Positions 1-64,000 of a stretch of 64,000 bases of DNA are shown in pieces. A program made the position numbers and the translations under genes. Positions within the stretch are counted from its first letter, which is position 1. Each line of letters begins with the position of its first letter. The notes beneath the pieces were generated by a model. The model was not told the DNA's origin and did no database searches. It saw only the letters and a program-made list of their open reading frames with translations. The stretch is from Pseudomonas putida (lineage in GTDB: Bacteria; Pseudomonadota; Gammaproteobacteria; Pseudomonadales; Pseudomonadaceae), in contig NZ_JANHLC010000010.1 of assembly GCF_028682395.1 (NCBI RefSeq), forward strand, positions 1 to 64,000, read 5' to 3'.

Positions 1-103
1 GCGCGCGAAAAAGAGCGCAAATCAATGAGCAGGGCGCGACATGCTCGGTCGCTCGCGATGGTAAGGTTCGCCCTGGATTTTGTATGTTCCCAAGGATGCC
101 TTT
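1..103. other. Upstream region of recC
   Basis: This short leader precedes recC. An AAGGA ribosome-binding site at about 92-96 lies seven bases ahead of the ATG at 104 and decides that start over an in-frame TTG at 80. No promoter could be assigned, and the neighbouring gene to the left is outside the window. Confidence 0.5.
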
Positions 104-3100
104 ATGCCGGTTGCGACTTCTCTGAGTGCAGGTTTCATGGTGGTCCATGGCAATCGCCTGGACGAGCTGCGCAGCCTAGTGGTTGGCTGGATGCGCCGCT
201 ATCCATTGGCCCCGCTGGAGAATGAAATCGCTCTGGTGCAGAGCAACGGCATTGCCCAGTGGCTGAAGCTGGCCCTCGCCGAAGACCCGCAAGAGGATGG
301 GCTCGGCGGCTGCGGTATTGCGGCAGCGATTGATGTGCAATTGCCCGGCAGTTTTATGTGGCAGCTGTATCGAATGGTCCTGGGCCACGATGAGATCCCG
401 CAGACTTCGCTGCTCGATAAAGCGCCGCTGACCTGGCGCCTGATGCGCCTGTTGCCCGAGTTGATCGATCGCCCGCACTTCGAGCCGCTGCAACGCTTTC
501 TCACTCACGACAGTGACCTGCGCAAACGCTACCAATTGGCAGAACGCCTGGCCGATCTGTTCGACCAGTATCAGGTCTATCGAGCTGACTGGCTGGAAGA
601 CTGGGCGGCCGGTCGGCATCAATTAAGCAATGGACGTGGGGCCAGTACACCGCTGAAAGCGGAAAACTGCTGGCAGGCCGAGCTGTGGCGCGCACTGCTA
701 CTGGATGTCGGGGCCGAGGACATGGCCCAGAGCCGTGCCGGTGTGCACCAGCGCTTTATCGAACGCATCCATGGCTTGAGCGAAGCGCCACCAGGTCTAC
801 CGGCACGGGTGATCGTGTTTGGCATTTCCTCGCTACCGGCCCAGGCCCTGGAGGCATTGGCTGGCCTGGCCCGCTTCAGCCAGGTGCTGTTGTGCGTACA
901 CAACCCATGCCGCCATCACTGGGCCGATATCGTTGCGGACAAGGATCTCCTGCGTCATCAGTATCGGCGCCAGGCGCGCAAGCCTGGCATGCCGGCAGTG
1001 CTCGACGCCGAGACACTGCACCAGCACGCCCATCCGTTACTCGCTGCCTGGGGCAAGCAGGGCCGTGACTACATCAACCTGCTCGACAGCTATGACGACC
1101 CTGGCAGCTACCGCTCGGCATTCGGTGATGGGCGTATTGACCTGTTCAGTGATGGCCATCCGGAGAATCTGCTCAATCAATTGCAGGACGATATTTTCGA
1201 ACTGCGTCCTCTTGAAGAAACGCGTACGCGCTGGCCTGTCGTCGATCCGCAGCAGGACCGCTCGATCCGTTTTCATATCGCCCATAGCGCCCAGCGTGAA
1301 GTCGAAATCCTGCATGACCAGTTGCTCGAACGTTTTGCCCTCGACTCTGAATTGCGCCCCCGCGATGTCATTGTCATGGTCCCGGATATCGACAGTTATG
1401 CCCCCCACATTCGCGCGGTATTCGGCCAGCTCGAACGGACGGACCGGCGCTTTATTCCCTTTACCCTGGCGGACCAGGGCCAGCGCGGCCGCGACCCGCT
1501 GCTGATTGCCCTGGAACACCTGCTCAAGTTGCCCGATAGCCGTTTCCCGGTCAGCGAGATTCTGGATCTGCTCGATGTCCCGGCGTTGCGCCAGCGGTTT
1601 GCGATTGAAGAGCGTGACCTGCCAACCCTGCACCGCTGGATTGAAGGTGCCGGCATTCGCTGGGGCTTGCACGCCGAGCAGCGTGCGGGGCTCGGTTTGC
1701 CCGGACAGTTGGAGCAGAACAGCTGGCGATTTGGGCTACGACGGATGCTGCTGGGCTATGCCGTCGGCAGCGGCGAGGCCTGCGCGGGAATTGAGCCCTA
1801 TGATGAAATCGGCGGTCTGGATGCGGCGCTGATCGGCCCGCTGGTGGCTTTGCTCGACGCTTTGCAGATCGCCCATGAGCAACTGTCGTTGCCCGCAGTC
1901 CCGCAGCAGTGGGGCGAGCGCCTGCAAGCGCTGGTGCAACTGTTCTTTGCCGCCAGCAGTGAGCATGACGATTACTTGCTGGCCCAGCTCGAGGAGTTGC
2001 GCGAAACCTGGTTGCAGACCTGCGAGGCCGTTGGCCTGGAGGATGAACTGCCGTTGACCGTGGTGCGTGAGGCCTGGCTGGCCGGGCTGGACCAGGGGCG
2101 TTTGTCCCAGCGCTTCCTGGCCGGGGCTGTGAATTTCTGCACCTTGATGCCGATGCGGGCCATCCCTTTCAAGCTGGTGTGCCTGTTGGGGATGAATGAT
2201 GGCGATTACCCGCGGGCCCAGCCGCCCCTGGACTTCGATCTGATGGGCAGCGATTACCGGCCCGGAGATCGCTCGCGCCGGGAGGATGACCGCTATCTGT
2301 TGCTCGAAGCGCTGCTTTCCGCCCGCGATCAGTTGTACATCAGTTGGGTCGGCCGCAGTATTCGCGACAATAGCGAACGTCCGGCTTCGGTACTGATCGG
2401 TCAGTTGCGCGACCACCTGGCGAGCGGCTGGTCGCTGGCCGGTCAAGAGGATCTGCTGCATGCCCTGACCCAGGAGCACCCGCTGCAACCGTTCAGTGCC
2501 CGGTACTTCCACGAAGGCAATCCGGCCCTGTTCAGCTATGCCCGCGAATGGCAGCGCCTGCACGAAGAGCAGCCCCTCGACACACCGGTTGAGGCCCTGG
2601 CCCCGTTCAGCCCCGAGAGCGCCCTGGGCCTGGCGCAATTGCAGGATTTTGTGCGTCATCCGGTCCGGCACTTCTTCAGTCAGCGCCTCAAGGTGTTTTT
2701 CGAGGCCGCTGAAGCGCCGTTGGCCGATGAAGAGCCCTTTGTCCTCGACGCGCTGCAACGCTACACCCTCAGCGACAGCCTGTTGCAGGCGGCCCTCGTG
2801 GATCCGCAACAACCGGCTGCGGCCTTGCAGGCCCGCGCCCAACGGCTTCAAGCCAGCGGGCTGCTACCCATGGCCGGGTTCGGCGAGTGCCTGCAGCAGG
2901 AGCTTATCGAGCCGCTGCCGGACCTGCTTCAGCGTTATCAGCAGTTGCTCGCACTGTGGCCAATGCCGCTGGACAACGCTGTGGCCGTGAGCCTCGATCT
3001 TCAGGGCGTGCGCCTGGAAGGTTGGTTGAATGACCTGCACCAGCGCTCCGATGGCGGCCTACTGGCCGTGACCACCATTGCCAACAAGATCGGCTCGATC

Positions 3101-3556
3101 AAATCACGCAAATGGCATCGGCTGACCCGAGCCTGGGTAGAACACCTGGTGGCCAGCGCCAGCGATTTGCAACTGACCAGCGCCTTGGTGGCCAGTGACG
3201 ACACCCTACTGCTGGAACCCTTGCCACCGGCTTTCGCCCGGGAGCTGTTGGGCAACCTGCTGCTGGCCTGGCGCACCGGCATGAGTCGGCCACTTCCGGT
3301 GGCGGTCAAGACCGCGTTCGCCTGGCTGGGCCAGCGTGATCCCGACAAGGCCGCCGCTGCCGCCAGCAAAGCCTATGAAGGCGATGGCCTGACGTTCGAT
3401 GGCGAGCGGCGGGAAAGCCCGGCGTTGTCTCGGCAGTTCGCCGACTACGCCGCGCTGGTGGCCAGCGAAGAGTTCGAAGGCTGGTGCGAGAGCTTGTACC
3501 GTCCGATATTTGAAGCATCCTGGCGTTCCCTGGTGACCGAGGAGGCCCGCCCATGA
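104..3556 (+). CDS. recC: Exodeoxyribonuclease V gamma subunit RecC
   Basis: RecC is the Chi-recognising, non-catalytic scaffold of the RecBCD helicase-nuclease, which processes double-strand breaks in the cytoplasm for RecA loading. The protein is 1150 aa, normal for pseudomonads. It starts with a RecC-type N-terminus (VATSLSAGFMVVHGNRLDEL). It has helicase-like domains that lack a functional Walker A motif, with helicase-family remnants such as GMNDGDYPRAQPPLDFDLM near residue 700, and a C-terminal part matching the RecC nuclease-like fold. The ATG at 104 is preferred for its AAGGA site. Its TGA overlaps the recB ATG (ATGA at 3553-3556), so recC, recB and recD are translationally coupled. 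Unlike E. coli, no ptrA lies between recC and recB. Confidence 0.95.
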   Translation: MPVATSLSAGFMVVHGNRLDELRSLVVGWMRRYPLAPLENEIALVQSNGIAQWLKLALAEDPQEDGLGGCGIAAAIDVQLPGSFMWQLYRMVLGHDEIPQTSLLDKAPLTWRLMRLLPELIDRPHFEPLQRFLTHDSDLRKRYQLAERLADLFDQYQVYRADWLEDWAAGRHQLSNGRGASTPLKAENCWQAELWRALLLDVGAEDMAQSRAGVHQRFIERIHGLSEAPPGLPARVIVFGISSLPAQALEALAGLARFSQVLLCVHNPCRHHWADIVADKDLLRHQYRRQARKPGMPAVLDAETLHQHAHPLLAAWGKQGRDYINLLDSYDDPGSYRSAFGDGRIDLFSDGHPENLLNQLQDDIFELRPLEETRTRWPVVDPQQDRSIRFHIAHSAQREVEILHDQLLERFALDSELRPRDVIVMVPDIDSYAPHIRAVFGQLERTDRRFIPFTLADQGQRGRDPLLIALEHLLKLPDSRFPVSEILDLLDVPALRQRFAIEERDLPTLHRWIEGAGIRWGLHAEQRAGLGLPGQLEQNSWRFGLRRMLLGYAVGSGEACAGIEPYDEIGGLDAALIGPLVALLDALQIAHEQLSLPAVPQQWGERLQALVQLFFAASSEHDDYLLAQLEELRETWLQTCEAVGLEDELPLTVVREAWLAGLDQGRLSQRFLAGAVNFCTLMPMRAIPFKLVCLLGMNDGDYPRAQPPLDFDLMGSDYRPGDRSRREDDRYLLLEALLSARDQLYISWVGRSIRDNSERPASVLIGQLRDHLASGWSLAGQEDLLHALTQEHPLQPFSARYFHEGNPALFSYAREWQRLHEEQPLDTPVEALAPFSPESALGLAQLQDFVRHPVRHFFSQRLKVFFEAAEAPLADEEPFVLDALQRYTLSDSLLQAALVDPQQPAAALQARAQRLQASGLLPMAGFGECLQQELIEPLPDLLQRYQQLLALWPMPLDNAVAVSLDLQGVRLEGWLNDLHQRSDGGLLAVTTIANKIGSIKSRKWHRLTRAWVEHLVASASDLQLTSALVASDDTLLLEPLPPAFARELLGNLLLAWRTGMSRPLPVAVKTAFAWLGQRDPDKAAAAASKAYEGDGLTFDGERRESPALSRQFADYAALVASEEFEGWCESLYRPIFEASWRSLVTEEARP

Positions 3557-6500
3557 GCGCGCAGAAAACACCCCTGGCCCTGGCATTCCCCCTGCGCGGC
3601 AGCCAGTTGATCGAAGCCAGTGCCGGTACCGGCAAGACCTTTACCATTTCGGCCCTGTACCTGCGCCTGGTGTTGGGGCATGGCGGCGAGGCCAGCGGCT
3701 TCGGACGGGAGTTGCTGCCGCCACAGATCCTGGTGGTGACCTTTACCGACGCCGCGACCAAGGAGTTGCGTGAGCGGATCCGCACGCGCCTGGCCGAAGC
3801 CGCCCGATTTTTTCGCGACGAGACGCCCGCCAGTGACAGCCTGATCGCCGAGTTGCGCGAGCAATTCGCCCCACAGGATCGGGCTGCATGCGCCAACCGG
3901 CTGGATATTGCGGCGCAATGGATGGACGAGGCCGCGGTGTCGACCATTCACAGTTGGTGCCAGCGCATGCTGCGCGAGCACGCCTTCGACAGTGGCAGCC
4001 TGTTTACCCAGACCCTGGAAACCGACCACAGCGACCTGCTGGGCGAGGTCCTGCGCGATTACTGGCGGCTGTTCTGCTACCCCATGAACGGTGATGCGCT
4101 GGCGTGGGTTCGCCAACATTGGAGCGGTCCGGCGGCGCTGTTGCCCAAGGTTCGTGCACTGTTCGGTAATGCACGCGATCAAGCGCCGACACAGTCGCCG
4201 GCCGAACTGATTGTGGCGTGCCTGGAACAACGCCGGGCGGCGCTGATCGAGCTCAAGGCACCCTGGGTGCAGTGGTCCGCCGAGCTGCGGGCGATCTGCC
4301 ATGACGGTGTGGCGCAGAAGACGGTCGATGGCCGCAAGCTGCAACCTCGTTACTTCGAACCCTGGTTCGACAAGCTCGATGCCTGGGCTGGCGATGCCGC
4401 GCAGGAGCAGTTGGACCTGGGCACCGGTTTTACCCGGCTGACCGCCGATGGCCTGGCAGAAGCCTGGAAAGGGAGTGCGCCGAGCCACCCGGCACTGCAA
4501 GCCATGCCCGCGCTCAAGGCCAGCCTGGACAGTTTGCCCAGCCCCGATGCGGCAGTACTGGAGCATGCGGCCCATTGGGTCAGCGAACGCTTCGAGGCCG
4601 AGAAGCGGCGACGCGCGGAGATGGGTTTCGACGATATGTTGCTGCGCCTCGAGGCCGCATTACGGGGCGAAGGCGGTGAGCGCCTGGGCACGGTGATTCG
4701 CGAACAGTTCCCGGTGGCCCTGATCGATGAGTTCCAGGACACTGACCCGGTGCAGTACCGGATTTTCCAAAGCATCTATCGCATTGAAGCCAACGATCCG
4801 GCCAGCGGCCTGTTTCTGATCGGTGACCCGAAGCAGGCGATCTACGCCTTCCGTGGTGCCGATATCTACACCTACCTGCGGGCTCGTGAGGCGACCGCTG
4901 GCCGCCTGCATACCCTGGGCACCAACTTCCGCTCCAGCCAGGCCATGGTCGGTGCAGTCAATCATGTGTTTACCCGGGCCGAAGTCCGCGAGCAGGGGCG
5001 TGGGGCTTTTCTGTTTCGTGATGGCGAAAAGAACCCGGTGCCTTTCCAGGGCGTTGCCGCCCAGGGGCGCAAGGAAAGCCTGCTGATCGATGGCCAACCG
5101 ATTGCGGCGCTGAATCTCTGGCAGTTACCGTCCGAGCAGCCGGTCTCCGGTGCGCTCTATCGTCAGCAACTGGCCGGTAGTTGCGCCACGGCCATTGTCG
5201 AGCTGCTCAATGGCGGGCAGTCGGGACTCAGCGGTTTTGCTCGCGAGGGCCAGCCGCTGCAGGGGATATTGCCGGCCGATATCGCCATCCTGGTCCGTGA
5301 TGGTCGCGAGGCCCAGGCGGTGCGCAGTGAGCTGTCGGCGCGGGGCGTGCGCAGCGTTTATCTGTCGGACAAGGACTCGGTGTTTGCTGCCCAGGAGGCC
5401 CATGATGTGCTGGCCTGGCTCAAGGCCTGCGCCGAGCCGGATGTCGAGCGGCCGCTGCGTGCGGCCCTGGCATGCACGACCCTGAACCTGTCCCTGGCCG
5501 AGCTCGAGCGGCTGAATCAGGACGAACTCGCCTGGGAAACGCGGGTCATGCAGTTCCGCGGTTATCGCCAGATCTGGCGCAGCCAGGGTGTGTTGCCGAT
5601 GCTACGGCGTCTGCTCCATGACTTCGCATTGCCCCAGGCGCTGATTGTCCGTGACGATGGCGAGCGGGTGCTGACCAACCTGCTGCACCTCTCGGAACTG
5701 CTGCAACAGGCTGCCGCCGAACTGGATGGCGAACAGGCGCTGATCCGCCATCTGGCCGAACACCTGGCCCTGTCCGGGCAGGCGGGTGAGGAACAGATCC
5801 TGCGCCTGGAAAGCGATGAGCAATTGGTCAAGGTGGTGACCATCCACAAGTCCAAGGGCCTGGAGTACCCGCTGGTGTTCCTGCCGTTTATCTGTTCGAC
5901 CAAGCCGGTCGATGGCAGCCGCCTGCCCTTGCATTACCACGATGCCAACGGCCAGGCTCAGGTGACCCTCAACCCGACCGCGCCGTTGATTGCCCTGGCC
6001 GACGACGAGCGCCTGGCCGAAGATCTGCGCCTGCTCTATGTCGCTCTGACCCGGGCGCAACACGCCTGCTGGCTGGGCGTTGCCGACCTCAAGCGGGGTA
6101 ACAGCAACAGTTCGGTGCTGCATCTGTCGGCACTGGGCTATTTGCTGGGAGGGGGCGCGCGTCTACAGGAACCGGCCGAGCTGGGCCGATGGCTACAGGC
6201 ATTGGTGCAGGACTGCCCGGCGCTGGCCTGGTGCGAGCGGCCCGAGGCCAGTGATCTGCGCTTTACCCCGCCACGCAACGCGGCGGCATTGCGCCCGGCG
6301 CGGCTGCCGCAACGGCGGGCTGCAGAGAACTGGTGGATCGCCTCCTACAGCGCCTTGCGCATTGGCGATCAACTGGGTGCGGCCACCGAGGAGGCGCCGG
6401 AGAGTGCCCTGGCGCAAAAACTGTTCGACGATGAGCGCCTGGACCCCGCGGCGCCGCGTGAAGTGATGCCCGCTGGCGGGGATATCCACCGTTTCCCCCG

Positions 6501-7239
6501 GGGGCCGAATCCCGGGACCTTCCTTCATGGCCTGCTCGAGTGGGCCGGCAATGAAGGATTTGCCATTGATCCCCAGACCCTTCGAGATGCGCTAGCCCGG
6601 CGCTGCAATCGGCGCGGCTGGCAAGGCTGGATTGAACCACTGGGCGACTGGCTGGGCCATTTGCTGCAAATGCCGCTGCCGCTGGGTGAAAAGCGCGCGC
6701 CGGTGGCCTTGGCCGAACTGACGCAATACCGCATCGAGATGGAGTTCTGGTTTGCCAGCCATCAGGTCGATGTGTTGCAACTCGATGCCCTGGTGCGCCG
6801 CCATACCCACCATGGCGTGCCACGCCCGGCGGCAGAGCCGGTGCTGCTCAACGGTTTGTTCAAGGGCTTTATCGACCTGACGTTCGCCCATGACGGTCGC
6901 TACTACGTGGCCGACTACAAATCCAACTGGCTGGGCGCCGATGATGCTGCCTACACCGAGCAGGCCATGGAGACGGCGATGCTCGAACACCGTTACGACT
7001 TGCAATACGTGCTCTACCTGCTGGCCCTGCATCGCCAGCTCAAGGCCCGCCTGCCTGACTATAACTACGACCAGCATATGGGCGGTGCGCTGTACCTGTT
7101 CCTGCGCGGCAGCCGGGCGGCCAGCCGTGGCGCGTATTTTTGCCGCCCGCCCCGGGAATTGATCGAACGCCTGGACCTGCTGTTCCAGGGCCAGGCGCAA
7201 CCCGAGGCCAGCGCCTGGGAACAGGGAGTCCTGCTATGA
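3553..7239 (+). CDS. recB: Exodeoxyribonuclease V beta subunit RecB
   Basis: RecB is the 3'-5' SF1 helicase and sole nuclease of RecBCD. The 1228-aa protein has an N-terminal Walker A (EASAGTGKTFT, Lys28) and a Walker B/motif II (DEFQDTD, near residue 395). UvrD-like helicase motifs follow (GDPKQAIYAFRGAD, VVTIHKSKGLEYPLVFLP, LLYVALTRAQ). The C-terminal RecB nuclease motif has catalytic Asp1108, Asp1121 and Lys1123 (FIDLTF and VADYKSN), with the same spacing as the known E. coli triad. Helicase and nuclease therefore both look intact. The start overlaps the recC stop by 4 bp and the stop overlaps the recD start by 4 bp. Confidence 0.96.
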   Translation: MSAQKTPLALAFPLRGSQLIEASAGTGKTFTISALYLRLVLGHGGEASGFGRELLPPQILVVTFTDAATKELRERIRTRLAEAARFFRDETPASDSLIAELREQFAPQDRAACANRLDIAAQWMDEAAVSTIHSWCQRMLREHAFDSGSLFTQTLETDHSDLLGEVLRDYWRLFCYPMNGDALAWVRQHWSGPAALLPKVRALFGNARDQAPTQSPAELIVACLEQRRAALIELKAPWVQWSAELRAICHDGVAQKTVDGRKLQPRYFEPWFDKLDAWAGDAAQEQLDLGTGFTRLTADGLAEAWKGSAPSHPALQAMPALKASLDSLPSPDAAVLEHAAHWVSERFEAEKRRRAEMGFDDMLLRLEAALRGEGGERLGTVIREQFPVALIDEFQDTDPVQYRIFQSIYRIEANDPASGLFLIGDPKQAIYAFRGADIYTYLRAREATAGRLHTLGTNFRSSQAMVGAVNHVFTRAEVREQGRGAFLFRDGEKNPVPFQGVAAQGRKESLLIDGQPIAALNLWQLPSEQPVSGALYRQQLAGSCATAIVELLNGGQSGLSGFAREGQPLQGILPADIAILVRDGREAQAVRSELSARGVRSVYLSDKDSVFAAQEAHDVLAWLKACAEPDVERPLRAALACTTLNLSLAELERLNQDELAWETRVMQFRGYRQIWRSQGVLPMLRRLLHDFALPQALIVRDDGERVLTNLLHLSELLQQAAAELDGEQALIRHLAEHLALSGQAGEEQILRLESDEQLVKVVTIHKSKGLEYPLVFLPFICSTKPVDGSRLPLHYHDANGQAQVTLNPTAPLIALADDERLAEDLRLLYVALTRAQHACWLGVADLKRGNSNSSVLHLSALGYLLGGGARLQEPAELGRWLQALVQDCPALAWCERPEASDLRFTPPRNAAALRPARLPQRRAAENWWIASYSALRIGDQLGAATEEAPESALAQKLFDDERLDPAAPREVMPAGGDIHRFPRGPNPGTFLHGLLEWAGNEGFAIDPQTLRDALARRCNRRGWQGWIEPLGDWLGHLLQMPLPLGEKRAPVALAELTQYRIEMEFWFASHQVDVLQLDALVRRHTHHGVPRPAAEPVLLNGLFKGFIDLTFAHDGRYYVADYKSNWLGADDAAYTEQAMETAMLEHRYDLQYVLYLLALHRQLKARLPDYNYDQHMGGALYLFLRGSRAASRGAYFCRPPRELIERLDLLFQGQAQPEASAWEQGVLL

Positions 7240-9323
7240 AACGTACCTTCGCCGATCTGCTGCCCACGCCCCTGACGGCCGACAGCCTGACCACCCTGCA
7301 ACCCTTGCAGCGTGCCACTGACCTGCTGCTGTTGCTGGAGCGCTGGACCGAACGTGGCTGGTTGCGGGCGCTGGACCGGGCGTTCGTGGGGTTTCTCCAT
7401 GAACTGGCGCCCGAAGGCGACCCGCTGGTCTTGCTGGCGGCGGCATTGACCAGCCATCAACTGGGGCATGGGCATGTCTGCCTGGACCTGTTCGAGACAC
7501 TGAAGGAGCCGGACTTCGCCCTGTCGCTACCGCCCGAAGGCGAGGTGCAGAGCACGGCCATGTTGCTGCCTTCCCAATTGCTCGAAGCGCTTGATGGCGA
7601 TGCCTGGTGCCGTGCCTTGCAAACCAGCTCGCTGGTGGCCGAGGCCCACGACACTTGCGAGGAAGCGGCGCAACGGCCATTGGTGCTGTGCGAGCGGCGC
7701 CTGTACCTGCGCCGCTACTGGAACTACGAGCGCCGCATTGACTCGGCCCTGCGCCAACGGCTGGCGGCGCGTGAAGCGGTGCCGGCCGACCTGCGCGAAC
7801 GCTTGCAGGCGCTGTTTGGCGCGGCCGAGCCGGGCGCGCTGGTCGACTGGCAAAAGCTGGCTTGCGCCCTGGCCACCCGCGCGGCGTTCAGTATCGTCAC
7901 TGGCGGTCCTGGCACCGGCAAGACCACCACTGTGGTGCGTCTGCTGGCGTTGCTCCAGGCCCCGGCCACCGAAGCCGGTCGTGCGCTGCGCATTCGTCTC
8001 GCGGCGCCAACGGGCAAGGCCGCGGCGCGGCTGACCGAATCCATCAGCCAGCAGGTGCGTTCGCTGCAAGTCGAGGCCGCGGTGCGCGAGCGCATTCCAA
8101 CCGAGGTCACCACGGTCCACCGGCTGCTGGGCAGTCGCCCGGGTACCCGGCATTTCCGCCATCACGCGGGTAACCGTCTGCCGCTGGATGTGTTGGTGGT
8201 CGATGAAGCCTCAATGATTGACCTGGAGATGATGGCCAATTTGCTGGATGCTTTGCCGGCCAATGCCCGCTTGATTCTGCTGGGCGACAAGGACCAACTG
8301 GCCTCGGTCGAGGCCGGTGCGGTACTGGGCGATCTGTGTCGTGACGCCGAGCAGGGCTGGTACAGCCCGCAGACCCGTGAATGGCTGGAGGCCGTCAGTG
8401 GCGAAAGCCTCAGCGATAGCGGCCTGCAGGAAGACCATCAGGGCCGCCACCCGCTGGCCCAGCAGGTGGTGATGCTGCGTCATTCCCGGCGCTTTGGCGA
8501 AGGCAGCGGGATTGGCCAACTGGCGCGGCTGGTCAACCGGCAGCAGGCCGAGGAGGCTCGGGCTCTGCTGGATTTGGGCGAACATGCCGATCTGTTCAGC
8601 CAGCCGCTCAAGGGCGGCCATGATGGACGCTTCGAGCGGCTGGTACTGGACGGGCGTGGCAAGGGCAGTGAAGGGTACCGGCATTATCTGAGCGTCCTGC
8701 GCGAGCAGCGCCCGGCGCCGGACAGTGCGCTGGATGGGCCGCAGTGGGGCGCCTGGGCGCGGGCGGTGCTGGATGCCTTTGACGGTTTTCAGCTGCTCTG
8801 CGCCGTGCGCAAGGGGCCTTGGGGCGTGGAAGGGCTGAACCAGCGGATTACCGCGGCCTTGTCCGCGCAACGGCTGATCGAGGGCGAGCACCTCTGGTAC
8901 GAAGGTCGCCCGGTGCTGATGACCCGCAACGATTACGGGCTGGGGCTGATGAACGGTGATATCGGCATTGCCCTCAAATTGCCCGAGCGCGAAGGGCCCG
9001 AGGCCGGCAAGCAGGTGCTACGCGTCGCGTTTGCCCGTAACGACGGGCAGGGCGGGGTGCGTTTTGTCCTGCCGAGCCGGCTCAATGATGTCGAAACCGT
9101 GTACGCCATGACGGTGCATAAATCCCAGGGCTCGGAGTTCGCCCACACCGCTCTGGTGCTGCCGGAGGCCATGAACCCGGTATTGACCAAGGAATTGATC
9201 TACACCGGCATTACCCGGGCCAAGCACTGGTTCAGCCTGGTGGAGCCGCGCAGTGGGGTGTTCGAGGAGGCGGTACGGCGCAAGGTCAAGCGCTTGAGCG
9301 GCCTGATGCTGGAATTAGGATGA
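7236..9323 (+). CDS. recD: Exodeoxyribonuclease V alpha subunit RecD
   Basis: RecD is the 5'-3' SF1 helicase subunit that gives RecBCD its dual-motor processivity and Chi response. The 695-aa product carries Walker A GGPGTGKTTTV (Lys229), Walker B VVDEASMIDLEM near residue 325, GDKDQLASVEAGAVLGDL just after, and a C-terminal UvrD-like motif (YAMTVHKSQGSEFAHTALVLP and ELIYTGITRAK). An upstream in-frame start exists, but the ATG at 7236 overlaps the recB stop and begins with the family-typical MKRTFADLLPTPL. It is the last gene of the recCBD unit; no rho-independent terminator was seen after it. Confidence 0.96.
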   Translation: MKRTFADLLPTPLTADSLTTLQPLQRATDLLLLLERWTERGWLRALDRAFVGFLHELAPEGDPLVLLAAALTSHQLGHGHVCLDLFETLKEPDFALSLPPEGEVQSTAMLLPSQLLEALDGDAWCRALQTSSLVAEAHDTCEEAAQRPLVLCERRLYLRRYWNYERRIDSALRQRLAAREAVPADLRERLQALFGAAEPGALVDWQKLACALATRAAFSIVTGGPGTGKTTTVVRLLALLQAPATEAGRALRIRLAAPTGKAAARLTESISQQVRSLQVEAAVRERIPTEVTTVHRLLGSRPGTRHFRHHAGNRLPLDVLVVDEASMIDLEMMANLLDALPANARLILLGDKDQLASVEAGAVLGDLCRDAEQGWYSPQTREWLEAVSGESLSDSGLQEDHQGRHPLAQQVVMLRHSRRFGEGSGIGQLARLVNRQQAEEARALLDLGEHADLFSQPLKGGHDGRFERLVLDGRGKGSEGYRHYLSVLREQRPAPDSALDGPQWGAWARAVLDAFDGFQLLCAVRKGPWGVEGLNQRITAALSAQRLIEGEHLWYEGRPVLMTRNDYGLGLMNGDIGIALKLPEREGPEAGKQVLRVAFARNDGQGGVRFVLPSRLNDVETVYAMTVHKSQGSEFAHTALVLPEAMNPVLTKELIYTGITRAKHWFSLVEPRSGVFEEAVRRKVKRLSGLMLELG

Positions 9324-9428
9324 TGTGTTGCGGCAAATGAGCGCTCTGGCCCGGGGCGCCTCTCTCCGTGGATCCAATGCTGTGCTATCGTTGCGGCATT
9401 ATTTCACGCGACCGAAGCGAGCCTGCGC

Positions 9429-10004
9429 ATGGATGTGGCTGTCGTGTTTATCAAGCGAGTTCTGAGTGGCAAGCAGGTCGCGCTGGCGCTTTTTCTCGGC
9501 CTGCTGATGCCCTGGGCGATGGCCCAGCCGCCGCTTCCCGGCAGCCCGGCCGAGCAGCGGGCCAGGGCCGTGACCCAGGTCGTCCTGGGCATTCTCAGCT
9601 ACGCCCGTTGGCCGGTGGAGCCGGCGCAATTGCGCCTGTGCGTCGTTGGCCCGACCCAGTACACCGACGATCTGCTCAAGGGCACCACCCAAGCCACGGG
9701 CCGGCCGGTGCTGGTGCGCCGCCTGCTGGCCGATGCGCCGGCGATTGCCACTGACTGCGATGCCGTCTATGTCGGCAAACTCACTACCGATGAGCGTAAC
9801 CATCTGTTCGCCCTGGTCTCCGGCCGGCCGGTGCTGAGTATCAGCGAGGGCGGTGACCAGTGCACGGTGGGCAGCCTGTTCTGCCTGCGGGTCAGTGATG
9901 AGCAGGTATCGTTCGAGGTCAACCTCGATTCGGTGGCACGCAGTGGCGTCAGGATCCATCCGAGTGTGTTGCAACTCTCCAAACGCCGGGCGCCGGAGCC
10001 ATGA
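9429..10004 (+). CDS. yfiR: YfiR periplasmic repressor of YfiN
   Basis: YfiR is the periplasmic redox-responsive repressor of the diguanylate cyclase YfiN (TpbB), so it controls cyclic-di-GMP, exopolysaccharide and small-colony-variant behaviour in pseudomonads. The 191-aa protein has a signal peptide (hydrophobic stretch about residues 17-32, cleavage near AMA-QPP) and a DUF4154-type domain. Cys71, Cys110, Cys145 and Cys152 occupy the positions of the two disulfide pairs described for P. aeruginosa YfiR. The stop overlaps the yfiN start (ATGA), matching the yfiR-yfiN-yfiB operon order of P. aeruginosa. Confidence 0.93.
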   Translation: MDVAVVFIKRVLSGKQVALALFLGLLMPWAMAQPPLPGSPAEQRARAVTQVVLGILSYARWPVEPAQLRLCVVGPTQYTDDLLKGTTQATGRPVLVRRLLADAPAIATDCDAVYVGKLTTDERNHLFALVSGRPVLSISEGGDQCTVGSLFCLRVSDEQVSFEVNLDSVARSGVRIHPSVLQLSKRRAPEP

Positions 10005-11260
10005 AAGCCCAAGCGCGTCTGCGCCTAAGCTCGGTGCTGGGCCGAGGCCATCTGAGCGTTGCGCTGGTGGCGATCAGCCTGGCGAGTGTGTCCCTCACCC
10101 TGCTTGGCGTATTGGCGCTACGTGTGTACGCCGACCACAACCTGCATCTGATCGCCCGTTCGATCAACTACACGGTCGAAGCCGCCGTGGTCTTTCGGGA
10201 CCGCAGCGCTGCCAGCGAAGCCCTGGACCTGATCGCCACGACCGAAGAAGTGGCCGATGCGCAGGTATTCACCGCCGATGGCCAACTTTTGGCCCACTGG
10301 CAGCGTCCCGAGACCGGTCTGCTCTCAGGAGTGGAAATGGGCCTGGCGAACGCGCTGCTCGATCAGCCCCTCAGCTTGCCGATCCTGCATCAGGGCCGGC
10401 CGGTCGGCAGTATCGTGCTCAGTGCCCATGGCGGCAGCCTGCTGCGCTTCCTGCTCAGTGGCTTGGCCGGGGTGTTGTTGTGCTTCGTGGCCAGTGCCTT
10501 GAGTGCCCTGTACCTGGCGCGGCGCATGCTCTCGGGCATCACCGGGCCACTGCGCAGCCTGGCGGAAGTCGCCCACGCCGCCCGCAGCCTGCGAGCCTTC
10601 GACCGCCGTGTACCACCGGCGCAGATTGTCGAACTGGACAACCTGGGCAATGACTTCAATGCCCTGCTCGACGAGCTGGAGTCCTGGCAGACCCATTTGC
10701 GCAGTGAAAACGAAACCCTGGCTCACCAGGCCAGCCATGACAGCCTGACCGGCCTGCCCAATCGCGCTTATTTCGAGGGCCGTCTGATCCGCGCCCTGCG
10801 CAACGCGGCCAAGCAGGGTGAACGGGCTGCGGTGTTGTTTCTCGACAGCGACCGTTTCAAAAGCATCAATGACAACTTTGGCCATGCGGCCGGTGATGCG
10901 GTGCTGGTGACCGTCGCCAACCGGGTGCGCGCGCAACTGCGCGAGGATGACCTGGTCGCGCGCCTGGGCGGGGATGAGTTCGCCGTCCTGCTGGCGCCGT
11001 TGCACGAGGTCGAGGATGCCCGGCGTATCGCGGAAAAGATCAATGCCAGTATGGATGTTGCGATTCAACTACCTGGGAGCCACTCGATACTCAGTTCGTT
11101 GAGTATCGGTATTGCGGTCTACCCGGACGATGGCACCACGCCCAGCGCGTTGCTCGATGCGGCGGATGCCGCGATGTACCAGACCAAGCGCCTTGCCCGA
11201 GGCGAGCGAGACGCCGTGGGGGCGGAGCCCTCTGCGGTTCAGGCACATACCAGGAGTTAA
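10001..11260 (+). CDS. yfiN: Membrane diguanylate cyclase YfiN (TpbB)
   Basis: This inner-membrane enzyme makes cyclic-di-GMP from two GTP and is held inactive by YfiR. The 419-aa protein has TM1 (about 20-42), a periplasmic PAS-like sensor (about 45-150), TM2 (about 150-172), a HAMP domain (about 172-230) and a C-terminal GGDEF domain. The active-site motif RLGGDEFAVLL is intact at about 321-331. An RxxD motif (REDD) lies five residues before it, in the position of an allosteric I-site. Overlap with yfiR couples repressor and cyclase synthesis. Confidence 0.94.
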   Translation: MKAQARLRLSSVLGRGHLSVALVAISLASVSLTLLGVLALRVYADHNLHLIARSINYTVEAAVVFRDRSAASEALDLIATTEEVADAQVFTADGQLLAHWQRPETGLLSGVEMGLANALLDQPLSLPILHQGRPVGSIVLSAHGGSLLRFLLSGLAGVLLCFVASALSALYLARRMLSGITGPLRSLAEVAHAARSLRAFDRRVPPAQIVELDNLGNDFNALLDELESWQTHLRSENETLAHQASHDSLTGLPNRAYFEGRLIRALRNAAKQGERAAVLFLDSDRFKSINDNFGHAAGDAVLVTVANRVRAQLREDDLVARLGGDEFAVLLAPLHEVEDARRIAEKINASMDVAIQLPGSHSILSSLSIGIAVYPDDGTTPSALLDAADAAMYQTKRLARGERDAVGAEPSAVQAHTRS

Positions 11261-11264
11261 CCTC

Positions 11265-11768
11265 GTGTACTTATTGACCCAGCGTTACCTGCGTTTTTTC
11301 ACCTTCAGCCTTGTGTTCGCCCTGTTTGGCCTGGCCGGTTGTCAGACCGCGCCACCCAAGGGCCTGACCCCCGAGCAGATCGCGGTCCTCAAGCAACAGG
11401 GCTTTGAATTGACCGATGAAGGCTGGGCCTTTGGCCTGTCGGGCAAAGTGCTGTTTGGCAGCGATGCCGATGGGTTGAATCCGGCCAGCGAGGCGATTGT
11501 CGAGCGCATCGGCAAGGCGCTGCTGAGCGTGGGTATCCAGCGCGTGCGAGTCGATGGCCATACCGATGCTTCGGGCAAGGACAGCTACAACGAGCAGTTG
11601 TCCCTGCGTCGGGCGAAAAGCGTGGCCAAAGTGCTGATGCAGGTTGGCATGAAGGAAGAGAATATCCAGCTGCGCGGCCTGGGCAGCAGTGAGCCGGTGG
11701 CCTCCAACGACACCGCGACCGGGCGCACCGAAAACCGCCGGGTCGCTATTGTCGTCGCCGCCGATTGA
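11265..11768 (+). CDS. yfiB: YfiB outer-membrane OmpA-like lipoprotein
   Basis: YfiB is the outer-membrane, peptidoglycan-binding lipoprotein that sequesters YfiR and so releases YfiN. I place the start at GTG 11265, eight bases after a CAGGAG site and four bases after the yfiN stop. This gives 167 aa with a lipobox FGLAGC at about residues 22-27. An OmpA-C domain follows (VDGHTDASGKDSYNEQLSLR, NIQLRGLGSSEPVASN, TGRTENRRV). A longer in-frame reading overlapping yfiN exists but lacks the signal peptide at its N-terminus. It completes the yfiRNB unit. Confidence 0.92.
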   Translation: MYLLTQRYLRFFTFSLVFALFGLAGCQTAPPKGLTPEQIAVLKQQGFELTDEGWAFGLSGKVLFGSDADGLNPASEAIVERIGKALLSVGIQRVRVDGHTDASGKDSYNEQLSLRRAKSVAKVLMQVGMKEENIQLRGLGSSEPVASNDTATGRTENRRVAIVVAAD

Positions 11769-11781
11769 CGCTCCCCTGTTA

Positions 11782-11821
<40 letters not shown>

Positions 11822-11846
11822 AGCGGCTACAGTGCCGGGGTTTCCT

Positions 11847-12797
11847 TCAGTCGTTTTGAAACACCATCTCCCGCCCCTGCCCCATCAACAGGGTGTGGTT
11901 CTTTTCCGTCACGTCGCGGATGTAGTCCCACAGCAAGGTAATGCGCTTGAGCTTGCGCAGGTCCTCGCGGCAGTACATCCAGAATTGCCGGGTAATGGTC
12001 AGCTCATCGGCCAGTACCGGCTGCAGGCGTGGATCCTGGGCGGCTAGAAAACACGGCAGGATCGCCAGCGCCCGGCCCTGCTGCGCCGCCACGTACTGGG
12101 CGATCACGCTGGTGCTGCGCAGGTTGGCGTTGGCGCCAGGCAGCACATTGGCCAGGTACAGCAGTTCCGAGCTGAAGGCCAGGTCGTCGACGTAACTGAT
12201 AAACGGATGCCTGGCCAGGTCGGCCGGGCGGCGGATCGGCGGGTGCTGGTCCAGGTATTCCTGGGTCGCATAGAGCTGCAGGCGGTAGTCGCACAACTTG
12301 CAGCAGACATAAGGGCCATGCTCGGGCCGTTCCAGGGCGATGACGATATCCGCTTCGCGCTTGGACAGGCTGATGAAGTGCGGCAGCGGCAGGATATCGA
12401 CGGAGATCGCCGGATAGGCCTCGACGAAATGGCTGAGTTGCGGCGTCACGAAGAAGCTGCCGAACCCCTCCGTACAGCCCATGCGCACATGCCCGGACAA
12501 CGCCACCCCTGACCCCGAGACCTGCTCGCAGGCCATATGCAGGGTGCTTTCGATCGCCTCGGCGTAGCCCAGCAGGTTCTGCCCTTCGGCGGTCAGGATA
12601 AACCCGTTGGTGCGGGACTTCTCGAACAGCAGCGTGCCCAGCGAGGTCTCCAGGGAGCTGATGCGCCGTGACACCGTGGTGTAGTCCACCGCCAGGCGTT
12701 TGGCCGCGCTGCTGGCCTTGCGGGTTCGGGCGACTTCCAGGAAAAACTTGAGGTCATCCCAGTTCAGCGAGCTTAAAGAGGTGATGTTTTTTTGCAT
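11847..12797 (-). CDS. LysR-family regulator divergent from mmsAB
   Basis: This 316-aa LysR-type transcriptional regulator has an N-terminal winged HTH (FFLEVARTRKASSAAKRLAVDYTTVSRRI, about 15-45) and a periplasmic-binding-like effector domain (about 90-300). The start is the ATG at 12797 (MQKNITSLSSLNWDDL); the frame stays open upstream but there it runs into mmsA. It is transcribed away from mmsA-mmsB across a 135-bp intergenic region with a dyad, so it probably controls that operon and itself. In P. aeruginosa the mms regulator is the AraC-type MmsR, so the class here differs. The effector is unknown. Confidence 0.85.
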   Translation of the reverse strand: MQKNITSLSSLNWDDLKFFLEVARTRKASSAAKRLAVDYTTVSRRISSLETSLGTLLFEKSRTNGFILTAEGQNLLGYAEAIESTLHMACEQVSGSGVALSGHVRMGCTEGFGSFFVTPQLSHFVEAYPAISVDILPLPHFISLSKREADIVIALERPEHGPYVCCKLCDYRLQLYATQEYLDQHPPIRRPADLARHPFISYVDDLAFSSELLYLANVLPGANANLRSTSVIAQYVAAQQGRALAILPCFLAAQDPRLQPVLADELTITRQFWMYCREDLRKLKRITLLWDYIRDVTEKNHTLLMGQGREMVFQND

Positions 12798-12812
12798 GTC
12801 GATCCGGTTTTT

Positions 12813-12841
12813 ATGTGCGTTCTTATTAGAAGTTTGCACAT
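12813..12841. promoter_or_regulatory. Candidate LysR operator in the lysR/mmsA intergenic region
   Basis: Two nested inverted repeats are visible: ATGTGC at 12813-12818 with GCACAT at 12836-12841, and inside them TTCT-N4-AGAA at 12820-12831. A TATACT hexamer at 12843-12848 could be the mmsA -10 box, with no good -35, as expected for an activator-dependent promoter. The assignment is inferred from position. Confidence 0.45.
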
Positions 12842-12932
12842 CTATACTCGAAAAACTGTCCGACAACCAATCCGCGACTATCGTTTTCGCCAAGCCGTCG
12901 TACTGGCCATAACAACAACTCAGGAGACTGCC

Positions 12933-14459
12933 ATGAACGTTTCTCTTACGCCCAACGCAACCGCAGTGCAGCGGGCCAAGCTGTTGATCGACGGCGAATG
13001 GATCGAGTCGCAAACCCATGAGTGGCACGACATCATCAACCCGGCTACCCAGCAGGTGCTGGCACAAGTGCCCTTTGCCACGCCGGGGGAAGTCGACGCC
13101 GCCATTGCCGCCGCCCAGCGGGCCTTCCAGACCTGGAAGCTGACCCCCATCGGCGCCCGCATGCGCGTCATGCTCAAGTTGCAGGCCCTGATCCGCGAAC
13201 ATTCCAAGCGCATTGCCGCGGTGCTCAGCGCCGAGCAGGGCAAGACCCTTGCCGATGCCGAGGGCGATATTTTCCGGGGCCTGGAAGTGGTCGAGCACGC
13301 CTGCTCCATTGGGACCCTGCAGATGGGCGAGTTCGCTGAAAATGTCGCGGGTGGCGTCGATACCTACACCTTGCGCCAGCCCATCGGCGTCTGTGCCGGC
13401 ATCACGCCCTTCAACTTCCCAGCGATGATCCCGTTGTGGATGTTTCCGATGGCCATCGCCTGCGGCAATACCTTTGTGCTCAAACCGTCCGAGCAGGACC
13501 CACTATCGACCCTGCTGCTGGTGGAGCTGGCGCTCGAAGCCGGCGTGCCGCCAGGGGTACTCAATGTGGTCCACGGCGGCAAGGACGTGGTCGATGCGCT
13601 GTGTACCCATGGAGATATCAAGGCCGTGTCTTTCGTCGGTTCGACCGCGGTGGGCACCCATGTCTATGACCTGGCCGGGCGCCATGGCAAGCGCGTGCAG
13701 TCGATGATGGGCGCGAAGAACCATGCGGTGGTGCTGCCCGACGCCAACCGTGAACAGACCCTCAATGCCCTGGTTGGCGCCGGTTTCGGCGCGGCCGGGC
13801 AGCGTTGCATGGCCACTTCGGTGGTGGTGCTGGTGGGCGCGGCCAGGCAATGGCTGCCGGACCTCAAGGCCCTGGCGCAAAAACTCAAGGTCAACGCCGG
13901 CTGCGAGCCGGGTACCGATGTTGGCCCGGTGATTTCCAAGCGCGCCAAGGCGCGCGTACTGGGGCTGATCGAAAGCGGGATCGCCGAAGGCGCGACCCTG
14001 GAACTCGATGGCCGCGACGTGGTGGTGCCAGGGTACGAGCAGGGCAACTTTATCGGCCCGACCCTGTTCAGCGGGGTGACCACCGAGATGCAGATCTACA
14101 CCCAGGAAATTTTTGGCCCGGTGTTGGCGGTGATGACAGTCGATACCCTCGACGAGGCCATCGCCCTGGTCAATGCCAACCCGTTCGGCAATGGCACGGG
14201 CCTGTTTACCCAGAGCGGCGCGGCGGCGCGCAAGTTCCAGAGCGAAATCGATGTGGGCCAGGTCGGGATCAATATCCCGATTCCGGTGCCGGTGCCGCTG
14301 TTCAGTTTCACCGGGTCGCGCGGTTCGAAGCTCGGTGACTTGGGCCCCTACGGCAAGCAGGTGGTGCAGTTCTATACACAGACCAAAACCGTGACCAGCC
14401 GCTGGTTCGACGATGACAGCGTGAACGATGGGGTCAACACCACCATCAACCTGCGCTGA
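12933..14459 (+). CDS. mmsA: Methylmalonate-semialdehyde dehydrogenase (acylating)
   Basis: MmsA is the CoA-dependent aldehyde dehydrogenase that converts methylmalonate or malonate semialdehyde to propionyl- or acetyl-CoA at the end of valine catabolism (also beta-alanine and myo-inositol routes). The 508-aa protein starts at the ATG after CAGGAG (12921). It has the ALDH fold, the MmsA-type VGSTAVGTHVY and PYPIP-like loop regions, and a catalytic Cys292 in FGAAGQRCMA. A start further upstream is possible in frame but covers the regulatory region. It is followed 14 bp later by mmsB. Confidence 0.94.
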   Translation: MNVSLTPNATAVQRAKLLIDGEWIESQTHEWHDIINPATQQVLAQVPFATPGEVDAAIAAAQRAFQTWKLTPIGARMRVMLKLQALIREHSKRIAAVLSAEQGKTLADAEGDIFRGLEVVEHACSIGTLQMGEFAENVAGGVDTYTLRQPIGVCAGITPFNFPAMIPLWMFPMAIACGNTFVLKPSEQDPLSTLLLVELALEAGVPPGVLNVVHGGKDVVDALCTHGDIKAVSFVGSTAVGTHVYDLAGRHGKRVQSMMGAKNHAVVLPDANREQTLNALVGAGFGAAGQRCMATSVVVLVGAARQWLPDLKALAQKLKVNAGCEPGTDVGPVISKRAKARVLGLIESGIAEGATLELDGRDVVVPGYEQGNFIGPTLFSGVTTEMQIYTQEIFGPVLAVMTVDTLDEAIALVNANPFGNGTGLFTQSGAAARKFQSEIDVGQVGINIPIPVPVPLFSFTGSRGSKLGDLGPYGKQVVQFYTQTKTVTSRWFDDDSVNDGVNTTINLR

Positions 14460-14473
14460 ACGAGGAGGCAGAG

Positions 14474-15361
14474 ATGAGAATCGCATTTATCGGTTTGGGC
14501 AATATGGGCGCGCCAATGGCCCGCAACCTGATCAAGGCCGGGCATCAGCTGAACCTGTTCGACCTGAATCAGCAGGTGCTGCAGGAACTGGCCGACCTGG
14601 GTGGCCATATCGCCACTTCGCCGCGCACGGCGGCTGCGGGCAGTGAACTGGTGATCAGCATGTTGCCGGCAGCGGCGCATGTGCGCAGCGTCTGGCTGGG
14701 TGAGGACGGAGTGCTGGCGGGGATCGCCAAGGGCGTACCGGCCGTGGATTGCAGCACCATCGACCCGCAGACCGCCAGGGATGTTGCGGCGGCGGCGGCC
14801 AGGCAGGGCGTAGCCATGGCCGATGCGCCGGTGTCCGGGGGCACCGGTGGTGCCCAGGCCGGGACGCTGACGTTTATGGTTGGCTCGTCGCGCGAACTGT
14901 TCGATACCCTGCAACCGGTCCTGACGCAGATGGGGCGCAATATCGTCCATTGCGGCGAAGTCGGCACCGGGCAGATCGCCAAGATCTGCAATAACCTGCT
15001 GTTGGGCATTTCCATGGTCGGCGTCAGCGAAGCCATGGCCCTGGGCGCGGCGCTGGGGATCGATACCCAGGTGCTGGCCGGGGTAATCAACAGCTCCACC
15101 GGGCGCTGCTGGAGTTCGGAGGTCTACAACCCCTGGCCGGGCATCGTCGATACGGCGCCGGCTTCGCGGGGTTACACCGGTGGTTTTGGCGCGCAGTTGA
15201 TGCTCAAGGACCTGGGCTTGGCCACCGAAGCGGCGCGCCAGGCCCACCAGCCGGTGGTGCTCGGCGCGGTCGTCGAGCAACTGTTCCAGGCCATGAGCCT
15301 GCGCGGGGAGGGGGGTAAGGATTTCTCCGCGATTATCGGTGCTTACCGCAAGCCCGAGTGA
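14474..15361 (+). CDS. mmsB: 3-hydroxyisobutyrate dehydrogenase
   Basis: MmsB oxidises 3-hydroxyisobutyrate to methylmalonate semialdehyde with NAD+, directly feeding MmsA. The 295-aa protein has an N-terminal Rossmann motif GLGNMGAPMARNL, the family signature DAPVSGGTGGAQAGTL (about 116-131) and the catalytic lysine region GQIAKICNNLLLG (about 168-180). An AGGAGG site sits just before the ATG. It forms a two-gene operon with mmsA. Confidence 0.94.
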   Translation: MRIAFIGLGNMGAPMARNLIKAGHQLNLFDLNQQVLQELADLGGHIATSPRTAAAGSELVISMLPAAAHVRSVWLGEDGVLAGIAKGVPAVDCSTIDPQTARDVAAAAARQGVAMADAPVSGGTGGAQAGTLTFMVGSSRELFDTLQPVLTQMGRNIVHCGEVGTGQIAKICNNLLLGISMVGVSEAMALGAALGIDTQVLAGVINSSTGRCWSSEVYNPWPGIVDTAPASRGYTGGFGAQLMLKDLGLATEAARQAHQPVVLGAVVEQLFQAMSLRGEGGKDFSAIIGAYRKPE

Positions 15362-15382
15362 CCCCCCCGGGTCTTGGGGCCG

Positions 15383-15404
15383 GCCGCAGTCGTCAGGCTG
15401 CGGC
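15383..15404. terminator. Hairpin between convergent mmsB and lysR
   Basis: GCCGCAG (15383-15389) pairs with CTGCGGC (15398-15404) over an 8-base loop, in the 42-bp gap between the mmsB stop and the convergent LysR stop. There is no clear T-run, so this may be a weak bidirectional stop. Confidence 0.4.
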
Positions 15405-16342
15405 TAGGGGGCGTCACTGCCGGTGCCCGCCTGCAGTTCATCGAACAGCAACTTCACCGGTGCCGACAGCGGCGAACCGTGGCGGGTGACGATCGCATAG
15501 GGCTCGCTGCGTGAGCGCAGCGCCAGGGGCAGCGCTACCAGCACGCCCATGGCCATGGCGGCTTCGGCGACTTCGGCGGGCATCAGGGCGATCAACTGCG
15601 GGTCCTGCTGCAACAGCATCAGGGTGGTGAAGGTCGAGGCGGTTTCCAGGGGAAAGCGCGGGAACTCCAGGCCGGCTTCGCTGAACTCACGCTCGAGCAC
15701 CAGGCGCATCGGCATGTTGGCCGGGTAGATGATCCAGCGATAACTTTCCAGCTGCGCCAGTTCCAGCTGCGTCGCCCCGGCCAGCGGGTGGCGGGCATGG
15801 GCGACCACACGTAACTGTTCGCGGTGCAGGGGCTGACAGTCATAGGCGGCGGGGCGCTGGCTGACGCTGGTCCGGCAGATCGCCAGGTCCAGGCGGCCTT
15901 GGTCGATCAGCGCGAGCAATCGGGCGCTGGTGTCCTCGACAATCTCCACCGACAGTTCCGGCTGGGTCTGGCGCAGGCGTGCGAGGCTGGCGACCAGCAT
16001 CGGCACCGCGCCCATGATGGTCCCGACCGCAATCCGCCCGCCCTGGCCCTGGAGGATGCCAAGCATCTCCTCGCGCAAATGCGCCAGGTCGCTGTGAATC
16101 AACCGGGCATAGCGGATGGCGCAGCGGCCCAGGTCATTGGCCTCCAGGCCTTGACTGGTGCGGGTGAACAAGCGAGTGCCAAAGGCCGATTCGATTTCAT
16201 TGAGGGCCTTGGTCGCGCCCGGTTGGGTAATCGAAACCTGTTCGGCAGCCTTGTGCAGCGAGCCGTGTTCGTCCAGTGCGATCAACAGGCGCAGCTGTTT
16301 GAGGCGCAGACGTGAAACCAGGGAGGGCAGGGAAGCAATCAT
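15404..16342 (-). CDS. LysR-family regulator (GbpR-like)
   Basis: This 312-aa LysR-type regulator has an N-terminal HTH (LRLLIALDEHGSLHKAAEQVSITQPGATKALNEIE, about 17-50) and a C-terminal sensor domain. The sequence style (LKQLRLLIALDEHGSLHKAAE) resembles the GbpR/galactose- and arabinose-metabolism subgroup. It is divergent from an araD1-like/KGSA dehydrogenase pair, so it is most likely their sugar-acid-responsive regulator. The ligand cannot be read from sequence. Confidence 0.82.
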   Translation of the reverse strand: MIASLPSLVSRLRLKQLRLLIALDEHGSLHKAAEQVSITQPGATKALNEIESAFGTRLFTRTSQGLEANDLGRCAIRYARLIHSDLAHLREEMLGILQGQGGRIAVGTIMGAVPMLVASLARLRQTQPELSVEIVEDTSARLLALIDQGRLDLAICRTSVSQRPAAYDCQPLHREQLRVVAHARHPLAGATQLELAQLESYRWIIYPANMPMRLVLEREFSEAGLEFPRFPLETASTFTTLMLLQQDPQLIALMPAEVAEAAMAMGVLVALPLALRSRSEPYAIVTRHGSPLSAPVKLLFDELQAGTGSDAP

Positions 16343-16346
16343 AGGG

Positions 16347-16363
16347 GATAAGTAAAAGTTATC
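16347..16363. promoter_or_regulatory. LysR-type dyad GATAA-N7-TTATC
   Basis: GATAAGTAAAAGTTATC is an inverted repeat with 5-bp arms placed five bases before the LysR start codon and about 95 bp before the divergent araD1-like gene. It is a reasonable binding site for the adjacent GbpR-type regulator, serving autoregulation and divergent activation. Confidence 0.5.
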
Positions 16364-16456
16364 GCTTGATCAGAGGCTCTCATTAGGCAGGCTCTGGGAG
16401 GATTCGTAAAGTGCGGGTCAGTCATTTCTTTCCCGTCAGAGCCAAGGGCCTCAGCC

Positions 16457-17452
16457 ATGCGATTGATCCAGTTCGAGACCACCAGCGCAGTTCGCCATGT
16501 CGGCATCGTCGAAGGTGAGCGTATCCAGACCGTACTCGGTTGCCATACCACCCGCGAGCTGGCGCTGGCGGCGATTGCCGCCGGGCGTGGTCTGCTTGAA
16601 GAAGTGCAGGCCCGGGGCAGCGAGCCTGGCCCGCTGTATGCCGAACTGCTCGACAGTGGCCGGGTACTGCCGCCGTTGGACCATGAAGACCCGGCCCATT
16701 GCCTGATCAGCGGCACCGGCCTGACTCACCTGGGCAGTGCCGCGACGCGGGACAAGATGCACCAGCAAAAGGCTCAGGATGAAACGACCATGACCGACAC
16801 CCTGCGTATGTTCAAGTGGGGGGTCGAAGGCGGCAAGCCGGGCGCGGGGGCGGTGGGGGCGCAGCCGGAGTGGTTCTACAAGGGCGATGGCTCGATTGTC
16901 GTGCGCCCCGGCGCCGAGCTGCCAATGCCGGCGTTTGCCGAAGACGCCGGCGAAGAGCCGGAACTGGTCGGCCTCTATGTGATCGGCCATGATGGCCAGC
17001 CGTATCGCCTGGGCTATGCCCTGGGCAATGAGTTTTCCGACCATGTGCTGGAGCGTCGTAGCTACCTGTACCTGGCCCACTCCAAGCTGCGCGCCTGTGC
17101 TTATGGCCCTGAACTGCGGGTCGGTGCCTTGCCTACCCATCTGTCGGGCTTTAGCCGGATCCACCGTGATGGCGCGGTATTGTGGGAAAAAGAGTTTCTC
17201 AGTGGCGAGGAAAACATGTGCCACAGCCTGGAAAACCTCGAATACCACCACTTCAAATACACGCAGTTCCTGCGTCCCGGCGATGTGCACGCGCATTATT
17301 TTGGCACCGCGACCCTTTCGTTTGCCGACGGTATCCAGGCCCAGCCCGGCGATACCTTCGAGATCGAGATGAGCGAGTTCGGCGCGCCGCTGCGCAATGG
17401 CATCGCCCCTGAGGCCGCGCCCCTGGCGCCGGGCGCGATCAATACCCTCTGA
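16457..17452 (+). CDS. AraD1-like FAH-superfamily enzyme (2-keto-3-deoxypentonate dehydratase)
   Basis: The 331-aa protein belongs to the fumarylacetoacetate-hydrolase superfamily, AraD1-like branch. In non-phosphorylative pentose pathways these enzymes dehydrate 2-keto-3-deoxypentonate to alpha-ketoglutarate semialdehyde. Visible features are the ISGTGLTHLGSAATRDKMHQ region (about 89-108), a metal-site EPELVGLYVIG (two acidic residues, about 161-171) and FSDHVLERRSYLYLAHSKLR downstream. The next gene encodes the enzyme that consumes alpha-ketoglutarate semialdehyde, which supports the role. Whether the substrate is the L-arabinose or D-xylose isomer is undetermined. Confidence 0.82.
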   Translation: MRLIQFETTSAVRHVGIVEGERIQTVLGCHTTRELALAAIAAGRGLLEEVQARGSEPGPLYAELLDSGRVLPPLDHEDPAHCLISGTGLTHLGSAATRDKMHQQKAQDETTMTDTLRMFKWGVEGGKPGAGAVGAQPEWFYKGDGSIVVRPGAELPMPAFAEDAGEEPELVGLYVIGHDGQPYRLGYALGNEFSDHVLERRSYLYLAHSKLRACAYGPELRVGALPTHLSGFSRIHRDGAVLWEKEFLSGEENMCHSLENLEYHHFKYTQFLRPGDVHAHYFGTATLSFADGIQAQPGDTFEIEMSEFGAPLRNGIAPEAAPLAPGAINTL

Positions 17453-17481
17453 AGCCCTTCCGATCATTCAAGGAGTCCCCC

Positions 17482-19065
17482 ATGACCGTTATCACTGGTT
17501 GGAACTACATTGCCGGCGCACGCAGCGCCGAAGGCCAGACGACCCTGCAAAGCTTCGACGCCAGCACAGGCGAAGCCCTGCCATTCGCCTTCCACCAGGC
17601 CACCGAAGCCGAAGTGGATGCGGCTGCCCGGGCGGCTGCGGCAGCCTACCCGGCGTTTCGCAACCTGTCGGCGGTGCGCCGGGCCGAGTTCCTGGAGGCC
17701 ATCGCCGATGAAATCGACGGGCTGGGTGACGATTTCGTGACCCAGGTCTGTCAGGAAACCGCGCTGCCGGCCGGACGTATCCAGGGCGAGCGTGGGCGTA
17801 CCAGTGGACAGATGCGCTTGTTTGCCAAGGTGCTGCGTCGCGGCGACTTCTATGGCGCGCGCATCGACCGTGCCTTGCCGGATCGCCAGCCCCTACCACG
17901 CCCCGATCTACGCCAGTACCGGATCGGCCTCGGGCCGGTCGCAGTGTTTGGTGCCAGTAACTTCCCGCTGGCCTTTTCCACCGCCGGTGGCGATACCGCC
18001 GCCGCCCTGGCAGCCGGTTGCCCGGTGGTATTCAAGGCCCATGGTGGGCATATGGCGACGGCCGAGTGGGTGGCTGACGCCATTATCCGCGCCGCCGAGA
18101 AAACCGCGATGCCGTCCGGCGTGTTCAATATGATCTACGGCGCCGGTGTCGGGGCCTGGCTGGTCCAGCATCCGGCCATCCAGGCGGTCGGCTTTACCGG
18201 CTCCCTGGGCGGCGGTCGGGCCCTGTGTGACATGGCCGCGGCGCGGCCGCAGCCGATCCCGGTATTTGCCGAGATGTCGAGCATCAACCCGATGCTGCTG
18301 TTGCCCGAGGCGCTCAAGGCCCGTGGGGACAAGATCGCCAGTGAACTGGCCGCTTCGGTGGTACTCGGCGCCGGGCAGTTCTGCACTAATCCGGGCCTGG
18401 TGATCGGCATTCGCTCGCCCGAGTTCAGTGCGTTCCTGGAACGCTTCGCCGCCTTGATGAATGATCAGCCCGCCCAGACCCTGCTTAATGCCGGCGGCTT
18501 GAAAAGCTATTGCCATGGCCTGGAGCAATTGCAGGCCCATGCCGGGATCACGCACCTGGCCGGTTCCGCCCAGACGGGTAAACAAGCCCATGCCCAGTTG
18601 TTCAAGGCCGACGCCAGCTTGCTGCTGACGGGCGACGAGCTGTTGCAGGAAGAAGTCTTCGGCCCAACCACCATCGTCGTCGAAGTGGCCGACAAGGCTG
18701 AACTGGTCCAGGCGCTGCATGGCCTGCGCGGACAGCTGACCGCGACGCTGATCGCCGAGCCGGATGATCTGCAGGCCTATGGCGATCTGTTGGTGCTGCT
18801 TGAGCAGAAGGCCGGACGCCTGCTGCTCAATGGTTACCCGACCGGCGTCGAGGTCTGCGAAGCCATGGTCCATGGCGGACCGTACCCGGCGACTTCGGAT
18901 CCGCGTGGCACCTCGGTCGGTAGCCTGGCCATCGACCGTTTCCTGCGGCCGGTGTGCTATCAGAACTACCCGGATGCACTGTTGCCCGATGCCCTGAAAG
19001 ACGCCAACCCCCTGGGTATTCAGCGTTTGGTGGACAGCGTGAGCAGTACGGCCGCCTTGAGTTGA
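17482..19065 (+). CDS. Alpha-ketoglutarate-semialdehyde dehydrogenase
   Basis: This 527-aa NAD(P)+-dependent aldehyde dehydrogenase of the KGSADH group converts 2,5-dioxovalerate to 2-oxoglutarate, the last step of non-phosphorylative arabinose, xylose and hydroxyproline/glucarate routes. The catalytic Cys301 lies in GAGQFCTNPGLVIG. The N-terminus GWNYIAGARSAEG and the region VFGASNFPLAFSTAGGDTAAALAAGCPVV (split between residues about 154 and 182) are typical. It follows the AraD1-like gene by 29 bp with an AAGGAG site and is closed by a strong terminator, so the two form an operon. Confidence 0.9.
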   Translation: MTVITGWNYIAGARSAEGQTTLQSFDASTGEALPFAFHQATEAEVDAAARAAAAAYPAFRNLSAVRRAEFLEAIADEIDGLGDDFVTQVCQETALPAGRIQGERGRTSGQMRLFAKVLRRGDFYGARIDRALPDRQPLPRPDLRQYRIGLGPVAVFGASNFPLAFSTAGGDTAAALAAGCPVVFKAHGGHMATAEWVADAIIRAAEKTAMPSGVFNMIYGAGVGAWLVQHPAIQAVGFTGSLGGGRALCDMAAARPQPIPVFAEMSSINPMLLLPEALKARGDKIASELAASVVLGAGQFCTNPGLVIGIRSPEFSAFLERFAALMNDQPAQTLLNAGGLKSYCHGLEQLQAHAGITHLAGSAQTGKQAHAQLFKADASLLLTGDELLQEEVFGPTTIVVEVADKAELVQALHGLRGQLTATLIAEPDDLQAYGDLLVLLEQKAGRLLLNGYPTGVEVCEAMVHGGPYPATSDPRGTSVGSLAIDRFLRPVCYQNYPDALLPDALKDANPLGIQRLVDSVSSTAALS

Positions 19066-19081
19066 TGCTTGCCGCGTGACC

Positions 19082-19118
19082 AAGGCCGAGTGGGGTTTTC
19101 CCCGCTCGGCCTTTTTTA
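19082..19118 (+). terminator. Rho-independent terminator of the araD1/KGSADH operon
   Basis: AAGGCCGAG (19082-19090) pairs with CTCGGCCTT (19105-19113). The inner TGGGG/CCCC bases extend the stem, and six T residues follow. It lies directly after the dehydrogenase stop codon. Confidence 0.9.
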
Positions 19119-19129
19119 TTGCGTGCGAG

Positions 19130-20509
19130 TTACGCGCGGTGAAAGATCTTGCCGGGGTTCATCAGGTCCAGCGGGTCGAGTGCCTGCTTGATTGCACGCA
19201 TGGTATCGATGGCGACCTGGCCATGTTCTTCGACCAGGAAGTCGATCTTGTGCAGACCCACGCCGTGCTCGCCGGTACAGGTGCCGCCCGCCGCAAGGGC
19301 GCGATGGACAATGGCATGGTTGAGCCGTTCGGCTTCCACCAGTTCTTCGGGTTTGTTCGGGTCGAGGAGGAGGCAGACATGGAAATTGCCATCACCGACA
19401 TGGCCGAAGATTGGCGCCGGCAGGTAAGAGCCCTGCAGGTCCTGCTCTGCCCCGACCACGCATTCGGCAAGTCTCGACAGCGGTACGCAGACATCGGTGG
19501 ACAGCGCCCGGCAGCCCGGCTTGAGCTGCAAAAAGGCGAACAGTGCATCGTGACGGGCGCTCCACAAGCGATTGCGTTCCTCCTGTTGGGTCGCCCATTG
19601 GAAGTCGCTGCCGCCATTGCCGGCGGCCAGCTCCTGGACCATCTCGGCCTGTTCGGCAACGCTGGCGGCATTGCCGTGGAACTCCAGAAACAGGGTGGGC
19701 GCTTCGCGCAAAGTCAGCTTGAAATGCCGGTTCAGGGCCTGGATCGCCAGGCGGTCGACCAGCTCGGCGCGGGCCACCGGTACGCCCATCTGGATGGTTT
19801 CGATCACGGTCTGCACGGCGCCCTCCACCGAATCGAAGCCGCAGACCGCGGCGCTGATGGCCTCGGGTTGCGGGTGCAGTTTCAAGGTGATTTCGCTGAT
19901 CACACCCAGGGTGCCTTCGCTGCCGATAAACAGCCGCGCCAGGTCATAGCCGGCCGAGGACTTCTTGGCCCGTGAGCCGCTGCGCAGCACACGGCCGTCA
20001 GCCAGCACGGCATTGAGGCCCAGGACATTCTCGCGCATGGTGCCGTAGCGCACGGCATTGGTCCCCGAGGCGCGAGTCGCGCACATGCCGCCAATGCTGG
20101 CGTCGGCGCCGGGATCGATGGGGAAGAACAGGCCGCTGGCGCGCAGGTAGTCATTCAGGGCCTTGCGGGTAATGCCCGGCTGCACGGTGATGCTCAGGTC
20201 TTCGGGCTGGAACGCCAGGACCTGGTCCATGGCCGAGACATCCAGGCTGAGGCCGCCGTGAACCGCCAACAGATGGCCTTCCAGGGAGGAGCCGCTGCCG
20301 TAGGGGATCACCGGGACGCGGTGGGCGTGGCACAGTTGGAGGATGGCGCTGATTTCTTCGACTGTATGGGCGAACGCCACGGCATCGGGCAGTACCGGGT
20401 CATACAGCGATTCGTCGCGACCATGGTGTTCGCGCACGGCGCGGGCCAGGCTGAAGCGCTCGCCCAGCAGGGCGCTCAGGGCATCGGTAAAAGCTTGCGT
20501 CAGGGTCAT
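19130..20509 (-). CDS. FAD-linked 2-hydroxyacid dehydrogenase (GlcD/D-lactate dehydrogenase family)
   Basis: The 459-aa flavoprotein has an N-terminal PCMH-type FAD-binding domain (PYGSGSSLEGHL at about 69-80, FFPIDPGADASIGGMCATRASGTNAVRYGT at about 128-158, split here as two halves) and a C-terminal FAD-oxidase domain with FGHVGDGNFH and GTCTGEHGVGLHK. Members oxidise D-2-hydroxyacids such as D-lactate, glycolate or D-2-hydroxyglutarate and pass electrons to quinone or cytochrome. It is the last gene of the leftward operon dehydratase-oprD-gntR-this gene, so its substrate is probably an intermediate or by-product of that pathway. Confidence 0.82.
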   Translation of the reverse strand: MTLTQAFTDALSALLGERFSLARAVREHHGRDESLYDPVLPDAVAFAHTVEEISAILQLCHAHRVPVIPYGSGSSLEGHLLAVHGGLSLDVSAMDQVLAFQPEDLSITVQPGITRKALNDYLRASGLFFPIDPGADASIGGMCATRASGTNAVRYGTMRENVLGLNAVLADGRVLRSGSRAKKSSAGYDLARLFIGSEGTLGVISEITLKLHPQPEAISAAVCGFDSVEGAVQTVIETIQMGVPVARAELVDRLAIQALNRHFKLTLREAPTLFLEFHGNAASVAEQAEMVQELAAGNGGSDFQWATQQEERNRLWSARHDALFAFLQLKPGCRALSTDVCVPLSRLAECVVGAEQDLQGSYLPAPIFGHVGDGNFHVCLLLDPNKPEELVEAERLNHAIVHRALAAGGTCTGEHGVGLHKIDFLVEEHGQVAIDTMRAIKQALDPLDLMNPGKIFHRA

Positions 20510-20567
20510 AACAGGCTCCGTCGGAGAGGGGGGATCGCCCGCCGCGATCGCGCCCCGACCCTGCCGG

Positions 20568-21290
20568 CTACAGCGGTGTCAGGACATCCATCACGGTATC
20601 GAGGGCGACACGGGTGTCGTCGAGTTGCACCAGCGAGGCATGCCGGGCGCCGAGGGCGTCGCGGTTCTTGATCGCGGTGAGGATCGCCTTGTGCCGCGGC
20701 AGGCTGAGCTGCTGGGTGTTGGGGCGTAGGTTGGTGACATTGATCGACTCGCGCAGCGGCAGCGACAGCATGTTGCACATATAGGCGAGCAGATCGTTGT
20801 GGGTGGCATCGGCAATGGCGCGGTGAAAGTCCAGGTCCGGCTGCAGCAGGTCCTTGCGAGTCTGGGCGGCTTCCATGCGTTGGTAGGCCTCCTCGATCAC
20901 CGCGATATCGGCTTCGGTGGCGGTGGTCGCGGCCATGGCCGCGATTTCCGGCTCCAGAATCCGTCGCACCCCGGCCAGCGTGTTGAAAAACTGGCTGTGG
21001 GGGGTGGTCTGCATCAACCAGAACAGCACATCCGGGTCGAGCAGGTGCCATTCCACGCGGGGGCGCACCACGGTGCCGACCCGGGGCTTGGACGACACCA
21101 AGCCCTTGGCGCTGAGCACTCGAGTGGCTTCGCGCAGCACAGGCCGGCTGACCTGGTATTCCTCGCACAGCGTGGCCTCCAATGGCAGCTTCTCTTCCGG
21201 CTTGAAGCGGCCGGAAACGATATGCATGCCCAGTTCCTGAACGATCTGGGCGTGCATGCTCTTGCGTGGCTTGGGCGTCTGATAATCCAT
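20568..21290 (-). CDS. GntR/FCD-family transcriptional regulator
   Basis: This 240-aa FadR-subfamily regulator has an N-terminal winged HTH (KLPLEATLCEEYQVSRPVLREATRVLSAKG, about 34-64) and an all-helical FCD ligand domain with metal-binding type residues (DLDFHRAIADATHN and PRHKAILTAI). It sits inside the leftward sugar-acid operon and probably represses both arms of the divergon. Two sites matching the FadR-subfamily consensus TNGTNNNACNA are present in the intergenic region at 24513-24723. The inducer is likely a pathway substrate or intermediate (inference). Confidence 0.85.
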   Translation of the reverse strand: MDYQTPKPRKSMHAQIVQELGMHIVSGRFKPEEKLPLEATLCEEYQVSRPVLREATRVLSAKGLVSSKPRVGTVVRPRVEWHLLDPDVLFWLMQTTPHSQFFNTLAGVRRILEPEIAAMAATTATEADIAVIEEAYQRMEAAQTRKDLLQPDLDFHRAIADATHNDLLAYMCNMLSLPLRESINVTNLRPNTQQLSLPRHKAILTAIKNRDALGARHASLVQLDDTRVALDTVMDVLTPL

Positions 21291-21368
21291 AAAGACTGAG
21301 CTGCTCTGGCGAAATGCGCTGCATCATAGCACCGCTTCCGGCCGCTTTCCGGCAACCCTTGCCAAGGC

Positions 21369-22631
21369 TTATTTCAGGGCGATGGTGTAGGCCAGAATCA
21401 GCCGGTTCTCATCCATGTTCGCACCGAAACTGGAGCGCACCATGGCGTTACGCCAGCGCAGGGCGAGGTTTTTCAGCGGGCCGCTCTGCACGGTGTAGGT
21501 CACGTCCAGGTCGCGCTCCCATTCATGCCCGTCGCCGCCCTTGGCCAGCTCCACATGGTCGCCGCGCACATAGCGGGCGAAGGCGCTCAGGCCCGGCACG
21601 CCAACGTCGGCAAAGTTGTAGTCATAGCGCGCCTGCCAGGAGCGTTCGCCGGCGAGGATAAAGTTGCGGACCTGGATATCGTTGACCAGCGGCGTACTGG
21701 CGCCGGACAGCAGCAGGGCGCCGTTATCGCCATACATGCGCTGGTAACCGGCCGAGACGCTGTGGCCGCCGTAACCGGCACTGAACAGGCTGGTAAAAGA
21801 CTTGTTGTCGAGCCGCCCGGCCTTGGCGCTACCATCGTCCTTGCCGGTAAACAGGCCGATGTTGGCCGACAGGCTCCAGTCACCCAGCTTCTGTTTGTGG
21901 ACCAGGTTGTAGTAGCGCTGTTGGTAGATGTCTTCCAACTGCGATTGCCACAGGCCGACCAGGGTCCGATCGGCGTTGAAGCGATATTCGCCGCCCACAT
22001 AGTTGAAGCGATCCGAGGTCACCCCGCCGATACCGTCGGCCGCGAGATCGGCGTGGTCCGAGGAGTTGCGCTGGCTGGCGGAGCGGAACTGCCCGGTGTA
22101 GAGGGTCAGGTTGTCAATTTCCCTGGAGGTCAGCATGCCGCCCTGATAGCTCTGGGGCAGCAGGCGAGCATCGTTGCGCATTAGGATCGGCAGTTCGGGG
22201 AACAGTTCGCCGACCTTCAGTTCGGTCTTGGAGACCCGTACCTTGCCGACGGCGCCCAGGCGCGAGAACTCATCGGCGGAGTGCCCGTCGTCATGGGTTG
22301 GCAGCAGGCCAGTGTTGGAACGGGCGCGGCCGCTGTCGAGCTTGACCCCGAGCATGCCCACCAGGTCCATGCCGAAACCGACGGTGCCCTGGGTGTAGCC
22401 CGATTGCGCCTGGAAGAGAAAGCCCTGGGCCCATTCCTCCTGCTTGGATTGGGCGGCCTTGTCCTGGCGAAAGTCGCGGTTGAAGTAGAAGTTGCGTGCG
22501 GCAAGAGTGGCCGTGGCATCTTCGATAAAGCCGTGTTCCCCGGCAGTGGCGGCGGACACCGCGCACGTCAATGGGGCAAGCATGCCGGCAGCCAGCAGGT
22601 GTGGCCGGAAAAGGCCGGTGAGACGGGTCAT
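21369..22631 (-). CDS. OprD-family outer-membrane porin
   Basis: The 420-aa product is an OprD/OpdK-type substrate-specific porin of pseudomonads. It has a signal peptide (hydrophobic run about 12-29, AGEHGFIEDATATL after it), the family start FIEDATATLAARNFYFNRDFR, and C-terminal strands NLALRWRNAMVRSSFG and RLILAYTIALK. OprD-family members admit carboxylates and amino acids through a basic channel ladder. Its place between a sugar-acid dehydratase and the operon regulator suggests uptake of the hydroxyacid substrate. Confidence 0.9.
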   Translation of the reverse strand: MTRLTGLFRPHLLAAGMLAPLTCAVSAATAGEHGFIEDATATLAARNFYFNRDFRQDKAAQSKQEEWAQGFLFQAQSGYTQGTVGFGMDLVGMLGVKLDSGRARSNTGLLPTHDDGHSADEFSRLGAVGKVRVSKTELKVGELFPELPILMRNDARLLPQSYQGGMLTSREIDNLTLYTGQFRSASQRNSSDHADLAADGIGGVTSDRFNYVGGEYRFNADRTLVGLWQSQLEDIYQQRYYNLVHKQKLGDWSLSANIGLFTGKDDGSAKAGRLDNKSFTSLFSAGYGGHSVSAGYQRMYGDNGALLLSGASTPLVNDIQVRNFILAGERSWQARYDYNFADVGVPGLSAFARYVRGDHVELAKGGDGHEWERDLDVTYTVQSGPLKNLALRWRNAMVRSSFGANMDENRLILAYTIALK

Positions 22632-22633
22632 TA

Positions 22634-22644
22634 TTGTTGTACTC
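22634..22644. promoter_or_regulatory. Near-match to the GntR/FCD site upstream of oprD
   Basis: TTGTTGTACTC matches TNGTNNNACNA at all fixed positions but the last. It lies 3-13 bases ahead of the oprD start codon and would overlap the translation initiation region, so it may be fortuitous. Confidence 0.25.
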
Positions 22645-22671
22645 CCGAGGGTGGATGATGCGCTGTCGTGG

Positions 22672-22731
22672 TTTATCGCGAGCAGGCTCGCCCCCGCTCC
22701 CTGCCGGAAGCGAGCCAGCTCGCGATAAGAA
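22672..22731. repeat. REP-like inverted pair (REPIN)
   Basis: Between the dehydratase and oprD genes, TTATCGCGAGC-AGGCTCGC is followed after about 20 bases by the inverted copy GCGAGCC-AGCTCGCGATAA. Each half can fold alone (GCGAG/CTCGC) and the two halves can pair with each other. This is the arrangement of Pseudomonas REP doublets, which are non-autonomous elements dispersed by RAYT transposases. No RAYT gene is in the window. Confidence 0.8.
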
Positions 22732-22772
22732 CGTCAGAAGGCGGCGCCGGCGAATACCGGCGCCGCGGTGGA

Positions 22773-24512
22773 TCAATGTGAGTGACGCGGCACTTCGGAG
22801 CCCCGGCAGCCGACCAGGAAGTCGAAGTCGCAGCCTTCGTCGGCCTGCAGCACGTGGTCGACATACAGGCGGCTGTAGCCGCTGGAGAAAATCTTCGCGC
22901 TGGTGTCGGGTTGCAGATCGCTCAGGCGCGCGGCGAGCTCTTCGTCGCTGATATCCAGGTGCAGGCGGCCACCGGCGCAGTCGAGTTCAATGAAGTCACC
23001 GTTGCGTACTGCGGCCAGCGGCCCGCCGGCGGCCGCTTCAGGGGCCACATGCAGGACCACGGTGCCGTAGGCGGTGCCGCTCATGCGGGCATCGGAAATA
23101 CGCACCATATCGGTCACGCCCTTGGCCAACACCTTGGGCGGCAGGCCCATGTTGCCAACCTCGGCCATGCCCGGATAACCCTTGGGGCCGGCGTTCTTGA
23201 GGACCAGCACGCAGGTTTCGTCGACATCCAGGTCCGGATCGGCGATGCGCGCCTTGTAGTCATCGAAGTTCTCGAACACCACGGCACGGCCGCGATGCTG
23301 CATCAACGCAGGCGTGGCGGCCGATGGCTTGACCACCGCGCCGCGTGGCGACAGGTTGCCGCGCAGGATGCACAGGCCGCCGTCGGCCACCAGCGGGTTG
23401 TCGATCGGGCGGATCACTTCATCGTTGTACTGCGGCGAGGCCTGGCAGTTGTTCCAGATGCTCTGGCCATTGGCGGTCAGGGCGTCAGGGTTGGGCAGCA
23501 GGCCGGCTTCACCGAGGCGGCGGATCACCGCTGGCAGCCCGCCAGCGTAGTAGAACTCCTCCATCAGGAAGCGTCCGGACGGCTGCATGTCGACAATGGT
23601 CGGCGTGCCGCGGCCGACACGGGTCCAGTCTTCCAGATCGAGCTCCACGCCAATGCGCCCGGCAATGGCCTTGAGATGGATCACCGCATTGGTCGAGCCG
23701 CCAATGGCGGCATTGACCTTGATGGCGTTCTCGAACGCCGCTTTGGTCAGAATCTTCGACAGGCGCAGGTCTTCGCGAACCATGTCGACGATGCGCATGC
23801 CGGACAGGTGTGCCAGGACATAGCGGCGCGAGTCCACCGCCGGGATGGCCGCGTTGTGCGGCAGCGAGGTGCCCAGGGCCTCGGCCATGCAGGCCATGGT
23901 CGAAGCGGTGCCCATGGTGTTGCAGGTCCCGGCCGAGCGCGACATGCCGGCTTCGGCGGAGAGGAATTCATCAAGGCTGATCTGCCCGCCTTTATAGGCT
24001 TCGTGCATCTGCCAGACCACGGTGCCGGAGCCGATGTCCTTGCCCTTGTGCTTGCCGTTGAGCATCGGACCGCCGGTCACGACAATGGCGGGCACGTCGC
24101 AACTGGCCGCGCCCATCAGCAGGGCCGGGGTGGTCTTGTCGCAGCCGGTGAGCAGCACCACGGCGTCCACCGGGTTACCGCGGATGGCTTCTTCCACGTC
24201 CATGCTGGCCAGGTTGCGGGTCAGCATGGCGGTGGGGCGCAGGTTTGACTCGCCACTGGAGAACACTGGGAACTCGACCGGGAAGCCACCGGCTTCGAGC
24301 ACGCCTTTCTTCACGTGTTCGGCGATTTTGCGAAAGTGTGCGTTGCACGGCGTCAGTTCAGACCAGGTGTTGCAGATGCCGATGATAGGCTTGCCCTGGA
24401 ATTCGTGATCGGGAATACCCTGGTTCTTCATCCAGCTGCGGTACATAAAACCGTTTTTGTCGGCGGTACCGAACCATTGGGCGGAGCGGAGCGGGGTTTT
24501 TTTATCAGTCAT
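22773..24512 (-). CDS. IlvD/Edd-family sugar-acid dehydratase (pentonate dehydratase-like)
   Basis: The 579-aa protein belongs to the Fe-S IlvD/6-phosphogluconate dehydratase family and most resembles L-arabinonate (AraC-type)/pentonate dehydratases in length and N-terminus (SAQWFGTADKNGFMYRSWMKNQGI). The cluster cysteines are visible in CNTWSELTPCN, TGCDKTTPALLMGAAS and AGTCNTMGTAST. It removes water from a 2,3-dihydroxyacid to give a 2-keto-3-deoxyacid. It is first in a leftward operon with oprD, gntR and a FAD dehydrogenase, and divergent from a permease, an acylating aldehyde dehydrogenase and a pyruvate aldolase. The exact substrate is unknown; a pentonate or 5-deoxypentonate is inferred. 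Confidence 0.87.
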   Translation of the reverse strand: MTDKKTPLRSAQWFGTADKNGFMYRSWMKNQGIPDHEFQGKPIIGICNTWSELTPCNAHFRKIAEHVKKGVLEAGGFPVEFPVFSSGESNLRPTAMLTRNLASMDVEEAIRGNPVDAVVLLTGCDKTTPALLMGAASCDVPAIVVTGGPMLNGKHKGKDIGSGTVVWQMHEAYKGGQISLDEFLSAEAGMSRSAGTCNTMGTASTMACMAEALGTSLPHNAAIPAVDSRRYVLAHLSGMRIVDMVREDLRLSKILTKAAFENAIKVNAAIGGSTNAVIHLKAIAGRIGVELDLEDWTRVGRGTPTIVDMQPSGRFLMEEFYYAGGLPAVIRRLGEAGLLPNPDALTANGQSIWNNCQASPQYNDEVIRPIDNPLVADGGLCILRGNLSPRGAVVKPSAATPALMQHRGRAVVFENFDDYKARIADPDLDVDETCVLVLKNAGPKGYPGMAEVGNMGLPPKVLAKGVTDMVRISDARMSGTAYGTVVLHVAPEAAAGGPLAAVRNGDFIELDCAGGRLHLDISDEELAARLSDLQPDTSAKIFSSGYSRLYVDHVLQADEGCDFDFLVGCRGSEVPRHSH

Positions 24513-24529
24513 GGCGCGGTCGACTCTTA

Positions 24530-24540
24530 TTGTATGACTA
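24530..24540. promoter_or_regulatory. Candidate GntR/FCD operator 1
   Basis: TTGTATGACTA matches the FadR-subfamily consensus TNGTNNNACNA exactly. It lies 18 bases upstream of the dehydratase start codon, within its leader. The adjacent regulator gene in the same operon makes binding plausible. Confidence 0.6.
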
Positions 24541-24603
24541 GTTTCAGGCTGTTTTGCTGAATCTACCCCACAAAAAGCCTTTTTGAAACCGTTGCTCGCT
24601 AAA

Positions 24604-24614
24604 TAGTATTACTA
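24604..24614. promoter_or_regulatory. Candidate GntR/FCD operator 2
   Basis: TAGTATTACTA matches TNGTNNNACNA and is the core of a 13-bp palindrome, ATAGTA-T-TACTAT (24603-24615). It lies midway in the divergent region, so one repressor could cover both the dehydratase and the permease promoters. Confidence 0.65.
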
Positions 24615-24723
24615 TATTGTCTCGCTCAATTGGCCGAGATCGAACTGCCCTTGCCGTGTGCCAGGTGATGGAACGACTGACCAGGACAGACGAATCCATA
24701 ACAAAAACAATGTGGAGAAGACT

Positions 24724-26031
24724 ATGAATCCGGAAGCTCGGATCATTCGCATGCTGACGCTCAGGTTGATTCCCTTCCTGATCCTGCTGTACCTCGTCGC
24801 TTTCATCGACCGTTCCGCGGTGGGTTTCGCCAAATTGCACATGAACGCCGATATCGGCCTCAGCGATATGGCGTACGGGTTCGGTGCGGGCTTGTTCTTT
24901 ATTGGCTACTTCATTTTCGAAGTCCCCAGCAACCTGTTGCTGGAGCGCTTCGGTGCCCGTCGCTGGTTTGCCCGGATCCTGATTACCTGGGGCGCGATCA
25001 CCGTCGGCATGGCCTTTGTGCAAGGCTCCTACAGCTTCTACGTGATGCGTTTCCTGCTGGGCGCGGCCGAAGCCGGGTTCTTCCCGGGCGTGCTGTACTA
25101 CATCACGCGCTGGTTCCCGGTCCGTAACCGCGGCAAGGTGCTGGGCTTCTTTATCCTGTCCCAACCCATTGCGCTGATGGTCACCGGGCCACTGGCCGGC
25201 TGGCTGCTGGGCATGAACGGTATCTGGGGCCTGGCGGGCTGGCAGTGGCTGTTTATCACCATCGGGATCCCGGCCATCGTCCTGGCCTGGCCGACCCTGA
25301 AAATCCTCCCGGACACCCCCCAAGACGCCCGTTGGCTGAGTGCTGCCGATCGTCATTGGCTGCTCAGTGAGCTGGACAAAGACCGCAAGGAATACGGCCA
25401 GACCGAACACACCAACCCGTTGCGGGCCTTGACCGACAAACGCGTGCTGATCCTGGCGCTGCTCTATCTGCCGAGCACCCTGAGCACCTACGGGCTGAGC
25501 CTGTGGTTGCCGACCCTAGTGCATCAGTTTGGCGGTAGTGACCTGACCACCGGATTTATCTCGGCCATTCCCTACGTATTCGGTGTCATCGGCCTGTTGT
25601 TGATCCCGCGCAGCTCCGACCGTCTCAATGACCGTTATGGCCACCTGACGGTGCTCTATGTCCTGGGTGCGCTCGGCCTGTTCCTCAGTGCCTGGCTGAG
25701 TGTCCCCGGCCTGCAGTTGGCGGCGTTGTGCCTGACGGCCTTCAGCCTGTTCTCGGTTACGGCGATCTTCTGGGTGCTGCCGGGGCGTTTCCTGTCCGGC
25801 GCCACTGCTGCGGCAGGCATTGCCCTGATCAACTCGTTCGGCAACCTGGGCGGTTACATCGGCCCGTTCGGGATCGGCGCGCTCAAGGAATACACCGGCA
25901 CGCTGTCATCGGGCTTGTACTTCCTTTCGGCGGTCATGCTCAGTGGTGTCGTCCTCACTTATATCGTCTACACCCAGCTGGAAAAGAAAGCCACGGCGGC
26001 CACCGGTACGGCCCTCGGGCAGACGTCCTGA
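24724..26031 (+). CDS. MFS permease of the anion:cation symporter (ACS) family
   Basis: The 435-aa protein has about 12 membrane segments and the ACS-family opening [24 protein letters not shown], with [20 protein letters not shown] at about 73-92. ACS members import organic anions such as hexuronates, galactonate, tartrate, phthalate and 4-hydroxyphenylacetate. I chose the ATG at 24724 after GTGGAGAAG; an earlier in-frame ATG would add a hydrophilic leader. It heads the rightward operon with mhpF- and mhpE-like genes and probably imports the pathway's carboxylate substrate. Confidence 0.87.
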
Positions 26032-26074
26032 TCCCCAAGGCGGGCATGGACGCCTGCCGCCCTGGAGTATTTGC

Positions 26075-27013
26075 ATGACTAAAAAGTTGAAGGTCGCCAT
26101 TGTCGGTCCCGGCAATATCGGCACCGATCTGATGATCAAGGTACTGCGCAACGCCAAGTACCTGGAGATGGGCGCCATGGTCGGTATCGACCCGGCGTCC
26201 GATGGCCTGGCCCGCGCGGCTCGCATGGGCGTGGCGGTGACCCACGAGGGGATCGAGGGGCTGGCCCGCCTGCCGGTGTTTGACGAAATCGACTTTGTTT
26301 TCGACGCCACTTCAGCCGGTGCCCATGTCAAGAACGACGCCTTTTTGCGTTCGGTCAAACCGGGGATCCGCCTGATCGACCTGACCCCGGCGGCCATCGG
26401 TCCTTACTGTGTACCGGTGGTCAACCTGGAACAGAACCTGGACCAGCTCAACGTCAATATGGTCACTTGCGGTGGCCAGGCAACCATCCCGATGGTCGCA
26501 GCGGTGTCGCGGGTGGCCAAGGTCCATTACGCCGAAATCGTCGCCTCGATTGCCAGTAAATCGGCGGGCCCCGGCACTCGGGCCAATATCGACGAGTTCA
26601 CTGAAACCACGTCCAAGGCCATTGAAGTGATCGGCGGCGCTGCCAAGGGCAAGGCGATTATCGTGATGAACCCGGCCGAGCCGCCGCCGATGATGCGCGA
26701 TACCGTATTCGTGCTGTCCGAGGCGGCCGACCAGGCGCTCGTGGAAGCGTCGATTGTCGAGATGGCCGCGGCGGTCCAGGCTTATGTGCCGGGCTACCGG
26801 CTCAAGCAGCAGGTGCAGTTCGATGTGATTGCCGCCGATGCGCCGCTGAACATTCCGGGGCTGGGCAAGTTTTCCGGGCTCAAGACGTCGATTTTCCTCG
26901 AAGTCGAAGGCGCCGCCCACTACCTGCCGGCCTACGCCGGCAATCTCGACATCATGACCTCCGCAGCGCTGGCCACGGCCGAGCGCATGGCGCAGTCGAT
27001 GCTGAACGCCTGA
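26075..27013 (+). CDS. Acetaldehyde dehydrogenase (acylating)
   Basis: The 312-aa product matches the DmpF/MhpF/BphJ family in length and motif. It has an N-terminal Rossmann loop [14 protein letters not shown] and the catalytic Cys132 in [13 protein letters not shown]. It also carries the typical [22 protein letters not shown] substrate-domain region (about 168-189, which begins with S-A-G-P). It oxidises acetaldehyde or a short aldehyde with CoA and NAD+ to acyl-CoA, normally channelled from the partner aldolase encoded 11 bp downstream. The ATG at 26075 follows a GGAG site. The pair is not next to the phenol genes but is tied to a sugar-acid dehydratase divergon. Confidence 0.93.
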
Positions 27014-27024
27014 GGAGCCAATCG

Positions 27025-28047
27025 ATGACCTTCAATCCCGGCAAGAAACTCTACATCTCCGACGTGACCCTGCGCGATGGTAGCCATGCCGTGCGCCATC
27101 AGTATTCGCTCCAGAACGTGCAGGATATCGCCCGCGCTTTGGACCAGGCCCGAGTGGACTCCATCGAGATTGCCCATGGCGATGGCCTGCAAGGTTCGAG
27201 CTTCAACTACGGCTTTGCGGCGCACACCGACCTGGAATGGATCGAAGCCGCCGCCGATGTGATCAAGCACGCGAAAATCGCCACCCTGTTGCTGCCGGGC
27301 ATCGGCACCGTGCATGACCTCAAGGCCGCTTACGAGGCCGGTGCCCGGGTGGTACGCGTGGCAACCCATTGCACCGAGGCCGATGTGTCGAAGCAACATA
27401 TCGAATACGCGCGCAACCTGGGCATGGACACCGTCGGCTTTCTGATGATGAGCCATATGATCCCGGCCGAGCAGTTGGCGGCCCAGGCGAAGTTGATGGA
27501 AAGCTACGGCGCCACCTGCGTGTACATGGCCGACTCCGGTGGCGCGATGAGCATGCAGGATGTGCGCGACCGTTTCCGCGCGTTCAAGGCCGTGCTGGAT
27601 CCGCAGACCGAAACCGGTATGCACGCGCACCACAACCTCAGCCTGGGCGTGGCCAACTCGATCACCGCGGTGGAAGAGGGTTGCGACCGTATCGATGCGA
27701 GCCTGGCCGGCATGGGCGCCGGTGCCGGCAATGCCCCGCTGGAAGTGTTTATCGCCGCCGCCGAGCGCCTGGGCTGGAACCATGGCACCGATCTCTACAC
27801 GCTGATGGATGCGGCCGACGATATCGTGCGGCCCTTGCAGGATCGGCCGGTGCGGGTTGATCGCGAGTCGCTGGCGCTGGGCTATGCCGGGGTCTATTCG
27901 AGCTTCTTGCGCCATTCGGAAATGGCTGCCGCAAAGTACGGCCTCAAGACCGTCGACATCCTGGTCGAGCTGGGCAAGCGGCGGATGGTGGGGGGGCAGG
28001 AGGACATGATTGTCGATGTCGCGCTCGACCTGCTCAAGCGCGCCTGA
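27025..28047 (+). CDS. 4-hydroxy-2-oxovalerate aldolase
   Basis: This 340-aa DmpG/MhpE/BphI-type class II aldolase cleaves 4-hydroxy-2-oxovalerate to pyruvate and acetaldehyde. The HMGL-like barrel start [16 protein letters not shown] carries the catalytic Arg and metal-binding Asp. The metal-binding histidines are in [16 protein letters not shown] (about 193-208). The C-terminal communication domain ([30 protein letters not shown], about 254-283) interacts with the acylating dehydrogenase in characterised pairs. It ends the rightward operon before a strong hairpin. The family tolerates other aldehydes, so a hydroxylated analogue is possible. Confidence 0.93.
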
Positions 28048-28058
28048 AACCCGGCAGG

Positions 28059-28095
28059 ACTGTGGCCGACATGGCGTCGGCCACAGTGGGTTTTA
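28059..28095 (+). terminator. Terminator after the aldolase gene
   Basis: ACTGTGGCCGAC (28059-28070) pairs perfectly over 12 bp with GTCGGCCACAGT (28076-28087) and is followed by GGGTTTT. It sits between the aldolase stop and the convergent gltS stop, so it could end transcription from both sides. Confidence 0.85.
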
Positions 28096-29307
28096 ACCGG
28101 CCGCGGTTCCGATAAACGGCAAGGCCAGGTACAGCTTGATCACAATGGCGTTGGCGATATCGATAAAGAACGCGCCGACCATGGGCACCACCAGAAAGGC
28201 AATGTGCGAGGGGCCATAGCGTTGGGTCACGGCCTGCATGTTAGCGATGGCGGTAGGTGTGGCGCCCAGTCCGAAACCGCAGTGCCCGGCCGCCAGTACC
28301 ACGGCGTCATAGTTGCGGCCCATCACGCGGAAGGTCACGAAGATCGCAAACAGCGCCATCAATACGGCCTGCGCGCTCAGCAGGATAAAGATCGGCAAGG
28401 CCAGTGCGGCCAGGTCCCACAGTTTGAGCGACATCAAGGCGATCGCCAGGAACAGCGACAGGCTGACATTGCCCAGCACCGAGACTTCCCGTTCGAACAC
28501 CTGGTGCCAGCCCAGGACCGACAAGCCGTTGCGCAGCATCACGCCAATAAACAGCACACAGACAAACGTCGGCAGCTCAAAGGCCGTGCCCTGGATCAGG
28601 CCACTGAGGAAGTGACCGCCCAGCAGGCTGATGGAGATCAGCGCCAGGGTTTCAATAAAGGAAAAGGGCGTGATCAGGCGCTCGCTGTTGGGCTGTTCGA
28701 AGCCCTTGGGCATGCGCGGGTTTTCTCCCGTGGTGCCGGGTGTCTGCACGCGCTTGATCAGGATCCGGGCGACCGGCCCGCCGATCAAGCCACCGAGTAC
28801 CAGGCCAAAGGTCGCCGAGGCGATGGCCAGTTCCGAGGCGGAAGCCAGCCCGTACTGTTCAGTAAACACTGCCCCCCAAGCGGCGCCGGTGCCATGGCCG
28901 CCGGACAGGGTGATGGACCCGGCCAGCAGTCCCATCAGCGGGTCGAGGCCCAGTGCCTTGGCGAGTGCGACGCCCACGGCGTTCTGCACGACCAGCAAGC
29001 CGCCAACGACCAGCAGGAAGATACCGAGCACTCGTCCGCCTTTTTTCAGGCTGGCGAAGTCTGCGCTCAAGCCGATGGTGGCGAAGAACGCCAGCATCAA
29101 CGGGGTCTGCAACGAGGTGTCGAAGCGCACTTCGTACCCGCCCATCCCGCGCAGCGCCAGCAGCAGCAAGGCAACCAACAGGCCGCCTGCCACGGGTTCG
29201 GGAATATTGTAGGTACGCAACACATTGACGCGTGCGACCAGGCCTCGGCCCAGGAGCAGCACGAGGGACGCCGCCACAAGGGTCCCGTAGAAATCGAGTT
29301 GAAGCAT
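28093..29307 (-). CDS. gltS: Sodium/glutamate symporter
   Basis: GltS imports glutamate with Na+ across the inner membrane. The 404-aa protein has the typical start MLQLDFYGTLVAASLVLLLGR, about ten membrane segments, and the conserved reentrant-type stretches GSITLSGGHGTGAAWG (about 137-152) and AGHCGFGLGATPTAIANM (about 340-357). I chose the internal ATG at 29307 over one 48 bases upstream because it gives the usual family length and N-terminus and follows an AGAGGA site. It stands alone, convergent with the aldolase operon. Confidence 0.92.
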   Translation of the reverse strand: MLQLDFYGTLVAASLVLLLGRGLVARVNVLRTYNIPEPVAGGLLVALLLLALRGMGGYEVRFDTSLQTPLMLAFFATIGLSADFASLKKGGRVLGIFLLVVGGLLVVQNAVGVALAKALGLDPLMGLLAGSITLSGGHGTGAAWGAVFTEQYGLASASELAIASATFGLVLGGLIGGPVARILIKRVQTPGTTGENPRMPKGFEQPNSERLITPFSFIETLALISISLLGGHFLSGLIQGTAFELPTFVCVLFIGVMLRNGLSVLGWHQVFEREVSVLGNVSLSLFLAIALMSLKLWDLAALALPIFILLSAQAVLMALFAIFVTFRVMGRNYDAVVLAAGHCGFGLGATPTAIANMQAVTQRYGPSHIAFLVVPMVGAFFIDIANAIVIKLYLALPFIGTAAG

Positions 29308-29958
29308 AGGGATAGTCCTCTGTTCTTCCCAGGGCAGGTGCGTTTGCCTGATCACTGCACTGGATAAGGCTGAGAGTGCTCAACCCAGGTGGATGGGAGG
29401 TCTAGGTGACCATCACAGGGTTGTCAGACCTTGTGAAACCTGCCGCACATACGCCCGGAGATAGGGGCCGGGCCCGTTGCATTCAAGTGGCGAACCACTT
29501 GTGGGAGCGCTGCGATCGTCCTTCTCGCGCGCAGCGCGTGATAGGGTTGTTGATCCTGGCAAGTGCCCCGGCAGGGTATAAAAAAACGCTAAGACGCAGG
29601 GTTTGGGATCCTACGCCCCGTACCGTGGTTGTCTGTCGATCAGCGCTGTTTGTTTGTTGATAACGCCTTGAAATCTAGATTCCTCCCCCGCTCTCACGGG
29701 TGTCATTTTGGGAGGGCGATATCCTGCCCGATCTCCCGGGAGGCTTAAAGAGCTGGAGGTGGCGAGAATTGTCTTGAAAAATTGACAGCGCGCGGCTGAG
29801 ACCTGAGAGCAGCGTCTACGCCGGTTTATGGCGGCAGTGGGCGAGGCGGGCAGTGTGAAGAGGTTGTTCCAGTCGTTGGGCGTGACGGTCCGGCGTGTCG
29901 CCGGTGGTGCGGGTGCCGGGGGCGCTAAAGGGCGGGCACGCCCTCTAGCGTGAGAGGG
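29308..29958. other. 650-bp gene-poor stretch between gltS and the cupin gene
   Basis: No convincing gene is present; a short 84-codon open frame at 29406-29660 has no ribosome-binding site or recognisable domain. The gltS promoter should lie in the left part. At 29421-29440 two direct 10-mers, TTGTCAGACC and TTGTGAAACC, stand side by side. Around 29491-29530 a degenerate REP-like sequence starts GTGGGAGCGCTGCGATCG. An imperfect palindrome with GGGAG/CTCCC arms lies near 29683-29745. An ncRNA cannot be excluded. Confidence 0.4.
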
Positions 29959-30306
29959 TCAGGCAAAGACAAAGTACTTGCGCACCGTTTCCACCACTTC
30001 CCAGGTGCCGGTCATGCCTGGCTCGACAATAAAGATATCGCCGGCGCGCAGGTGAATGGGCTCCAGGCCATCGGGGGTGATGATGCAATAGCCCTCGCGA
30101 AAATCGCAGTACTCCCACTTCACATACTCGACCCGCCACTTGCCGGGCGTGCAGATCCAGGTCCCCATGATCTTGCTGCCATCATCGCTGGTGTAGGCAT
30201 TGAGGTTGACGGTGTGCGGCTCGCCCGCCAGTTTCTGCCATTTGCAGGCATCGAGGACAGGCAGGGGATGGGTGTCGCGCAGGACGGTAAGCGGCAGATT
30301 GGGCAT
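29959..30306 (-). CDS. Cupin-domain protein (DUF861-like)
   Basis: The 115-aa protein is a single small cupin of the Cupin_3/DUF861 kind. It has WICTPGKWRVEYVKWEYCDFREGYCIITPDG (about 50-80, the first cupin motif) and LRAGDIFIVEPGMTGTWEVVE (about 86-106, the second). It has no signal peptide. Members are often linked to ureidoglycolate or ethanolamine/sugar metabolism, but the substrate here is not evident. It is leftward and lies after the autotransporter gene region without clear operon partners. Confidence 0.78.
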   Translation of the reverse strand: MPNLPLTVLRDTHPLPVLDACKWQKLAGEPHTVNLNAYTSDDGSKIMGTWICTPGKWRVEYVKWEYCDFREGYCIITPDGLEPIHLRAGDIFIVEPGMTGTWEVVETVRKYFVFA

Positions 30307-30402
30307 GACGGCTCCGGCAGAAAGGCTGACTGAGCGAGCACCCTATAGCGCCTGCCGGGCGCCCGGTTGTCTGAACTCGACACTCACCTGTCCAGAACCG
30401 CA

Positions 30403-30425
30403 GCGGCTCCCCAGGGGGAAGCCGC
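30403..30425. terminator. Hairpin downstream of the autotransporter gene
   Basis: GCGGCTCCCC and GGGGAAGCCGC form a 10-bp stem with one bulge just past the autotransporter stop. It lacks a T-tract in either direction, so termination is only possible, not shown. Confidence 0.35.
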
Positions 30426-30441
30426 CGGGTCGAAGGGCGGT

Positions 30442-33372
30442 CTAGAAGGCCCAGCGGGCCTTGACCGAAGCGCCCTGGTTGAGGAAGTCGCTGCGTGACT
30501 CGGCGTCGTAGCGCAGGCTGACTTCGGTGCCGTTGGCCAGTTCGTGGGTCAGGCCCAGGCCCGCACGGGTCCGCCAGGGGCTCGGGTCCACACCGCGGGT
30601 GGTGAAGGCGGCGCTGAGATCGCCGGCATAGAGCGAGGTGATTGCCGAGCGCTCATTGATGACGTCATAGCCGCCACCGAGGTTGGCACTGAGCACCGTG
30701 TGGGCGGCGATACGGTAGTTGAGCTTGCCGTCCAGCGACAACACCAGTTCTTCGGCATCGCGGCTGTCGACCTTGAGATCCAGCGCCCCGGCACCTTTTT
30801 CGTTGTAGGACGGATCCCCGAGCCAGGTGTAGTCGGCCCGTACCGACGGGACAAAGGTCAGCGCCTCGCCAAAGCGTAGCGTGTGGCCCAGGCCGAGGCC
30901 GGCGTGGGCACTGTAGCTGCTGTAGTCGGAGCGGGCCGTTGCATTGGCGAACGGCATCTGGCGCTTGCCTTCGTTATTGTGCTGGCCGATATCGAGCTGC
31001 GCATTGATTTCGGTATCGGGTTGCAGGTTATAGCTGGCATAGCCGATCAACTGGAAGGTTTCGACCTTCAGGCTTTGGGGGGCGATCCGCGAGTTACTGT
31101 CGACATCGGTATGGGCATAGGCAAAGGCGACGCCCATCCGCGCCGCCTCGGACACCGCTGCGTCGGCGCCGATGGCCAGGCCATAGGTGTTGGCATCGAA
31201 ACCGGCCACGCCGTTGCGTTCATTCTGGTCAGCCCAGGAACCAAACGGTTTGATCCACAGGTGTTCTTCACGCAGCGGCGAATCGCCGGAAGACAGACCG
31301 CTGTTGCTGTCCTGGCGTGCCTGCACCACCCGGTTGATGCCGCTCATGGTGTTGCTGGTGGCGCCCATGGAGCCGCCGGTCAGCAGCGGCATCGTCTGAG
31401 TCACCGCATCGGAGACCTGCTGGTCGCTGGTCAGACCGACAAAATGGCTGGCCAGCTCGCTGCCGGAATTGCGCGCAAAACTCTGGTCGAGTGCCGCGGC
31501 CGCAGGGCCGGCCGGGGAGTTGCCCAAGGCGCGCACGACCTGTTCGGTGCTGCTGGCAGCCTTGAGCGTCAGGTCGACGTTATTGCCGTTTTTGAGCGCG
31601 CCGAAGTCGAACAGTCGCGAGTTGTCGCTGACGGCAAATGTACCGTCGCTGATCAGGTGGGTGGCGCTCAGTACGTTTTCCAACGGGTTGCCGCTGAAGC
31701 GGTAGTTGAGATTGCCGACATCCACGCTGATCTTCGCGTTGCTGCCCAGGTCGGCGGTGCCATTGACCACCAGCTTGCCGAACGTGTCGTCGGAGTCGAC
31801 GCCGATCTTCAGTTGCCCGTCGCTGGCTTGCACGTAATCGCCGTGGACACTGGCCTCAGTGGTGGCGGCCAGCGCCAGGGTGCCATGGTTGGTAAAGCCA
31901 CCCTGGCCGACGGTGATGCCGTCATTGGCGAGCGCAAACCCAAGGCCGCTGTCTTTGCTCAGGCTGGTGCCGGTGCCCATGTTCAGCGTGGCACCCTGCT
32001 CGATGGTGAAGGCATTGACCTCGATGGCATTGACGCTATTGAACACCGCGCCGCTCTTGAGGTTGAAGTGGCTGTTGACGGCCTTGACGTCACCGGTGAT
32101 GGCGGCCTGGGTACCGATAATGTTGATGGCGGCCGTGGCGGTGGGCAGCGTCCGGTAGATCGGGGCGTCATCCTCGATGTAGATGCCCATCAGCGTGCCG
32201 TCGATGCGGCCGCTGTTGTTGATCGCTGCGAGCGAGCCTCCTTGGACCCTCAGCCCGACGCCGCCGGCCAGGGTGCCCGAGTTGTCCACGCGGGTGACCG
32301 AGCTCTGTACGAGTTCCAGTGCCGTGTTGTCCGCCGACGTAATCGTCCCGCTGTTGGCGATGATGCCCGTGACGGTACTGTTGTTGAAGTACACGCCGAC
32401 TTCCCCGGATTCGATTAAACCGCTGTTGTGAAAGTCGCCGGTGATGGTCGACTGGGTAATAGACACGCCTTCGCGGTTTTCAGCGGAACTGCGGATGGTC
32501 CCGGCGTTGAGGATGCTGCCGGTGTTGCTGTAGCTAATGCCGATACCGCCTTCGGCGCCATCGATCAATGCGCCCTTGTTGTTGATGAGTGTGCCGGTGA
32601 GGTCGGTCTCGTAGAGATTCAGGGCGTAATTGTCGCCGCCGCTGGCCGAGAGGGTGCCGGAGTTCTCGATGTGGCCGACGACCACCGGAATGCGCCCGTT
32701 GTTTTGATTGCCGGTAATCCAGATGGCGCCTTGATCGCCGTGGATGGTCGCCCCCTGGCGGTTGACGATGCTGTCGATCGTGAGTGAACTGTCCCCGCCT
32801 TCGAGGCGGATGGCAACGCCTGCGGACTCGATCAGGCCACTGTTGTCTATGCTGCCGATCTGCACCTCGCCGTAGCGGCTGTTGACGTAAATGGCATGGG
32901 CTTGGCCGCGGATAGTCGCGCCTGCACGGTTACGGATCTGGTCGATCTCCAGGCGGTTGCCTGAGCCGGCGGCCGCGGAGACGGCGATGTCCTGCGTGGA
33001 CTCGATCAGCCCGGCGTTATCGAGAAATACCTCACCCAGAGGCCCGAGCGAGGAGGCGACTGTCACCGTGGGCACGCCCTCCATATCCAGCGCTAGGCTG
33101 CCGTTGGCGCCCACGGTCAGGCTTTCACCATTCTCATCGATGATGCAGGCGCGATTGCTACCCGCCGTATTGACGGATACCGGCGCTTGACTGGTGCACA
33201 GCTGGGTTGGCCCCACTGCGTAGGCGTTGGGCAAACCGCCCAGCAGCGGGCTGGCCAGGGCCAGCAGCAGGGCGCCACGCAGGCCCGACTTACCGCGAGT
33301 CTTGGCGCGTTCATCGGCGACGACGAACGCCTGGCGGGTCGGGGACCAGATAAGGCGGTAGGACGTGTTCAC
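30442..33372 (-). CDS. Type Va autotransporter with extended signal peptide
   Basis: The 976-aa protein begins with an extended signal peptide region (NTSYRLIWSPTRQAFVVADE), which decides the GTG start at 33372 after a GGAG site; a longer frame starts at 33399. A hydrophobic signal follows (RGALLLALASPLLGGLPNAYA). The passenger (about 50-600) is a beta-helix made of repeated ~20-residue turns with NSG-type caps such as IENSGTL and IDNSGLIES. A linker leads to a C-terminal ~270-residue autotransporter barrel (WIKPFGSWADQNERNGVAGFDANTYG starting about 715, split over two strands) ending in ARWAF. It is likely a surface-displayed or secreted adhesin-like protein. Its function is unassigned. Confidence 0.9.
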   Translation of the reverse strand: MNTSYRLIWSPTRQAFVVADERAKTRGKSGLRGALLLALASPLLGGLPNAYAVGPTQLCTSQAPVSVNTAGSNRACIIDENGESLTVGANGSLALDMEGVPTVTVASSLGPLGEVFLDNAGLIESTQDIAVSAAAGSGNRLEIDQIRNRAGATIRGQAHAIYVNSRYGEVQIGSIDNSGLIESAGVAIRLEGGDSSLTIDSIVNRQGATIHGDQGAIWITGNQNNGRIPVVVGHIENSGTLSASGGDNYALNLYETDLTGTLINNKGALIDGAEGGIGISYSNTGSILNAGTIRSSAENREGVSITQSTITGDFHNSGLIESGEVGVYFNNSTVTGIIANSGTITSADNTALELVQSSVTRVDNSGTLAGGVGLRVQGGSLAAINNSGRIDGTLMGIYIEDDAPIYRTLPTATAAINIIGTQAAITGDVKAVNSHFNLKSGAVFNSVNAIEVNAFTIEQGATLNMGTGTSLSKDSGLGFALANDGITVGQGGFTNHGTLALAATTEASVHGDYVQASDGQLKIGVDSDDTFGKLVVNGTADLGSNAKISVDVGNLNYRFSGNPLENVLSATHLISDGTFAVSDNSRLFDFGALKNGNNVDLTLKAASSTEQVVRALGNSPAGPAAAALDQSFARNSGSELASHFVGLTSDQQVSDAVTQTMPLLTGGSMGATSNTMSGINRVVQARQDSNSGLSSGDSPLREEHLWIKPFGSWADQNERNGVAGFDANTYGLAIGADAAVSEAARMGVAFAYAHTDVDSNSRIAPQSLKVETFQLIGYASYNLQPDTEINAQLDIGQHNNEGKRQMPFANATARSDYSSYSAHAGLGLGHTLRFGEALTFVPSVRADYTWLGDPSYNEKGAGALDLKVDSRDAEELVLSLDGKLNYRIAAHTVLSANLGGGYDVINERSAITSLYAGDLSAAFTTRGVDPSPWRTRAGLGLTHELANGTEVSLRYDAESRSDFLNQGASVKARWAF

Positions 33373-33437
33373 AGGGCGGCTCCAGAGGCGAATAGGCACG
33401 AATGCGCGACCCTAACCCGGAACCCTGATGGCGAAAC

Positions 33438-33467
33438 TGAGCAAATCTGAGCAAATCTGAGCAAAAG
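33438..33467. repeat. Three tandem CTGAGCAAAT decamers upstream of the autotransporter
   Basis: CTGAGCAAAT occurs at 33438-33447 and 33448-33457, and as CTGAGCAAAA at 33458-33467. This is one copy per helical turn, 66-95 bases upstream of the autotransporter GTG. A related GAGCAAATCTG is found upstream of the neighbouring adenylate-forming gene at 34918-34928. The phasing suggests a regulator-binding array. Confidence 0.6.
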
Positions 33468-33502
33468 GGAACTTTGTCCGATTTGCCCTGTTGTTGCTGC
33501 GT

Positions 33503-34858
33503 TCAATCGGCGATCAGGCAGAGGAACTCTTCGAACTTACCTTGGCTGCCACTAGGGATACGCCCCTCGTAATAGCTGAAGTCCAAGGCAAAGGGATGTT
33601 CCAGGGCCTGGTGAATCACCGCGCGCAATGCCTCGCAGTGGCTGGGTTGCAATGGCTCGACCACGACCAGACGCAGTTCCAGGCGCTCGACCGAATGCTG
33701 CACCAGTTGGAATTGGCGAATCATCGGGGCCACCTGGCGCAGGGGGTCGAAGCCGAAGGGCCAGCGCCGCTTGCCGTCCGGGTAGCGCAGCATATTGCGG
33801 GTGCGCCCGAGTATCCGGCGCAGGGTGGGCAGGTTGCGCCCGCACGGGCAGGGACCGCCGACCTCGGCATGGTCGCCCAGGGCGTAGCGTAGCAACGGCG
33901 TGGCGAAGTTGTGCAGGTCGCTGATCACCACTTCGCCGATCTCGCCCTCCCGGCAGGGGCGGCCGTGCTCGTCGAGTACTTCGACGATCAGGTGCTCGGC
34001 CATCAGGTGATACCCGCCGCCGACCGGGCACTGGAGGGCGATCACGCCGACTTCCTGGGAGCTGTAGCAATCGACGATCTCAATGCCCAGGCGCTCGCGG
34101 GTCTGTACGCGCAGCGTGTCACTGAGGGTTTCGCCGATGCAGCGGATTTGGCGGACACTGTCGAGCGCGCTGCCGTCTGCCGGCAGGGCACGCAGTAAGT
34201 CCTGTAGGGCGGTGGGGTGCAGCAGCAGGTAGTGCGGGGCTATTTCCTGCAAGTCATCGAGTAGCTTGGCACTGCCCCGCGCCATGGAAATTGCGTGGGC
34301 CGGCCCGCTAGGGCTGACCAGGCTGACGGGTGGGCCCCAATTGTCCTGGCTGACGCGAGCCTGGGACAGATTGCCCCGCAAGGCGACCAGGGTGCGCTGA
34401 TAGTCGCGCTGCCACCACTGGTGCTCGCGCAGGGTCAGGGCCAGCCAGAACAGCTTGCCGACCTGGGTGGTCAGGACCATGACTGCTTCGCCGGTGGAAC
34501 CGGAGGTGCGCATTTCGGTGAGGGGCAGATGGCTGGGGGGCACCCGGCGGCTGAACAATTGATCGCCGGCGTCCTGCAGGTGCCGGCGGCGCAACAGCGG
34601 TAGGCGTTGCAGGGTGGGCAGATCCAGCGGTTGGGCGGGATCGAGACCGGCGTCGCGCAGGCGGGCGCAGTGGAACGGGCAATGCTCGGCAAAGTGGCGG
34701 CCTAGCTCGCGCAACTGCTGTTCCTGCCCGGCGCGAAGGGTCGCGGGGCTGGCGCGTTCGAGGCGCTCCAACTGGGCCATCAGGTTTTTCAGGGGCAGAT
34801 CGGGGCCGAGTTCGAACAGTGGCCAGTGAATACCGGGAAGGACCTGCGGTGATGGCAT
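33503..34858 (-). CDS. PaaK/CapK-like adenylate-forming protein
   Basis: The 451-aa protein belongs to the ANL superfamily, in the phenylacetate-CoA ligase/coenzyme F390 synthetase branch. It has the ATP-binding P-loop TSGSTGEAVMVLT (about 114-126), an A5-like motif DCYSSQEVG (about 262-270), a Cys-rich insert GGPCPCGRNLPTL typical of the PaaK branch, and RYALGDHAEVG with the ATP-ribose-binding Asp (about 325-335). It activates an acid as acyl-AMP; the acceptor and substrate are unknown. It lies alone between an autotransporter and a MerR gene, all leftward, and has no recognised thioester partner nearby. Confidence 0.82.
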   Translation of the reverse strand: MPSPQVLPGIHWPLFELGPDLPLKNLMAQLERLERASPATLRAGQEQQLRELGRHFAEHCPFHCARLRDAGLDPAQPLDLPTLQRLPLLRRRHLQDAGDQLFSRRVPPSHLPLTEMRTSGSTGEAVMVLTTQVGKLFWLALTLREHQWWQRDYQRTLVALRGNLSQARVSQDNWGPPVSLVSPSGPAHAISMARGSAKLLDDLQEIAPHYLLLHPTALQDLLRALPADGSALDSVRQIRCIGETLSDTLRVQTRERLGIEIVDCYSSQEVGVIALQCPVGGGYHLMAEHLIVEVLDEHGRPCREGEIGEVVISDLHNFATPLLRYALGDHAEVGGPCPCGRNLPTLRRILGRTRNMLRYPDGKRRWPFGFDPLRQVAPMIRQFQLVQHSVERLELRLVVVEPLQPSHCEALRAVIHQALEHPFALDFSYYEGRIPSGSQGKFEEFLCLIAD

Positions 34859-34917
34859 GGCGGGCGAGCCTCGAAACGGGACAGATCAGGGTAGCGGCAA
34901 GGGCGTGCGGTAAAACC

Positions 34918-34928
34918 GAGCAAATCTG
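34918..34928. promoter_or_regulatory. Single GAGCAAATCTG motif upstream of the adenylate-forming gene
   Basis: This 11-mer repeats the core of the decamer array found before the autotransporter. It lies 60-70 bases ahead of the 34858 start codon, a distance similar to that of the array. It may bind the same regulator. Confidence 0.4.
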
Positions 34929-34938
34929 CGCGCGCCGA

Positions 34939-35301
34939 TTATAGGGGGCAATGTTCCCGGGCTGCGTCCAGTTGCTCGGCAAAGGCTTGCAGATCGGCCT
35001 GCTGGCGTTGCAGCGCGACGATCTGTGCGCTGATTTCACGGTCTCTGGCCGCCATGGCCTCCTGCACGCGGGCCCAGGGCAAACGGCTGTCGGCGGGCCC
35101 GTCGAACAGACCGTGCATGTCCTTGAGCCGAAAGCCCAGTTGCCGCGCACAGCGGATAAAGCGCAGTTGCTCAAGGCTCTGCTGGTCATAGAGGCGGTAA
35201 GCGCCCTGGCGTGGCGGCGCAGGCAGCAGGCCAATCGCTTCGTAATGACGAATGGTCTTGATCGGGGTGCCTGAAAGGCGGGCGGCGGCGCCGATATACA
35301 T
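34939..35301 (-). CDS. MerR-family transcriptional regulator
   Basis: This 120-aa MerR regulator has an N-terminal winged HTH (IGAAARLSGTPIKTIRHYEAIGLLPAP, about 3-29), the RLYDQQSLEQLRFIRCARQLGF second helix-turn segment (about 38-60) and a C-terminal coiled coil (DREISAQIVALQRQQADLQAFAEQLD). The ATG at 35301 with an AAGGA site is preferred to an in-frame start 30 bases earlier. It has two cysteines, in IRCAR and EHCPL. It is encoded 31 bp after a flavodoxin-fold reductase, whose promoter has the elongated spacer typical of MerR targets. Confidence 0.88.
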   Translation of the reverse strand: MYIGAAARLSGTPIKTIRHYEAIGLLPAPPRQGAYRLYDQQSLEQLRFIRCARQLGFRLKDMHGLFDGPADSRLPWARVQEAMAARDREISAQIVALQRQQADLQAFAEQLDAAREHCPL

Positions 35302-35332
35302 GGGGCAGTCCTTGTCCTGAAGAGGCGCCATT

Positions 35333-35908
35333 CTAGCGGGCGCCGAGGCGGCTGGCTTGTTCCAGCCAGCGCTGGCGCCGGGCAGGCGTGGCGTCGATCA
35401 GCGGGCCGAAGGTCAGGGTTTTCAGCGGCTTGATCCCGCAGAACGCCAGGGTGGTACGGCGAATCTGGTTCAGCCCGGGCATGCGATAGACCCAGCGGTA
35501 GTACCAGGACGGCGTGTCCAGGGTGACCAGCAGATCGGCGGTGCGTCCGTGCAGCAATTTTTCCGGGAAGGCTTTGCCCGGCCGGTATTTGAAGGCAAAG
35601 CCGGGCAGCAGGACCCGGTCGAGAAAGCCCTTGAGCAACGCGGGAACACCGCCCCACCAGATCGGAAATACCCAGACCAGGTGTTCGGCCCAGCGGATAT
35701 CGGCCTGGGCCTGTTGCAGGTCGGGCTCCAGCGCCTGGATCTGTTGGTAGCCCTCGTGCAGGATCGGATCGAACTGCAGGTCAGCCAGTCGGCACAGGCG
35801 CACTTCATGGCCGGCCTGCTGCGCGGCCGTGACATAACGTTCGGCCAAGGCCGCACAGAAGCTCTGTTGGCCTGGATGCCCCAGTAGCACCATTATCTTC
35901 TTGCTCAT
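35333..35908 (-). CDS. NAD(P)H oxidoreductase, flavodoxin-2 fold
   Basis: This 191-aa FMN-dependent NAD(P)H:quinone oxidoreductase-like protein has the flavodoxin phosphate-binding start MVLLGHPGQQSFCAALAERY, HLVWVFPIWWGGVPALLKGFLDRVLLPGFAF (about 75-105, the flavin-binding WVFPIWW motif) and a C-terminal LTFGPLIDA. It probably performs two-electron reduction of quinones or electrophiles. It is the first gene of a leftward operon with the MerR regulator. Confidence 0.85.
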   Translation of the reverse strand: MSKKIMVLLGHPGQQSFCAALAERYVTAAQQAGHEVRLCRLADLQFDPILHEGYQQIQALEPDLQQAQADIRWAEHLVWVFPIWWGGVPALLKGFLDRVLLPGFAFKYRPGKAFPEKLLHGRTADLLVTLDTPSWYYRWVYRMPGLNQIRRTTLAFCGIKPLKTLTFGPLIDATPARRQRWLEQASRLGAR

Positions 35909-35937
35909 CGTGACCTCATGGGGGGTTAAAGGTCGCG

Positions 35938-35969
35938 AGGATAAAGTCTCCCCCTGGGGGCAGAGTCAA
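35938..35969 (-). promoter_or_regulatory. MerR-type promoter with 20-bp spacer
   Basis: Read leftward, TTGACT (complement of 35964-35969) and TATCCT (complement of 35938-35943) are separated by 20 bp that contain the palindrome CCCCC-A-GGGGG. Over-long spacers with a central dyad are the hallmark of MerR-activated promoters. The -35 box overlaps the stop codon of the upstream LysR gene. The MerR product encoded downstream is the natural candidate activator. Confidence 0.65.
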
Positions 35970-36856
35970 GCCTCGGGCAGGCTCAGGGCCTGGAGCAGGG
36001 CGCGGACATAGACCGGCAGATCAGTGAAATCGCGCGCGCACAGCAACAGCTTGCGTTGCGCCCAGGGCTCCGTCAGCGGGCGGCAGATAAAGGCTTCGCG
36101 ATTCGGCCAGCGCTGCAACGTGGCCAGGGGCACGATGCCCAGCCCGGCCCCATGGGCAACCATGCGCAGCACCCCGTCAAACCCCTCGGCCCGTACCCGC
36201 ACCTGTAGGCGCAAGCCGCTGCGCAACGCCTGTTCTTCCAGGTGAATGGCCAGTGCGCTATTGGCGCCCAGGCCGACATAGTCATGGCCCAGGGTGTCGC
36301 GAAAGGTCAGGTTTTCGCGCCCGGCCAGGGCATGCCCGGGCGGCATCAGCAGCACCAGCGGGTCGTCGCGAAAGGCCCGGGTGCAGAGGTCGCGGGTGTC
36401 CACGGAGTCGGCGACGATACCCAGGTCCGCCGCGCCCTGGCGGATTGCCTGGGCAATGTGCAGGCTGGTCATCTCCTGCAGATCGATGGAGATATGCGGG
36501 TGCTCGCGCAGAAAATCCGCCAGCAGTTCCGGCAGGTATTCGGTCAGGGCCGTGGTATTGCACGGCAAGCGCACCCGGCCCTTGAAGCCCTGGGCGTATT
36601 CGGCCAGCTCATGCTGCATGCGCTCAGCCTGTTGCAGGAGGATCCGTGCGTGTTCGGCCAGGGCCAGGCCGGCCGGCGTCGGCGTTACGCCACGGCGCCC
36701 GCGCTCGAAGAACACGGTGCCCAGGGACGCTTCCAGTGCCCGGATCCGTGCGCTGGCGGCGGCCAGGGACAGATGGCTGCGCGTGGCGCCGGCGGTGATA
36801 TTGCCGGCCTCGAGAATATGTAGGTACAGGCGCAGGTCGACCAGATCGAAATGCAT
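35966..36856 (-). CDS. LysR-family regulator divergent from tauE-like gene
   Basis: This 296-aa LysR regulator has an HTH region (LRLYLHILEAGNITAGATRSHLSLAAASARIRALE, about 8-42) and a sensor domain (about 90-290). A 112-bp region with a 9-bp-arm inverted repeat separates it from the divergent TauE/SafE exporter, which it likely regulates. The ligand is unknown. Confidence 0.83.
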   Translation of the reverse strand: MHFDLVDLRLYLHILEAGNITAGATRSHLSLAAASARIRALEASLGTVFFERGRRGVTPTPAGLALAEHARILLQQAERMQHELAEYAQGFKGRVRLPCNTTALTEYLPELLADFLREHPHISIDLQEMTSLHIAQAIRQGAADLGIVADSVDTRDLCTRAFRDDPLVLLMPPGHALAGRENLTFRDTLGHDYVGLGANSALAIHLEEQALRSGLRLQVRVRAEGFDGVLRMVAHGAGLGIVPLATLQRWPNREAFICRPLTEPWAQRKLLLCARDFTDLPVYVRALLQALSLPEA

Positions 36857-36891
36857 GGGGCAGCCACCTCTTTGTCCAGGGTGTTTTCATC

Positions 36892-36916
36892 CTGCCTCTT
36901 GCTTTTAAAGAGGCAG
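36892..36916. promoter_or_regulatory. Inverted repeat in the lysR/tauE intergenic region
   Basis: CTGCCTCTT (36892-36900) and AAGAGGCAG (36908-36916) are perfect 9-bp arms around GCTTTTA. The position midway between divergent genes suggests a LysR binding site; a hairpin in either leader is an alternative. Confidence 0.5.
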
Positions 36917-36968
36917 ACTCAATATATGGCAGATTTCCCTTTTTGGCGCGCCGGCCCAGGATGGGGCC

Positions 36969-37733
36969 ATGAAAACACTTGTCGCGTTTTACCAAAACCT
37001 GGGCTGGGCCCTTTCATTACTGGTCTTGGGCACCTTTCTACTAGCGGGGGTGGTCAAGGGGGTGATTGGCCTGGGGCTGCCGACCATCGCCATGGGCCTG
37101 CTGGGCCTGGCTATGTCTCCGGTTCAGGCTGCGGCCTTGCTGATTGTCCCCGCGACCCTGACCAATCTCTGGCAATTAGCGGCAGGGGGGCATTTGCCGG
37201 AACTGCTCAAGCGCCTGTGGCCGATGCTGCTGGCGATTTTCCTGGGCACGGCGTTGGGGTCGTTCTGGCTGGGGATCGAGGGTGGGAGCTGGATGGTCCG
37301 GGCGCTGGGGGCGGCCCTGTTGCTGTATGCCCTGAGCGGGTTGTTTCTGCCAACGCTGCGGGTCGGTCCACGCACCGAGCGCTGGTTGGGCCCCCTGTGT
37401 GGGCTGGTGACCGGGGTGATTACCGCGGCCACCGGCGTCTTTGTGATCCCGGCGGTGCCCTATCTACAAGCCCTGGGCTTGAGCCGGGATCAACTGGTAC
37501 AGGCCCTAGGGCTGTCGTTCACAGTCTCGACCCTGGCCCTGGCCGCCGGCCTGTTCTGGCATGGCGCTTTGGGCGAAGGTGCGTTGGGGGCGTCCTTGCT
37601 GGCGCTGGTGCCGGCGATGCTCGGCATGTTGCTTGGCCAGTGGCTGCGCCAGCGGATCAGTGCCATGTTGTTCAAGCGGGTATTTTTCTCTGGGCTCGCC
37701 GTGTTGGGCGGCCATCTGCTGATCAGCGGCTAG
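36969..37733 (+). CDS. TauE/SafE-family sulfite or anion exporter
   Basis: The 254-aa membrane protein of the TauE/SafE (DUF81) family has about eight hydrophobic segments and the repeat motif GVVKGVIGLGLPTIAMGLL near residues 23-41. A second half-repeat is GLVTGVITAATGVFVIPAVPYL (about 142-163). Members export sulfite or sulfoacetate or move related organic anions. Its stop overlaps the convergent YgiN-like gene by 11 bp. Substrate is unknown. Confidence 0.85.
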   Translation: MKTLVAFYQNLGWALSLLVLGTFLLAGVVKGVIGLGLPTIAMGLLGLAMSPVQAAALLIVPATLTNLWQLAAGGHLPELLKRLWPMLLAIFLGTALGSFWLGIEGGSWMVRALGAALLLYALSGLFLPTLRVGPRTERWLGPLCGLVTGVITAATGVFVIPAVPYLQALGLSRDQLVQALGLSFTVSTLALAAGLFWHGALGEGALGASLLALVPAMLGMLLGQWLRQRISAMLFKRVFFSGLAVLGGHLLISG

Positions 37734-38037
37734 CCGACGGCGGGCTGAGCATGTCGATCCGGCGGATCTCGAAATCCCTTTCCAGGTACTCCATGCGCTG
37801 TTCGAAGAACTGCGCCATATGGGGCAGCGCCGAGTGCACATCCAGATGAGCCCTGGATTGCCAGACCTCGTAGAAGATGAACAGGCTCGGGTCTTCCAGG
37901 TCGCGCAGCATGTGGTATTCGATGCAGCCTGGTTCGGCGCGGCTCGGTTCGACATAGGCGCGAAACAGTGCCTCGAAGGCCTCGGCCCGTTCCGGGCGCG
38001 TTTTGGCATGCAGGATAAAACCGTAGAGCGGGCTCAT
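37723..38037 (-). CDS. YgiN-like antibiotic-biosynthesis-monooxygenase-domain protein
   Basis: The 104-aa ABM-domain protein has the ferredoxin-like alpha/beta fold signature (FILHAKTRPERAEAFEALFRAYVEPSRAEPGCIEYHMLRD as two consecutive parts, FIFYEVWQSRAHLDVHSALPHMAQF). In E. coli YgiN is a quinol monooxygenase that pairs with the quinone reductase MdaB. Here the gene is divergent from an mdaB homologue, so the same quinone-redox pairing is likely. Confidence 0.82.
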   Translation of the reverse strand: MSPLYGFILHAKTRPERAEAFEALFRAYVEPSRAEPGCIEYHMLRDLEDPSLFIFYEVWQSRAHLDVHSALPHMAQFFEQRMEYLERDFEIRRIDMLSPPSASR

Positions 38038-38101
38038 GGACAGCCTCCAGAAAGGAATGGTCCAAAGATTCTACGGCAACAGTTACTCATCGATTCGTGC
38101 G

Positions 38102-38118
38102 TTTGAGTCAAATATAAT
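38102..38118. promoter_or_regulatory. Palindrome TTTGA-G-TCAAA and TATAAT box between ygiN-like and mdaB
   Basis: An 11-bp perfect palindrome at 38102-38112 abuts a consensus TATAAT at 38113-38118, about 120 bases before mdaB. No good -35 lies 17 bp upstream, consistent with an activator or a repressor acting at the palindrome. The LysR gene downstream of mdaB is a candidate regulator. Confidence 0.45.
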
Positions 38119-38237
38119 TTGCCCATTCAGCGGTTTTTCAGCGCGGCGGCAGGCGCTATCTTGCCCTCATCAAATTCCAATCCAGACGATTCACTGACGG
38201 CTTCGGGCCCAGTGGTCGACTCTTGACGAGGTTAACC

Positions 38238-38828
38238 ATGAAAAAGATTCTGCTGCTCAATGGCGCCAAAGCCTTCGCCCACTCTGATGGCCGCTATAAC
38301 GCGACCCTGCACGAGACGGCCCTGGCCTTTCTCGACCAGGCCGGTTGCGACGTTCGCGAGACCCAGATCGACGCTGGCTACGACATTGCCGAGGAAGTGG
38401 CCAAATACCTCTGGGCCGATGTGATCATTTACCAGATGCCCGGCTGGTGGATGGGCGCCCCGTGGATCGTCAAACGCTATATGGATGAAGTGTTCACCGC
38501 GGGTCATGGCAGCCTGTATGCCAACGATGGCCGGACTCGCTCCGATGCCTCGCAGAAATACGGCAGCGGCGGCCTGATCCAGGGCAAGCAGTACCTGCTG
38601 TCGCTGACCTGGAACGCACCGCAGCAGGCGTTTGACGACCCCAGCGACTTCTTCGAGGGCAAGGGCGTGGACGCTGTCTACTTCCCGTTCCACAAGGCCA
38701 ACGAATTTCTGGGCATGACGGCATTGCCGACCTTCCTGTGCGTCGACGTGATGAAGCGTCCGGCCATCGAAGCCGATATCCAGCGCTACCGCGAACACCT
38801 GGCGAAGGTACTTGGCTTGCCGGCCTGA
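38238..38828 (+). CDS. mdaB: NADPH:quinone reductase MdaB
   Basis: MdaB is a flavodoxin-like FAD/NADPH quinone reductase that protects against quinone and oxidative stress. The 196-aa protein begins MKKILLLNGAKAFAHSDGRYN, continues with VIIYQMPGWWMGAPWIVKRYMDEVFTAGHG (about 63-92), and has length and motifs characteristic of MdaB. The ATG at 38238 follows ACGAGG; a start 15 bases earlier is less well placed. A LysR gene follows in the same direction and a YgiN-like gene is divergent. Confidence 0.9.
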   Translation: MKKILLLNGAKAFAHSDGRYNATLHETALAFLDQAGCDVRETQIDAGYDIAEEVAKYLWADVIIYQMPGWWMGAPWIVKRYMDEVFTAGHGSLYANDGRTRSDASQKYGSGGLIQGKQYLLSLTWNAPQQAFDDPSDFFEGKGVDAVYFPFHKANEFLGMTALPTFLCVDVMKRPAIEADIQRYREHLAKVLGLPA

Positions 38829-38885
38829 GGTTCCTTTTGCCTCGCAGGCGGCTACTATCAGGGCTGTTTTCGATGAGAGGTGCCT

Positions 38886-39791
38886 GTGAAAGCCAGATCG
38901 GACGAGTTGCAGATCTTTGTCGCGGTGATCGAGTGTGGATCGATTTCCGCCGCCGCCGAGCAGGCCGGGCAGACGCCCTCGGCGGTCAGCCGCACATTGT
39001 CCCGGCTCGAGAGCAAGCTCGCGACTACGCTGATCAACCGCACCACGCGGCGCATGGACCTGACCGAAGAGGGCAAGTTTTTCTTCGAGCGGGCCAAGCG
39101 CATCCTCGAGCAGATGGACGAACTGGAAGAGCGCCTGGCCCTGCGGCAACAGACACCGTCCGGGCGCTTGCGGATCAATGCCGCCTCACCCTTCATGCTC
39201 CACTCGGTGGTGCCCTATATCGACGAGTTTCGCCGGCTCTATCCGGATATCCAGCTGGAACTCAACAGCAACGACCTGATTATCGACCTGCTGGAGCAGA
39301 GTACCGATATCGCCATCCGCATTGGCGTGTTGGCCGACTCCAGCCTGCATGCGCGCGCCCTAGGCAGCAGCCCGCTGAATATTCTGGCCAGCCCGACGTA
39401 TCTGGAGCAGCACGGCATGCCTGCGAGTGTGGATGAGTTGGCCGGGCATACGCTGCTGGGGTTTACCCAGACCGAAAGCCTCAACCATTGGCCCCTGCGC
39501 CATGCCCAGGGCGACCGCTGGCAGATCCTGCCGGGCATCGCCGCGTCCAGTGGCGAGACCTTGCGTCAACTGGCGCTGGCGGGGCAGGGCATTGCCTGCC
39601 TGTCGCATTTCATGACCCACGAAGATATTCGCAGTGGCCGCCTGCAGGTGCTGCTGGCCGAGGCCAATAGCGGCTATCGGCAGCCGATCCATGCGGTTTA
39701 CTACCGCAACTCGCAGTTGGCCCTGCGCATCCAATGTTTTCTCGACTTTATCCAGGGCAAGCTGTCCGGCTACGCACCGACCCTGGGCTAG
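38886..39791 (+). CDS. LysR-family regulator downstream of mdaB
   Basis: This 301-aa LysR regulator of the AaeR/DsdC-like CrgA group has an HTH (LQIFVAVIECGSISAAAEQAGQTPSAVSRTLSRLE, about 8-42, followed by TLINRTTRRMDLTEEGKFFF) and a sensor domain. I chose GTG 38886 because GAGAGG lies five bases upstream; a GTG at 38880 would overlap that site. It is 57 bp after mdaB in the same direction and may regulate mdaB and the ygiN-like gene. Confidence 0.82.
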   Translation: MKARSDELQIFVAVIECGSISAAAEQAGQTPSAVSRTLSRLESKLATTLINRTTRRMDLTEEGKFFFERAKRILEQMDELEERLALRQQTPSGRLRINAASPFMLHSVVPYIDEFRRLYPDIQLELNSNDLIIDLLEQSTDIAIRIGVLADSSLHARALGSSPLNILASPTYLEQHGMPASVDELAGHTLLGFTQTESLNHWPLRHAQGDRWQILPGIAASSGETLRQLALAGQGIACLSHFMTHEDIRSGRLQVLLAEANSGYRQPIHAVYYRNSQLALRIQCFLDFIQGKLSGYAPTLG

Positions 39792-39804
39792 CCCGTTCTG
39801 CGGT

Positions 39805-41289
39805 TCAATGCTCCAGCAGGGTCTCGATTCCCTGGGGTTTGTCGTGGGTGCCAAAGCGGTCGACCAGGGTTGCACTGGCTGCGTTGAGCCCCAGCACCTG
39901 GACCTGAGCGCCATTGCCGCGCAGCTTGAGCACCACCTTGTCCAGGGCGGCGATGGCGGTGATATCCCAGAAGTGCGCGTGGCTCAGGTCGATCAGCACG
40001 GCAGGTGGGCGTTCGTTGAGGTCGAAGGCGGCGCTGAACTTGTCGGCGGAACTGAAGAACACCTGGCCGATCACCCGATAGACCCGCGTGCCGTCGGCCT
40101 CCAGTGACGACTCCACCCGCAGGTAGTGCCCCATCTTGTTGGCGAAGAACAGCGCCGCCAGCAGCACCCCGGCCAATACCCCGTAGGCCAGGTTATGGGT
40201 GCCAAGCACCACGGCCACGGTCACCAGCATGACAATATTGGTCGACAGCGGGTAGCGCCGCAGATTGCGCAACGAGTCCCAACTGAAGGTGCCGATAGAC
40301 ACCATGATCATCACTGCGACCAGGGCCGCCATGGGGATACGGCTGACCCAGTCGCTGAGAAATACCACCATCAACAGCAACGCGACGCCAGCGATCAGAG
40401 TCGACAGACGTGTGCGCCCACCGGATTTAACATTGATCACCGACTGCCCGATCATTGCGCAACCGCCCATGCCGCCGAGCAGGCCGGTGGCGATATTGGC
40501 CAGGCCCTGGCCCTTGCATTCACGGTTCTTGTCGCTGGTGGTGTCGGTCATCTCGTCGACGATGGTGGCGGTCATCATCGACTCCAGCAGCCCGACCACG
40601 GCCATGGCCGCCGAGTACGGGAAGATGATTTTCAGGGTTTCCAGGTTCAGCGGCACTTCGGGCCAGAGAAAGATCGGCAGGGTGTCGGGCAACTCGCCCA
40701 TATCGCCAACGGTGCGGATATCCAGGCCAAGCCAGAGGCTGATGGCGGTAAGGACCAGGATGCAGACCAGCGGCGAAGGCAGCAGCCGACCGATCACGGG
40801 CAGCCGTGGAAACAGATAAATGATCCCAAGCCCCGTGGCCGTCATGGCGTACACATGCCAGCTCACATGGGTCAGTTCCGGCAGTTGCGCCATGAAGATC
40901 AGGATCGCCAGGGCGTTGACGAAGCCGGTCACCACCGAGCGCGAGACAAACCGCATCAGCGAGCCGAGCCGCAGGTAGCCGGCGCCGATTTGCAGCACGC
41001 CGCACAGCAGGGTGGCGGCCAGCAGGTATTGCAGGCCATGGTCCTTGACCAGCGTGACCATCAGCAGGGCCATGGCGCCGGTGGCGGCAGAGATCATGCC
41101 GGGGCGCCCGCCCGCGAAGGCAATCACCACCGCCATGCTGAAGGAGGCATAGAGGCCGATCTTGGGGTCGACGCCGGCGATCAGCGAAAAGGCGATGGCT
41201 TCGGGAATCAGCGCCAGGGCGACGACCAGACCGGCGAGCACATCGCCGCGAAGATTGGAGAACCAGTGGCGTTTGAGGGTCGAGAACAT
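39805..41289 (-). CDS. SulP-family anion transporter with STAS domain
   Basis: The 494-aa inner-membrane protein has the SulP start (FSNLRGDVLAGLVVALALIPEAIAFSLIAGVDPKIGLYA, about 10-48 in two parts), 10-12 transmembrane segments, and a C-terminal STAS domain (about 400-490, with AVLIDLSHAHFWDITAIAALD). SulP members carry sulfate, bicarbonate or C4-dicarboxylates. The signature TDTTSDKNRECKGQGLANI (about 245-263) is common in the bicarbonate/sulfate branch, but the substrate is not determined. It is monocistronic. Confidence 0.87.
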   Translation of the reverse strand: MFSTLKRHWFSNLRGDVLAGLVVALALIPEAIAFSLIAGVDPKIGLYASFSMAVVIAFAGGRPGMISAATGAMALLMVTLVKDHGLQYLLAATLLCGVLQIGAGYLRLGSLMRFVSRSVVTGFVNALAILIFMAQLPELTHVSWHVYAMTATGLGIIYLFPRLPVIGRLLPSPLVCILVLTAISLWLGLDIRTVGDMGELPDTLPIFLWPEVPLNLETLKIIFPYSAAMAVVGLLESMMTATIVDEMTDTTSDKNRECKGQGLANIATGLLGGMGGCAMIGQSVINVKSGGRTRLSTLIAGVALLLMVVFLSDWVSRIPMAALVAVMIMVSIGTFSWDSLRNLRRYPLSTNIVMLVTVAVVLGTHNLAYGVLAGVLLAALFFANKMGHYLRVESSLEADGTRVYRVIGQVFFSSADKFSAAFDLNERPPAVLIDLSHAHFWDITAIAALDKVVLKLRGNGAQVQVLGLNAASATLVDRFGTHDKPQGIETLLEH

Positions 41290-41445
41290 TGGGGATCCGG
41301 GCGCAAGTGTCGGCGCCTGGCGCCGAAATGGTTTGTAACGTATTGGGCGCGGGAGTTTACGTGAGGCGAGGGGATGGAGCGAGGTCGATCACCGGCACGT
41401 CCCAGCACAGCCTGCGGCTGGGACGTGCGTAGCGGTGAACGTGGA

Positions 41446-43368
41446 TCAAATGTGGAAGCGGCTGACCAACATTTGCAATTGGTTGCCCAGGCGTGCCAGT
41501 TCGACGCTGCTGGCGGCCGTTTCTTCGCTGGCAGCGGCGGTTTGCTCGGAGACATCGCGCACATTGACGATACTGCGGTTGATCTCTTCGGCCACGCTGC
41601 TCTGTTGCTCGGCGGCGGCAGCGATCTGCTGGTTCATCGACTGGATGTTCGACACGGTGCGGGTGATGTTGCCCAGCGACTCGCCAGCCTGACGGGTCAG
41701 GGCCACGCTGCTGTTGGTCAGGGCGCGGCTGCTGTTCATCACCTGCGCCACTTGCTGGGTACCATTTTGCAGGCCGGCAACCAGCCCTTCGATTTCTTCG
41801 GTGGATTTCTGCGTGCGCTGTGCCAGGCCGCGAACCTCGTCGGCCACGACCGCAAAGCCGCGTCCGGCTTCACCGGCGCGTGCCGCTTCAATGGCCGCAT
41901 TGAGAGCCAGCAGGTTGGTCTGCTCGGCCACGGCCTTGATCACGTCCATGACGCTACCGATCTTGTCGCTTTCCTGTTGCAGCATCGTCATGGCTTCGGT
42001 CGAACGGATCACTTCTGTAGCCAGGCGCTCGATCTGCTCGATGGCCTCGGCCACCACGGTATCGCCGGCGCGGGCTTCGCCGTCGGCCTGGGCCGCGGCC
42101 TCGGAAGCCTGCTCGGCATTGCGCGCGACTTCCTGCACCGTGGCGGTCATCTCGTGCATGGCGGTGGCGACCTGATCGGTCTCGACCTTCTGGCTGTTGA
42201 CCCCAGCGCTGGTTTGCTCGGTGACGGCCGAGAGCTCTTCGGCGGCGCTGGCGATCTGGGTGACGCCATCGCGGATGCCACCGATCAGTTCACGCAGGGT
42301 GCTGCCCATGTCCTGAATGTTTTGCTGGAGCGCGCCCAGTTCGTCTCGCCGGGTGATTTGAATGCTCTGGGTCAGGTCGCCGCTAGCGATGCGCTTGACC
42401 GTTTCCAGGGTTTCGCTGAGGGGGCGGGTGATCTGCCGGGTAATGACCACGGAGGCCAACATGCCTAGCAGCAGCGCCAGTAATGTACTGATACTTTGCG
42501 CCTGGCGGGTTTTGCTGGTTTCCTCGTCGCGCAACTCTATCTGGTTCTTGTACATGGCTTCGCTGAGGCTCAGGATGCCATCGGCGTAGTGGGTCAGTTG
42601 CTTCTCCGACTCCTCAACCCGACGATCGGCATCCTTATAGAGCTCCATGGCACTGCGATAGTTTTCCAGGGTCGCGGCCAGTTGGCGCACATTATTCTGT
42701 TGGCTGGCAGGCAGGGCCTGGCTCAGTTGCTCCATGCCGGCGATGGCCTTGTCGAGTTGGCGAACGGCTTTATCTTCGGCTTGTGCATTAGAGGTTTCGA
42801 TAAACCTATTCATGTCGAAGCGGGTTTGTTGGAAGTCGGCATCGCTGTTGGTGATGAGCAGCAGTTGCCGGAAACGGCTGTCGTCGTAGGCGTTGAGTTG
42901 CAGAACGGCGGCCTTGAGAGTGTCGAGCAGCGCCTCGGAGGCCACGGCGTTCTTGACCATGATGTCGTTGGCGGCATGGCCATCCTTGTAGGCTTTGCGC
43001 ATCGTCTCCAGGTTTTTCCGGTAGGAGTCGATCAACGTGGCCTGTTCCTTGAGCAGGCTCAGGCTTTGCGGGGATTTGAAGTGACTGGGCAGTGAGTGTT
43101 GCTTCTGGGCGAATTGTTGGAGCATGTCCTGCACCGTTTGGGCCGCCTTGTCATCGCCCTTGCTGAGCATGAACTGCTGACGGCTGATGCGCAGGCGCGT
43201 CAAGGCAGCGTTCAACTCGGTGATATCGGTCATTCGGTCAGTACGATTGATCAACCCCGTGACGCTGGTCCAGCCGGTCAATGCCAGGATCAGGGTGAGG
43301 GTCAGCACGATGCCGAATCCTAGGGCCAACTTCAGGTTGACACTGACATTGTCAAGCCAGCTATACAT
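41446..43368 (-). CDS. Methyl-accepting chemotaxis protein, HBM-type sensor (copy 1)
   Basis: The 640-aa chemoreceptor has TM1 (about 12-32), a ~250-residue all-helical periplasmic sensor of the helical bimodular (HBM/McpS) type, TM2 (about 290-310), HAMP (about 311-365) and a cytoplasmic signalling domain. The hairpin tip reads [21 protein letters not shown] receptors such as P. putida McpS sense TCA intermediates. It has no C-terminal CheR-binding pentapeptide. The signalling half is nearly identical to that of the next gene, but the sensors differ strongly (QFMLSKGDD versus QYMLANGDD region retained). A FliA-like promoter lies upstream. Confidence 0.92.
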
Positions 43369-43603
43369 CGAATCTCTCCAAAAACTTAGGAACAGAAAAG
43401 GGTGGATTTGCTGGAGATGATCCCGTCAGCAATCCTTCAGGTTCGATCTATCGGCCTGCCGGGATAAATGCTGAAAGGAGGCTTGTAAGGGGAGGTTTCG
43501 AGGGCGGTGTAGTGGCAACGGTTTTTGCGCGTGCAAGGCTGCGCCCCCCTGCAAGGAACCTGGCGTCCTGGCAGAGGAGTGCTCGCTGCTGCGGGGGCGG
43601 GAA
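43369..43603. other. Intergenic region between the tandem chemoreceptors
   Basis: This 235-bp spacer holds the promoter of the downstream (leftward) receptor and the 3' tail of the upstream one. No terminator hairpin with a T-tract was seen. Confidence 0.5.
43449..43476 (-). promoter_or_regulatory. FliA (sigma28)-like promoter of chemoreceptor copy 1
   Basis: Read leftward, TTTCAG (complement of 43471-43476) and GCCGATA (complement of 43449-43455) are 15 bp apart, about 80 bases before the start codon. GCCGATA is the conserved -10 element of flagellar sigma28 promoters; the -35 match is partial. A very similar pair precedes the other receptor. Confidence 0.6.
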
Positions 43604-45526
43604 TTAAACGCGGAAGCGGCTGACCAGGGTTTGCAACTGGTTGCCCAGGCGCGCCAGTTCAACGCTGCTGGCGGCGGTTTCTTCGCTGGCGGCAGCCGTC
43701 TGCTCGGAAACATCGCGTACATTTATGATGCTGCGGCTGATCTCCTCGGCCACGGCGCTCTGCTGCTCGGCGGCTGCGGCGATCTGCAGGTTCATGGACT
43801 GGATATTCGACACCGTACGGGTGATGTTCTCCAGCGACTCGCCGGCCTTGCGGGTCAGGACCACACTGCTGTCGGTGAGCGTGCGGCTGTTGTTCATCAC
43901 CTGGGCCACGTGCTGGGTGCCGTTTTGCAGGCCGGCGACCAGCCCTTCGATTTCCTCGGTGGACTTTTGTGTGCGCTGGGCCAGGCCGCGCACCTCGTCG
44001 GCGACCACGGCAAAGCCGCGCCCGGCTTCACCGGCCCGGGCGGCTTCGATCGCCGCATTGAGGGCCAGTAGATTGGTCTGCTCGGCCACGGCCTTGATCA
44101 CGTCCATGACACTGCCGATTTTGTCGCTTTCCTGTTGCAGCACGCTCATGGCTTCGGTCGAGCGCACCACCTCCATGGCCAGGCGTTCGATCTGGCCAAT
44201 GGCCTCGGCCACCACCTTGTCTCCTGCTCGCGCTTCACCGTCGGCCAGCGCTGCAGCCTCGGAGGCCTGCTCGGCATTGCGCGCCACTTCCTGCACGGTC
44301 ACGGCCATTTCATGCATGGCGGTGGCGACCTGATCGGTCTCGACTTTCTGGCTGTTGACGCCGGCGCTGGTCTGTTCGGTGACGGCCGACAGCTCCTCGG
44401 CGGCACTGGCGATCTGGGTCACGCTGTCGCGGATCCCGCCAATCAGCTCGCGCAGGGTCACGGCCATGCGTTGGATGCCTTGTTGCAGGGCGCCGAGTTC
44501 GTCACGACGGGTGATGCGCAGGTTGTGGGTCAGGTCGCCAGCGGCAATGCGCTCCACCACGCCGAGGGTTTCGCGCAGCGGGCGGGTGATCTGGCGGGTG
44601 ATGATCACGGCGGCGAGGATGCCGATCAGCAGGGCCAGGAGGCTGCTGCCGATTTGCATGGAACGGGCCTGGGCGCTCTCGGCGTCGCGGCGGGTCAGTT
44701 GGATGTCGTACAGGCGATCGCTCAGGTCGACGATATCGTAGCCCTGCTTCGTCATTTCCTGGCGGGCCTGGATAATGGTGTTGTCGGCATCCTTGTAGCG
44801 TTGTACGGCCACGCGATACTGGTCCAGCGCCTGCTTGAGCTGCGTCAGCGAGGCCTGCTGGCTGGCGCCAAAGTGCGTATCCAACAGCTTGAGGCTGTCG
44901 ATGGCAGTGTCGAGTTGGCGCAGCGCTTTCTGTTCTGTCTGTGGATTGGGGGTGGCGGTATAGCCCCGCACTTCATAGCGGGTCAGTTGGAAGGCTTCCT
45001 TGACCTGAGTAATGGCGCGGAACTGGTCGAAGCGGTTGGCATCGTCTGCCGGCAACTGCAGGGTCTGCTCCATGATCTGACTGATCAGGCCCTGGACCGT
45101 ACTGGCATGTTCGCCCATGGTCTGGCGTGCGGCCTGGCTGGATTTGTAGGCATTACGCATCTTGTCGAGCGACTGCTCGTACTGGCCGATAATCCCGTTC
45201 TGTTCCTTGAGCAGCTTGAGGTTCTCCGGGCTCTTGAAACTGTGCAGCAGGTCCTGCTGGCGGGTGACAAAGGCATCGAGATGGCTTTGGACGGTCGCGG
45301 CCACCTGGTCATCGCCATTGGCCAGCATGTATTGCAGGCGGCTGATGCGCAGGTTGGTGAGCGAGGCGTTCAACTGGGTGATATCGCCCATCCAGTTGCT
45401 GCGGTTAATCAGGGCGCCGAGGCTGCTCCAGCCAATCACCGCCAGGACGGCGGTCAGTGCCAGCACCAGGCCGAAGCCTAGGGCGAGCTTCAGGTTGACG
45501 CTGATGTTGCCAAACCAACTATTCAT
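43604..45526 (-). CDS. Methyl-accepting chemotaxis protein, HBM-type sensor (copy 2)
   Basis: This 640-aa receptor has exactly the length and layout of copy 1. The first 30 residues share the [19 protein letters not shown] pattern, a divergent HBM-type periplasmic domain follows (about 35-285), then TM2, HAMP with [23 protein letters not shown], and a signalling domain almost identical to copy 1 through the final [15 protein letters not shown]. The pair probably arose by tandem duplication followed by ligand-domain divergence, so each should sense a different carboxylate. Its own FliA-like promoter lies about 90 bases upstream. Confidence 0.92.
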
Positions 45527-45615
45527 TCATTCCTCCAGAAGGGTTGCGCTTCTTGATCATTTTTGGCCGGAAGATTGTTGTTTTTGGACGCCAGCAAGGT
45601 CATTTGTGGAGGTTG

Positions 45616-45642
45616 TATCGGCCACATGCGTCAGAGCTGAAA
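45616..45642 (-). promoter_or_regulatory. FliA (sigma28)-like promoter of chemoreceptor copy 2
   Basis: Read leftward, TTTCAG (complement of 45637-45642) and GCCGATA (complement of 45616-45622) are 14 bp apart. The same two elements, with a 15-bp gap, precede copy 1. This supports coordinated flagellar-class expression of both receptors. Confidence 0.6.
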
Positions 45643-45774
45643 CGTTTTTCTTTCTATGGGTTTTGGCTGGGATCGCTCCGAAAAAAAAACACCTCTTGGT
45701 GAGTTTTTCTGCGGGTTTTGCCGCGCTCATCCGTCTTTTACACAAGAGCCTTTTATTCAGAACAAGGAATTGCC

Positions 45775-46404
45775 ATGTCGTTTTCCCTGCGCCGTCCGTT
45801 GTTACTTGGGACCTGTGTCATTGCCCTGGGCGTGTCGGCACCTGCCACGCTTGCCGATTACCTTTGGCTGGAGTCCACCAGTGGCCAGCCGGCCAAGGCG
45901 TATCTAAGCGAGTTTCAACCCGGCGAGCACCTGAGCCTGGCCAAGCTGGTCGAGCCGCAGTGGGTGGGGGCTGATGGCAAGAAACAAGCGCTGAGCGCCA
46001 ACGGTGACGCTTACACCGTGCCGGTCGCGGCGGGAGACCTGCGGGTCAGTGCCAAGCTGCCCGAAGGCGGCAAGCTGACCATCTACGAAGCCAAGGCCGG
46101 GCGCACCGAAACCAAGGCGGGCAACGACCTGGAGCTGGTGCCGACCAGCCCCAACGGCAACACCTTCAAGTTGCACTGGAAAGGCAGCGTGGTGTCGGCG
46201 TCCCAGGTCAACGTGCATACCTCCCAGGAGTGGAATCGGACCATCAAGCCTGCCGCCGACGGCAGCGTGACCCTCGATACGCCCTTTGCGGGTCGGTATG
46301 TGCTTGAGGTGGCTGCCCAGGTCAATGGCGCGGTCAAGGTCGATGGCAAGCAGTACGACAGCGTGGTTCATGTGGCGACGCTGTCCTTTACCGTGGAGCG
46401 CTGA
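45775..46404 (+). CDS. Periplasmic DUF4198-like protein
   Basis: The 209-aa exported protein has a signal peptide (RRPLLLGTCVIALGVSAPATLA, cleavage near ATLA-DYL) and mature domain DYLWLESTSGQPAKAYLSEFQPGE, which resembles DUF4198/NikM-like beta-sandwich proteins. It is followed by an Ig-like C-terminal part (GRYVLEVAAQVNGAVKVDGKQYDSVVHVATLSF). Some relatives are linked to metal uptake, but no metal transporter is nearby. The ATG at 45775 follows AAGGA; a start 57 bases earlier gives no signal peptide at the N-terminus. It is probably monocistronic. Confidence 0.7.
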   Translation: MSFSLRRPLLLGTCVIALGVSAPATLADYLWLESTSGQPAKAYLSEFQPGEHLSLAKLVEPQWVGADGKKQALSANGDAYTVPVAAGDLRVSAKLPEGGKLTIYEAKAGRTETKAGNDLELVPTSPNGNTFKLHWKGSVVSASQVNVHTSQEWNRTIKPAADGSVTLDTPFAGRYVLEVAAQVNGAVKVDGKQYDSVVHVATLSFTVER

Positions 46405-46571
46405 GGGCTCGCTCTCCAAGGCTTTTTTCACATGGCTTTGACCCGGCACTGACCTGGGTCTCCCTAGACTTGCTCCCCGTCGCCGCCACGGCTGTCGGCG
46501 CAACAGTGGTCATTCCTGTTGCGCGGTCGCTCGGGCGGCTCGGGTGGTCAATCGATTGTCCTGGGGGCGAT

Positions 46572-47255
46572 GTGGAATTAAGACTGGGCTTTACCGGGAT
46601 CCGGCGCGGGCTCGACCTGCGCGGCCTTTGGCATGGATTGGGCCGTTATCGAAACGCGCTGGTCATCATGCTGTCGGCGCTATTGGTTTTGGGTGTCACG
46701 CTGGCGCTGCTGCGCCCAGCGGCGATTCCCGATCTGGCCCATGGCAATGCCCGCGGATTTGCCGCGGTGTCCGCCGCCTGGGCCCGGGGCGATATGATTG
46801 TGTTGGTGCGCCATGCCGAGCGTTGTGACCATGCTAAGGCGCCATGCCTGGACCGCCCGGATGGGATTACCGAGCGTGCCCAGCCGCTCGCCCTGGGCCT
46901 GGGCGAGCGTTTCAAGGGCTTGGGCCTGGACCATACGGATATCTACAGTAGCCCGCTGACCCGGGCCGTCCAGACCTCGATCTTGATGTTCGGTCACGCC
47001 AGCTACGGCCAGGACTGGCTGTCCAACTGCCGCAGCAGTCTGTTGCGCGATGCGCTGTTGCATAAGGTCGCGGGGCGCAATCTGGTCCTGGTGACCCATA
47101 GCGAATGCATGGCTTCCCTCGAACACAGCCTCAAGGTTCCCAACCCCAGCCTGGGGTATGGCGCTTCGTTGTTTGTCTCGGCGCCCCCGGCAAGCAAGCC
47201 GGCGGTGATGGGCTTTATCGAAGCTGCGGATTGGCCATCGCTGACTGGCCAATGA
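46572..47255 (+). CDS. Membrane-anchored histidine phosphatase (Ais/PmrG-like)
   Basis: This branch-2-like histidine phosphatase has a catalytic motif MIVLVRHAERCD (His in the RHAE box, about residues 75-87 from this start), SSPLTRAVQTS further on, and LVLVTHSECMAS with the second catalytic His. An N-terminal membrane segment (NALVIMLSALLVLGVTLALL) would place the catalytic domain in the periplasm, as for the LPS core heptose phosphatase Ais. The start is uncertain: GTG 46572 has a weak GGGGGCGA site and a longer frame exists. It is followed 30 bp later by a PAP2 phosphatase, suggesting joint lipid A/LPS or lipid phosphate removal. Confidence 0.75.
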   Translation: MELRLGFTGIRRGLDLRGLWHGLGRYRNALVIMLSALLVLGVTLALLRPAAIPDLAHGNARGFAAVSAAWARGDMIVLVRHAERCDHAKAPCLDRPDGITERAQPLALGLGERFKGLGLDHTDIYSSPLTRAVQTSILMFGHASYGQDWLSNCRSSLLRDALLHKVAGRNLVLVTHSECMASLEHSLKVPNPSLGYGASLFVSAPPASKPAVMGFIEAADWPSLTGQ

Positions 47256-47285
47256 CCGATGAGCCACTTAATCCAGGGGCATCCC

Positions 47286-48089
47286 ATGCCGTTATCCGCA
47301 CGTAGTCGTTTTTACCTGATCAATCTCGGTGTGCCGCTGCTGTGTGCCGCCCTGGTTTTTCTGTGCTTTGACCTGACCCGGCTGGATATCGCCATCAGTG
47401 ACCTGTTCTACGACAAGGTCGCCGGGGTGTTCCCGGTGGGTGAAAGCCATCTGTTTGAACGCATCACCCACAAGTGGGCCCGCATCATCCCCAACTGGAC
47501 CGGCGAGGTGGCGATTATTGGCGCGTTGCTGTCGTTCCTCTGGCCGCGCTTCAAGGCAGAAAAACACCGCAAAGCCATTGCCTGGCTGGAGCGCTTGCGG
47601 CTGGCAGCGCTGTTGCGGTTTACCGCGCGTCATCGGCGTGATTTCCTCTATGTGGTGCTGGCCTTTTCGCTGTGTACCGGAGTGATCCACTACCTCAAGA
47701 GCCACACCAGCGTGTACTGCCCGGTGGAAACCACGCAGTACGGCGGCCAGATCGAACACCAGGAGTGGTACTCCAACTTCACCCTCTTGCAGGACGCGGG
47801 GGAAGGACGTTGCTGGCCGGGCGGGCACGCCTCGGGTGGCTTCACGATGCTGGCGCTGTATTTCGTGGCGCGCCGGTATCGCTGGCGCTATGCCAAGGTG
47901 GTGCTCCAGGGGGCGCTGCTATTGGGGACGGTCTACGGCACGACGCGGGTCCTGCAGGGTTGGCACTACATGTCGCATACGTTTTGGGCGGGGATTTTCG
48001 TCTGGCTGACGTGTCTGCTGACAGCACTGGTGTTTTACGGGCGAGGGCGGCTGGAGGCGCCGCCGTTGCCCGCGTCTCGCTTGCGCTAA
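47286..48089 (+). CDS. PAP2-family membrane phosphatase
   Basis: This 267-aa integral membrane PAP2-superfamily phosphatase has all three phosphatase motifs: KSHTSVYCPVET-like motif 1, RCWPGGHASGGFTML (PSGH-type motif 2, about 177-191), and TTRVLQGWHYMSHTFWAGI (SRxxxxxHxxxD-like motif 3, about 218-236, with H but no terminal D in the usual place). Around five membrane helices are visible. Relatives dephosphorylate lipid A, undecaprenyl-PP or phosphatidate. It is co-directional with the Ais-like gene and overlaps the convergent gamma-glutamyltransferase gene by 4 bp. Confidence 0.83.
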   Translation: MPLSARSRFYLINLGVPLLCAALVFLCFDLTRLDIAISDLFYDKVAGVFPVGESHLFERITHKWARIIPNWTGEVAIIGALLSFLWPRFKAEKHRKAIAWLERLRLAALLRFTARHRRDFLYVVLAFSLCTGVIHYLKSHTSVYCPVETTQYGGQIEHQEWYSNFTLLQDAGEGRCWPGGHASGGFTMLALYFVARRYRWRYAKVVLQGALLLGTVYGTTRVLQGWHYMSHTFWAGIFVWLTCLLTALVFYGRGRLEAPPLPASRLR

Positions 48090-49921
48090 TCGCCCAAGGC
48101 TTCGCCTTCACGACGAGGGTCGGCACCACCGGCCCAGCCGGACTGACCCTTGGCGTCGCGCACCCGTACCAGTGCCTGGGTGCCGCTGGTCATTTCCAGT
48201 TGGCTGACGCTATGGCCCTGGTCTTCCAGAGTCTTGATCAGCGCCGGGCTGAACAGGCCGAGCTCCAGTTCGGTGGGGCCATTGCGGCTACCGAAGTTGG
48301 GCAGGTTGATGGCGCGCTGGGGGTCAAGCTCCCAGTCGAGCAGGCCGACCAGGGTCTTGCTGACGTACTCGACAATCTGCGATCCCCCCGGTGAACCGAC
48401 AGCGGCGAGGAACTCGCCACGCTCGCGGTTGAAGACCAGGGTCGGCGCCATGGACGAGCGTGGCCGCTTGCCCGGCTCGACCCGATTGGCCACCGGCTTG
48501 CCGGCTTCGTGGGGCACAAAGGAGAAATCGGTCAACTGATTGTTGAGCAGAAAACCGTCAACCATCAGGTGCGAGCCGAAAGCACTTTCCACGGTGGTGG
48601 TCATCGAGACCGCGCCACCCATGTCATCCACGGCAACGACCTGCGACGTCGAGATCCGTCCCGGCGAGCGATCGGGGGCCACTGCCAGTTGTACTCCCGC
48701 AGGCTGCCCGGGTTCGGCCTGGCCCATGGCGCGTTCGCCGATCAGCGTTGCACGGCGTGCCAGGTAGGCAGGGTCGACCAGCCCGGCCGTGGGCACGGAT
48801 ACGAAATCCGGATCGGCCACGTACAGGCCGCGGTCGGCATACGCCAGCCGGTTGGCTTCGGCGAGCAGATGGACCGCTTGCGGCATGGGCTCGATGCCCG
48901 CTGGGCTGGCGCTGTGTACCGGTTTGAGGGGCGCCAGTGCCCAGCGTGGATCGCGCTGCTCAAGGGCCTGCAGGATGCCGAAGATCTGGGCGACGGCAAT
49001 GCCGCCGGCGGAGGGCGGTGGCATGCCGCAGACCTGCCAGCGCTTGTAGTCACTGCACAGCGGTGTGCGTTCCTTAGCGTGGTATTGGCGCAGATCGCTC
49101 AGTGACAGGCTGCCAGGGTTGCGGCTGCCCTGCACGGCGGCGACGATCCGCTCGGCGATTGGCCCCTGATGCAGGACGTGGCTGCCTTCACGGGCCATAC
49201 GCCTGAACACGGCGGCCAGCTCCGGGTTTTTCAAGCGGGTGCCGACGGCTTTTGGCGTACCGTCGGCGGTGAGGAAGTAGGCGGCCATGGCCGGGGATTC
49301 GGCGATAAAGCGATCCGCGACCAGCAACTGGTGCAGCCGTGGCGAGATCGCAAAGCCTTGCTCGGCCAGTTGGATCGCCGGTTCGAACAGTTGCGCCCAG
49401 GGCAGTCGCCCATGTTCGCGATGGGCCAGTTCCAGGGCGCGCATGGCCCCGGGAACCCCCACTGAACGACCGCCGATCTGGGCCTGGGCAAAGGGCATTG
49501 GCTGGCCATTTGCCTGTAGAAACAGCGTCTCCGTCGCGCCCGCAGGGGCGGTTTCGCGACCGTCGTAGGCACGAACGCGTTGGCCGTCCCAGAGCATGAT
49601 AAAGGCGCCGCCGCCGATCCCGCTGGATTGGGGCTCGACCAGCGTGAGCACGGCCTGCATGGCGACGGCGGCATCGATGGCCGAACCGCCCTGGCGCAGC
49701 ATCGTACGTCCGGCTTCGGCGGCCAGCGGGTTGGCGGCCGCTGCCATATGGCGCGAGGTGTGGCGGGTCTGGAGGTCGTCGCGATAGCCCGAAGCGGCCT
49801 CCGGGGCACTGGGCAGAACCTGGCTGGAGGACGGTGGATAGGCGCCGCAGGCGCCGAGCGTAAGGGCGAGCGCCAGCGCGGAGAACAGCGTGCGAGGGCG
49901 TCGTAAGACAGGCGAGTACAT
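48086..49921 (-). CDS. ggt: Gamma-glutamyltransferase lipoprotein
   Basis: The 611-aa protein is a gamma-glutamyltranspeptidase/cephalosporin-acylase family Ntn-hydrolase that hydrolyses or transfers the gamma-glutamyl group of glutathione. A lipobox LTLGACGAY (about 15-24) makes it a lipoprotein. The large-subunit part contains PQSSGIGGGAFIMLWDG. The probable autocleavage nucleophile is Thr425 in RISTSQVVAVDDMGG, followed by GFLLNNQLTDFSF and AVGSPGGSQI of the small subunit. The position usually His after the T-T/S pair is Gln here. The ATG at 49921 gives the signal peptide; an earlier in-frame start does not. Confidence 0.88.
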   Translation of the reverse strand: MYSPVLRRPRTLFSALALALTLGACGAYPPSSSQVLPSAPEAASGYRDDLQTRHTSRHMAAAANPLAAEAGRTMLRQGGSAIDAAVAMQAVLTLVEPQSSGIGGGAFIMLWDGQRVRAYDGRETAPAGATETLFLQANGQPMPFAQAQIGGRSVGVPGAMRALELAHREHGRLPWAQLFEPAIQLAEQGFAISPRLHQLLVADRFIAESPAMAAYFLTADGTPKAVGTRLKNPELAAVFRRMAREGSHVLHQGPIAERIVAAVQGSRNPGSLSLSDLRQYHAKERTPLCSDYKRWQVCGMPPPSAGGIAVAQIFGILQALEQRDPRWALAPLKPVHSASPAGIEPMPQAVHLLAEANRLAYADRGLYVADPDFVSVPTAGLVDPAYLARRATLIGERAMGQAEPGQPAGVQLAVAPDRSPGRISTSQVVAVDDMGGAVSMTTTVESAFGSHLMVDGFLLNNQLTDFSFVPHEAGKPVANRVEPGKRPRSSMAPTLVFNRERGEFLAAVGSPGGSQIVEYVSKTLVGLLDWELDPQRAINLPNFGSRNGPTELELGLFSPALIKTLEDQGHSVSQLEMTSGTQALVRVRDAKGQSGWAGGADPRREGEALGD

Positions 49922-50060
49922 CGTCGGAGGTTCCAGCAGGGTAGTGGCCGGCACTATAGGGGCAGGTCCGAGGCAGGAACAACCCACCCCGAAACTTCCT
50001 ACAGGCTGCAGCCCAGGTTTTGTGCTTGGGCGAAAAATACAGAAAAACTTTAACGCGTCC

Positions 50061-51749
50061 CTACAGTGACTTGGCGCTGGTTTTCAGGCGATAGGCCAGC
50101 GCCGGGCGGGTCATGCCCAGCAGGCGTGCGGCCTGGGACACATTCTGTTCGCTGCGTTGCAGCGCTTCCTGGAGCAGCGCCTGTTCAACCGTCTCCAGGC
50201 TCAAGCCTTGATCGAGCAACTGCCTGGCCCACTGTCGGGCGCTATCGGGCGCCTGACTGGCCAGATTACCGTCGCCGTTCAGGCCGATGCACGGATGGTC
50301 GTCGGTCAGGTGCGGGAACAGCGCCTCGACGGAAATACTCTGGTTGTTGTCGGTAATGATCACGCCGCGTTCGATCAGGTTTTCCAGCTCGCGAATGTTC
50401 CCCGGCCAGTCGTGGCGCATGCAGGCCTCGAGGGCGCGGTCGGAGAGCCCGAGGTTTTTCTTCGGGTAGGTGGCGTGGAGTTTTTCGAGAAAGTGCTCGA
50501 TCAACAACGGGATATCTTCGCGGCGTTCGCGCAGGGCCGGAATTTTCACCGGGTAGACATTGAGCCGGTAGTACAGGTCGGCACGCAGGCGCCCGGCCCG
50601 TACCGCTTCAGCCAGATCTTCGTGGGTGGCGGCGATGACCCGCACATCAACACGGCGCACCTGGCTATCGCCGACGCGCTCCAGTTCACCTTCTTGCAGC
50701 ACCCGCAGCAAGCTGGCCTGGGCCCGGGGCGTGAGCTCGGCGACCTCATCGAGAAACAGCGTGCCGCCATGGGCCCGTTCGAAGCGGCCCATACGTGACT
50801 GATGGGCGCCGGTATAGGCGCCTTTCTCGACGCCGAACAGCTCGGACTCGATCAGGTCCGGGCTGATGACGGCACAGTTGAGGGCGATAAACGGGCCGCT
50901 GGCGCGCTCGCTACGCAGATGCACGCTGCGGGCGATCACTTCCTTGCCGACCCCTGTCTCGCCGAGCAGCAACACCGAGGCCTTGCCGGGCGCGGCCTTG
51001 TCGATCAGCGCGCAGGTCTTGCGATACACCGCCGACTGGCCGATGCCATAGAACTGTCCGGCCTTGAGCGCCAGGCGCTGGTTCAGGCTTTCCAGCTGGA
51101 TCTTCAGGGAGCGCAGTTCCTCGATGATCGGGTCGCTCTGGAAATAGCGCATAAAGTCTTCGGCATCGTCCCACTCCTGGGCCGGCTTGCCGATGATCCG
51201 GCACAGCGCGTCGCCGCAGCCGCGGCAACTGACTTCCTTGAAGATGATCTGCCGACCGACAAAGAACGAGGTGTAGCTGATGGCATAGCCCAGCAGCATC
51301 CAGCACACCGGTTGCGCCGACTCCAGGCGTTCGCTCTGGTGGTTCTCGACCTCGAAGGAGTCCAGCCATTCGATGTCGGCGTAGAAGTGCCCGGTCTCCA
51401 GGTCGATATCCATTTTCAGCGGCCGCACATTGACCATGCCCTTGAGTGCATGCAATTGCGGGCCGGTGAGAAACATCTCGATATCGCTGCTATTGGGACG
51501 AAGTTTGCGGGCAAGTTCGGCGTCCTTGAGACCCGACTGATAGCCCAGGCGCAGGAAGAAACCCTTGGCGCGTTCCTCGCCGATCATCTCGATCAACTCG
51601 CGCCGGCAGGACGCCATGGCTGACACGGTCATCAGCAGCATGCGTTGTTCGTCGAGCCAGATCTTGCCTTCGTGGCCCAGAAAGCGAATGCGGTCGGCCA
51701 GGTCCTTGAGTAATGGCGCGTGTTCCGACGCGTTGTATTTCATGCTCAT
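50061..51749 (-). CDS. DmpR/MopR-type sigma54-dependent phenol sensor-activator
   Basis: This 562-aa sigma54 activator has an N-terminal XylR_N sensor (about 15-120), a V4R domain (about 130-200), a linker, an AAA+ domain (Walker [12 protein letters not shown] near 258) and a Fis-type HTH ([21 protein letters not shown]). By eye-alignment to MopR, His100 and Trp128 match the phenol-contacting His106 and Trp134. Cys149, Glu172, Cys175 and Cys183 match its zinc ligands, so phenol is the likely inducer. The sigma54-contact loop reads GAYTGA (310-315) instead of GAFTGA. It is divergent from the phenol hydroxylase operon. Confidence 0.94.
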
Positions 51750-51913
51750 GCACGCAAACCCCTGTTGTTTTTTTAGTAGGGAGTAGTGGATCCGGGAACG
51801 CGCGATACGGTGTCGCGCGAGGCGTTCCCACTCGCCTCTCAGGCAGGAAGCGAGGGTCTTGGTTTATTTAATAAACGGCCTGAAATCGGCGTGAAAGTCA
51901 AATGGGCCTGCGC

Positions 51914-51931
51914 TTTGACCATTTGCTCAAT
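51914..51931. promoter_or_regulatory. Upstream activator site 1 (UAS1)
   Basis: TTTGACCATTTGCTCAAT is an imperfect palindrome of the XylR/DmpR class (TTGA...TCAA). It lies 31 bp, about three helical turns, from UAS2, on the same face of the helix. Confidence 0.75.
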
Positions 51932-51944
51932 CGGCCTCTTCGCG

Positions 51945-51962
51945 ATTGATCAAATGATCCAT
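51945..51962. promoter_or_regulatory. Upstream activator site 2 (UAS2)
   Basis: ATTGATCAAATGATCCAT closely matches the XylR/DmpR enhancer sequence. It lies about 110 bp upstream of the -24 element, a usual distance for looping to sigma54 holoenzyme. Confidence 0.8.
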
Positions 51963-52029
51963 TCCTGCGGTCGCCTCGTGTTTGCGAAGGCGGCGACAGT
52001 AAGCGGATAAATAATAAATAGTTGTTTAA

Positions 52030-52042
52030 AAACAATGGCTTG
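52030..52042. promoter_or_regulatory. Possible IHF site
   Basis: AAACAATGGCTTG matches the IHF consensus WATCAANNNNTTR at all but one fixed position and is preceded by an AT-rich stretch. It lies between the UASs and the sigma54 promoter, where IHF would bend DNA for activator contact. Confidence 0.5.
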
Positions 52043-52070
52043 AGATCTGTTTTTTGCGATTTCAGGCGCC

Positions 52071-52086
52071 TGGCACAGGCCTTGCT
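52071..52086 (+). promoter_or_regulatory. Sigma54 (-24/-12) promoter of the phenol hydroxylase operon
   Basis: TGGCACAGGCCTTGCT fits the consensus TGGCAC-N5-TTGCW exactly. It is 33 bases upstream of the dmpK start codon and is presumably opened by the divergently encoded DmpR-type activator. Confidence 0.93.
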
Positions 52087-52118
52087 CTGCCCTGTTCAGC
52101 CCATCCGAGGAGCTGAAC

Positions 52119-52379
52119 ATGACGTCCCCATCCACCCCCTTCGAGGACCTGCCGCGCTATGTGCGTGTGCGCAGTGACGAGCACAGTCGCTTTGTCGAAT
52201 TCGACTTCGCCATTGGCACGCCGGATCTGTATGTCGAGCTGGTGATGCCGCGCCCGGCGTTCCAGCAGTTCTGCCTGACCCACCGGGTCCGGCATATGGA
52301 TGAGCGGATGTGCCAGGCCATCGATGCGGATATGCGCAAGTGGCGCTACGGCGATTCGGCCAACGATCCACCCGCCTGA
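52119..52379 (+). CDS. dmpK: Phenol hydroxylase subunit P0 (DmpK)
   Basis: The 86-aa P0 component of multicomponent phenol hydroxylase has the family features RYVRVRSDEHSRFVEFDFAIG and QQFCLTHRV. DmpK is needed for in vivo assembly or iron loading of the oxygenase but not for catalysis in vitro. It starts at ATG 52119 after CGAGGAG and is the first gene behind the sigma54 promoter. Confidence 0.9.
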   Translation: MTSPSTPFEDLPRYVRVRSDEHSRFVEFDFAIGTPDLYVELVMPRPAFQQFCLTHRVRHMDERMCQAIDADMRKWRYGDSANDPPA

Positions 52380-52430
52380 TCCACCCCGCGTGCCGGCCCA
52401 TGACAACAATAACGACAGGACCCACAAGCC

Positions 52431-53426
52431 ATGAGTGTAGAAATCAAGACCACTACGGTCGAGACCCTGCGCAACACCTTCAGCCATACCCGGCGGCGCT
52501 TCGGCGACAAGCCGGCGACGCGCTACCAGGAAGCGAGCTTCGATATCGAGGCGGCGACCAACTTCCACTACCGGCCGCTGTGGCAGCCGGACAAACTGCT
52601 CAACGACCCCACGCGCACGGCCGTGGTGATGCCTGACTGGGGCGTGGTCAGCGATCCGCGCCAGTACTACTACGGCGCCTATGTCCAGGCCCGCGCCAAG
52701 ATGCAGGAAAACGCCGAGCACGATTATGCCTTCTGCGAGAAGCGCGACATGCTCGCCAGCCTCGACGAGCGCAGTCGCGAGCAAATCGGCGCGCTGTTGC
52801 TGCCCCTGCGCCATGCCGAGCTGGGCGCGAATATGAACAACAGCAATATTGCCGCTGATGGCCTGGGCACCAGCCTGACCCAGATGCATATGTTCCATGC
52901 CATGGACCGTCTGGGCATCGCTCAGTACCTCTCGCGCATCGGCCTGATGCTCGATGACGGCGATGTCCTGCTGCTCGCCAAGGCCAAGCAGCAATGGCTG
53001 GTCGACCCGGCCTGGCAAGGCTTGCGCCGCTATGTCGAAGACACCCTGGTGGTGCGCGACTGGTTCGAGCTGACCCTGGCGCAGAACCTGGTCAGTGATG
53101 GCCTGGTGTATCCGTTGCTGTTCCACAAATTCGACGAACAACTGAGCGCCAATGGCGCCGGGCAGGTCGGCATGCTCACCGAGTTCATGCGCCTGTGGTT
53201 TGCCGAGAGCCAGCGCTGGGTCGATGCGCTGTGCAAGACCGTGATCAACCAGAGCGCCGAGAACAAGGCGCTGGTCGAAGGTTGGGTCGATCGCTGGAGC
53301 CAACGCGCCGAGGCGGCCTTGCGTCCGTTGGCGGCCATGGGCCCCGGTGCCGCGGCCCTGGATTCGGTGTGCGGCGAATTTGCCGTACGCCTGAAGAAGA
53401 TCGGCCTGACGGGAGTGTCGGCATGA
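52431..53426 (+). CDS. dmpL: Phenol hydroxylase subunit P1 (beta, DmpL)
   Basis: The 331-aa product is the beta subunit of the (alpha-beta-gamma)2 diiron oxygenase. It is homologous to the large subunit in fold but lacks a diiron site. Typical stretches are NFHYRPLWQPDKLLNDPTRT-like and YYYGAYVQARAKMQENAEHDY (near 80-100). Its stop overlaps the next start by ATGA, coupling subunit synthesis. Confidence 0.93.
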   Translation: MSVEIKTTTVETLRNTFSHTRRRFGDKPATRYQEASFDIEAATNFHYRPLWQPDKLLNDPTRTAVVMPDWGVVSDPRQYYYGAYVQARAKMQENAEHDYAFCEKRDMLASLDERSREQIGALLLPLRHAELGANMNNSNIAADGLGTSLTQMHMFHAMDRLGIAQYLSRIGLMLDDGDVLLLAKAKQQWLVDPAWQGLRRYVEDTLVVRDWFELTLAQNLVSDGLVYPLLFHKFDEQLSANGAGQVGMLTEFMRLWFAESQRWVDALCKTVINQSAENKALVEGWVDRWSQRAEAALRPLAAMGPGAAALDSVCGEFAVRLKKIGLTGVSA

Positions 53427-53695
53427 AGTCGCGTGTGTACATCAACCTGCAGGACAACGATTACGCCCGCGCCATTGTCGAGGCCATCGTTCAGGACAAC
53501 CCCGGCGCCGAGGTCCAGCACCAGCCGTCGATGATCCGTATCGAGGCCGAGGGCCGCCTGGAGATCCGCCGCGAGACCGTCGAAGGCATCACCGCCAGCC
53601 CGTGGGATATCCAGGAAATGTTGATGTACGTCATCACCCTGGGCGGCAACGTCGAGGAAGAAGACGACCGCTTTTCCCTGCACTGGAACAACTAA
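53423..53695 (+). CDS. dmpM: Phenol hydroxylase regulatory protein P2 (DmpM)
   Basis: The 90-aa cofactorless effector protein (MmoB/DmpM family) binds the oxygenase and tunes diiron reactivity. Visible family features are VYINLQDNDYARAIVEAI, PGAEVQHQPSMIRIEAEG and SPWDIQEMLMYVITLGG. It starts inside the dmpL stop (ATGA). A longer frame exists upstream but has no support. Confidence 0.92.
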   Translation: MKSRVYINLQDNDYARAIVEAIVQDNPGAEVQHQPSMIRIEAEGRLEIRRETVEGITASPWDIQEMLMYVITLGGNVEEEDDRFSLHWNN

Positions 53696-53749
53696 GCGCG
53701 CGCCGCGCCCTGGGTCGATCACTCCAACAAGAATTCCGGGAGAGCCATC

Positions 53750-55306
53750 ATGGCCGTGAAAAAACGCCTGAATGCCAAAGAAAAATACCGCTGCATGACC
53801 CGCGACCTGGACTGGGAGCCAAGCTACCAGCGCCATGAAGACATCTACCCCCATGAGCGCTTCGAGGGGATCAAGATCACGGATTGGGACAAGTGGGAAG
53901 ACCCCTTCCGCCTGACCATGGACACCTACTGGAAATACCAGGCCGAGAAAGAAAAGAAGCTCTACGCGATCTTCGATGCGTTCTCGCAGAACAACGGCCA
54001 CACCACGCTCTCCGACGCTCGCTACGTCAACGCGCTGAAGCTGTTCCTGTCCGGCGTGACGCCCCTGGAGTACCAGGCCTACCAGGGCTTTGCCCGGGTC
54101 GGTCGGCAGTTCAGCGGCGCCGGGGCGCGGGTGGCCTGCCAGATGCAGGCGATCGACGAACTGCGCCATGTGCAGACCCAGATCCACGCCATGAGCCACT
54201 ACAACAAGCACTTCAACGGCCTGCATGACTTTGCCCATATGCATGACCGCGTGTGGTTCCTGTCGGTGCCCAAGTCGTTCTTCGAGGATGCACGCACGGC
54301 CGGCCCGTTCGAGTTCCTGACGGCGATTTCGTTCTCCTTCGAGTACGTGCTGACCAACCTGCTGTTCGTGCCCTTTATGTCGGGCGCGGCCTTCAATGGC
54401 GACATGGCCACCGTGACCTTCGGCTTCTCTGCCCAGTCCGACGAAGCGCGGCATATGACCCTGGGCCTGGAGGTGATCAAGTTCCTGCTGGAACAGCACG
54501 AGGACAACGTGCCGATCATTCAGCGCTGGATCGACAAGTGGTTCTGGCGTGGCTACCGCCTGCTGACGCTGGTCGGGATGATGATGGACTACATGCTACC
54601 GAACAAAGTCATGTCCTGGTCCGAGGCCTGGGGCGTGTATTTCGAAGAGGCCGGCGGGGCGTTGTTCAAGGACCTGGAGCGCTATGGCATCCGGCCGCCC
54701 AAGTACGTCGAAGAGGCCAATATCGGCAAGGAACACATCACCCACCAGGCCTGGTCGATCTTCTACCAGTACAGCCAGGCGACCAACTTCCACACCTGGA
54801 TGCCGACCGACGAAGAGCTGGATTGGCTGTCCGAAAAATACCCGGACACCTTCGACAGCCTCTATCGGCCGCGCTTCGAGCATTGGCGCGCGTTGCAGGA
54901 GAAGGGCGAGCGTTTCTATAACCCGACGCTGCCGATGCTGTGCCAGATCTGCCAGATCCCCCTGGCGTTCAGTGAGCCGGATGATCCGACGACCCTGAGC
55001 CACCGCAGCGCCGAGCACGCTGGCGAGCGCTATCACTTCTGCTCCGATGGTTGCTGCGACATCTTCCAGTACGAGCCCGAGAAGTACATCCAGGCCTGGC
55101 TGCCGGTGCACCAGATCCTGCAGGGCAACTGCGGTGGGGCGGATGTCGAGTCGGTGGTGCGTGACTACTACAACATCACGCCCGGCGAGGACAACTTCGA
55201 GTACCTGGGTTCCACCGAGCACCGGCGCTGGCAGGACTGGCATCCGAACGACAAGGGCAGTACGCCGGCCTCGCCAGCCGATCCGGACCGGCGTCAAACC
55301 GCCTGA
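53750..55306 (+). CDS. dmpN: Phenol hydroxylase subunit P3 (alpha, DmpN)
   Basis: The 518-aa catalytic alpha subunit hydroxylates phenol to catechol with O2 at a diiron centre. Diiron ligand motifs are intact: IDELRHVQ with Glu137 and His140, and SDEARHM with Glu232 and His235, the spacing known from the family. A YHS-type cysteine-rich C-terminal region (CQICQIPLAF, HFCSDGCCDIFQYEP; about 402-445) is present. It is preceded by a GGGAGAG site and a 54-bp gap from dmpM. Confidence 0.96.
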   Translation: MAVKKRLNAKEKYRCMTRDLDWEPSYQRHEDIYPHERFEGIKITDWDKWEDPFRLTMDTYWKYQAEKEKKLYAIFDAFSQNNGHTTLSDARYVNALKLFLSGVTPLEYQAYQGFARVGRQFSGAGARVACQMQAIDELRHVQTQIHAMSHYNKHFNGLHDFAHMHDRVWFLSVPKSFFEDARTAGPFEFLTAISFSFEYVLTNLLFVPFMSGAAFNGDMATVTFGFSAQSDEARHMTLGLEVIKFLLEQHEDNVPIIQRWIDKWFWRGYRLLTLVGMMMDYMLPNKVMSWSEAWGVYFEEAGGALFKDLERYGIRPPKYVEEANIGKEHITHQAWSIFYQYSQATNFHTWMPTDEELDWLSEKYPDTFDSLYRPRFEHWRALQEKGERFYNPTLPMLCQICQIPLAFSEPDDPTTLSHRSAEHAGERYHFCSDGCCDIFQYEPEKYIQAWLPVHQILQGNCGGADVESVVRDYYNITPGEDNFEYLGSTEHRRWQDWHPNDKGSTPASPADPDRRQTA

Positions 55307-55383
55307 AGCCTTACCACCGACCACCCAGCCGGGCGTGCAGCGCTGCGCGCGCGCCCGTGCCATAACAAGAAAGGAAAACCATC

Positions 55384-55743
55384 ATGCCTGTGACTGCCAT
55401 CGGCCCCTACGCGGCCCAAGCCCTGGATAGCCAGGACCGTTTCCATGGCCTGCAACTGGTCTATCTGTGCTGGGAAAAGCACCTGATGTTCTGTGCCCCC
55501 TTCACCTTGCCGCTGCCGCCGCACATGCTTTTTGCCGACTTTATCGAGCAGGTGGCCAAGCCGGCCATTGCCCAGCACCCGGATGCCCAGTGGGTGGATT
55601 TCGCCCAGGTGCAATGGCGCCTCGACGAGCAGCCGTGGACCCCGGACCCGGGCGCCAGCCTGCAAGCCAACGGCATTGGCCACAAGAGCCTGCTGCATAT
55701 GGCCACGCCAGGCTTGAACGGCCTTGCCGGCACGTGCAACTGA
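55384..55743 (+). CDS. dmpO: Phenol hydroxylase subunit P4 (gamma, DmpO)
   Basis: The 119-aa gamma subunit of the oxygenase has family-typical sequence FHGLQLVYLCWEKHLMFCAPF and QLPLPPHML-like LPLPPHMLFADFIEQV. It joins alpha and beta to form the core complex. An AAGGAAAACC site precedes the ATG at 55384. Confidence 0.92.
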   Translation: MPVTAIGPYAAQALDSQDRFHGLQLVYLCWEKHLMFCAPFTLPLPPHMLFADFIEQVAKPAIAQHPDAQWVDFAQVQWRLDEQPWTPDPGASLQANGIGHKSLLHMATPGLNGLAGTCN

Positions 55744-55753
55744 GGAGTCGCCC

Positions 55754-56815
55754 ATGAGTTATCAAGTCACCATCGAGCCCACCGGCGAACAGATCGAGGT
55801 CGAGGAAGGCCAGACCATTCTGGAAGCGGCCCTGCGCCAGGGCGTCTGGCTACCCTTTGCCTGCGGCCACGGCACCTGCGCGACCTGCAAGGTCCAGGTC
55901 CTGGAAGGCGAGGCCGACCTGGGGGCGGCGTCCTCTTTTGCGTTGATGGACATGGAGCGCGATGAAGGCAAGATCCTCGCCTGTTGCGCCATGCCTCAGA
56001 GCGATATGGTGATCGAGGCCGATATCGACGTCGACGTGGACTTCGCCGGTCATCCGGTCGAAGACTATCGGGCGGTGGTGACTGCCTTGGTCGACCTGTC
56101 GCCGACGATCAAGGGCCTGCACCTCAAGCTGGATCGACCGATGGCCTTCCAGGCGGGCCAGTACATCAACCTGCAGTTGCCGGGCATCGACGGCACGCGG
56201 GCGTTTTCCCTGGCCAATCCACCCAGCCGCGCAGACGAAGTCGAACTGCATATCCGCCTGGTCGACGGCGGGCTGGCGACGGCCCATATCCACCAGGGCC
56301 TGCAGGTGGGCGATAGCGTCGAAGTGTCGGGCCCTTATGGACAGTTTTTTGTCCGGCGCTCCCAGCCTGGCGATCTGATTTTCATCGCCGGTGGCTCGGG
56401 GTTGTCGAGCCCGCAGTCGATGATCATCGACCTGCTGCAAGCTGGTGACTCGCGCCGGATCGTGCTGTTCCAGGGCGCGCGCAACCGGGACGAACTGTAT
56501 AACCGCGAGCTGTTCGAGGACCTGGCGGCCAAGCACCCCAACTTTTGCTATGTGCCGGCCCTGAGCCAGGCCGAAGACGATGGCCAGTGGTCGGGTTTCA
56601 GGGGCTATGTGCACGAGGCGGCCAAGGCGCATTTCGATGGTCGTTTCAGCGCCAACAAGGCTTACCTGTGCGGCCCGCCGCCGATGATCGACGCGGCAAT
56701 TAGTTGTCTGATGCAGGGGCGGCTGTTTGAACGCGACATCTTTATGGAGCGCTTCTACAGCGCCGCCGATGGCGCGAGCGCGGGGGCGCGTTCGGCCCTG
56801 TTCAAACGAATCTAG
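55754..56815 (+). CDS. dmpP: Phenol hydroxylase reductase P5 (DmpP)
   Basis: This 353-aa electron-transfer component carries electrons from NADH through FAD and a plant-type [2Fe-2S] cluster to the diiron site. The iron-sulfur ligands are Cys37, Cys42, Cys45 and Cys77 (ACGHGTCATC and ILACC). The FAD and NAD modules follow: RAFSLANPPS (about 153-162), GPYGQFFVR, and FIAGGSGLSSPQSMI (about 210-224). The ATG at 55754 has an AGGAG site; an earlier in-frame ATG lies inside dmpO. Confidence 0.95.
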   Translation: MSYQVTIEPTGEQIEVEEGQTILEAALRQGVWLPFACGHGTCATCKVQVLEGEADLGAASSFALMDMERDEGKILACCAMPQSDMVIEADIDVDVDFAGHPVEDYRAVVTALVDLSPTIKGLHLKLDRPMAFQAGQYINLQLPGIDGTRAFSLANPPSRADEVELHIRLVDGGLATAHIHQGLQVGDSVEVSGPYGQFFVRRSQPGDLIFIAGGSGLSSPQSMIIDLLQAGDSRRIVLFQGARNRDELYNRELFEDLAAKHPNFCYVPALSQAEDDGQWSGFRGYVHEAAKAHFDGRFSANKAYLCGPPPMIDAAISCLMQGRLFERDIFMERFYSAADGASAGARSALFKRI

Positions 56816-56886
56816 GACACCTGATCCGCCGCCCCGGAGGGTGGCAACGCCTTGCCCACTGATAACAACAAGAAAGGACATGAACG

Positions 56887-57789
56887 ATGAAGCGAGACTT
56901 GCGCGGCACCTCCTACCCCATCCTGCTGGGCGCAGGCCTTGGCCTCCTGGCTGGCCTGGCGCAGGCCACCGAGGGCGGTGGTTCGACCTACCCGATGGGG
57001 GCGGAGAACTACCTGTCCGGCGCCATGCCTCCGCCGGGCAGGTATGCCCAGTTCTATATCGGCCATTACGAGGCCGATTCCCTGCGCGGCAACGATGGCC
57101 GCAAACTGCCCGTGGACTTTCGCGTGCGGGCCAACTCCATCGCGCCGCGTTTTGTCTGGGTGACCGAGCAGCAGGTGCTGGGTGGCAACCTGGCGTTCCA
57201 CGCCATCGTGCCGCTGGTCGATCTCAAGGTCGAGATCAATGGGCATTCCCAGCGCAAGCGCGGGCTGGGCGATATTATTTTCGGCCCGGCGCTGGGTTAT
57301 CACTTGAGCGAAAAGATGCACGCCATTGTGGCGCTCGATCTGCTGGCCCCGACGGGGGAGTACGACCGGCATGACCAGACCAATATCGGACGCAACTACT
57401 GGGGCATCGAACCGGTACTGGCGCTCTCCTATATCGACCCGGCGGGGCTGAATATCGATGCGAAGATCATGTATGACTTCAATCTGCGCAACCCCGATAC
57501 CGACTACCGCTCCGGCCAGGAACTGCATATGGACTATGCGTTGGGTTGGGGGTTGAACAATGGCTGGGTGGTGGGCGTGGGCGGGTATGCCTATCGCCAG
57601 ACCACGGACGACCGGCAGTACGGCGAGCGTATCGAGGATAACAAGGGGCGGGTGTTTTCCATTGGCCCGTCGGTGAAGTACACCAGTCGCGAGGGTTGGT
57701 TTCTGACGGCCAAATGGGAGCAGGAAACCCAGGTGCGCAACCGGGCCCAGGGGGATGCCTACTGGGTCAAGTTGACGGTGCCGTTTTAA
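56887..57789 (+). CDS. Phenol_MetA_deg-type outer-membrane channel
   Basis: The 300-aa protein has a signal peptide (PILLGAGLGLLAGLAQA, residues about 12-28) and an outer-membrane barrel of the Phenol_MetA_deg/SphX family. Alternating aromatic strands end in QGDAYWVKLTVPF, with a terminal Phe. Members are found near aromatic degradation operons and are thought to take up hydrophobic substrates or intermediates. It follows dmpP by 71 bp with AAAGGA, in the place where a catechol dioxygenase gene is found in classic dmp clusters. Confidence 0.85.
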   Translation: MKRDLRGTSYPILLGAGLGLLAGLAQATEGGGSTYPMGAENYLSGAMPPPGRYAQFYIGHYEADSLRGNDGRKLPVDFRVRANSIAPRFVWVTEQQVLGGNLAFHAIVPLVDLKVEINGHSQRKRGLGDIIFGPALGYHLSEKMHAIVALDLLAPTGEYDRHDQTNIGRNYWGIEPVLALSYIDPAGLNIDAKIMYDFNLRNPDTDYRSGQELHMDYALGWGLNNGWVVGVGGYAYRQTTDDRQYGERIEDNKGRVFSIGPSVKYTSREGWFLTAKWEQETQVRNRAQGDAYWVKLTVPF

Positions 57790-57937
57790 GCGCGAGCGTT
57801 GAGTCCTGAGGGGAGGGCTTGCTGTAGGCGAAGTCGCTTTTGCACCAACAGAATGACCCTGTGAGGCGCTTGTGGCCCCTGGCGAGTCATTGCACGCGCT
57901 GGACGCTGGCGAGGTCCTGATCCTCCACAATAAGAAC

Positions 57938-57970
57938 GGCCCCGTGTCGAAAGAGACGGGGCCTTTTTCT
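57938..57970 (+). terminator. Rho-independent terminator downstream of the phenol operon
   Basis: GGCCCCGTGTC (57938-57948) pairs with GAGACGGGGCC (57953-57963, one mismatch) and is followed by TTTTTC. It ends the rightward phenol transcript before the convergent TonB-dependent receptor gene. Confidence 0.88.
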
Positions 57971-58029
57971 TGAATCGTAGAGCCTGTGATTTCCCTGTTG
58001 CTGCTCAGGCTCTGCTGAGTGCCCGAGCG

Positions 58030-60519
58030 TTATTCAAATTCCCAGCGCACCCCGACCCAAGCGGTACGTGGCGCGCCGGGTGCGACAAAGGTCTCGCCCA
58101 CGGTATTGGTGCGCCGGCCATTGACCGTGCCGTTGGCCGCCTGGCCGTCGGTGCGCAGTACGCCGCTGGCATTGAAGGGGTTGGCCCCGAGCATGCCGGC
58201 GGTGGCGTACTCGCGGTCGAAGAGGTTGTTGACCCGGGCAAACGCACGCCATTGTTTGGTGATCTGGTAGTCGGTGTTCAGGTTGAACACGGTGTAGCCG
58301 CCCACCTTGCCACTGCCGTAGTACAGGCCGCCGCTCTGATGATCGTTGTTTTCATTGCCGCGTGCGTAGGTGCTGGAGAGGCTGATGGCATCACCGCCGA
58401 TATTGAAGCGCTCGGTCACCGAATAGTTGGCCGACAACTTGAGGATATTGCGCGGGATCAGTGGGATACGGTCGCCGGATTTCACCCGCAGAACGCCATC
58501 GTCGGCGCTGCTGTTGGCTTCACCCAGAAACGCTTCGCTGGAGCGATACGTGGCATCCAGGAAGGTGTAGTTGGCGCCCAGTGCCCAGTCGCCCCAGACC
58601 CCGGCGATCCCGGTTTCGATACCACGGCGACGGGTTTCGCCAAAGTTGTCGAAGTAGCCGCTGCCGCTGGTGCTGGAGGAGACGAACATGATGTCGTTGA
58701 AGTTGCGCGAGCTGAAGACGCCGGCATTCCACTGCACATGGCTGCCGATAAAACCACGCAGGCCGGCTTCCCAGGTCTTGGTGACCACTTGCTCGAGCGG
58801 CGGGTCGCCAGCCATGGAATTGGGCAGGCGGCACGGCGCGTCAGGGTTGGCGCAGCCCAGCTCAATGGTGGTCGGCGCGCGGCTGCCTTCGCTGTAGCCG
58901 ATGTAGGTGGTCAGGCTGGGCGTCAGTGCATAGGTCAGGCCCAGGGCCGGGTTGAGGCGGCTGAAGCTGTGCTTGCCACTGAGCGAGGCATCGTCGTCGA
59001 TGATATTGCTCAGGGCATTGCCGGCCAGCTCGTAGTGGGTTTGCTGGTCGCTGTTACGCACGCTGACATGGTTGTAGCGGGCGGACGCGGTCAGGTTCAA
59101 GCCTTCGCTCAGGGTCAGGGTGTCGGTGCCGTAGAGGCTCCAGGTGCGGGTATTGCCCTTGAGGTCGACGCCACGGTCATCCAGCTCGCCGTCGAGGTTA
59201 AAGGCGTTGCCGGCTTCGGCGTAGACGCCGGTGCCGATGATGCCACGGTCGGCGGTCAGTGCGCCGTACTCGGCCGATTGCCTGAAACGCACCTGGCTGT
59301 AGTCGAAGCCTGCGCCCACCGCCAGGGTGTTGGCCCTGCCGAACAGCCGGTTGTTGAACGACAACTGGCTGAACAGGCCCATGTTGCTTTGCACGGTATC
59401 GGTCCGGTTGATGACCCCGGTGCATTTCTCGCCCGGCTCGCCGCCCGGCACCAGTTGTGCCATGCAGGCCGCCAGGTTGGCCGCCGTGGTATAGGCGCCG
59501 GGTGTCAGAAGAATATTCTGGCCCGGTTGGCCGATCCCTTCGGGCAGCGCCTCATCGTTGATATCGCCGTTGAAGGTGCTGGTCTTGATATGGCGGTAGT
59601 AGGCATTGCCCGATAGTGTCAGGTCGTCGCTATAGGCATGGTCCCACTGCAGATTGAGAAAATTCGAGGTGTTCTGCGTGTTGTCCGGGTGGGTGTAGAC
59701 GCTGTCGTAGTCACGGCGCAGAAAGCTCTTGGGCACCATGCCGTTACCATTCAGATCGGTATCGGCAAAGCTGTAGGTCAACGCCAGATTGGTCGACTCG
59801 CCATGCCAGCCGAGTTTGCCGAACAGGTTTTGTGCATCGGAGTCGGAGTGGTCGCGCCAGCCGTCTTCTTCAAAGTAGGTGCCGGCGACAAAATAGTCCC
59901 ACTGGCCCAGGGTGCCGCCGTATTCGCCTTCGCCGATCTTGCGGCCATAGGAACCGAGGGTGGTTTGCAGGGCACCGCCGGGGTTATCACGCCCGTTCTT
60001 GGTCTGTACCGAGAGCGCGCCGCCCAGGGTGTTGAGGCCGAACAGCGGGTTGGTGCCGGGCATTAGCTGGGTGCTGGCAATCGCGTTGCTGGGGATCAGG
60101 TCCCAACTGACCACATCGCCGAAGGGCTGGTTCATCCGCACGCCATCGACATACAGCGACAGGCCCTGGGGCGTGCCCAGCAAGGGCGAAGCCGTGAAGC
60201 CGCGGTAGTTGATATCCGGTTGCAGCGGATTGTTCTGGATTTCGTTGATGTAGACCCCGGCCACATGCCGGTTGAGGTAGTCGGCCAGGCCGAGGGACTG
60301 GCTTATCTGCAGGTCCTCGCCGGTAAAGGTCTGGACCGGCGCGGCGATGCTGTCGCGGGGCACGCCAGGGGATGGCAGGGGCAGGCTGCTGACCACATCG
60401 ATGGGTTCGAGGGTCAGCGGCGCGGCGCTGTCTGCGGCCTGGGCGGCAAGCGATACACCGCAGGCATTGGCCATCACCAGGGCGAGGGCGCTCAGTCTGA
60501 AACGATTGGGAATAGGCAT
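58030..60519 (-). CDS. TonB-dependent outer-membrane receptor
   Basis: The 829-aa receptor has a signal peptide (SALALVMANACGVSLAAQA), a TonB box-like IDVVS (about 39-43), a plug domain (PVQTFTGEDLQISQSLGLADYLNRH... NYRGFTASPLLGTPQGLSLYVDGVRMN, about 60-130) and a 22-strand barrel. It ends in GVRWEFE, so the usual final aromatic residue is followed by Glu. Similar receptors take up siderophores, heme or other metal complexes, but no siderophore gene is nearby. A small membrane-anchored protein is encoded upstream in the same direction. Confidence 0.9.
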   Translation of the reverse strand: MPIPNRFRLSALALVMANACGVSLAAQAADSAAPLTLEPIDVVSSLPLPSPGVPRDSIAAPVQTFTGEDLQISQSLGLADYLNRHVAGVYINEIQNNPLQPDINYRGFTASPLLGTPQGLSLYVDGVRMNQPFGDVVSWDLIPSNAIASTQLMPGTNPLFGLNTLGGALSVQTKNGRDNPGGALQTTLGSYGRKIGEGEYGGTLGQWDYFVAGTYFEEDGWRDHSDSDAQNLFGKLGWHGESTNLALTYSFADTDLNGNGMVPKSFLRRDYDSVYTHPDNTQNTSNFLNLQWDHAYSDDLTLSGNAYYRHIKTSTFNGDINDEALPEGIGQPGQNILLTPGAYTTAANLAACMAQLVPGGEPGEKCTGVINRTDTVQSNMGLFSQLSFNNRLFGRANTLAVGAGFDYSQVRFRQSAEYGALTADRGIIGTGVYAEAGNAFNLDGELDDRGVDLKGNTRTWSLYGTDTLTLSEGLNLTASARYNHVSVRNSDQQTHYELAGNALSNIIDDDASLSGKHSFSRLNPALGLTYALTPSLTTYIGYSEGSRAPTTIELGCANPDAPCRLPNSMAGDPPLEQVVTKTWEAGLRGFIGSHVQWNAGVFSSRNFNDIMFVSSSTSGSGYFDNFGETRRRGIETGIAGVWGDWALGANYTFLDATYRSSEAFLGEANSSADDGVLRVKSGDRIPLIPRNILKLSANYSVTERFNIGGDAISLSSTYARGNENNDHQSGGLYYGSGKVGGYTVFNLNTDYQITKQWRAFARVNNLFDREYATAGMLGANPFNASGVLRTDGQAANGTVNGRRTNTVGETFVAPGAPRTAWVGVRWEFE

Positions 60520-60660
60520 GTGAAACGTTCCTGAGGGTCAGCAATCGAGGGCAACGTTGGGCCGCACGCTACCTGGCGCGGGCGCAAGCGGCCGAGAGCC
60601 GCTGCGGCGACTCGGCGGTGCCGGGAAACAAGAGGATTGAGGCGCTGAGGGCGCAGACGG

Positions 60661-61059
60661 TCAGCCGGCTTGTTGGCGGGCGTCGATACCGTTGCGCGGC
60701 CAGGCTTGGGCGGAGCCGAGGCTGCGTGATTGCCGCAGGGCGGCACGCGAAAGTGTGGGGGGGAGCGTCAGGCTCAGGAACGGCAGGTCGATCAGGGGCA
60801 GGGCACTGGCGACGTCGAGCGCCGAACGCGGCTCCGGCAGGGCGTCGCCCTTGTTGAGGCGCCAGAACTCCAGTGGCACCGGCTCATGGGGCGGCAGCGA
60901 GGGGGCGAAGCGATCATCCGCCCACGGCTGCGAAAGTGTCGGTACTGTCGGGTCCTGGGCCTGCGGATGGGTCTGGACCGAGACCAGGCGCGACTCGACA
61001 AAACCGAGGCCGGCCAGCAGAAAAAGGGCAAATAGGGCGAGCGTGATCGACTTCCGCAT
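60661..61059 (-). CDS. Small membrane-anchored hypothetical protein
   Basis: This 132-aa protein has an N-terminal membrane anchor or signal (ITLALFALFLLAGLGFVESRL, about 4-24) and a proline-rich remainder (PVPLEFWRLNKGDALPEPRS, LPLIDLPFLSLTLPPTLS) without a known domain. I place the start at the ATG at 61059; a start 45 bases earlier adds a charged leader. It precedes the TonB-dependent receptor by 141 bp in the same direction, so it may be an accessory of that receptor. The function is unknown. Confidence 0.55.
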   Translation of the reverse strand: MRKSITLALFALFLLAGLGFVESRLVSVQTHPQAQDPTVPTLSQPWADDRFAPSLPPHEPVPLEFWRLNKGDALPEPRSALDVASALPLIDLPFLSLTLPPTLSRAALRQSRSLGSAQAWPRNGIDARQQAG

Positions 61060-61235
61060 CTCTGGCTCCGGGTCGATTTTATTGGACTTATTGACGCAGG
61101 CCATTAGAGCCCTCGAGGGCTCGGGAAAAAATCCTACATTGGGGCAGGGAAGGCTCGTCCCTAAGTATTAGGTGCACAAACCCAACATGATGGGGCCGGG
61201 GTGCCGGCCACGTTGGGTGATGCAAAGGGAGGTGA

Positions 61236-62189
61236 TCAGGGCCGGGTCGAATCGATCAGGTCGTAGGCCGTCCGGCCGATTCGCGGGAACGCCTGCTCAT
61301 GGGTCGAGACGTCGCGGCCATGGCTGAACAGCACCAGGGTAAAGGCCTTGAACGCACTGGTTGAGTCCCGTTCCAGCTCGATGTAGGCGGCGTCGTGGCG
61401 GTTGTAGCTGGAGAGCGGGTCACCGGTCCAGCCATTCCAGCCTGCCTTGGAGTAGAGCGCGGCGCCGGCGGGCAGCCCGGCGCCGAAGTAACCACGCACC
61501 TGGGCGGCGTCGAGGCTGGCAAAATCACGGTCCAGAGAGCGTAGAAAACGCGGGCGCATACGCGCGCTGCGCTCGGCATTGCCCAGGGTGCCATTGAAGA
61601 TTTCGTAGAACAGCCGGGCCGTGGCATCGCTGGTCAAGCGGTTGTGGTTGTTGCCGCCCAGCGTGGCGAAAAGCCGCTCGCGGCCGTAGCGATCGTCGTC
61701 CATCAGCTTCTGGCAGACATTGATGCCCGCCAGCTCCGGCCAGCCAAGGCTGGCGAAATAGCGATTGGCGACCTGGCGCCGATGTTGCCATTCACTCCAC
61801 TCGGCACCTGCGAGCAGGGTGTCGCCGGTGGTCTCGCTGATCAGGTCGATGATGTAGTTGGTCGCGTTGTTGCTCGACCACAGGATCATGTCGCGCGTGG
61901 CCCGTTCGAGCTCTTCGTGGGACTGGATCCGGCCTTCGTCGAAAGCCGCTTCCATGGCGGCCAGATAGAAACTCTTGACGATACTCGCGGGGTAGAACGC
62001 CTTGCTGCCGTTGTGGGCAAACCCCTGTGGCGGGCTGGCCTCGGCCTCGCCGGTCAAGGGCGTGGGGTGCAGCAGCAAGGTCATGGCGATATCGTCGGGC
62101 GCCACGCCGGCCAGGGCCAGTTGCCGCTGGATGGCGTCGAGCAATTGGGTGCCCAGGTGGCGAGTCTGTTCGCTGGATTGATAGAACAT
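61236..62189 (-). CDS. Class A beta-lactamase-fold serine hydrolase, no signal peptide
   Basis: The 317-aa protein has the serine beta-lactamase/D,D-peptidase motifs in order: S-x-x-K at Ser69-Lys72 (PASIVKSFYL), an S-x-N at Ser105-Asn107 (WSSNNATN) and a K-x-G at Lys248-Gly250 (YSKAGWNG). It has no N-terminal signal sequence, so it looks cytosolic, unlike true beta-lactamases. It lies 3 bp after a DppF-type ATPase gene and is thus probably in the peptide transporter operon, where it may act on imported peptides or muropeptides (inference). Confidence 0.75.
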   Translation of the reverse strand: MFYQSSEQTRHLGTQLLDAIQRQLALAGVAPDDIAMTLLLHPTPLTGEAEASPPQGFAHNGSKAFYPASIVKSFYLAAMEAAFDEGRIQSHEELERATRDMILWSSNNATNYIIDLISETTGDTLLAGAEWSEWQHRRQVANRYFASLGWPELAGINVCQKLMDDDRYGRERLFATLGGNNHNRLTSDATARLFYEIFNGTLGNAERSARMRPRFLRSLDRDFASLDAAQVRGYFGAGLPAGAALYSKAGWNGWTGDPLSSYNRHDAAYIELERDSTSAFKAFTLVLFSHGRDVSTHEQAFPRIGRTAYDLIDSTRP

Positions 62190-62192
62190 GGA

Positions 62193-63194
62193 TCAGCGTC
62201 CTTGTGAGGCGAGAATGTCGGGCAGGCAGCGTGCGTAGTGCCCGCTGCCCAGCTTGCGCTGCTCGGGAATCGTGGCCCGGCACGCATCGACCACATGGGG
62301 GCAGCGCGTGGAAAAGGCACAGCCCTTGGGCGGATCGAACGGGTTGGGCAGTTCGCCCTCCAGGCTGACCCAGTCGTGCCGGTCATCCGGGTCGGGCCGT
62401 GGAATCGCCGCCAGCAGGGCACGCGTATAGGGATGGCGAGGCGTTTCGAACAAAGCGTCCGCTGCCGCCACTTCCATGCTCTGGCCCAGGTACATCACGG
62501 CGATGCGCTGGCTGATATGGCGCACCACGCTCAGGTCGTGGGCGATAAACAGAAAGGCCACGCCGAGGGTTTCGCGAATCTCCTCGAACAGGTTGATGAT
62601 CTGCGCCTGTACCGAGGCATCCAGGGCGGAAACCGGTTCATCGGCGACGATCAATTCAGGGCCGACCGCGAGGGCGCGGGCAATGGAAATGCGCTGGCGC
62701 TGGCCGCCGCTGAAGGCATGGGGCAAGCGGTCCTTGAGCCGGGGCGCCAGGCCGACGGTCAGCAGCAGTTCGTCGATGCGGTCCGCGCGTTCGCCACGGG
62801 TGGCGCCGATCCCATGCACCAGCAGGGTCTCGGCCAGGGTCTGTTCCAGGCTCATGCGCGGGTTGAGCGAAGAGTAGGGGTCCTGGAAGATCATCTGGAT
62901 CTTGCGACTGATGGCCTGGCGATCCCCCAGCTCGTGCAATGGCTTGCCGCGCCAGAGGATCTCGCCGCCGGCCGGCTCGTACAGCCCGACCAGGCAGCGG
63001 CCCAGGGTACTTTTACCGCAACCGGACTCGCCGACCACGCCCAGGGTTTCCCCGGCCGCCAGGCTGAACGAGACATTGCGCACGGCTTTCAACTCGCGCC
63101 GTGGCGCGCCGCTGGCCCACTCCAGCAGGCCACGGGGCGCGGCGAAGTTCATCGACAGGTTGCGGACTTCCAACAGCGGCGTTTCGCTCAACAT
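62193..63194 (-). CDS. Oligo/dipeptide ABC transporter ATPase (DppF-type)
   Basis: The 333-aa ATPase powers an inner-membrane peptide importer. It has Walker [18 protein letters not shown] (about 54-70), signature [15 protein letters not shown] (about 160-174), Walker [13 protein letters not shown] (about 182-193), and the C-terminal oligopeptide extension with cysteines ([15 protein letters not shown]). It overlaps the upstream DppD-type gene by 7 bp and is followed by the beta-lactamase-fold gene. Confidence 0.93.
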
Positions 63195-64000
63195 GCCAAT
63201 TCCTCCAGACGGATGCAGGCGGCTAGATGCCCGGGTTCGAGCTCACGCAGTTGCGGGTCCTCGTGGCGGCAACGCTCGACGGCGCTCGGGCAGCGGGTAT
63301 GGAACCGACAGCCACTGGGCAGCGCAGCCAGGTTCGGCGGTTCGCCGCCGATGGGGCGCAGCTTGTGGCGCGGCCCGGTCAGCGTCGGGAGCGCGTCGAG
63401 CAGGGCGCGGGTATACGGATGGGCGGGGCGATGGAACAGTTGCCGGGTATCGCCGCTTTCGACGATGCGCCCCGCGTACATGACCGCCACCCGGTCGCAG
63501 GTCTGGGCGACCACGCCCAGGTCGTGGGTCACCATCAGCACGCTCAGTCCGGTGTCGCGGCGCAGGCGCAGCAGCAGCTTGAGGATCTGATCCTGAATGG
63601 TCACGTCCAGGGCGGTGGTCGGTTCGTCGGCGATCAACAGGCGTGGCTTGCAGGCCAGCGCGATGGCGATCAGGACCCGCTGGCGCATACCGCCGCTGAA
63701 TTCGTGGGGCCAGGCGCGCAGGCGCTGTTCGGGCGAAGTCACGCCGACCGCCTTGAGCAGGGCGATGGTGGCTTCCCGCAGCGCCGGGCCGGACAAACCG
63801 TCATGGCGGCGCAGGCCTTCGGCAATCTGTTCGCCAATGCGCATGGTTGGGTTGAGGGCGGTCATGGGGTCCTGGAACACCATGGAAATCTGCCGGCCGC
63901 GCACTTCGCTCAACTGGGCCTCATCGAGTGTGGCCAGGTCCAGTTGGTCGAAGCGGATACCGGTCGCCGACACCCGGGCATCGGCTCCGCCAAATAGGCG
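63188..64000 (-). CDS. Oligo/dipeptide ABC transporter ATPase (DppD-type), partial
   Basis: This is the partial second ATPase of the importer; the frame runs open off the right edge, so the true start and Walker A motif lie outside the window. Visible are [15 protein letters not shown] (signature), [16 protein letters not shown] (Walker B), [25 protein letters not shown] (H-loop) and the C-terminal [14 protein letters not shown] oligopeptide extension. The permease and binding-protein genes are expected beyond 64000. Confidence 0.92.

What the first reader, a model, noticed from the sequence alone, without database searches (positions are those of the whole stretch)
19130..28047. Possible undescribed sugar-acid route: IlvD-type dehydratase wired to an acylating-dehydrogenase/aldolase pair
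Seen: an IlvD/Edd dehydratase, OprD porin, GntR/FCD regulator and FAD 2-hydroxyacid dehydrogenase are divergent from an ACS permease, a DmpF/MhpF-type dehydrogenase (Cys132 intact) and a DmpG/MhpE-type aldolase. Known: the last two normally finish aromatic meta-cleavage, splitting 4-hydroxy-2-oxovalerate to pyruvate plus acetaldehyde, then acetyl-CoA. No meta-cleavage gene is here. Inference: dehydration of 2,3,4-trihydroxyvalerate (a 5-deoxypentonate) at C2-C3 gives exactly 4-hydroxy-2-oxovalerate, so the cluster could be a self-contained 5-deoxypentonate pathway. An alternative is a normal pentonate giving pyruvate plus glycolaldehyde, then glycolyl-CoA. The FAD enzyme's role is open.
Basis: partly seen in the sequence, partly recalled or inferred. 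Interest (0 to 1): 0.8.

Follow-up and report, generated by a model that had tools for sequence, protein, structure and literature searches.

The report
Pentonate cluster with borrowed aromatic-pathway enzymes
A few Pseudomonas species have fitted an ordinary arabinonate-type sugar-acid operon with the last two enzymes of aromatic-ring breakdown, which probably lets the same operon consume deoxy sugar acids that the normal route cannot finish.

Summary
The genes are real and correctly placed. In 52 of the 80 best dehydratase loci, MFS-AraD1 fills the divergent place that MFS-DmpF/DmpG fills here; 2 of 80 are like the window. So this is a known kind of operon, an L-arabinonate-type pentonate cluster, with a second lower arm added. 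Five Pseudomonas species have it intact and one has a decayed copy. The regulator boxes between the arms are kept, no meta-cleavage hydratase is nearby, and the aldolases have two origins at this one place: taken in twice, or replaced once (p-AU 0.002). Aldolase pocket residues are unchanged, which predicts (4S)-4-hydroxy-2-oxovalerate, the product expected from 5-deoxy-L-arabinonate, an acid the Weimberg arm cannot finish. A D-lactate-dehydrogenase-like FAD enzyme (87% identity or more) occurs in the same four of 249 genomes. The 5-deoxypentonate idea survives, refined to the L series, but nothing here fixes the substrate; ordinary L-arabinonate or D-fuconate remain open. I found no such pairing in the papers searched.

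The parts
15404..16342 (-). LysR regulator, probably of the AraD1-KGSADH arm (inferred from position)
   Evidence: Pfam LysR; a LysR match lies beside AraD1 in L035, L199, L203, L204 and L209
16457..17452 (+). AraD1/GguC family, likely 2-keto-3-deoxy-pentonate dehydratase (Weimberg arm)
   Evidence: NCBIfam NF040903 543 bits against 340; Pfam FAA_hydrolase 20.3 bits, under its cut-off 23.9; no solved relative at E 0.001; function inferred
17482..19065 (+). aldehyde dehydrogenase, likely alpha-ketoglutarate semialdehyde dehydrogenase
   Evidence: Pfam Aldedh; solved relatives 3v4c, 1eyy; next to AraD1; none of the 25 NCBIfam models shown reaches its cut-off
19082..19113 (.). inverted repeat, likely shared terminator between the convergent KGSADH and FAD genes
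   Evidence: 14-nt arms, 93% complementary
19130..20509 (-). FAD-dependent D-2-hydroxyacid dehydrogenase, closest solved relative D-lactate dehydrogenase (probable, mitochondrial)
   Evidence: 8jdc, E 4.8e-156; at 87% identity or more only in G000, G071, G073, G148, of 249 genomes
20568..21290 (-). GntR/FCD regulator of both divergent arms (inferred)
   Evidence: present in L034, L035, L119, L134, L140; boxes
21369..22631 (-). OprD porin, found only in the window's copy of the cluster
   Evidence: no match in the other clusters
22773..24512 (-). IlvD/EDD sugar-acid dehydratase, L-arabinonate-dehydratase-like
   Evidence: GCDKTT, GTCNTM, SGTA and C-terminal His
24530..24540 (.). TNGTNNNACNA box near the dehydratase start
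   Evidence: that such boxes fit GntR/FCD regulators is recalled
24603..24615 (.). perfect palindrome ATAGTATTACTAT, second box, 74 bp from the first
   Evidence: ATAGTNNTACTAT occurs without mismatch at this one place in the genome
24724..26031 (+). MFS permease, likely for a sugar acid
   Evidence: Pfam MFS_1; TIGR00893 313 bits against 395, below cut-off
26075..27013 (+). acylating acetaldehyde dehydrogenase, DmpF-type
   Evidence: 1nvm_B, E 7.7e-172
27025..28047 (+). 4-hydroxy-2-oxovalerate aldolase, DmpG-type
   Evidence: (1nvm_A, E 2.1e-198)
28059..28087 (.). inverted repeat, possible terminator of the MFS-ADA-HOA arm
   Evidence: 12-nt arms, 100% complementary

Best explanation
An L-arabinonate-type (Weimberg) pentonate operon has gained a second lower arm. 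Steps: (1) sugars are oxidised in the periplasm and the aldonate enters by the MFS (inferred). (2) The IlvD/EDD dehydratase removes water from C2-C3 to give a 2-keto-3-deoxy acid (inferred from family). (3a) Products ending in CH2OH go through AraD1 and KGSADH to 2-oxoglutarate (inferred). (3b) Products ending in CH3 cannot make the C5 aldehyde of the Weimberg route; they are split by the recruited DmpG-type aldolase into pyruvate and an aldehyde, which the DmpF-type dehydrogenase turns into acyl-CoA (inferred). The best-fitting substrate is 5-deoxy-L-arabinonate: it would give (4S)-4-hydroxy-2-oxovalerate, the natural substrate of this unmodified pair, hence pyruvate + acetyl-CoA. The GntR/FCD regulator controls both divergent arms from two boxes. 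Shown here: gene content, position, conservation, boxes, origin of the pair, pocket residues. Rough odds: DHT feeds the pair, 0.8; methyl-ended substrate, 0.5-0.6; 5-deoxy-L-pentonate in particular, 0.4-0.45.
For: Position: MFS then AraD1 stands in the divergent place in 52 of 80 DHT loci, MFS-ADA-HOA in 2 of 80; some loci are cut by contig ends. Recurrence: intact in 5 species (window; L034 with the near-identical L119; L035; L134; L140), and the 5 DHTs placed in the tree form one clade. Regulation: 61 of 61 DHT-MFS gap rows have a TNGTNNNACNA box, 53 of them two about 74 bp apart; shuffles give mean 3.3, largest 9 (rows are related, and L002 repeats the window). Supplier: 64 of 71 HOA loci hold a DmpE/MhpD/DmpH-family gene; the 7 without are the 5 DHT-linked loci, L122 and L183, which is cut by a contig end. 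Two origins: L035's HOA belongs to another lineage; one clade rejected, p-AU 0.0019, in a 31-row subset picked after the first tree. Aldolase: 15 of 15 positions checked are the same in the 6 linked and 66 other rows, one gapped row apart, and no residue marks the linked rows at the 15% threshold used. Stereochemistry: BphI uses only (4S), and its Leu87 lies by the C4 methyl (PMC3962088, passages); R. leguminosarum L-arabinonate dehydratase prefers C4-S acids and is best on D-fuconate, a terminal-deoxy acid (PMC11316719, passages). The step to the L series is my derivation.
Against: No substrate, growth, expression or enzyme data. The dehydratase shows no change near the active site that marks the HOA clade, so it may simply still prefer L-arabinonate. 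AraD1 and KGSADH are kept in all 6 genomes tested. Two lower arms for one ordinary pentonate have a precedent (Pseudomonas sp. BP8, Weimberg plus Route III; PMC10107873), so a methyl-ended substrate is not required. The FAD enzyme's co-occurrence is not explained by a 5-deoxypentonate. The set is rare (4 found among 166 DHT-bearing genomes of 249) and has decayed in G180. L035 keeps one of the two boxes. 5-deoxy-L-arabinonate is not an abundant known natural compound (recalled).
Confidence: 0.45

Rival explanations
1. Dahms-type arm for ordinary L-arabinonate: the aldolase splits 2-keto-3-deoxy-L-arabinonate into pyruvate and glycolaldehyde, and the dehydrogenase makes glycolyl-CoA, in parallel with the Weimberg arm.
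For: The dehydratase is close to L-arabinonate dehydratase models and structures and unmarked in the HOA clade. C4 geometry of L-KDP matches the (4S) enzyme (my derivation). Two lower arms in one pentonate cluster are known (PMC10107873).
Against: The Leu88/Leu90 pocket, which in the orthologue lies next to a methyl group, is unchanged in all 6 linked rows; there is no specialised lineage, and a second meta-cleavage lineage was taken in. The Weimberg arm already serves KDP.
Confidence: 0.25
2. D-fuconate (6-deoxyhexonate) route: the dehydratase makes 2-keto-3-deoxy-D-fuconate, the aldolase gives pyruvate and D-lactaldehyde, and the FAD enzyme finishes D-lactate to pyruvate. The aldolase would then be a gene for the metal-dependent 2-keto-3-deoxy-L-arabonate/D-fuconate aldolase activity reported long ago from a pseudomonad (recalled, EC 4.1.2.18).
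For: RlArDHT is best on D-fuconate (PMC11316719). The FAD enzyme is D-lactate-dehydrogenase-like and, at 87% identity or more, occurs in the same 4 of 249 genomes as the cluster.
Against: Needs a larger, hydroxylated aldehyde in an unchanged pocket. In L035 the FAD gene lacks about its first 200 residues while ADA-HOA is intact. No lactaldehyde-specific enzyme was recognised nearby.
Confidence: 0.15
3. The pair is a passenger: it serves aromatic breakdown encoded elsewhere and sits here by chance.
For: The own genome holds two other HOA genes in meta-cleavage-type contexts (L171, L178). The set is rare in the genus.
Against: Same place and order in 5 species; two HOA lineages in that place; shared box-bearing gap with the dehydratase; own meta-cleavage clusters already carry HOA.
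Confidence: 0.08
4. The FAD enzyme, not the dehydratase, feeds the pair, by oxidising (2R)-2,4-dihydroxyvalerate to 4-hydroxy-2-oxovalerate.
For: FAD enzyme and DHT-linked pair occur in the same 4 of 249 genomes. About 60% homologues sit near an MFS and a LysR gene (L224, families checked; L225, L227, L228 judged by eye), a take-up-and-oxidise module.
Against: FAD gene truncated in L035 while ADA-HOA is intact; it lies outside the MFS-ADA-HOA operon.
Confidence: 0.05

Closest known systems
Weimberg-type L-arabinose/D-xylose clusters of Pseudomonas (araD-araX-araA, xylDXA; PMC10107873, text parts 1-3 of 6 and passages read)
   Same: Aldonate dehydratase, a permease between dehydratase and KDP dehydratase, KGSA dehydrogenase; no sugar dehydrogenase of the pathway in the cluster (Gcd does it there).
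   Different: Here DmpF/DmpG follow the permease, AraD1-KGSADH stand on the other side next to a LysR gene, and a FAD dehydrogenase is added. I could not compare sequences with that paper's genes.
Dual lower arm of Pseudomonas sp. BP8 / Route III of Herbaspirillum (PMC10107873; PMC6336799, results parts 1-2 of 3 read)
   Same: Two alternative fates for one 2-keto-3-deoxypentonate in one organism.
   Different: Route III uses a dehydrogenase and a hydrolase to pyruvate + glycolate; here a class II aldolase with an acylating dehydrogenase, to acyl-CoA.
Dahms route (pyruvate + glycolaldehyde)
   Same: Aldol cleavage of the KDP-type product.
   Different: Known aldopentonate aldolases are DHDPS/NAL-family (PMC9795676, passages); here HMGL/DmpG family beside an acylating dehydrogenase.
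DmpF-DmpG of phenol meta-cleavage (1NVM)
   Same: Align over nearly the whole length of both subunits; same pocket residues as all compared relatives.
   Different: Substrate must come from a sugar-acid dehydratase; no hydratase found.
5-deoxyribose disposal, DrdKIA / DHAP shunt (PMC6079011, passages)
   Same: Would also dispose of a 5-deoxypentose.
   Different: Phosphorylating, ribose series, DHAP + acetaldehyde; unrelated enzymes.

Membership tests
Sugar acid dehydratase (SADHT) of IlvD/EDD | GCDKTT motif, third-cysteine motif with CMT or CNT, SGTA, C-terminal His (PMC9314677, PMC11316719) | tested here: met
   GCDKTT at 123, GTCNTM at 195, SGTA at 478, last residue His579
L-arabinonate dehydratase (NCBIfam PRK13016) | score over curated cut-off | tested here: not met
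   837.6 bits against 882; broader PRK06131 met. So L-arabinonate-like, not filed as this equivalog
L-arabinonate dehydratase | activity on L-arabinonate | not testable with these tools
   no assay
Weimberg pathway cluster | dehydratase + KDP dehydratase + KGSADH genes together | tested here: met
   DHT, AraD1 and KGSADH-like gene within 16.4-24.6 kb; AraD1 and KGSADH functions are by family and context only
DmpFG aldolase-dehydrogenase | TIGR03217 and TIGR03215 over cut-off, DmpG_comm domain, Cys132, pocket Leu/Tyr | tested here: met
Aromatic meta-cleavage cluster | 2-oxopent-4-enoate hydratase-family gene in the fetched stretch around HOA | tested here: not met
   none in 5 of 5 DHT-linked loci, against 64 of the other 66 loci
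GntR/FCD-regulated divergon | linked GntR/FCD gene and conserved boxes in the divergent gap | tested here: met
   61 of 61 gap rows; binding itself untested
5-deoxypentonate pathway | growth on and turnover of a 5-deoxypentonate | not testable with these tools
   no assay; only fit of stereochemistry and enzyme set

The most novel reading that the evidence does not exclude
A non-phosphorylative pathway for 5-deoxy-L-pentonates (or terminal-deoxy sugar acids generally) exists in nature, built by plugging the aromatic meta-pathway's aldolase/acyl-CoA-forming pair, from two lineages, into an arabinonate operon, so that one dehydratase serves CH2OH-ended acids through the Weimberg arm and CH3-ended acids through DmpFG to pyruvate and acetyl-CoA.
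Probability: 0.42. Interest if true: 0.75.

Novelty: new variant of a known kind. Interest (0 to 1): 0.58.

Why it matters
It links two textbook routes, aromatic meta-cleavage and oxidative pentose breakdown, through their shared 4-hydroxy-2-oxo acid chemistry, with aldolases of two lineages at the same operon position. If the substrate is a 5-deoxypentonate, it gives a route for deoxy sugar acids without phosphorylation. It also offers a native aldonate-to-acetyl-CoA route for engineering.

Tried and rejected
Active-site signature of a new dehydratase substrate: S86, two before Glu88 (taken as the Mg ligand by alignment), looked specific for the HOA clade but also occurs in L036, L037, L038, L040 and L066, so rejected. 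Specialised aldolase lineage: rejected, no linked-specific residue in HOA; ADA has one, Val94. DHT-HOA pairing outside Pseudomonas: 0 of 23 non-Pseudomonas loci by record title among the 80. In the order sample DHT was found in 31 of 293 genomes and in the class sample in 6 of 369, but I did not then search those genomes for HOA, so the question is open. P. morbosilactucae as a natural test without the Weimberg arm: AraD1-KGSADH is present there on another contig, so not decisive. Regulon search: no other perfect box in the genome; one-mismatch sites were fewer than the reversed-pattern control. Sigma-70 promoters in the gap: none found. No GntR-type box in the other seven gaps of the cluster looked at.

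Papers: the ten searches showed no description of a sugar-acid dehydratase paired with DmpFG. Searches found nothing; several listings were capped (25 of 42 papers seen, 15 of 138, 20 of 24, 15 of 51). Subscription papers and preprints are not in that library.

Limits of the samples: HOA matches were found in 84 of 249 genus genomes. I fetched 69 HOA loci: most full-length rows of 78% identity or more and four of the roughly 56% rows, and left out fragments, two further G129 rows and the other lower rows. With L034 and L035 this makes the 71. The match list was cut, so not all its 166 DHT positions were compared with HOA positions. L119 and L204 were dropped from the DHT tree, and L119 from the subset. 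Of seven FAD-homologue regions fetched I printed five.

Full report
WHAT IS THERE. The seven genes named are intact ORFs at the stated coordinates and belong to the families named. The dehydratase is a sugar-acid dehydratase by motif: GCDKTT, GTCNTM, SGTA and a C-terminal histidine, the marks given for that subfamily in PMC9314677 (results parts 1-2 of 3 read) and PMC11316719 (passages). Its best solved relatives are 8ej0, named in PMC11316719 as the P. ureilyticus sugar-acid dehydratase, and 5j83, the R. leguminosarum L-arabinonate dehydratase. The aldolase and acylating dehydrogenase align over nearly their whole length with the two subunits of 1NVM, DmpG and DmpF. The FAD protein is nearest to a probable mitochondrial D-lactate dehydrogenase (8jdc).

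Next to the FAD gene, convergent with it and separated by a likely terminator, lie AraD1/GguC (16457-17452; NF040903 well over cut-off) and a KGSADH-like aldehyde dehydrogenase (17482-19065), with a LysR gene. With the dehydratase these make a complete Weimberg-type set. The AraD1 and KGSADH functions are by family and context only.

THE ANCESTRAL OPERON. Of the 80 best dehydratase loci kept from the GTDB collection, 52 have a divergent MFS followed by AraD1, in many with KGSADH behind. In L039, and in L041 and L042 where no MFS is divergent from the dehydratase, AraD1-KGSADH lie instead on the far side of the dehydratase, as in the window. Only L034 (P. morbosilactucae) and L035 (P. seleniipraecipitans) have ADA-HOA after the MFS; a few of the 80 loci are short. 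The simplest reading is an arabinonate-type operon to which ADA-HOA, a FAD gene and, in the window only, OprD were added.

HOW OFTEN. Among 249 Pseudomonas genomes, HOA matches at E 1e-60 occur in 84, the dehydratase at 1e-250 in 166, AraD1 at 1e-100 in 177. HOA next to the dehydratase was found in four: G000 (the window), G071, G073 and G148. A 97%-identical dehydratase in G180 stands in a decayed copy: MFS match over its full length, a GntR fragment, a 32-residue HOA fragment, no ADA, FAD or KGSADH match. The FAD protein at 87% identity or more occurs in the same four genomes; 53-62% homologues occur in 14 genomes, two of these four among them. In L035 the FAD gene has lost about its first 200 residues while ADA-HOA are intact. 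AraD1 and KGSADH are present in all six genomes tested, adjacent to the cluster in four. In G071 and G534, taken as one species from their near-identical clusters, they are on another contig, and the only dehydratase match at E 1e-60 is the one in the ADA-HOA cluster.

WHERE THE PAIR CAME FROM. Of 71 HOA loci examined, 64 hold a gene of the DmpE/MhpD/DmpH family in the fetched stretch; the seven without are the five DHT-linked loci (L034, L035, L119, L134, L140), L122, and L183, which is cut by a contig end (families of all queries but one checked). The window itself was not in that count; its scanned ORFs have no such gene. The dehydratases of the clusters form one clade (quick tree, SH-aLRT 99). 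The aldolases do not: L035's falls with rows L155 and L142, the others with L122 (careful tree; no single origin in 200 bootstraps), and a single clade is rejected in a 31-row subset (p-AU 0.0019). The group was named from gene context; the subset was picked after the first tree was seen. The ADA tree also places L035 apart, though its starred branches do not force this and its bootstrap had not settled. So the pair arrived twice, or was replaced in place once.

REGULATION. All 61 dehydratase-MFS gap rows carry a TNGTNNNACNA box, 53 of them two about 74 bp apart, in both kinds of cluster; 200 single-base shuffles give on average 3.3 rows, at most 9. These rows are related (and L002 repeats the window), so 61 is not 61 independent cases; L035 has one box. 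In the window the boxes are at 24530-24540 and 24603-24615; the perfect palindrome is found once in the genome. That this motif fits FadR/FCD-type regulators is recalled. The ADA-HOA pair therefore sits where AraD1 sits in relatives, behind the same control region.

WHAT IT PROBABLY DOES. A Weimberg arm dehydrates at C4 and ends in a C5 aldehyde, so it needs a C5 hydroxyl. A 5-deoxy acid would stop at 4-hydroxy-2-oxovalerate, which is what DmpFG uses. BphI, the studied orthologue, takes only the (4S) form, and its Leu87 lies by the C4 methyl (PMC3962088, passages). The window aldolase keeps the matching Leu88, Leu90 and Tyr291, as do all 72 rows compared (the one-residue shift in numbering is mine). 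By my derivation the (4S) form arises from acids with the C4 geometry of L-arabinonate, and R. leguminosarum L-arabinonate dehydratase prefers C4-S acids, with D-fuconate, a terminal-deoxy acid, best at kcat/Km 4400 against 930 for D-galactonate and 570 for L-arabinonate (PMC11316719). Dehydratase and aldolase thus fit each other on 5-deoxy-L-arabinonate and not on 5-deoxy-D-ribonate or D-xylonate. The genome has two genes over the cut-off of the membrane PQQ dehydrogenase family TIGR03074, and in P. putida M2 glucose dehydrogenase oxidises the pentoses (PMC10107873), so a sugar dehydrogenase in the cluster may not be needed.

WHAT IS NOT SETTLED. Nothing here measures a substrate. The unmarked dehydratase and the two-arm precedent of strain BP8 leave ordinary L-arabinonate open. 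The D-lactate-dehydrogenase-like FAD enzyme fits D-fuconate better, through D-lactaldehyde. Its homologues at about 60% identity lie near an MFS and a LysR gene (L224 checked; L225, L227, L228 by eye).

VERDICT. It is a new variant of a known kind: a Weimberg-type pentonate operon with a recruited aromatic-pathway lower arm, probably extending it to terminal-deoxy acids.

Noticed in passing
L209 (G180), 8761-14733: Decayed relative of the cluster: dehydratase, MFS, AraD1 and LysR match over nearly full length, but GntR and aldolase survive only as fragments and ADA, FAD and KGSADH matches are absent.
   Followed up: partly
L122/L210 (G225): ADA-HOA pair with no hydratase-family or dehydratase match, beside what looks by eye like an acyl-CoA synthetase gene; its aldolase groups with the DHT-linked ones. 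May be another use of the pair.
   Followed up: no
L035, 13040-13858: FAD dehydrogenase gene of P. seleniipraecipitans lacks its N-terminal FAD-binding part.
   Followed up: partly
L224, L225, L227, L228: About 60%-identical FAD dehydrogenase near a LysR gene and an MFS gene: perhaps a small take-up-and-oxidise module for some D-2-hydroxyacid.
   Followed up: partly
window 22632-22772: The OprD-dehydratase gap holds an inverted sequence that looks by eye like a Pseudomonas REP element, at the edge of the window-specific OprD gene.
   Followed up: no
window 14474-15361: 3-hydroxyisobutyrate dehydrogenase-like gene (TIGR01692 over cut-off) just outside the LysR gene; role in the pathway unknown.
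   Followed up: no
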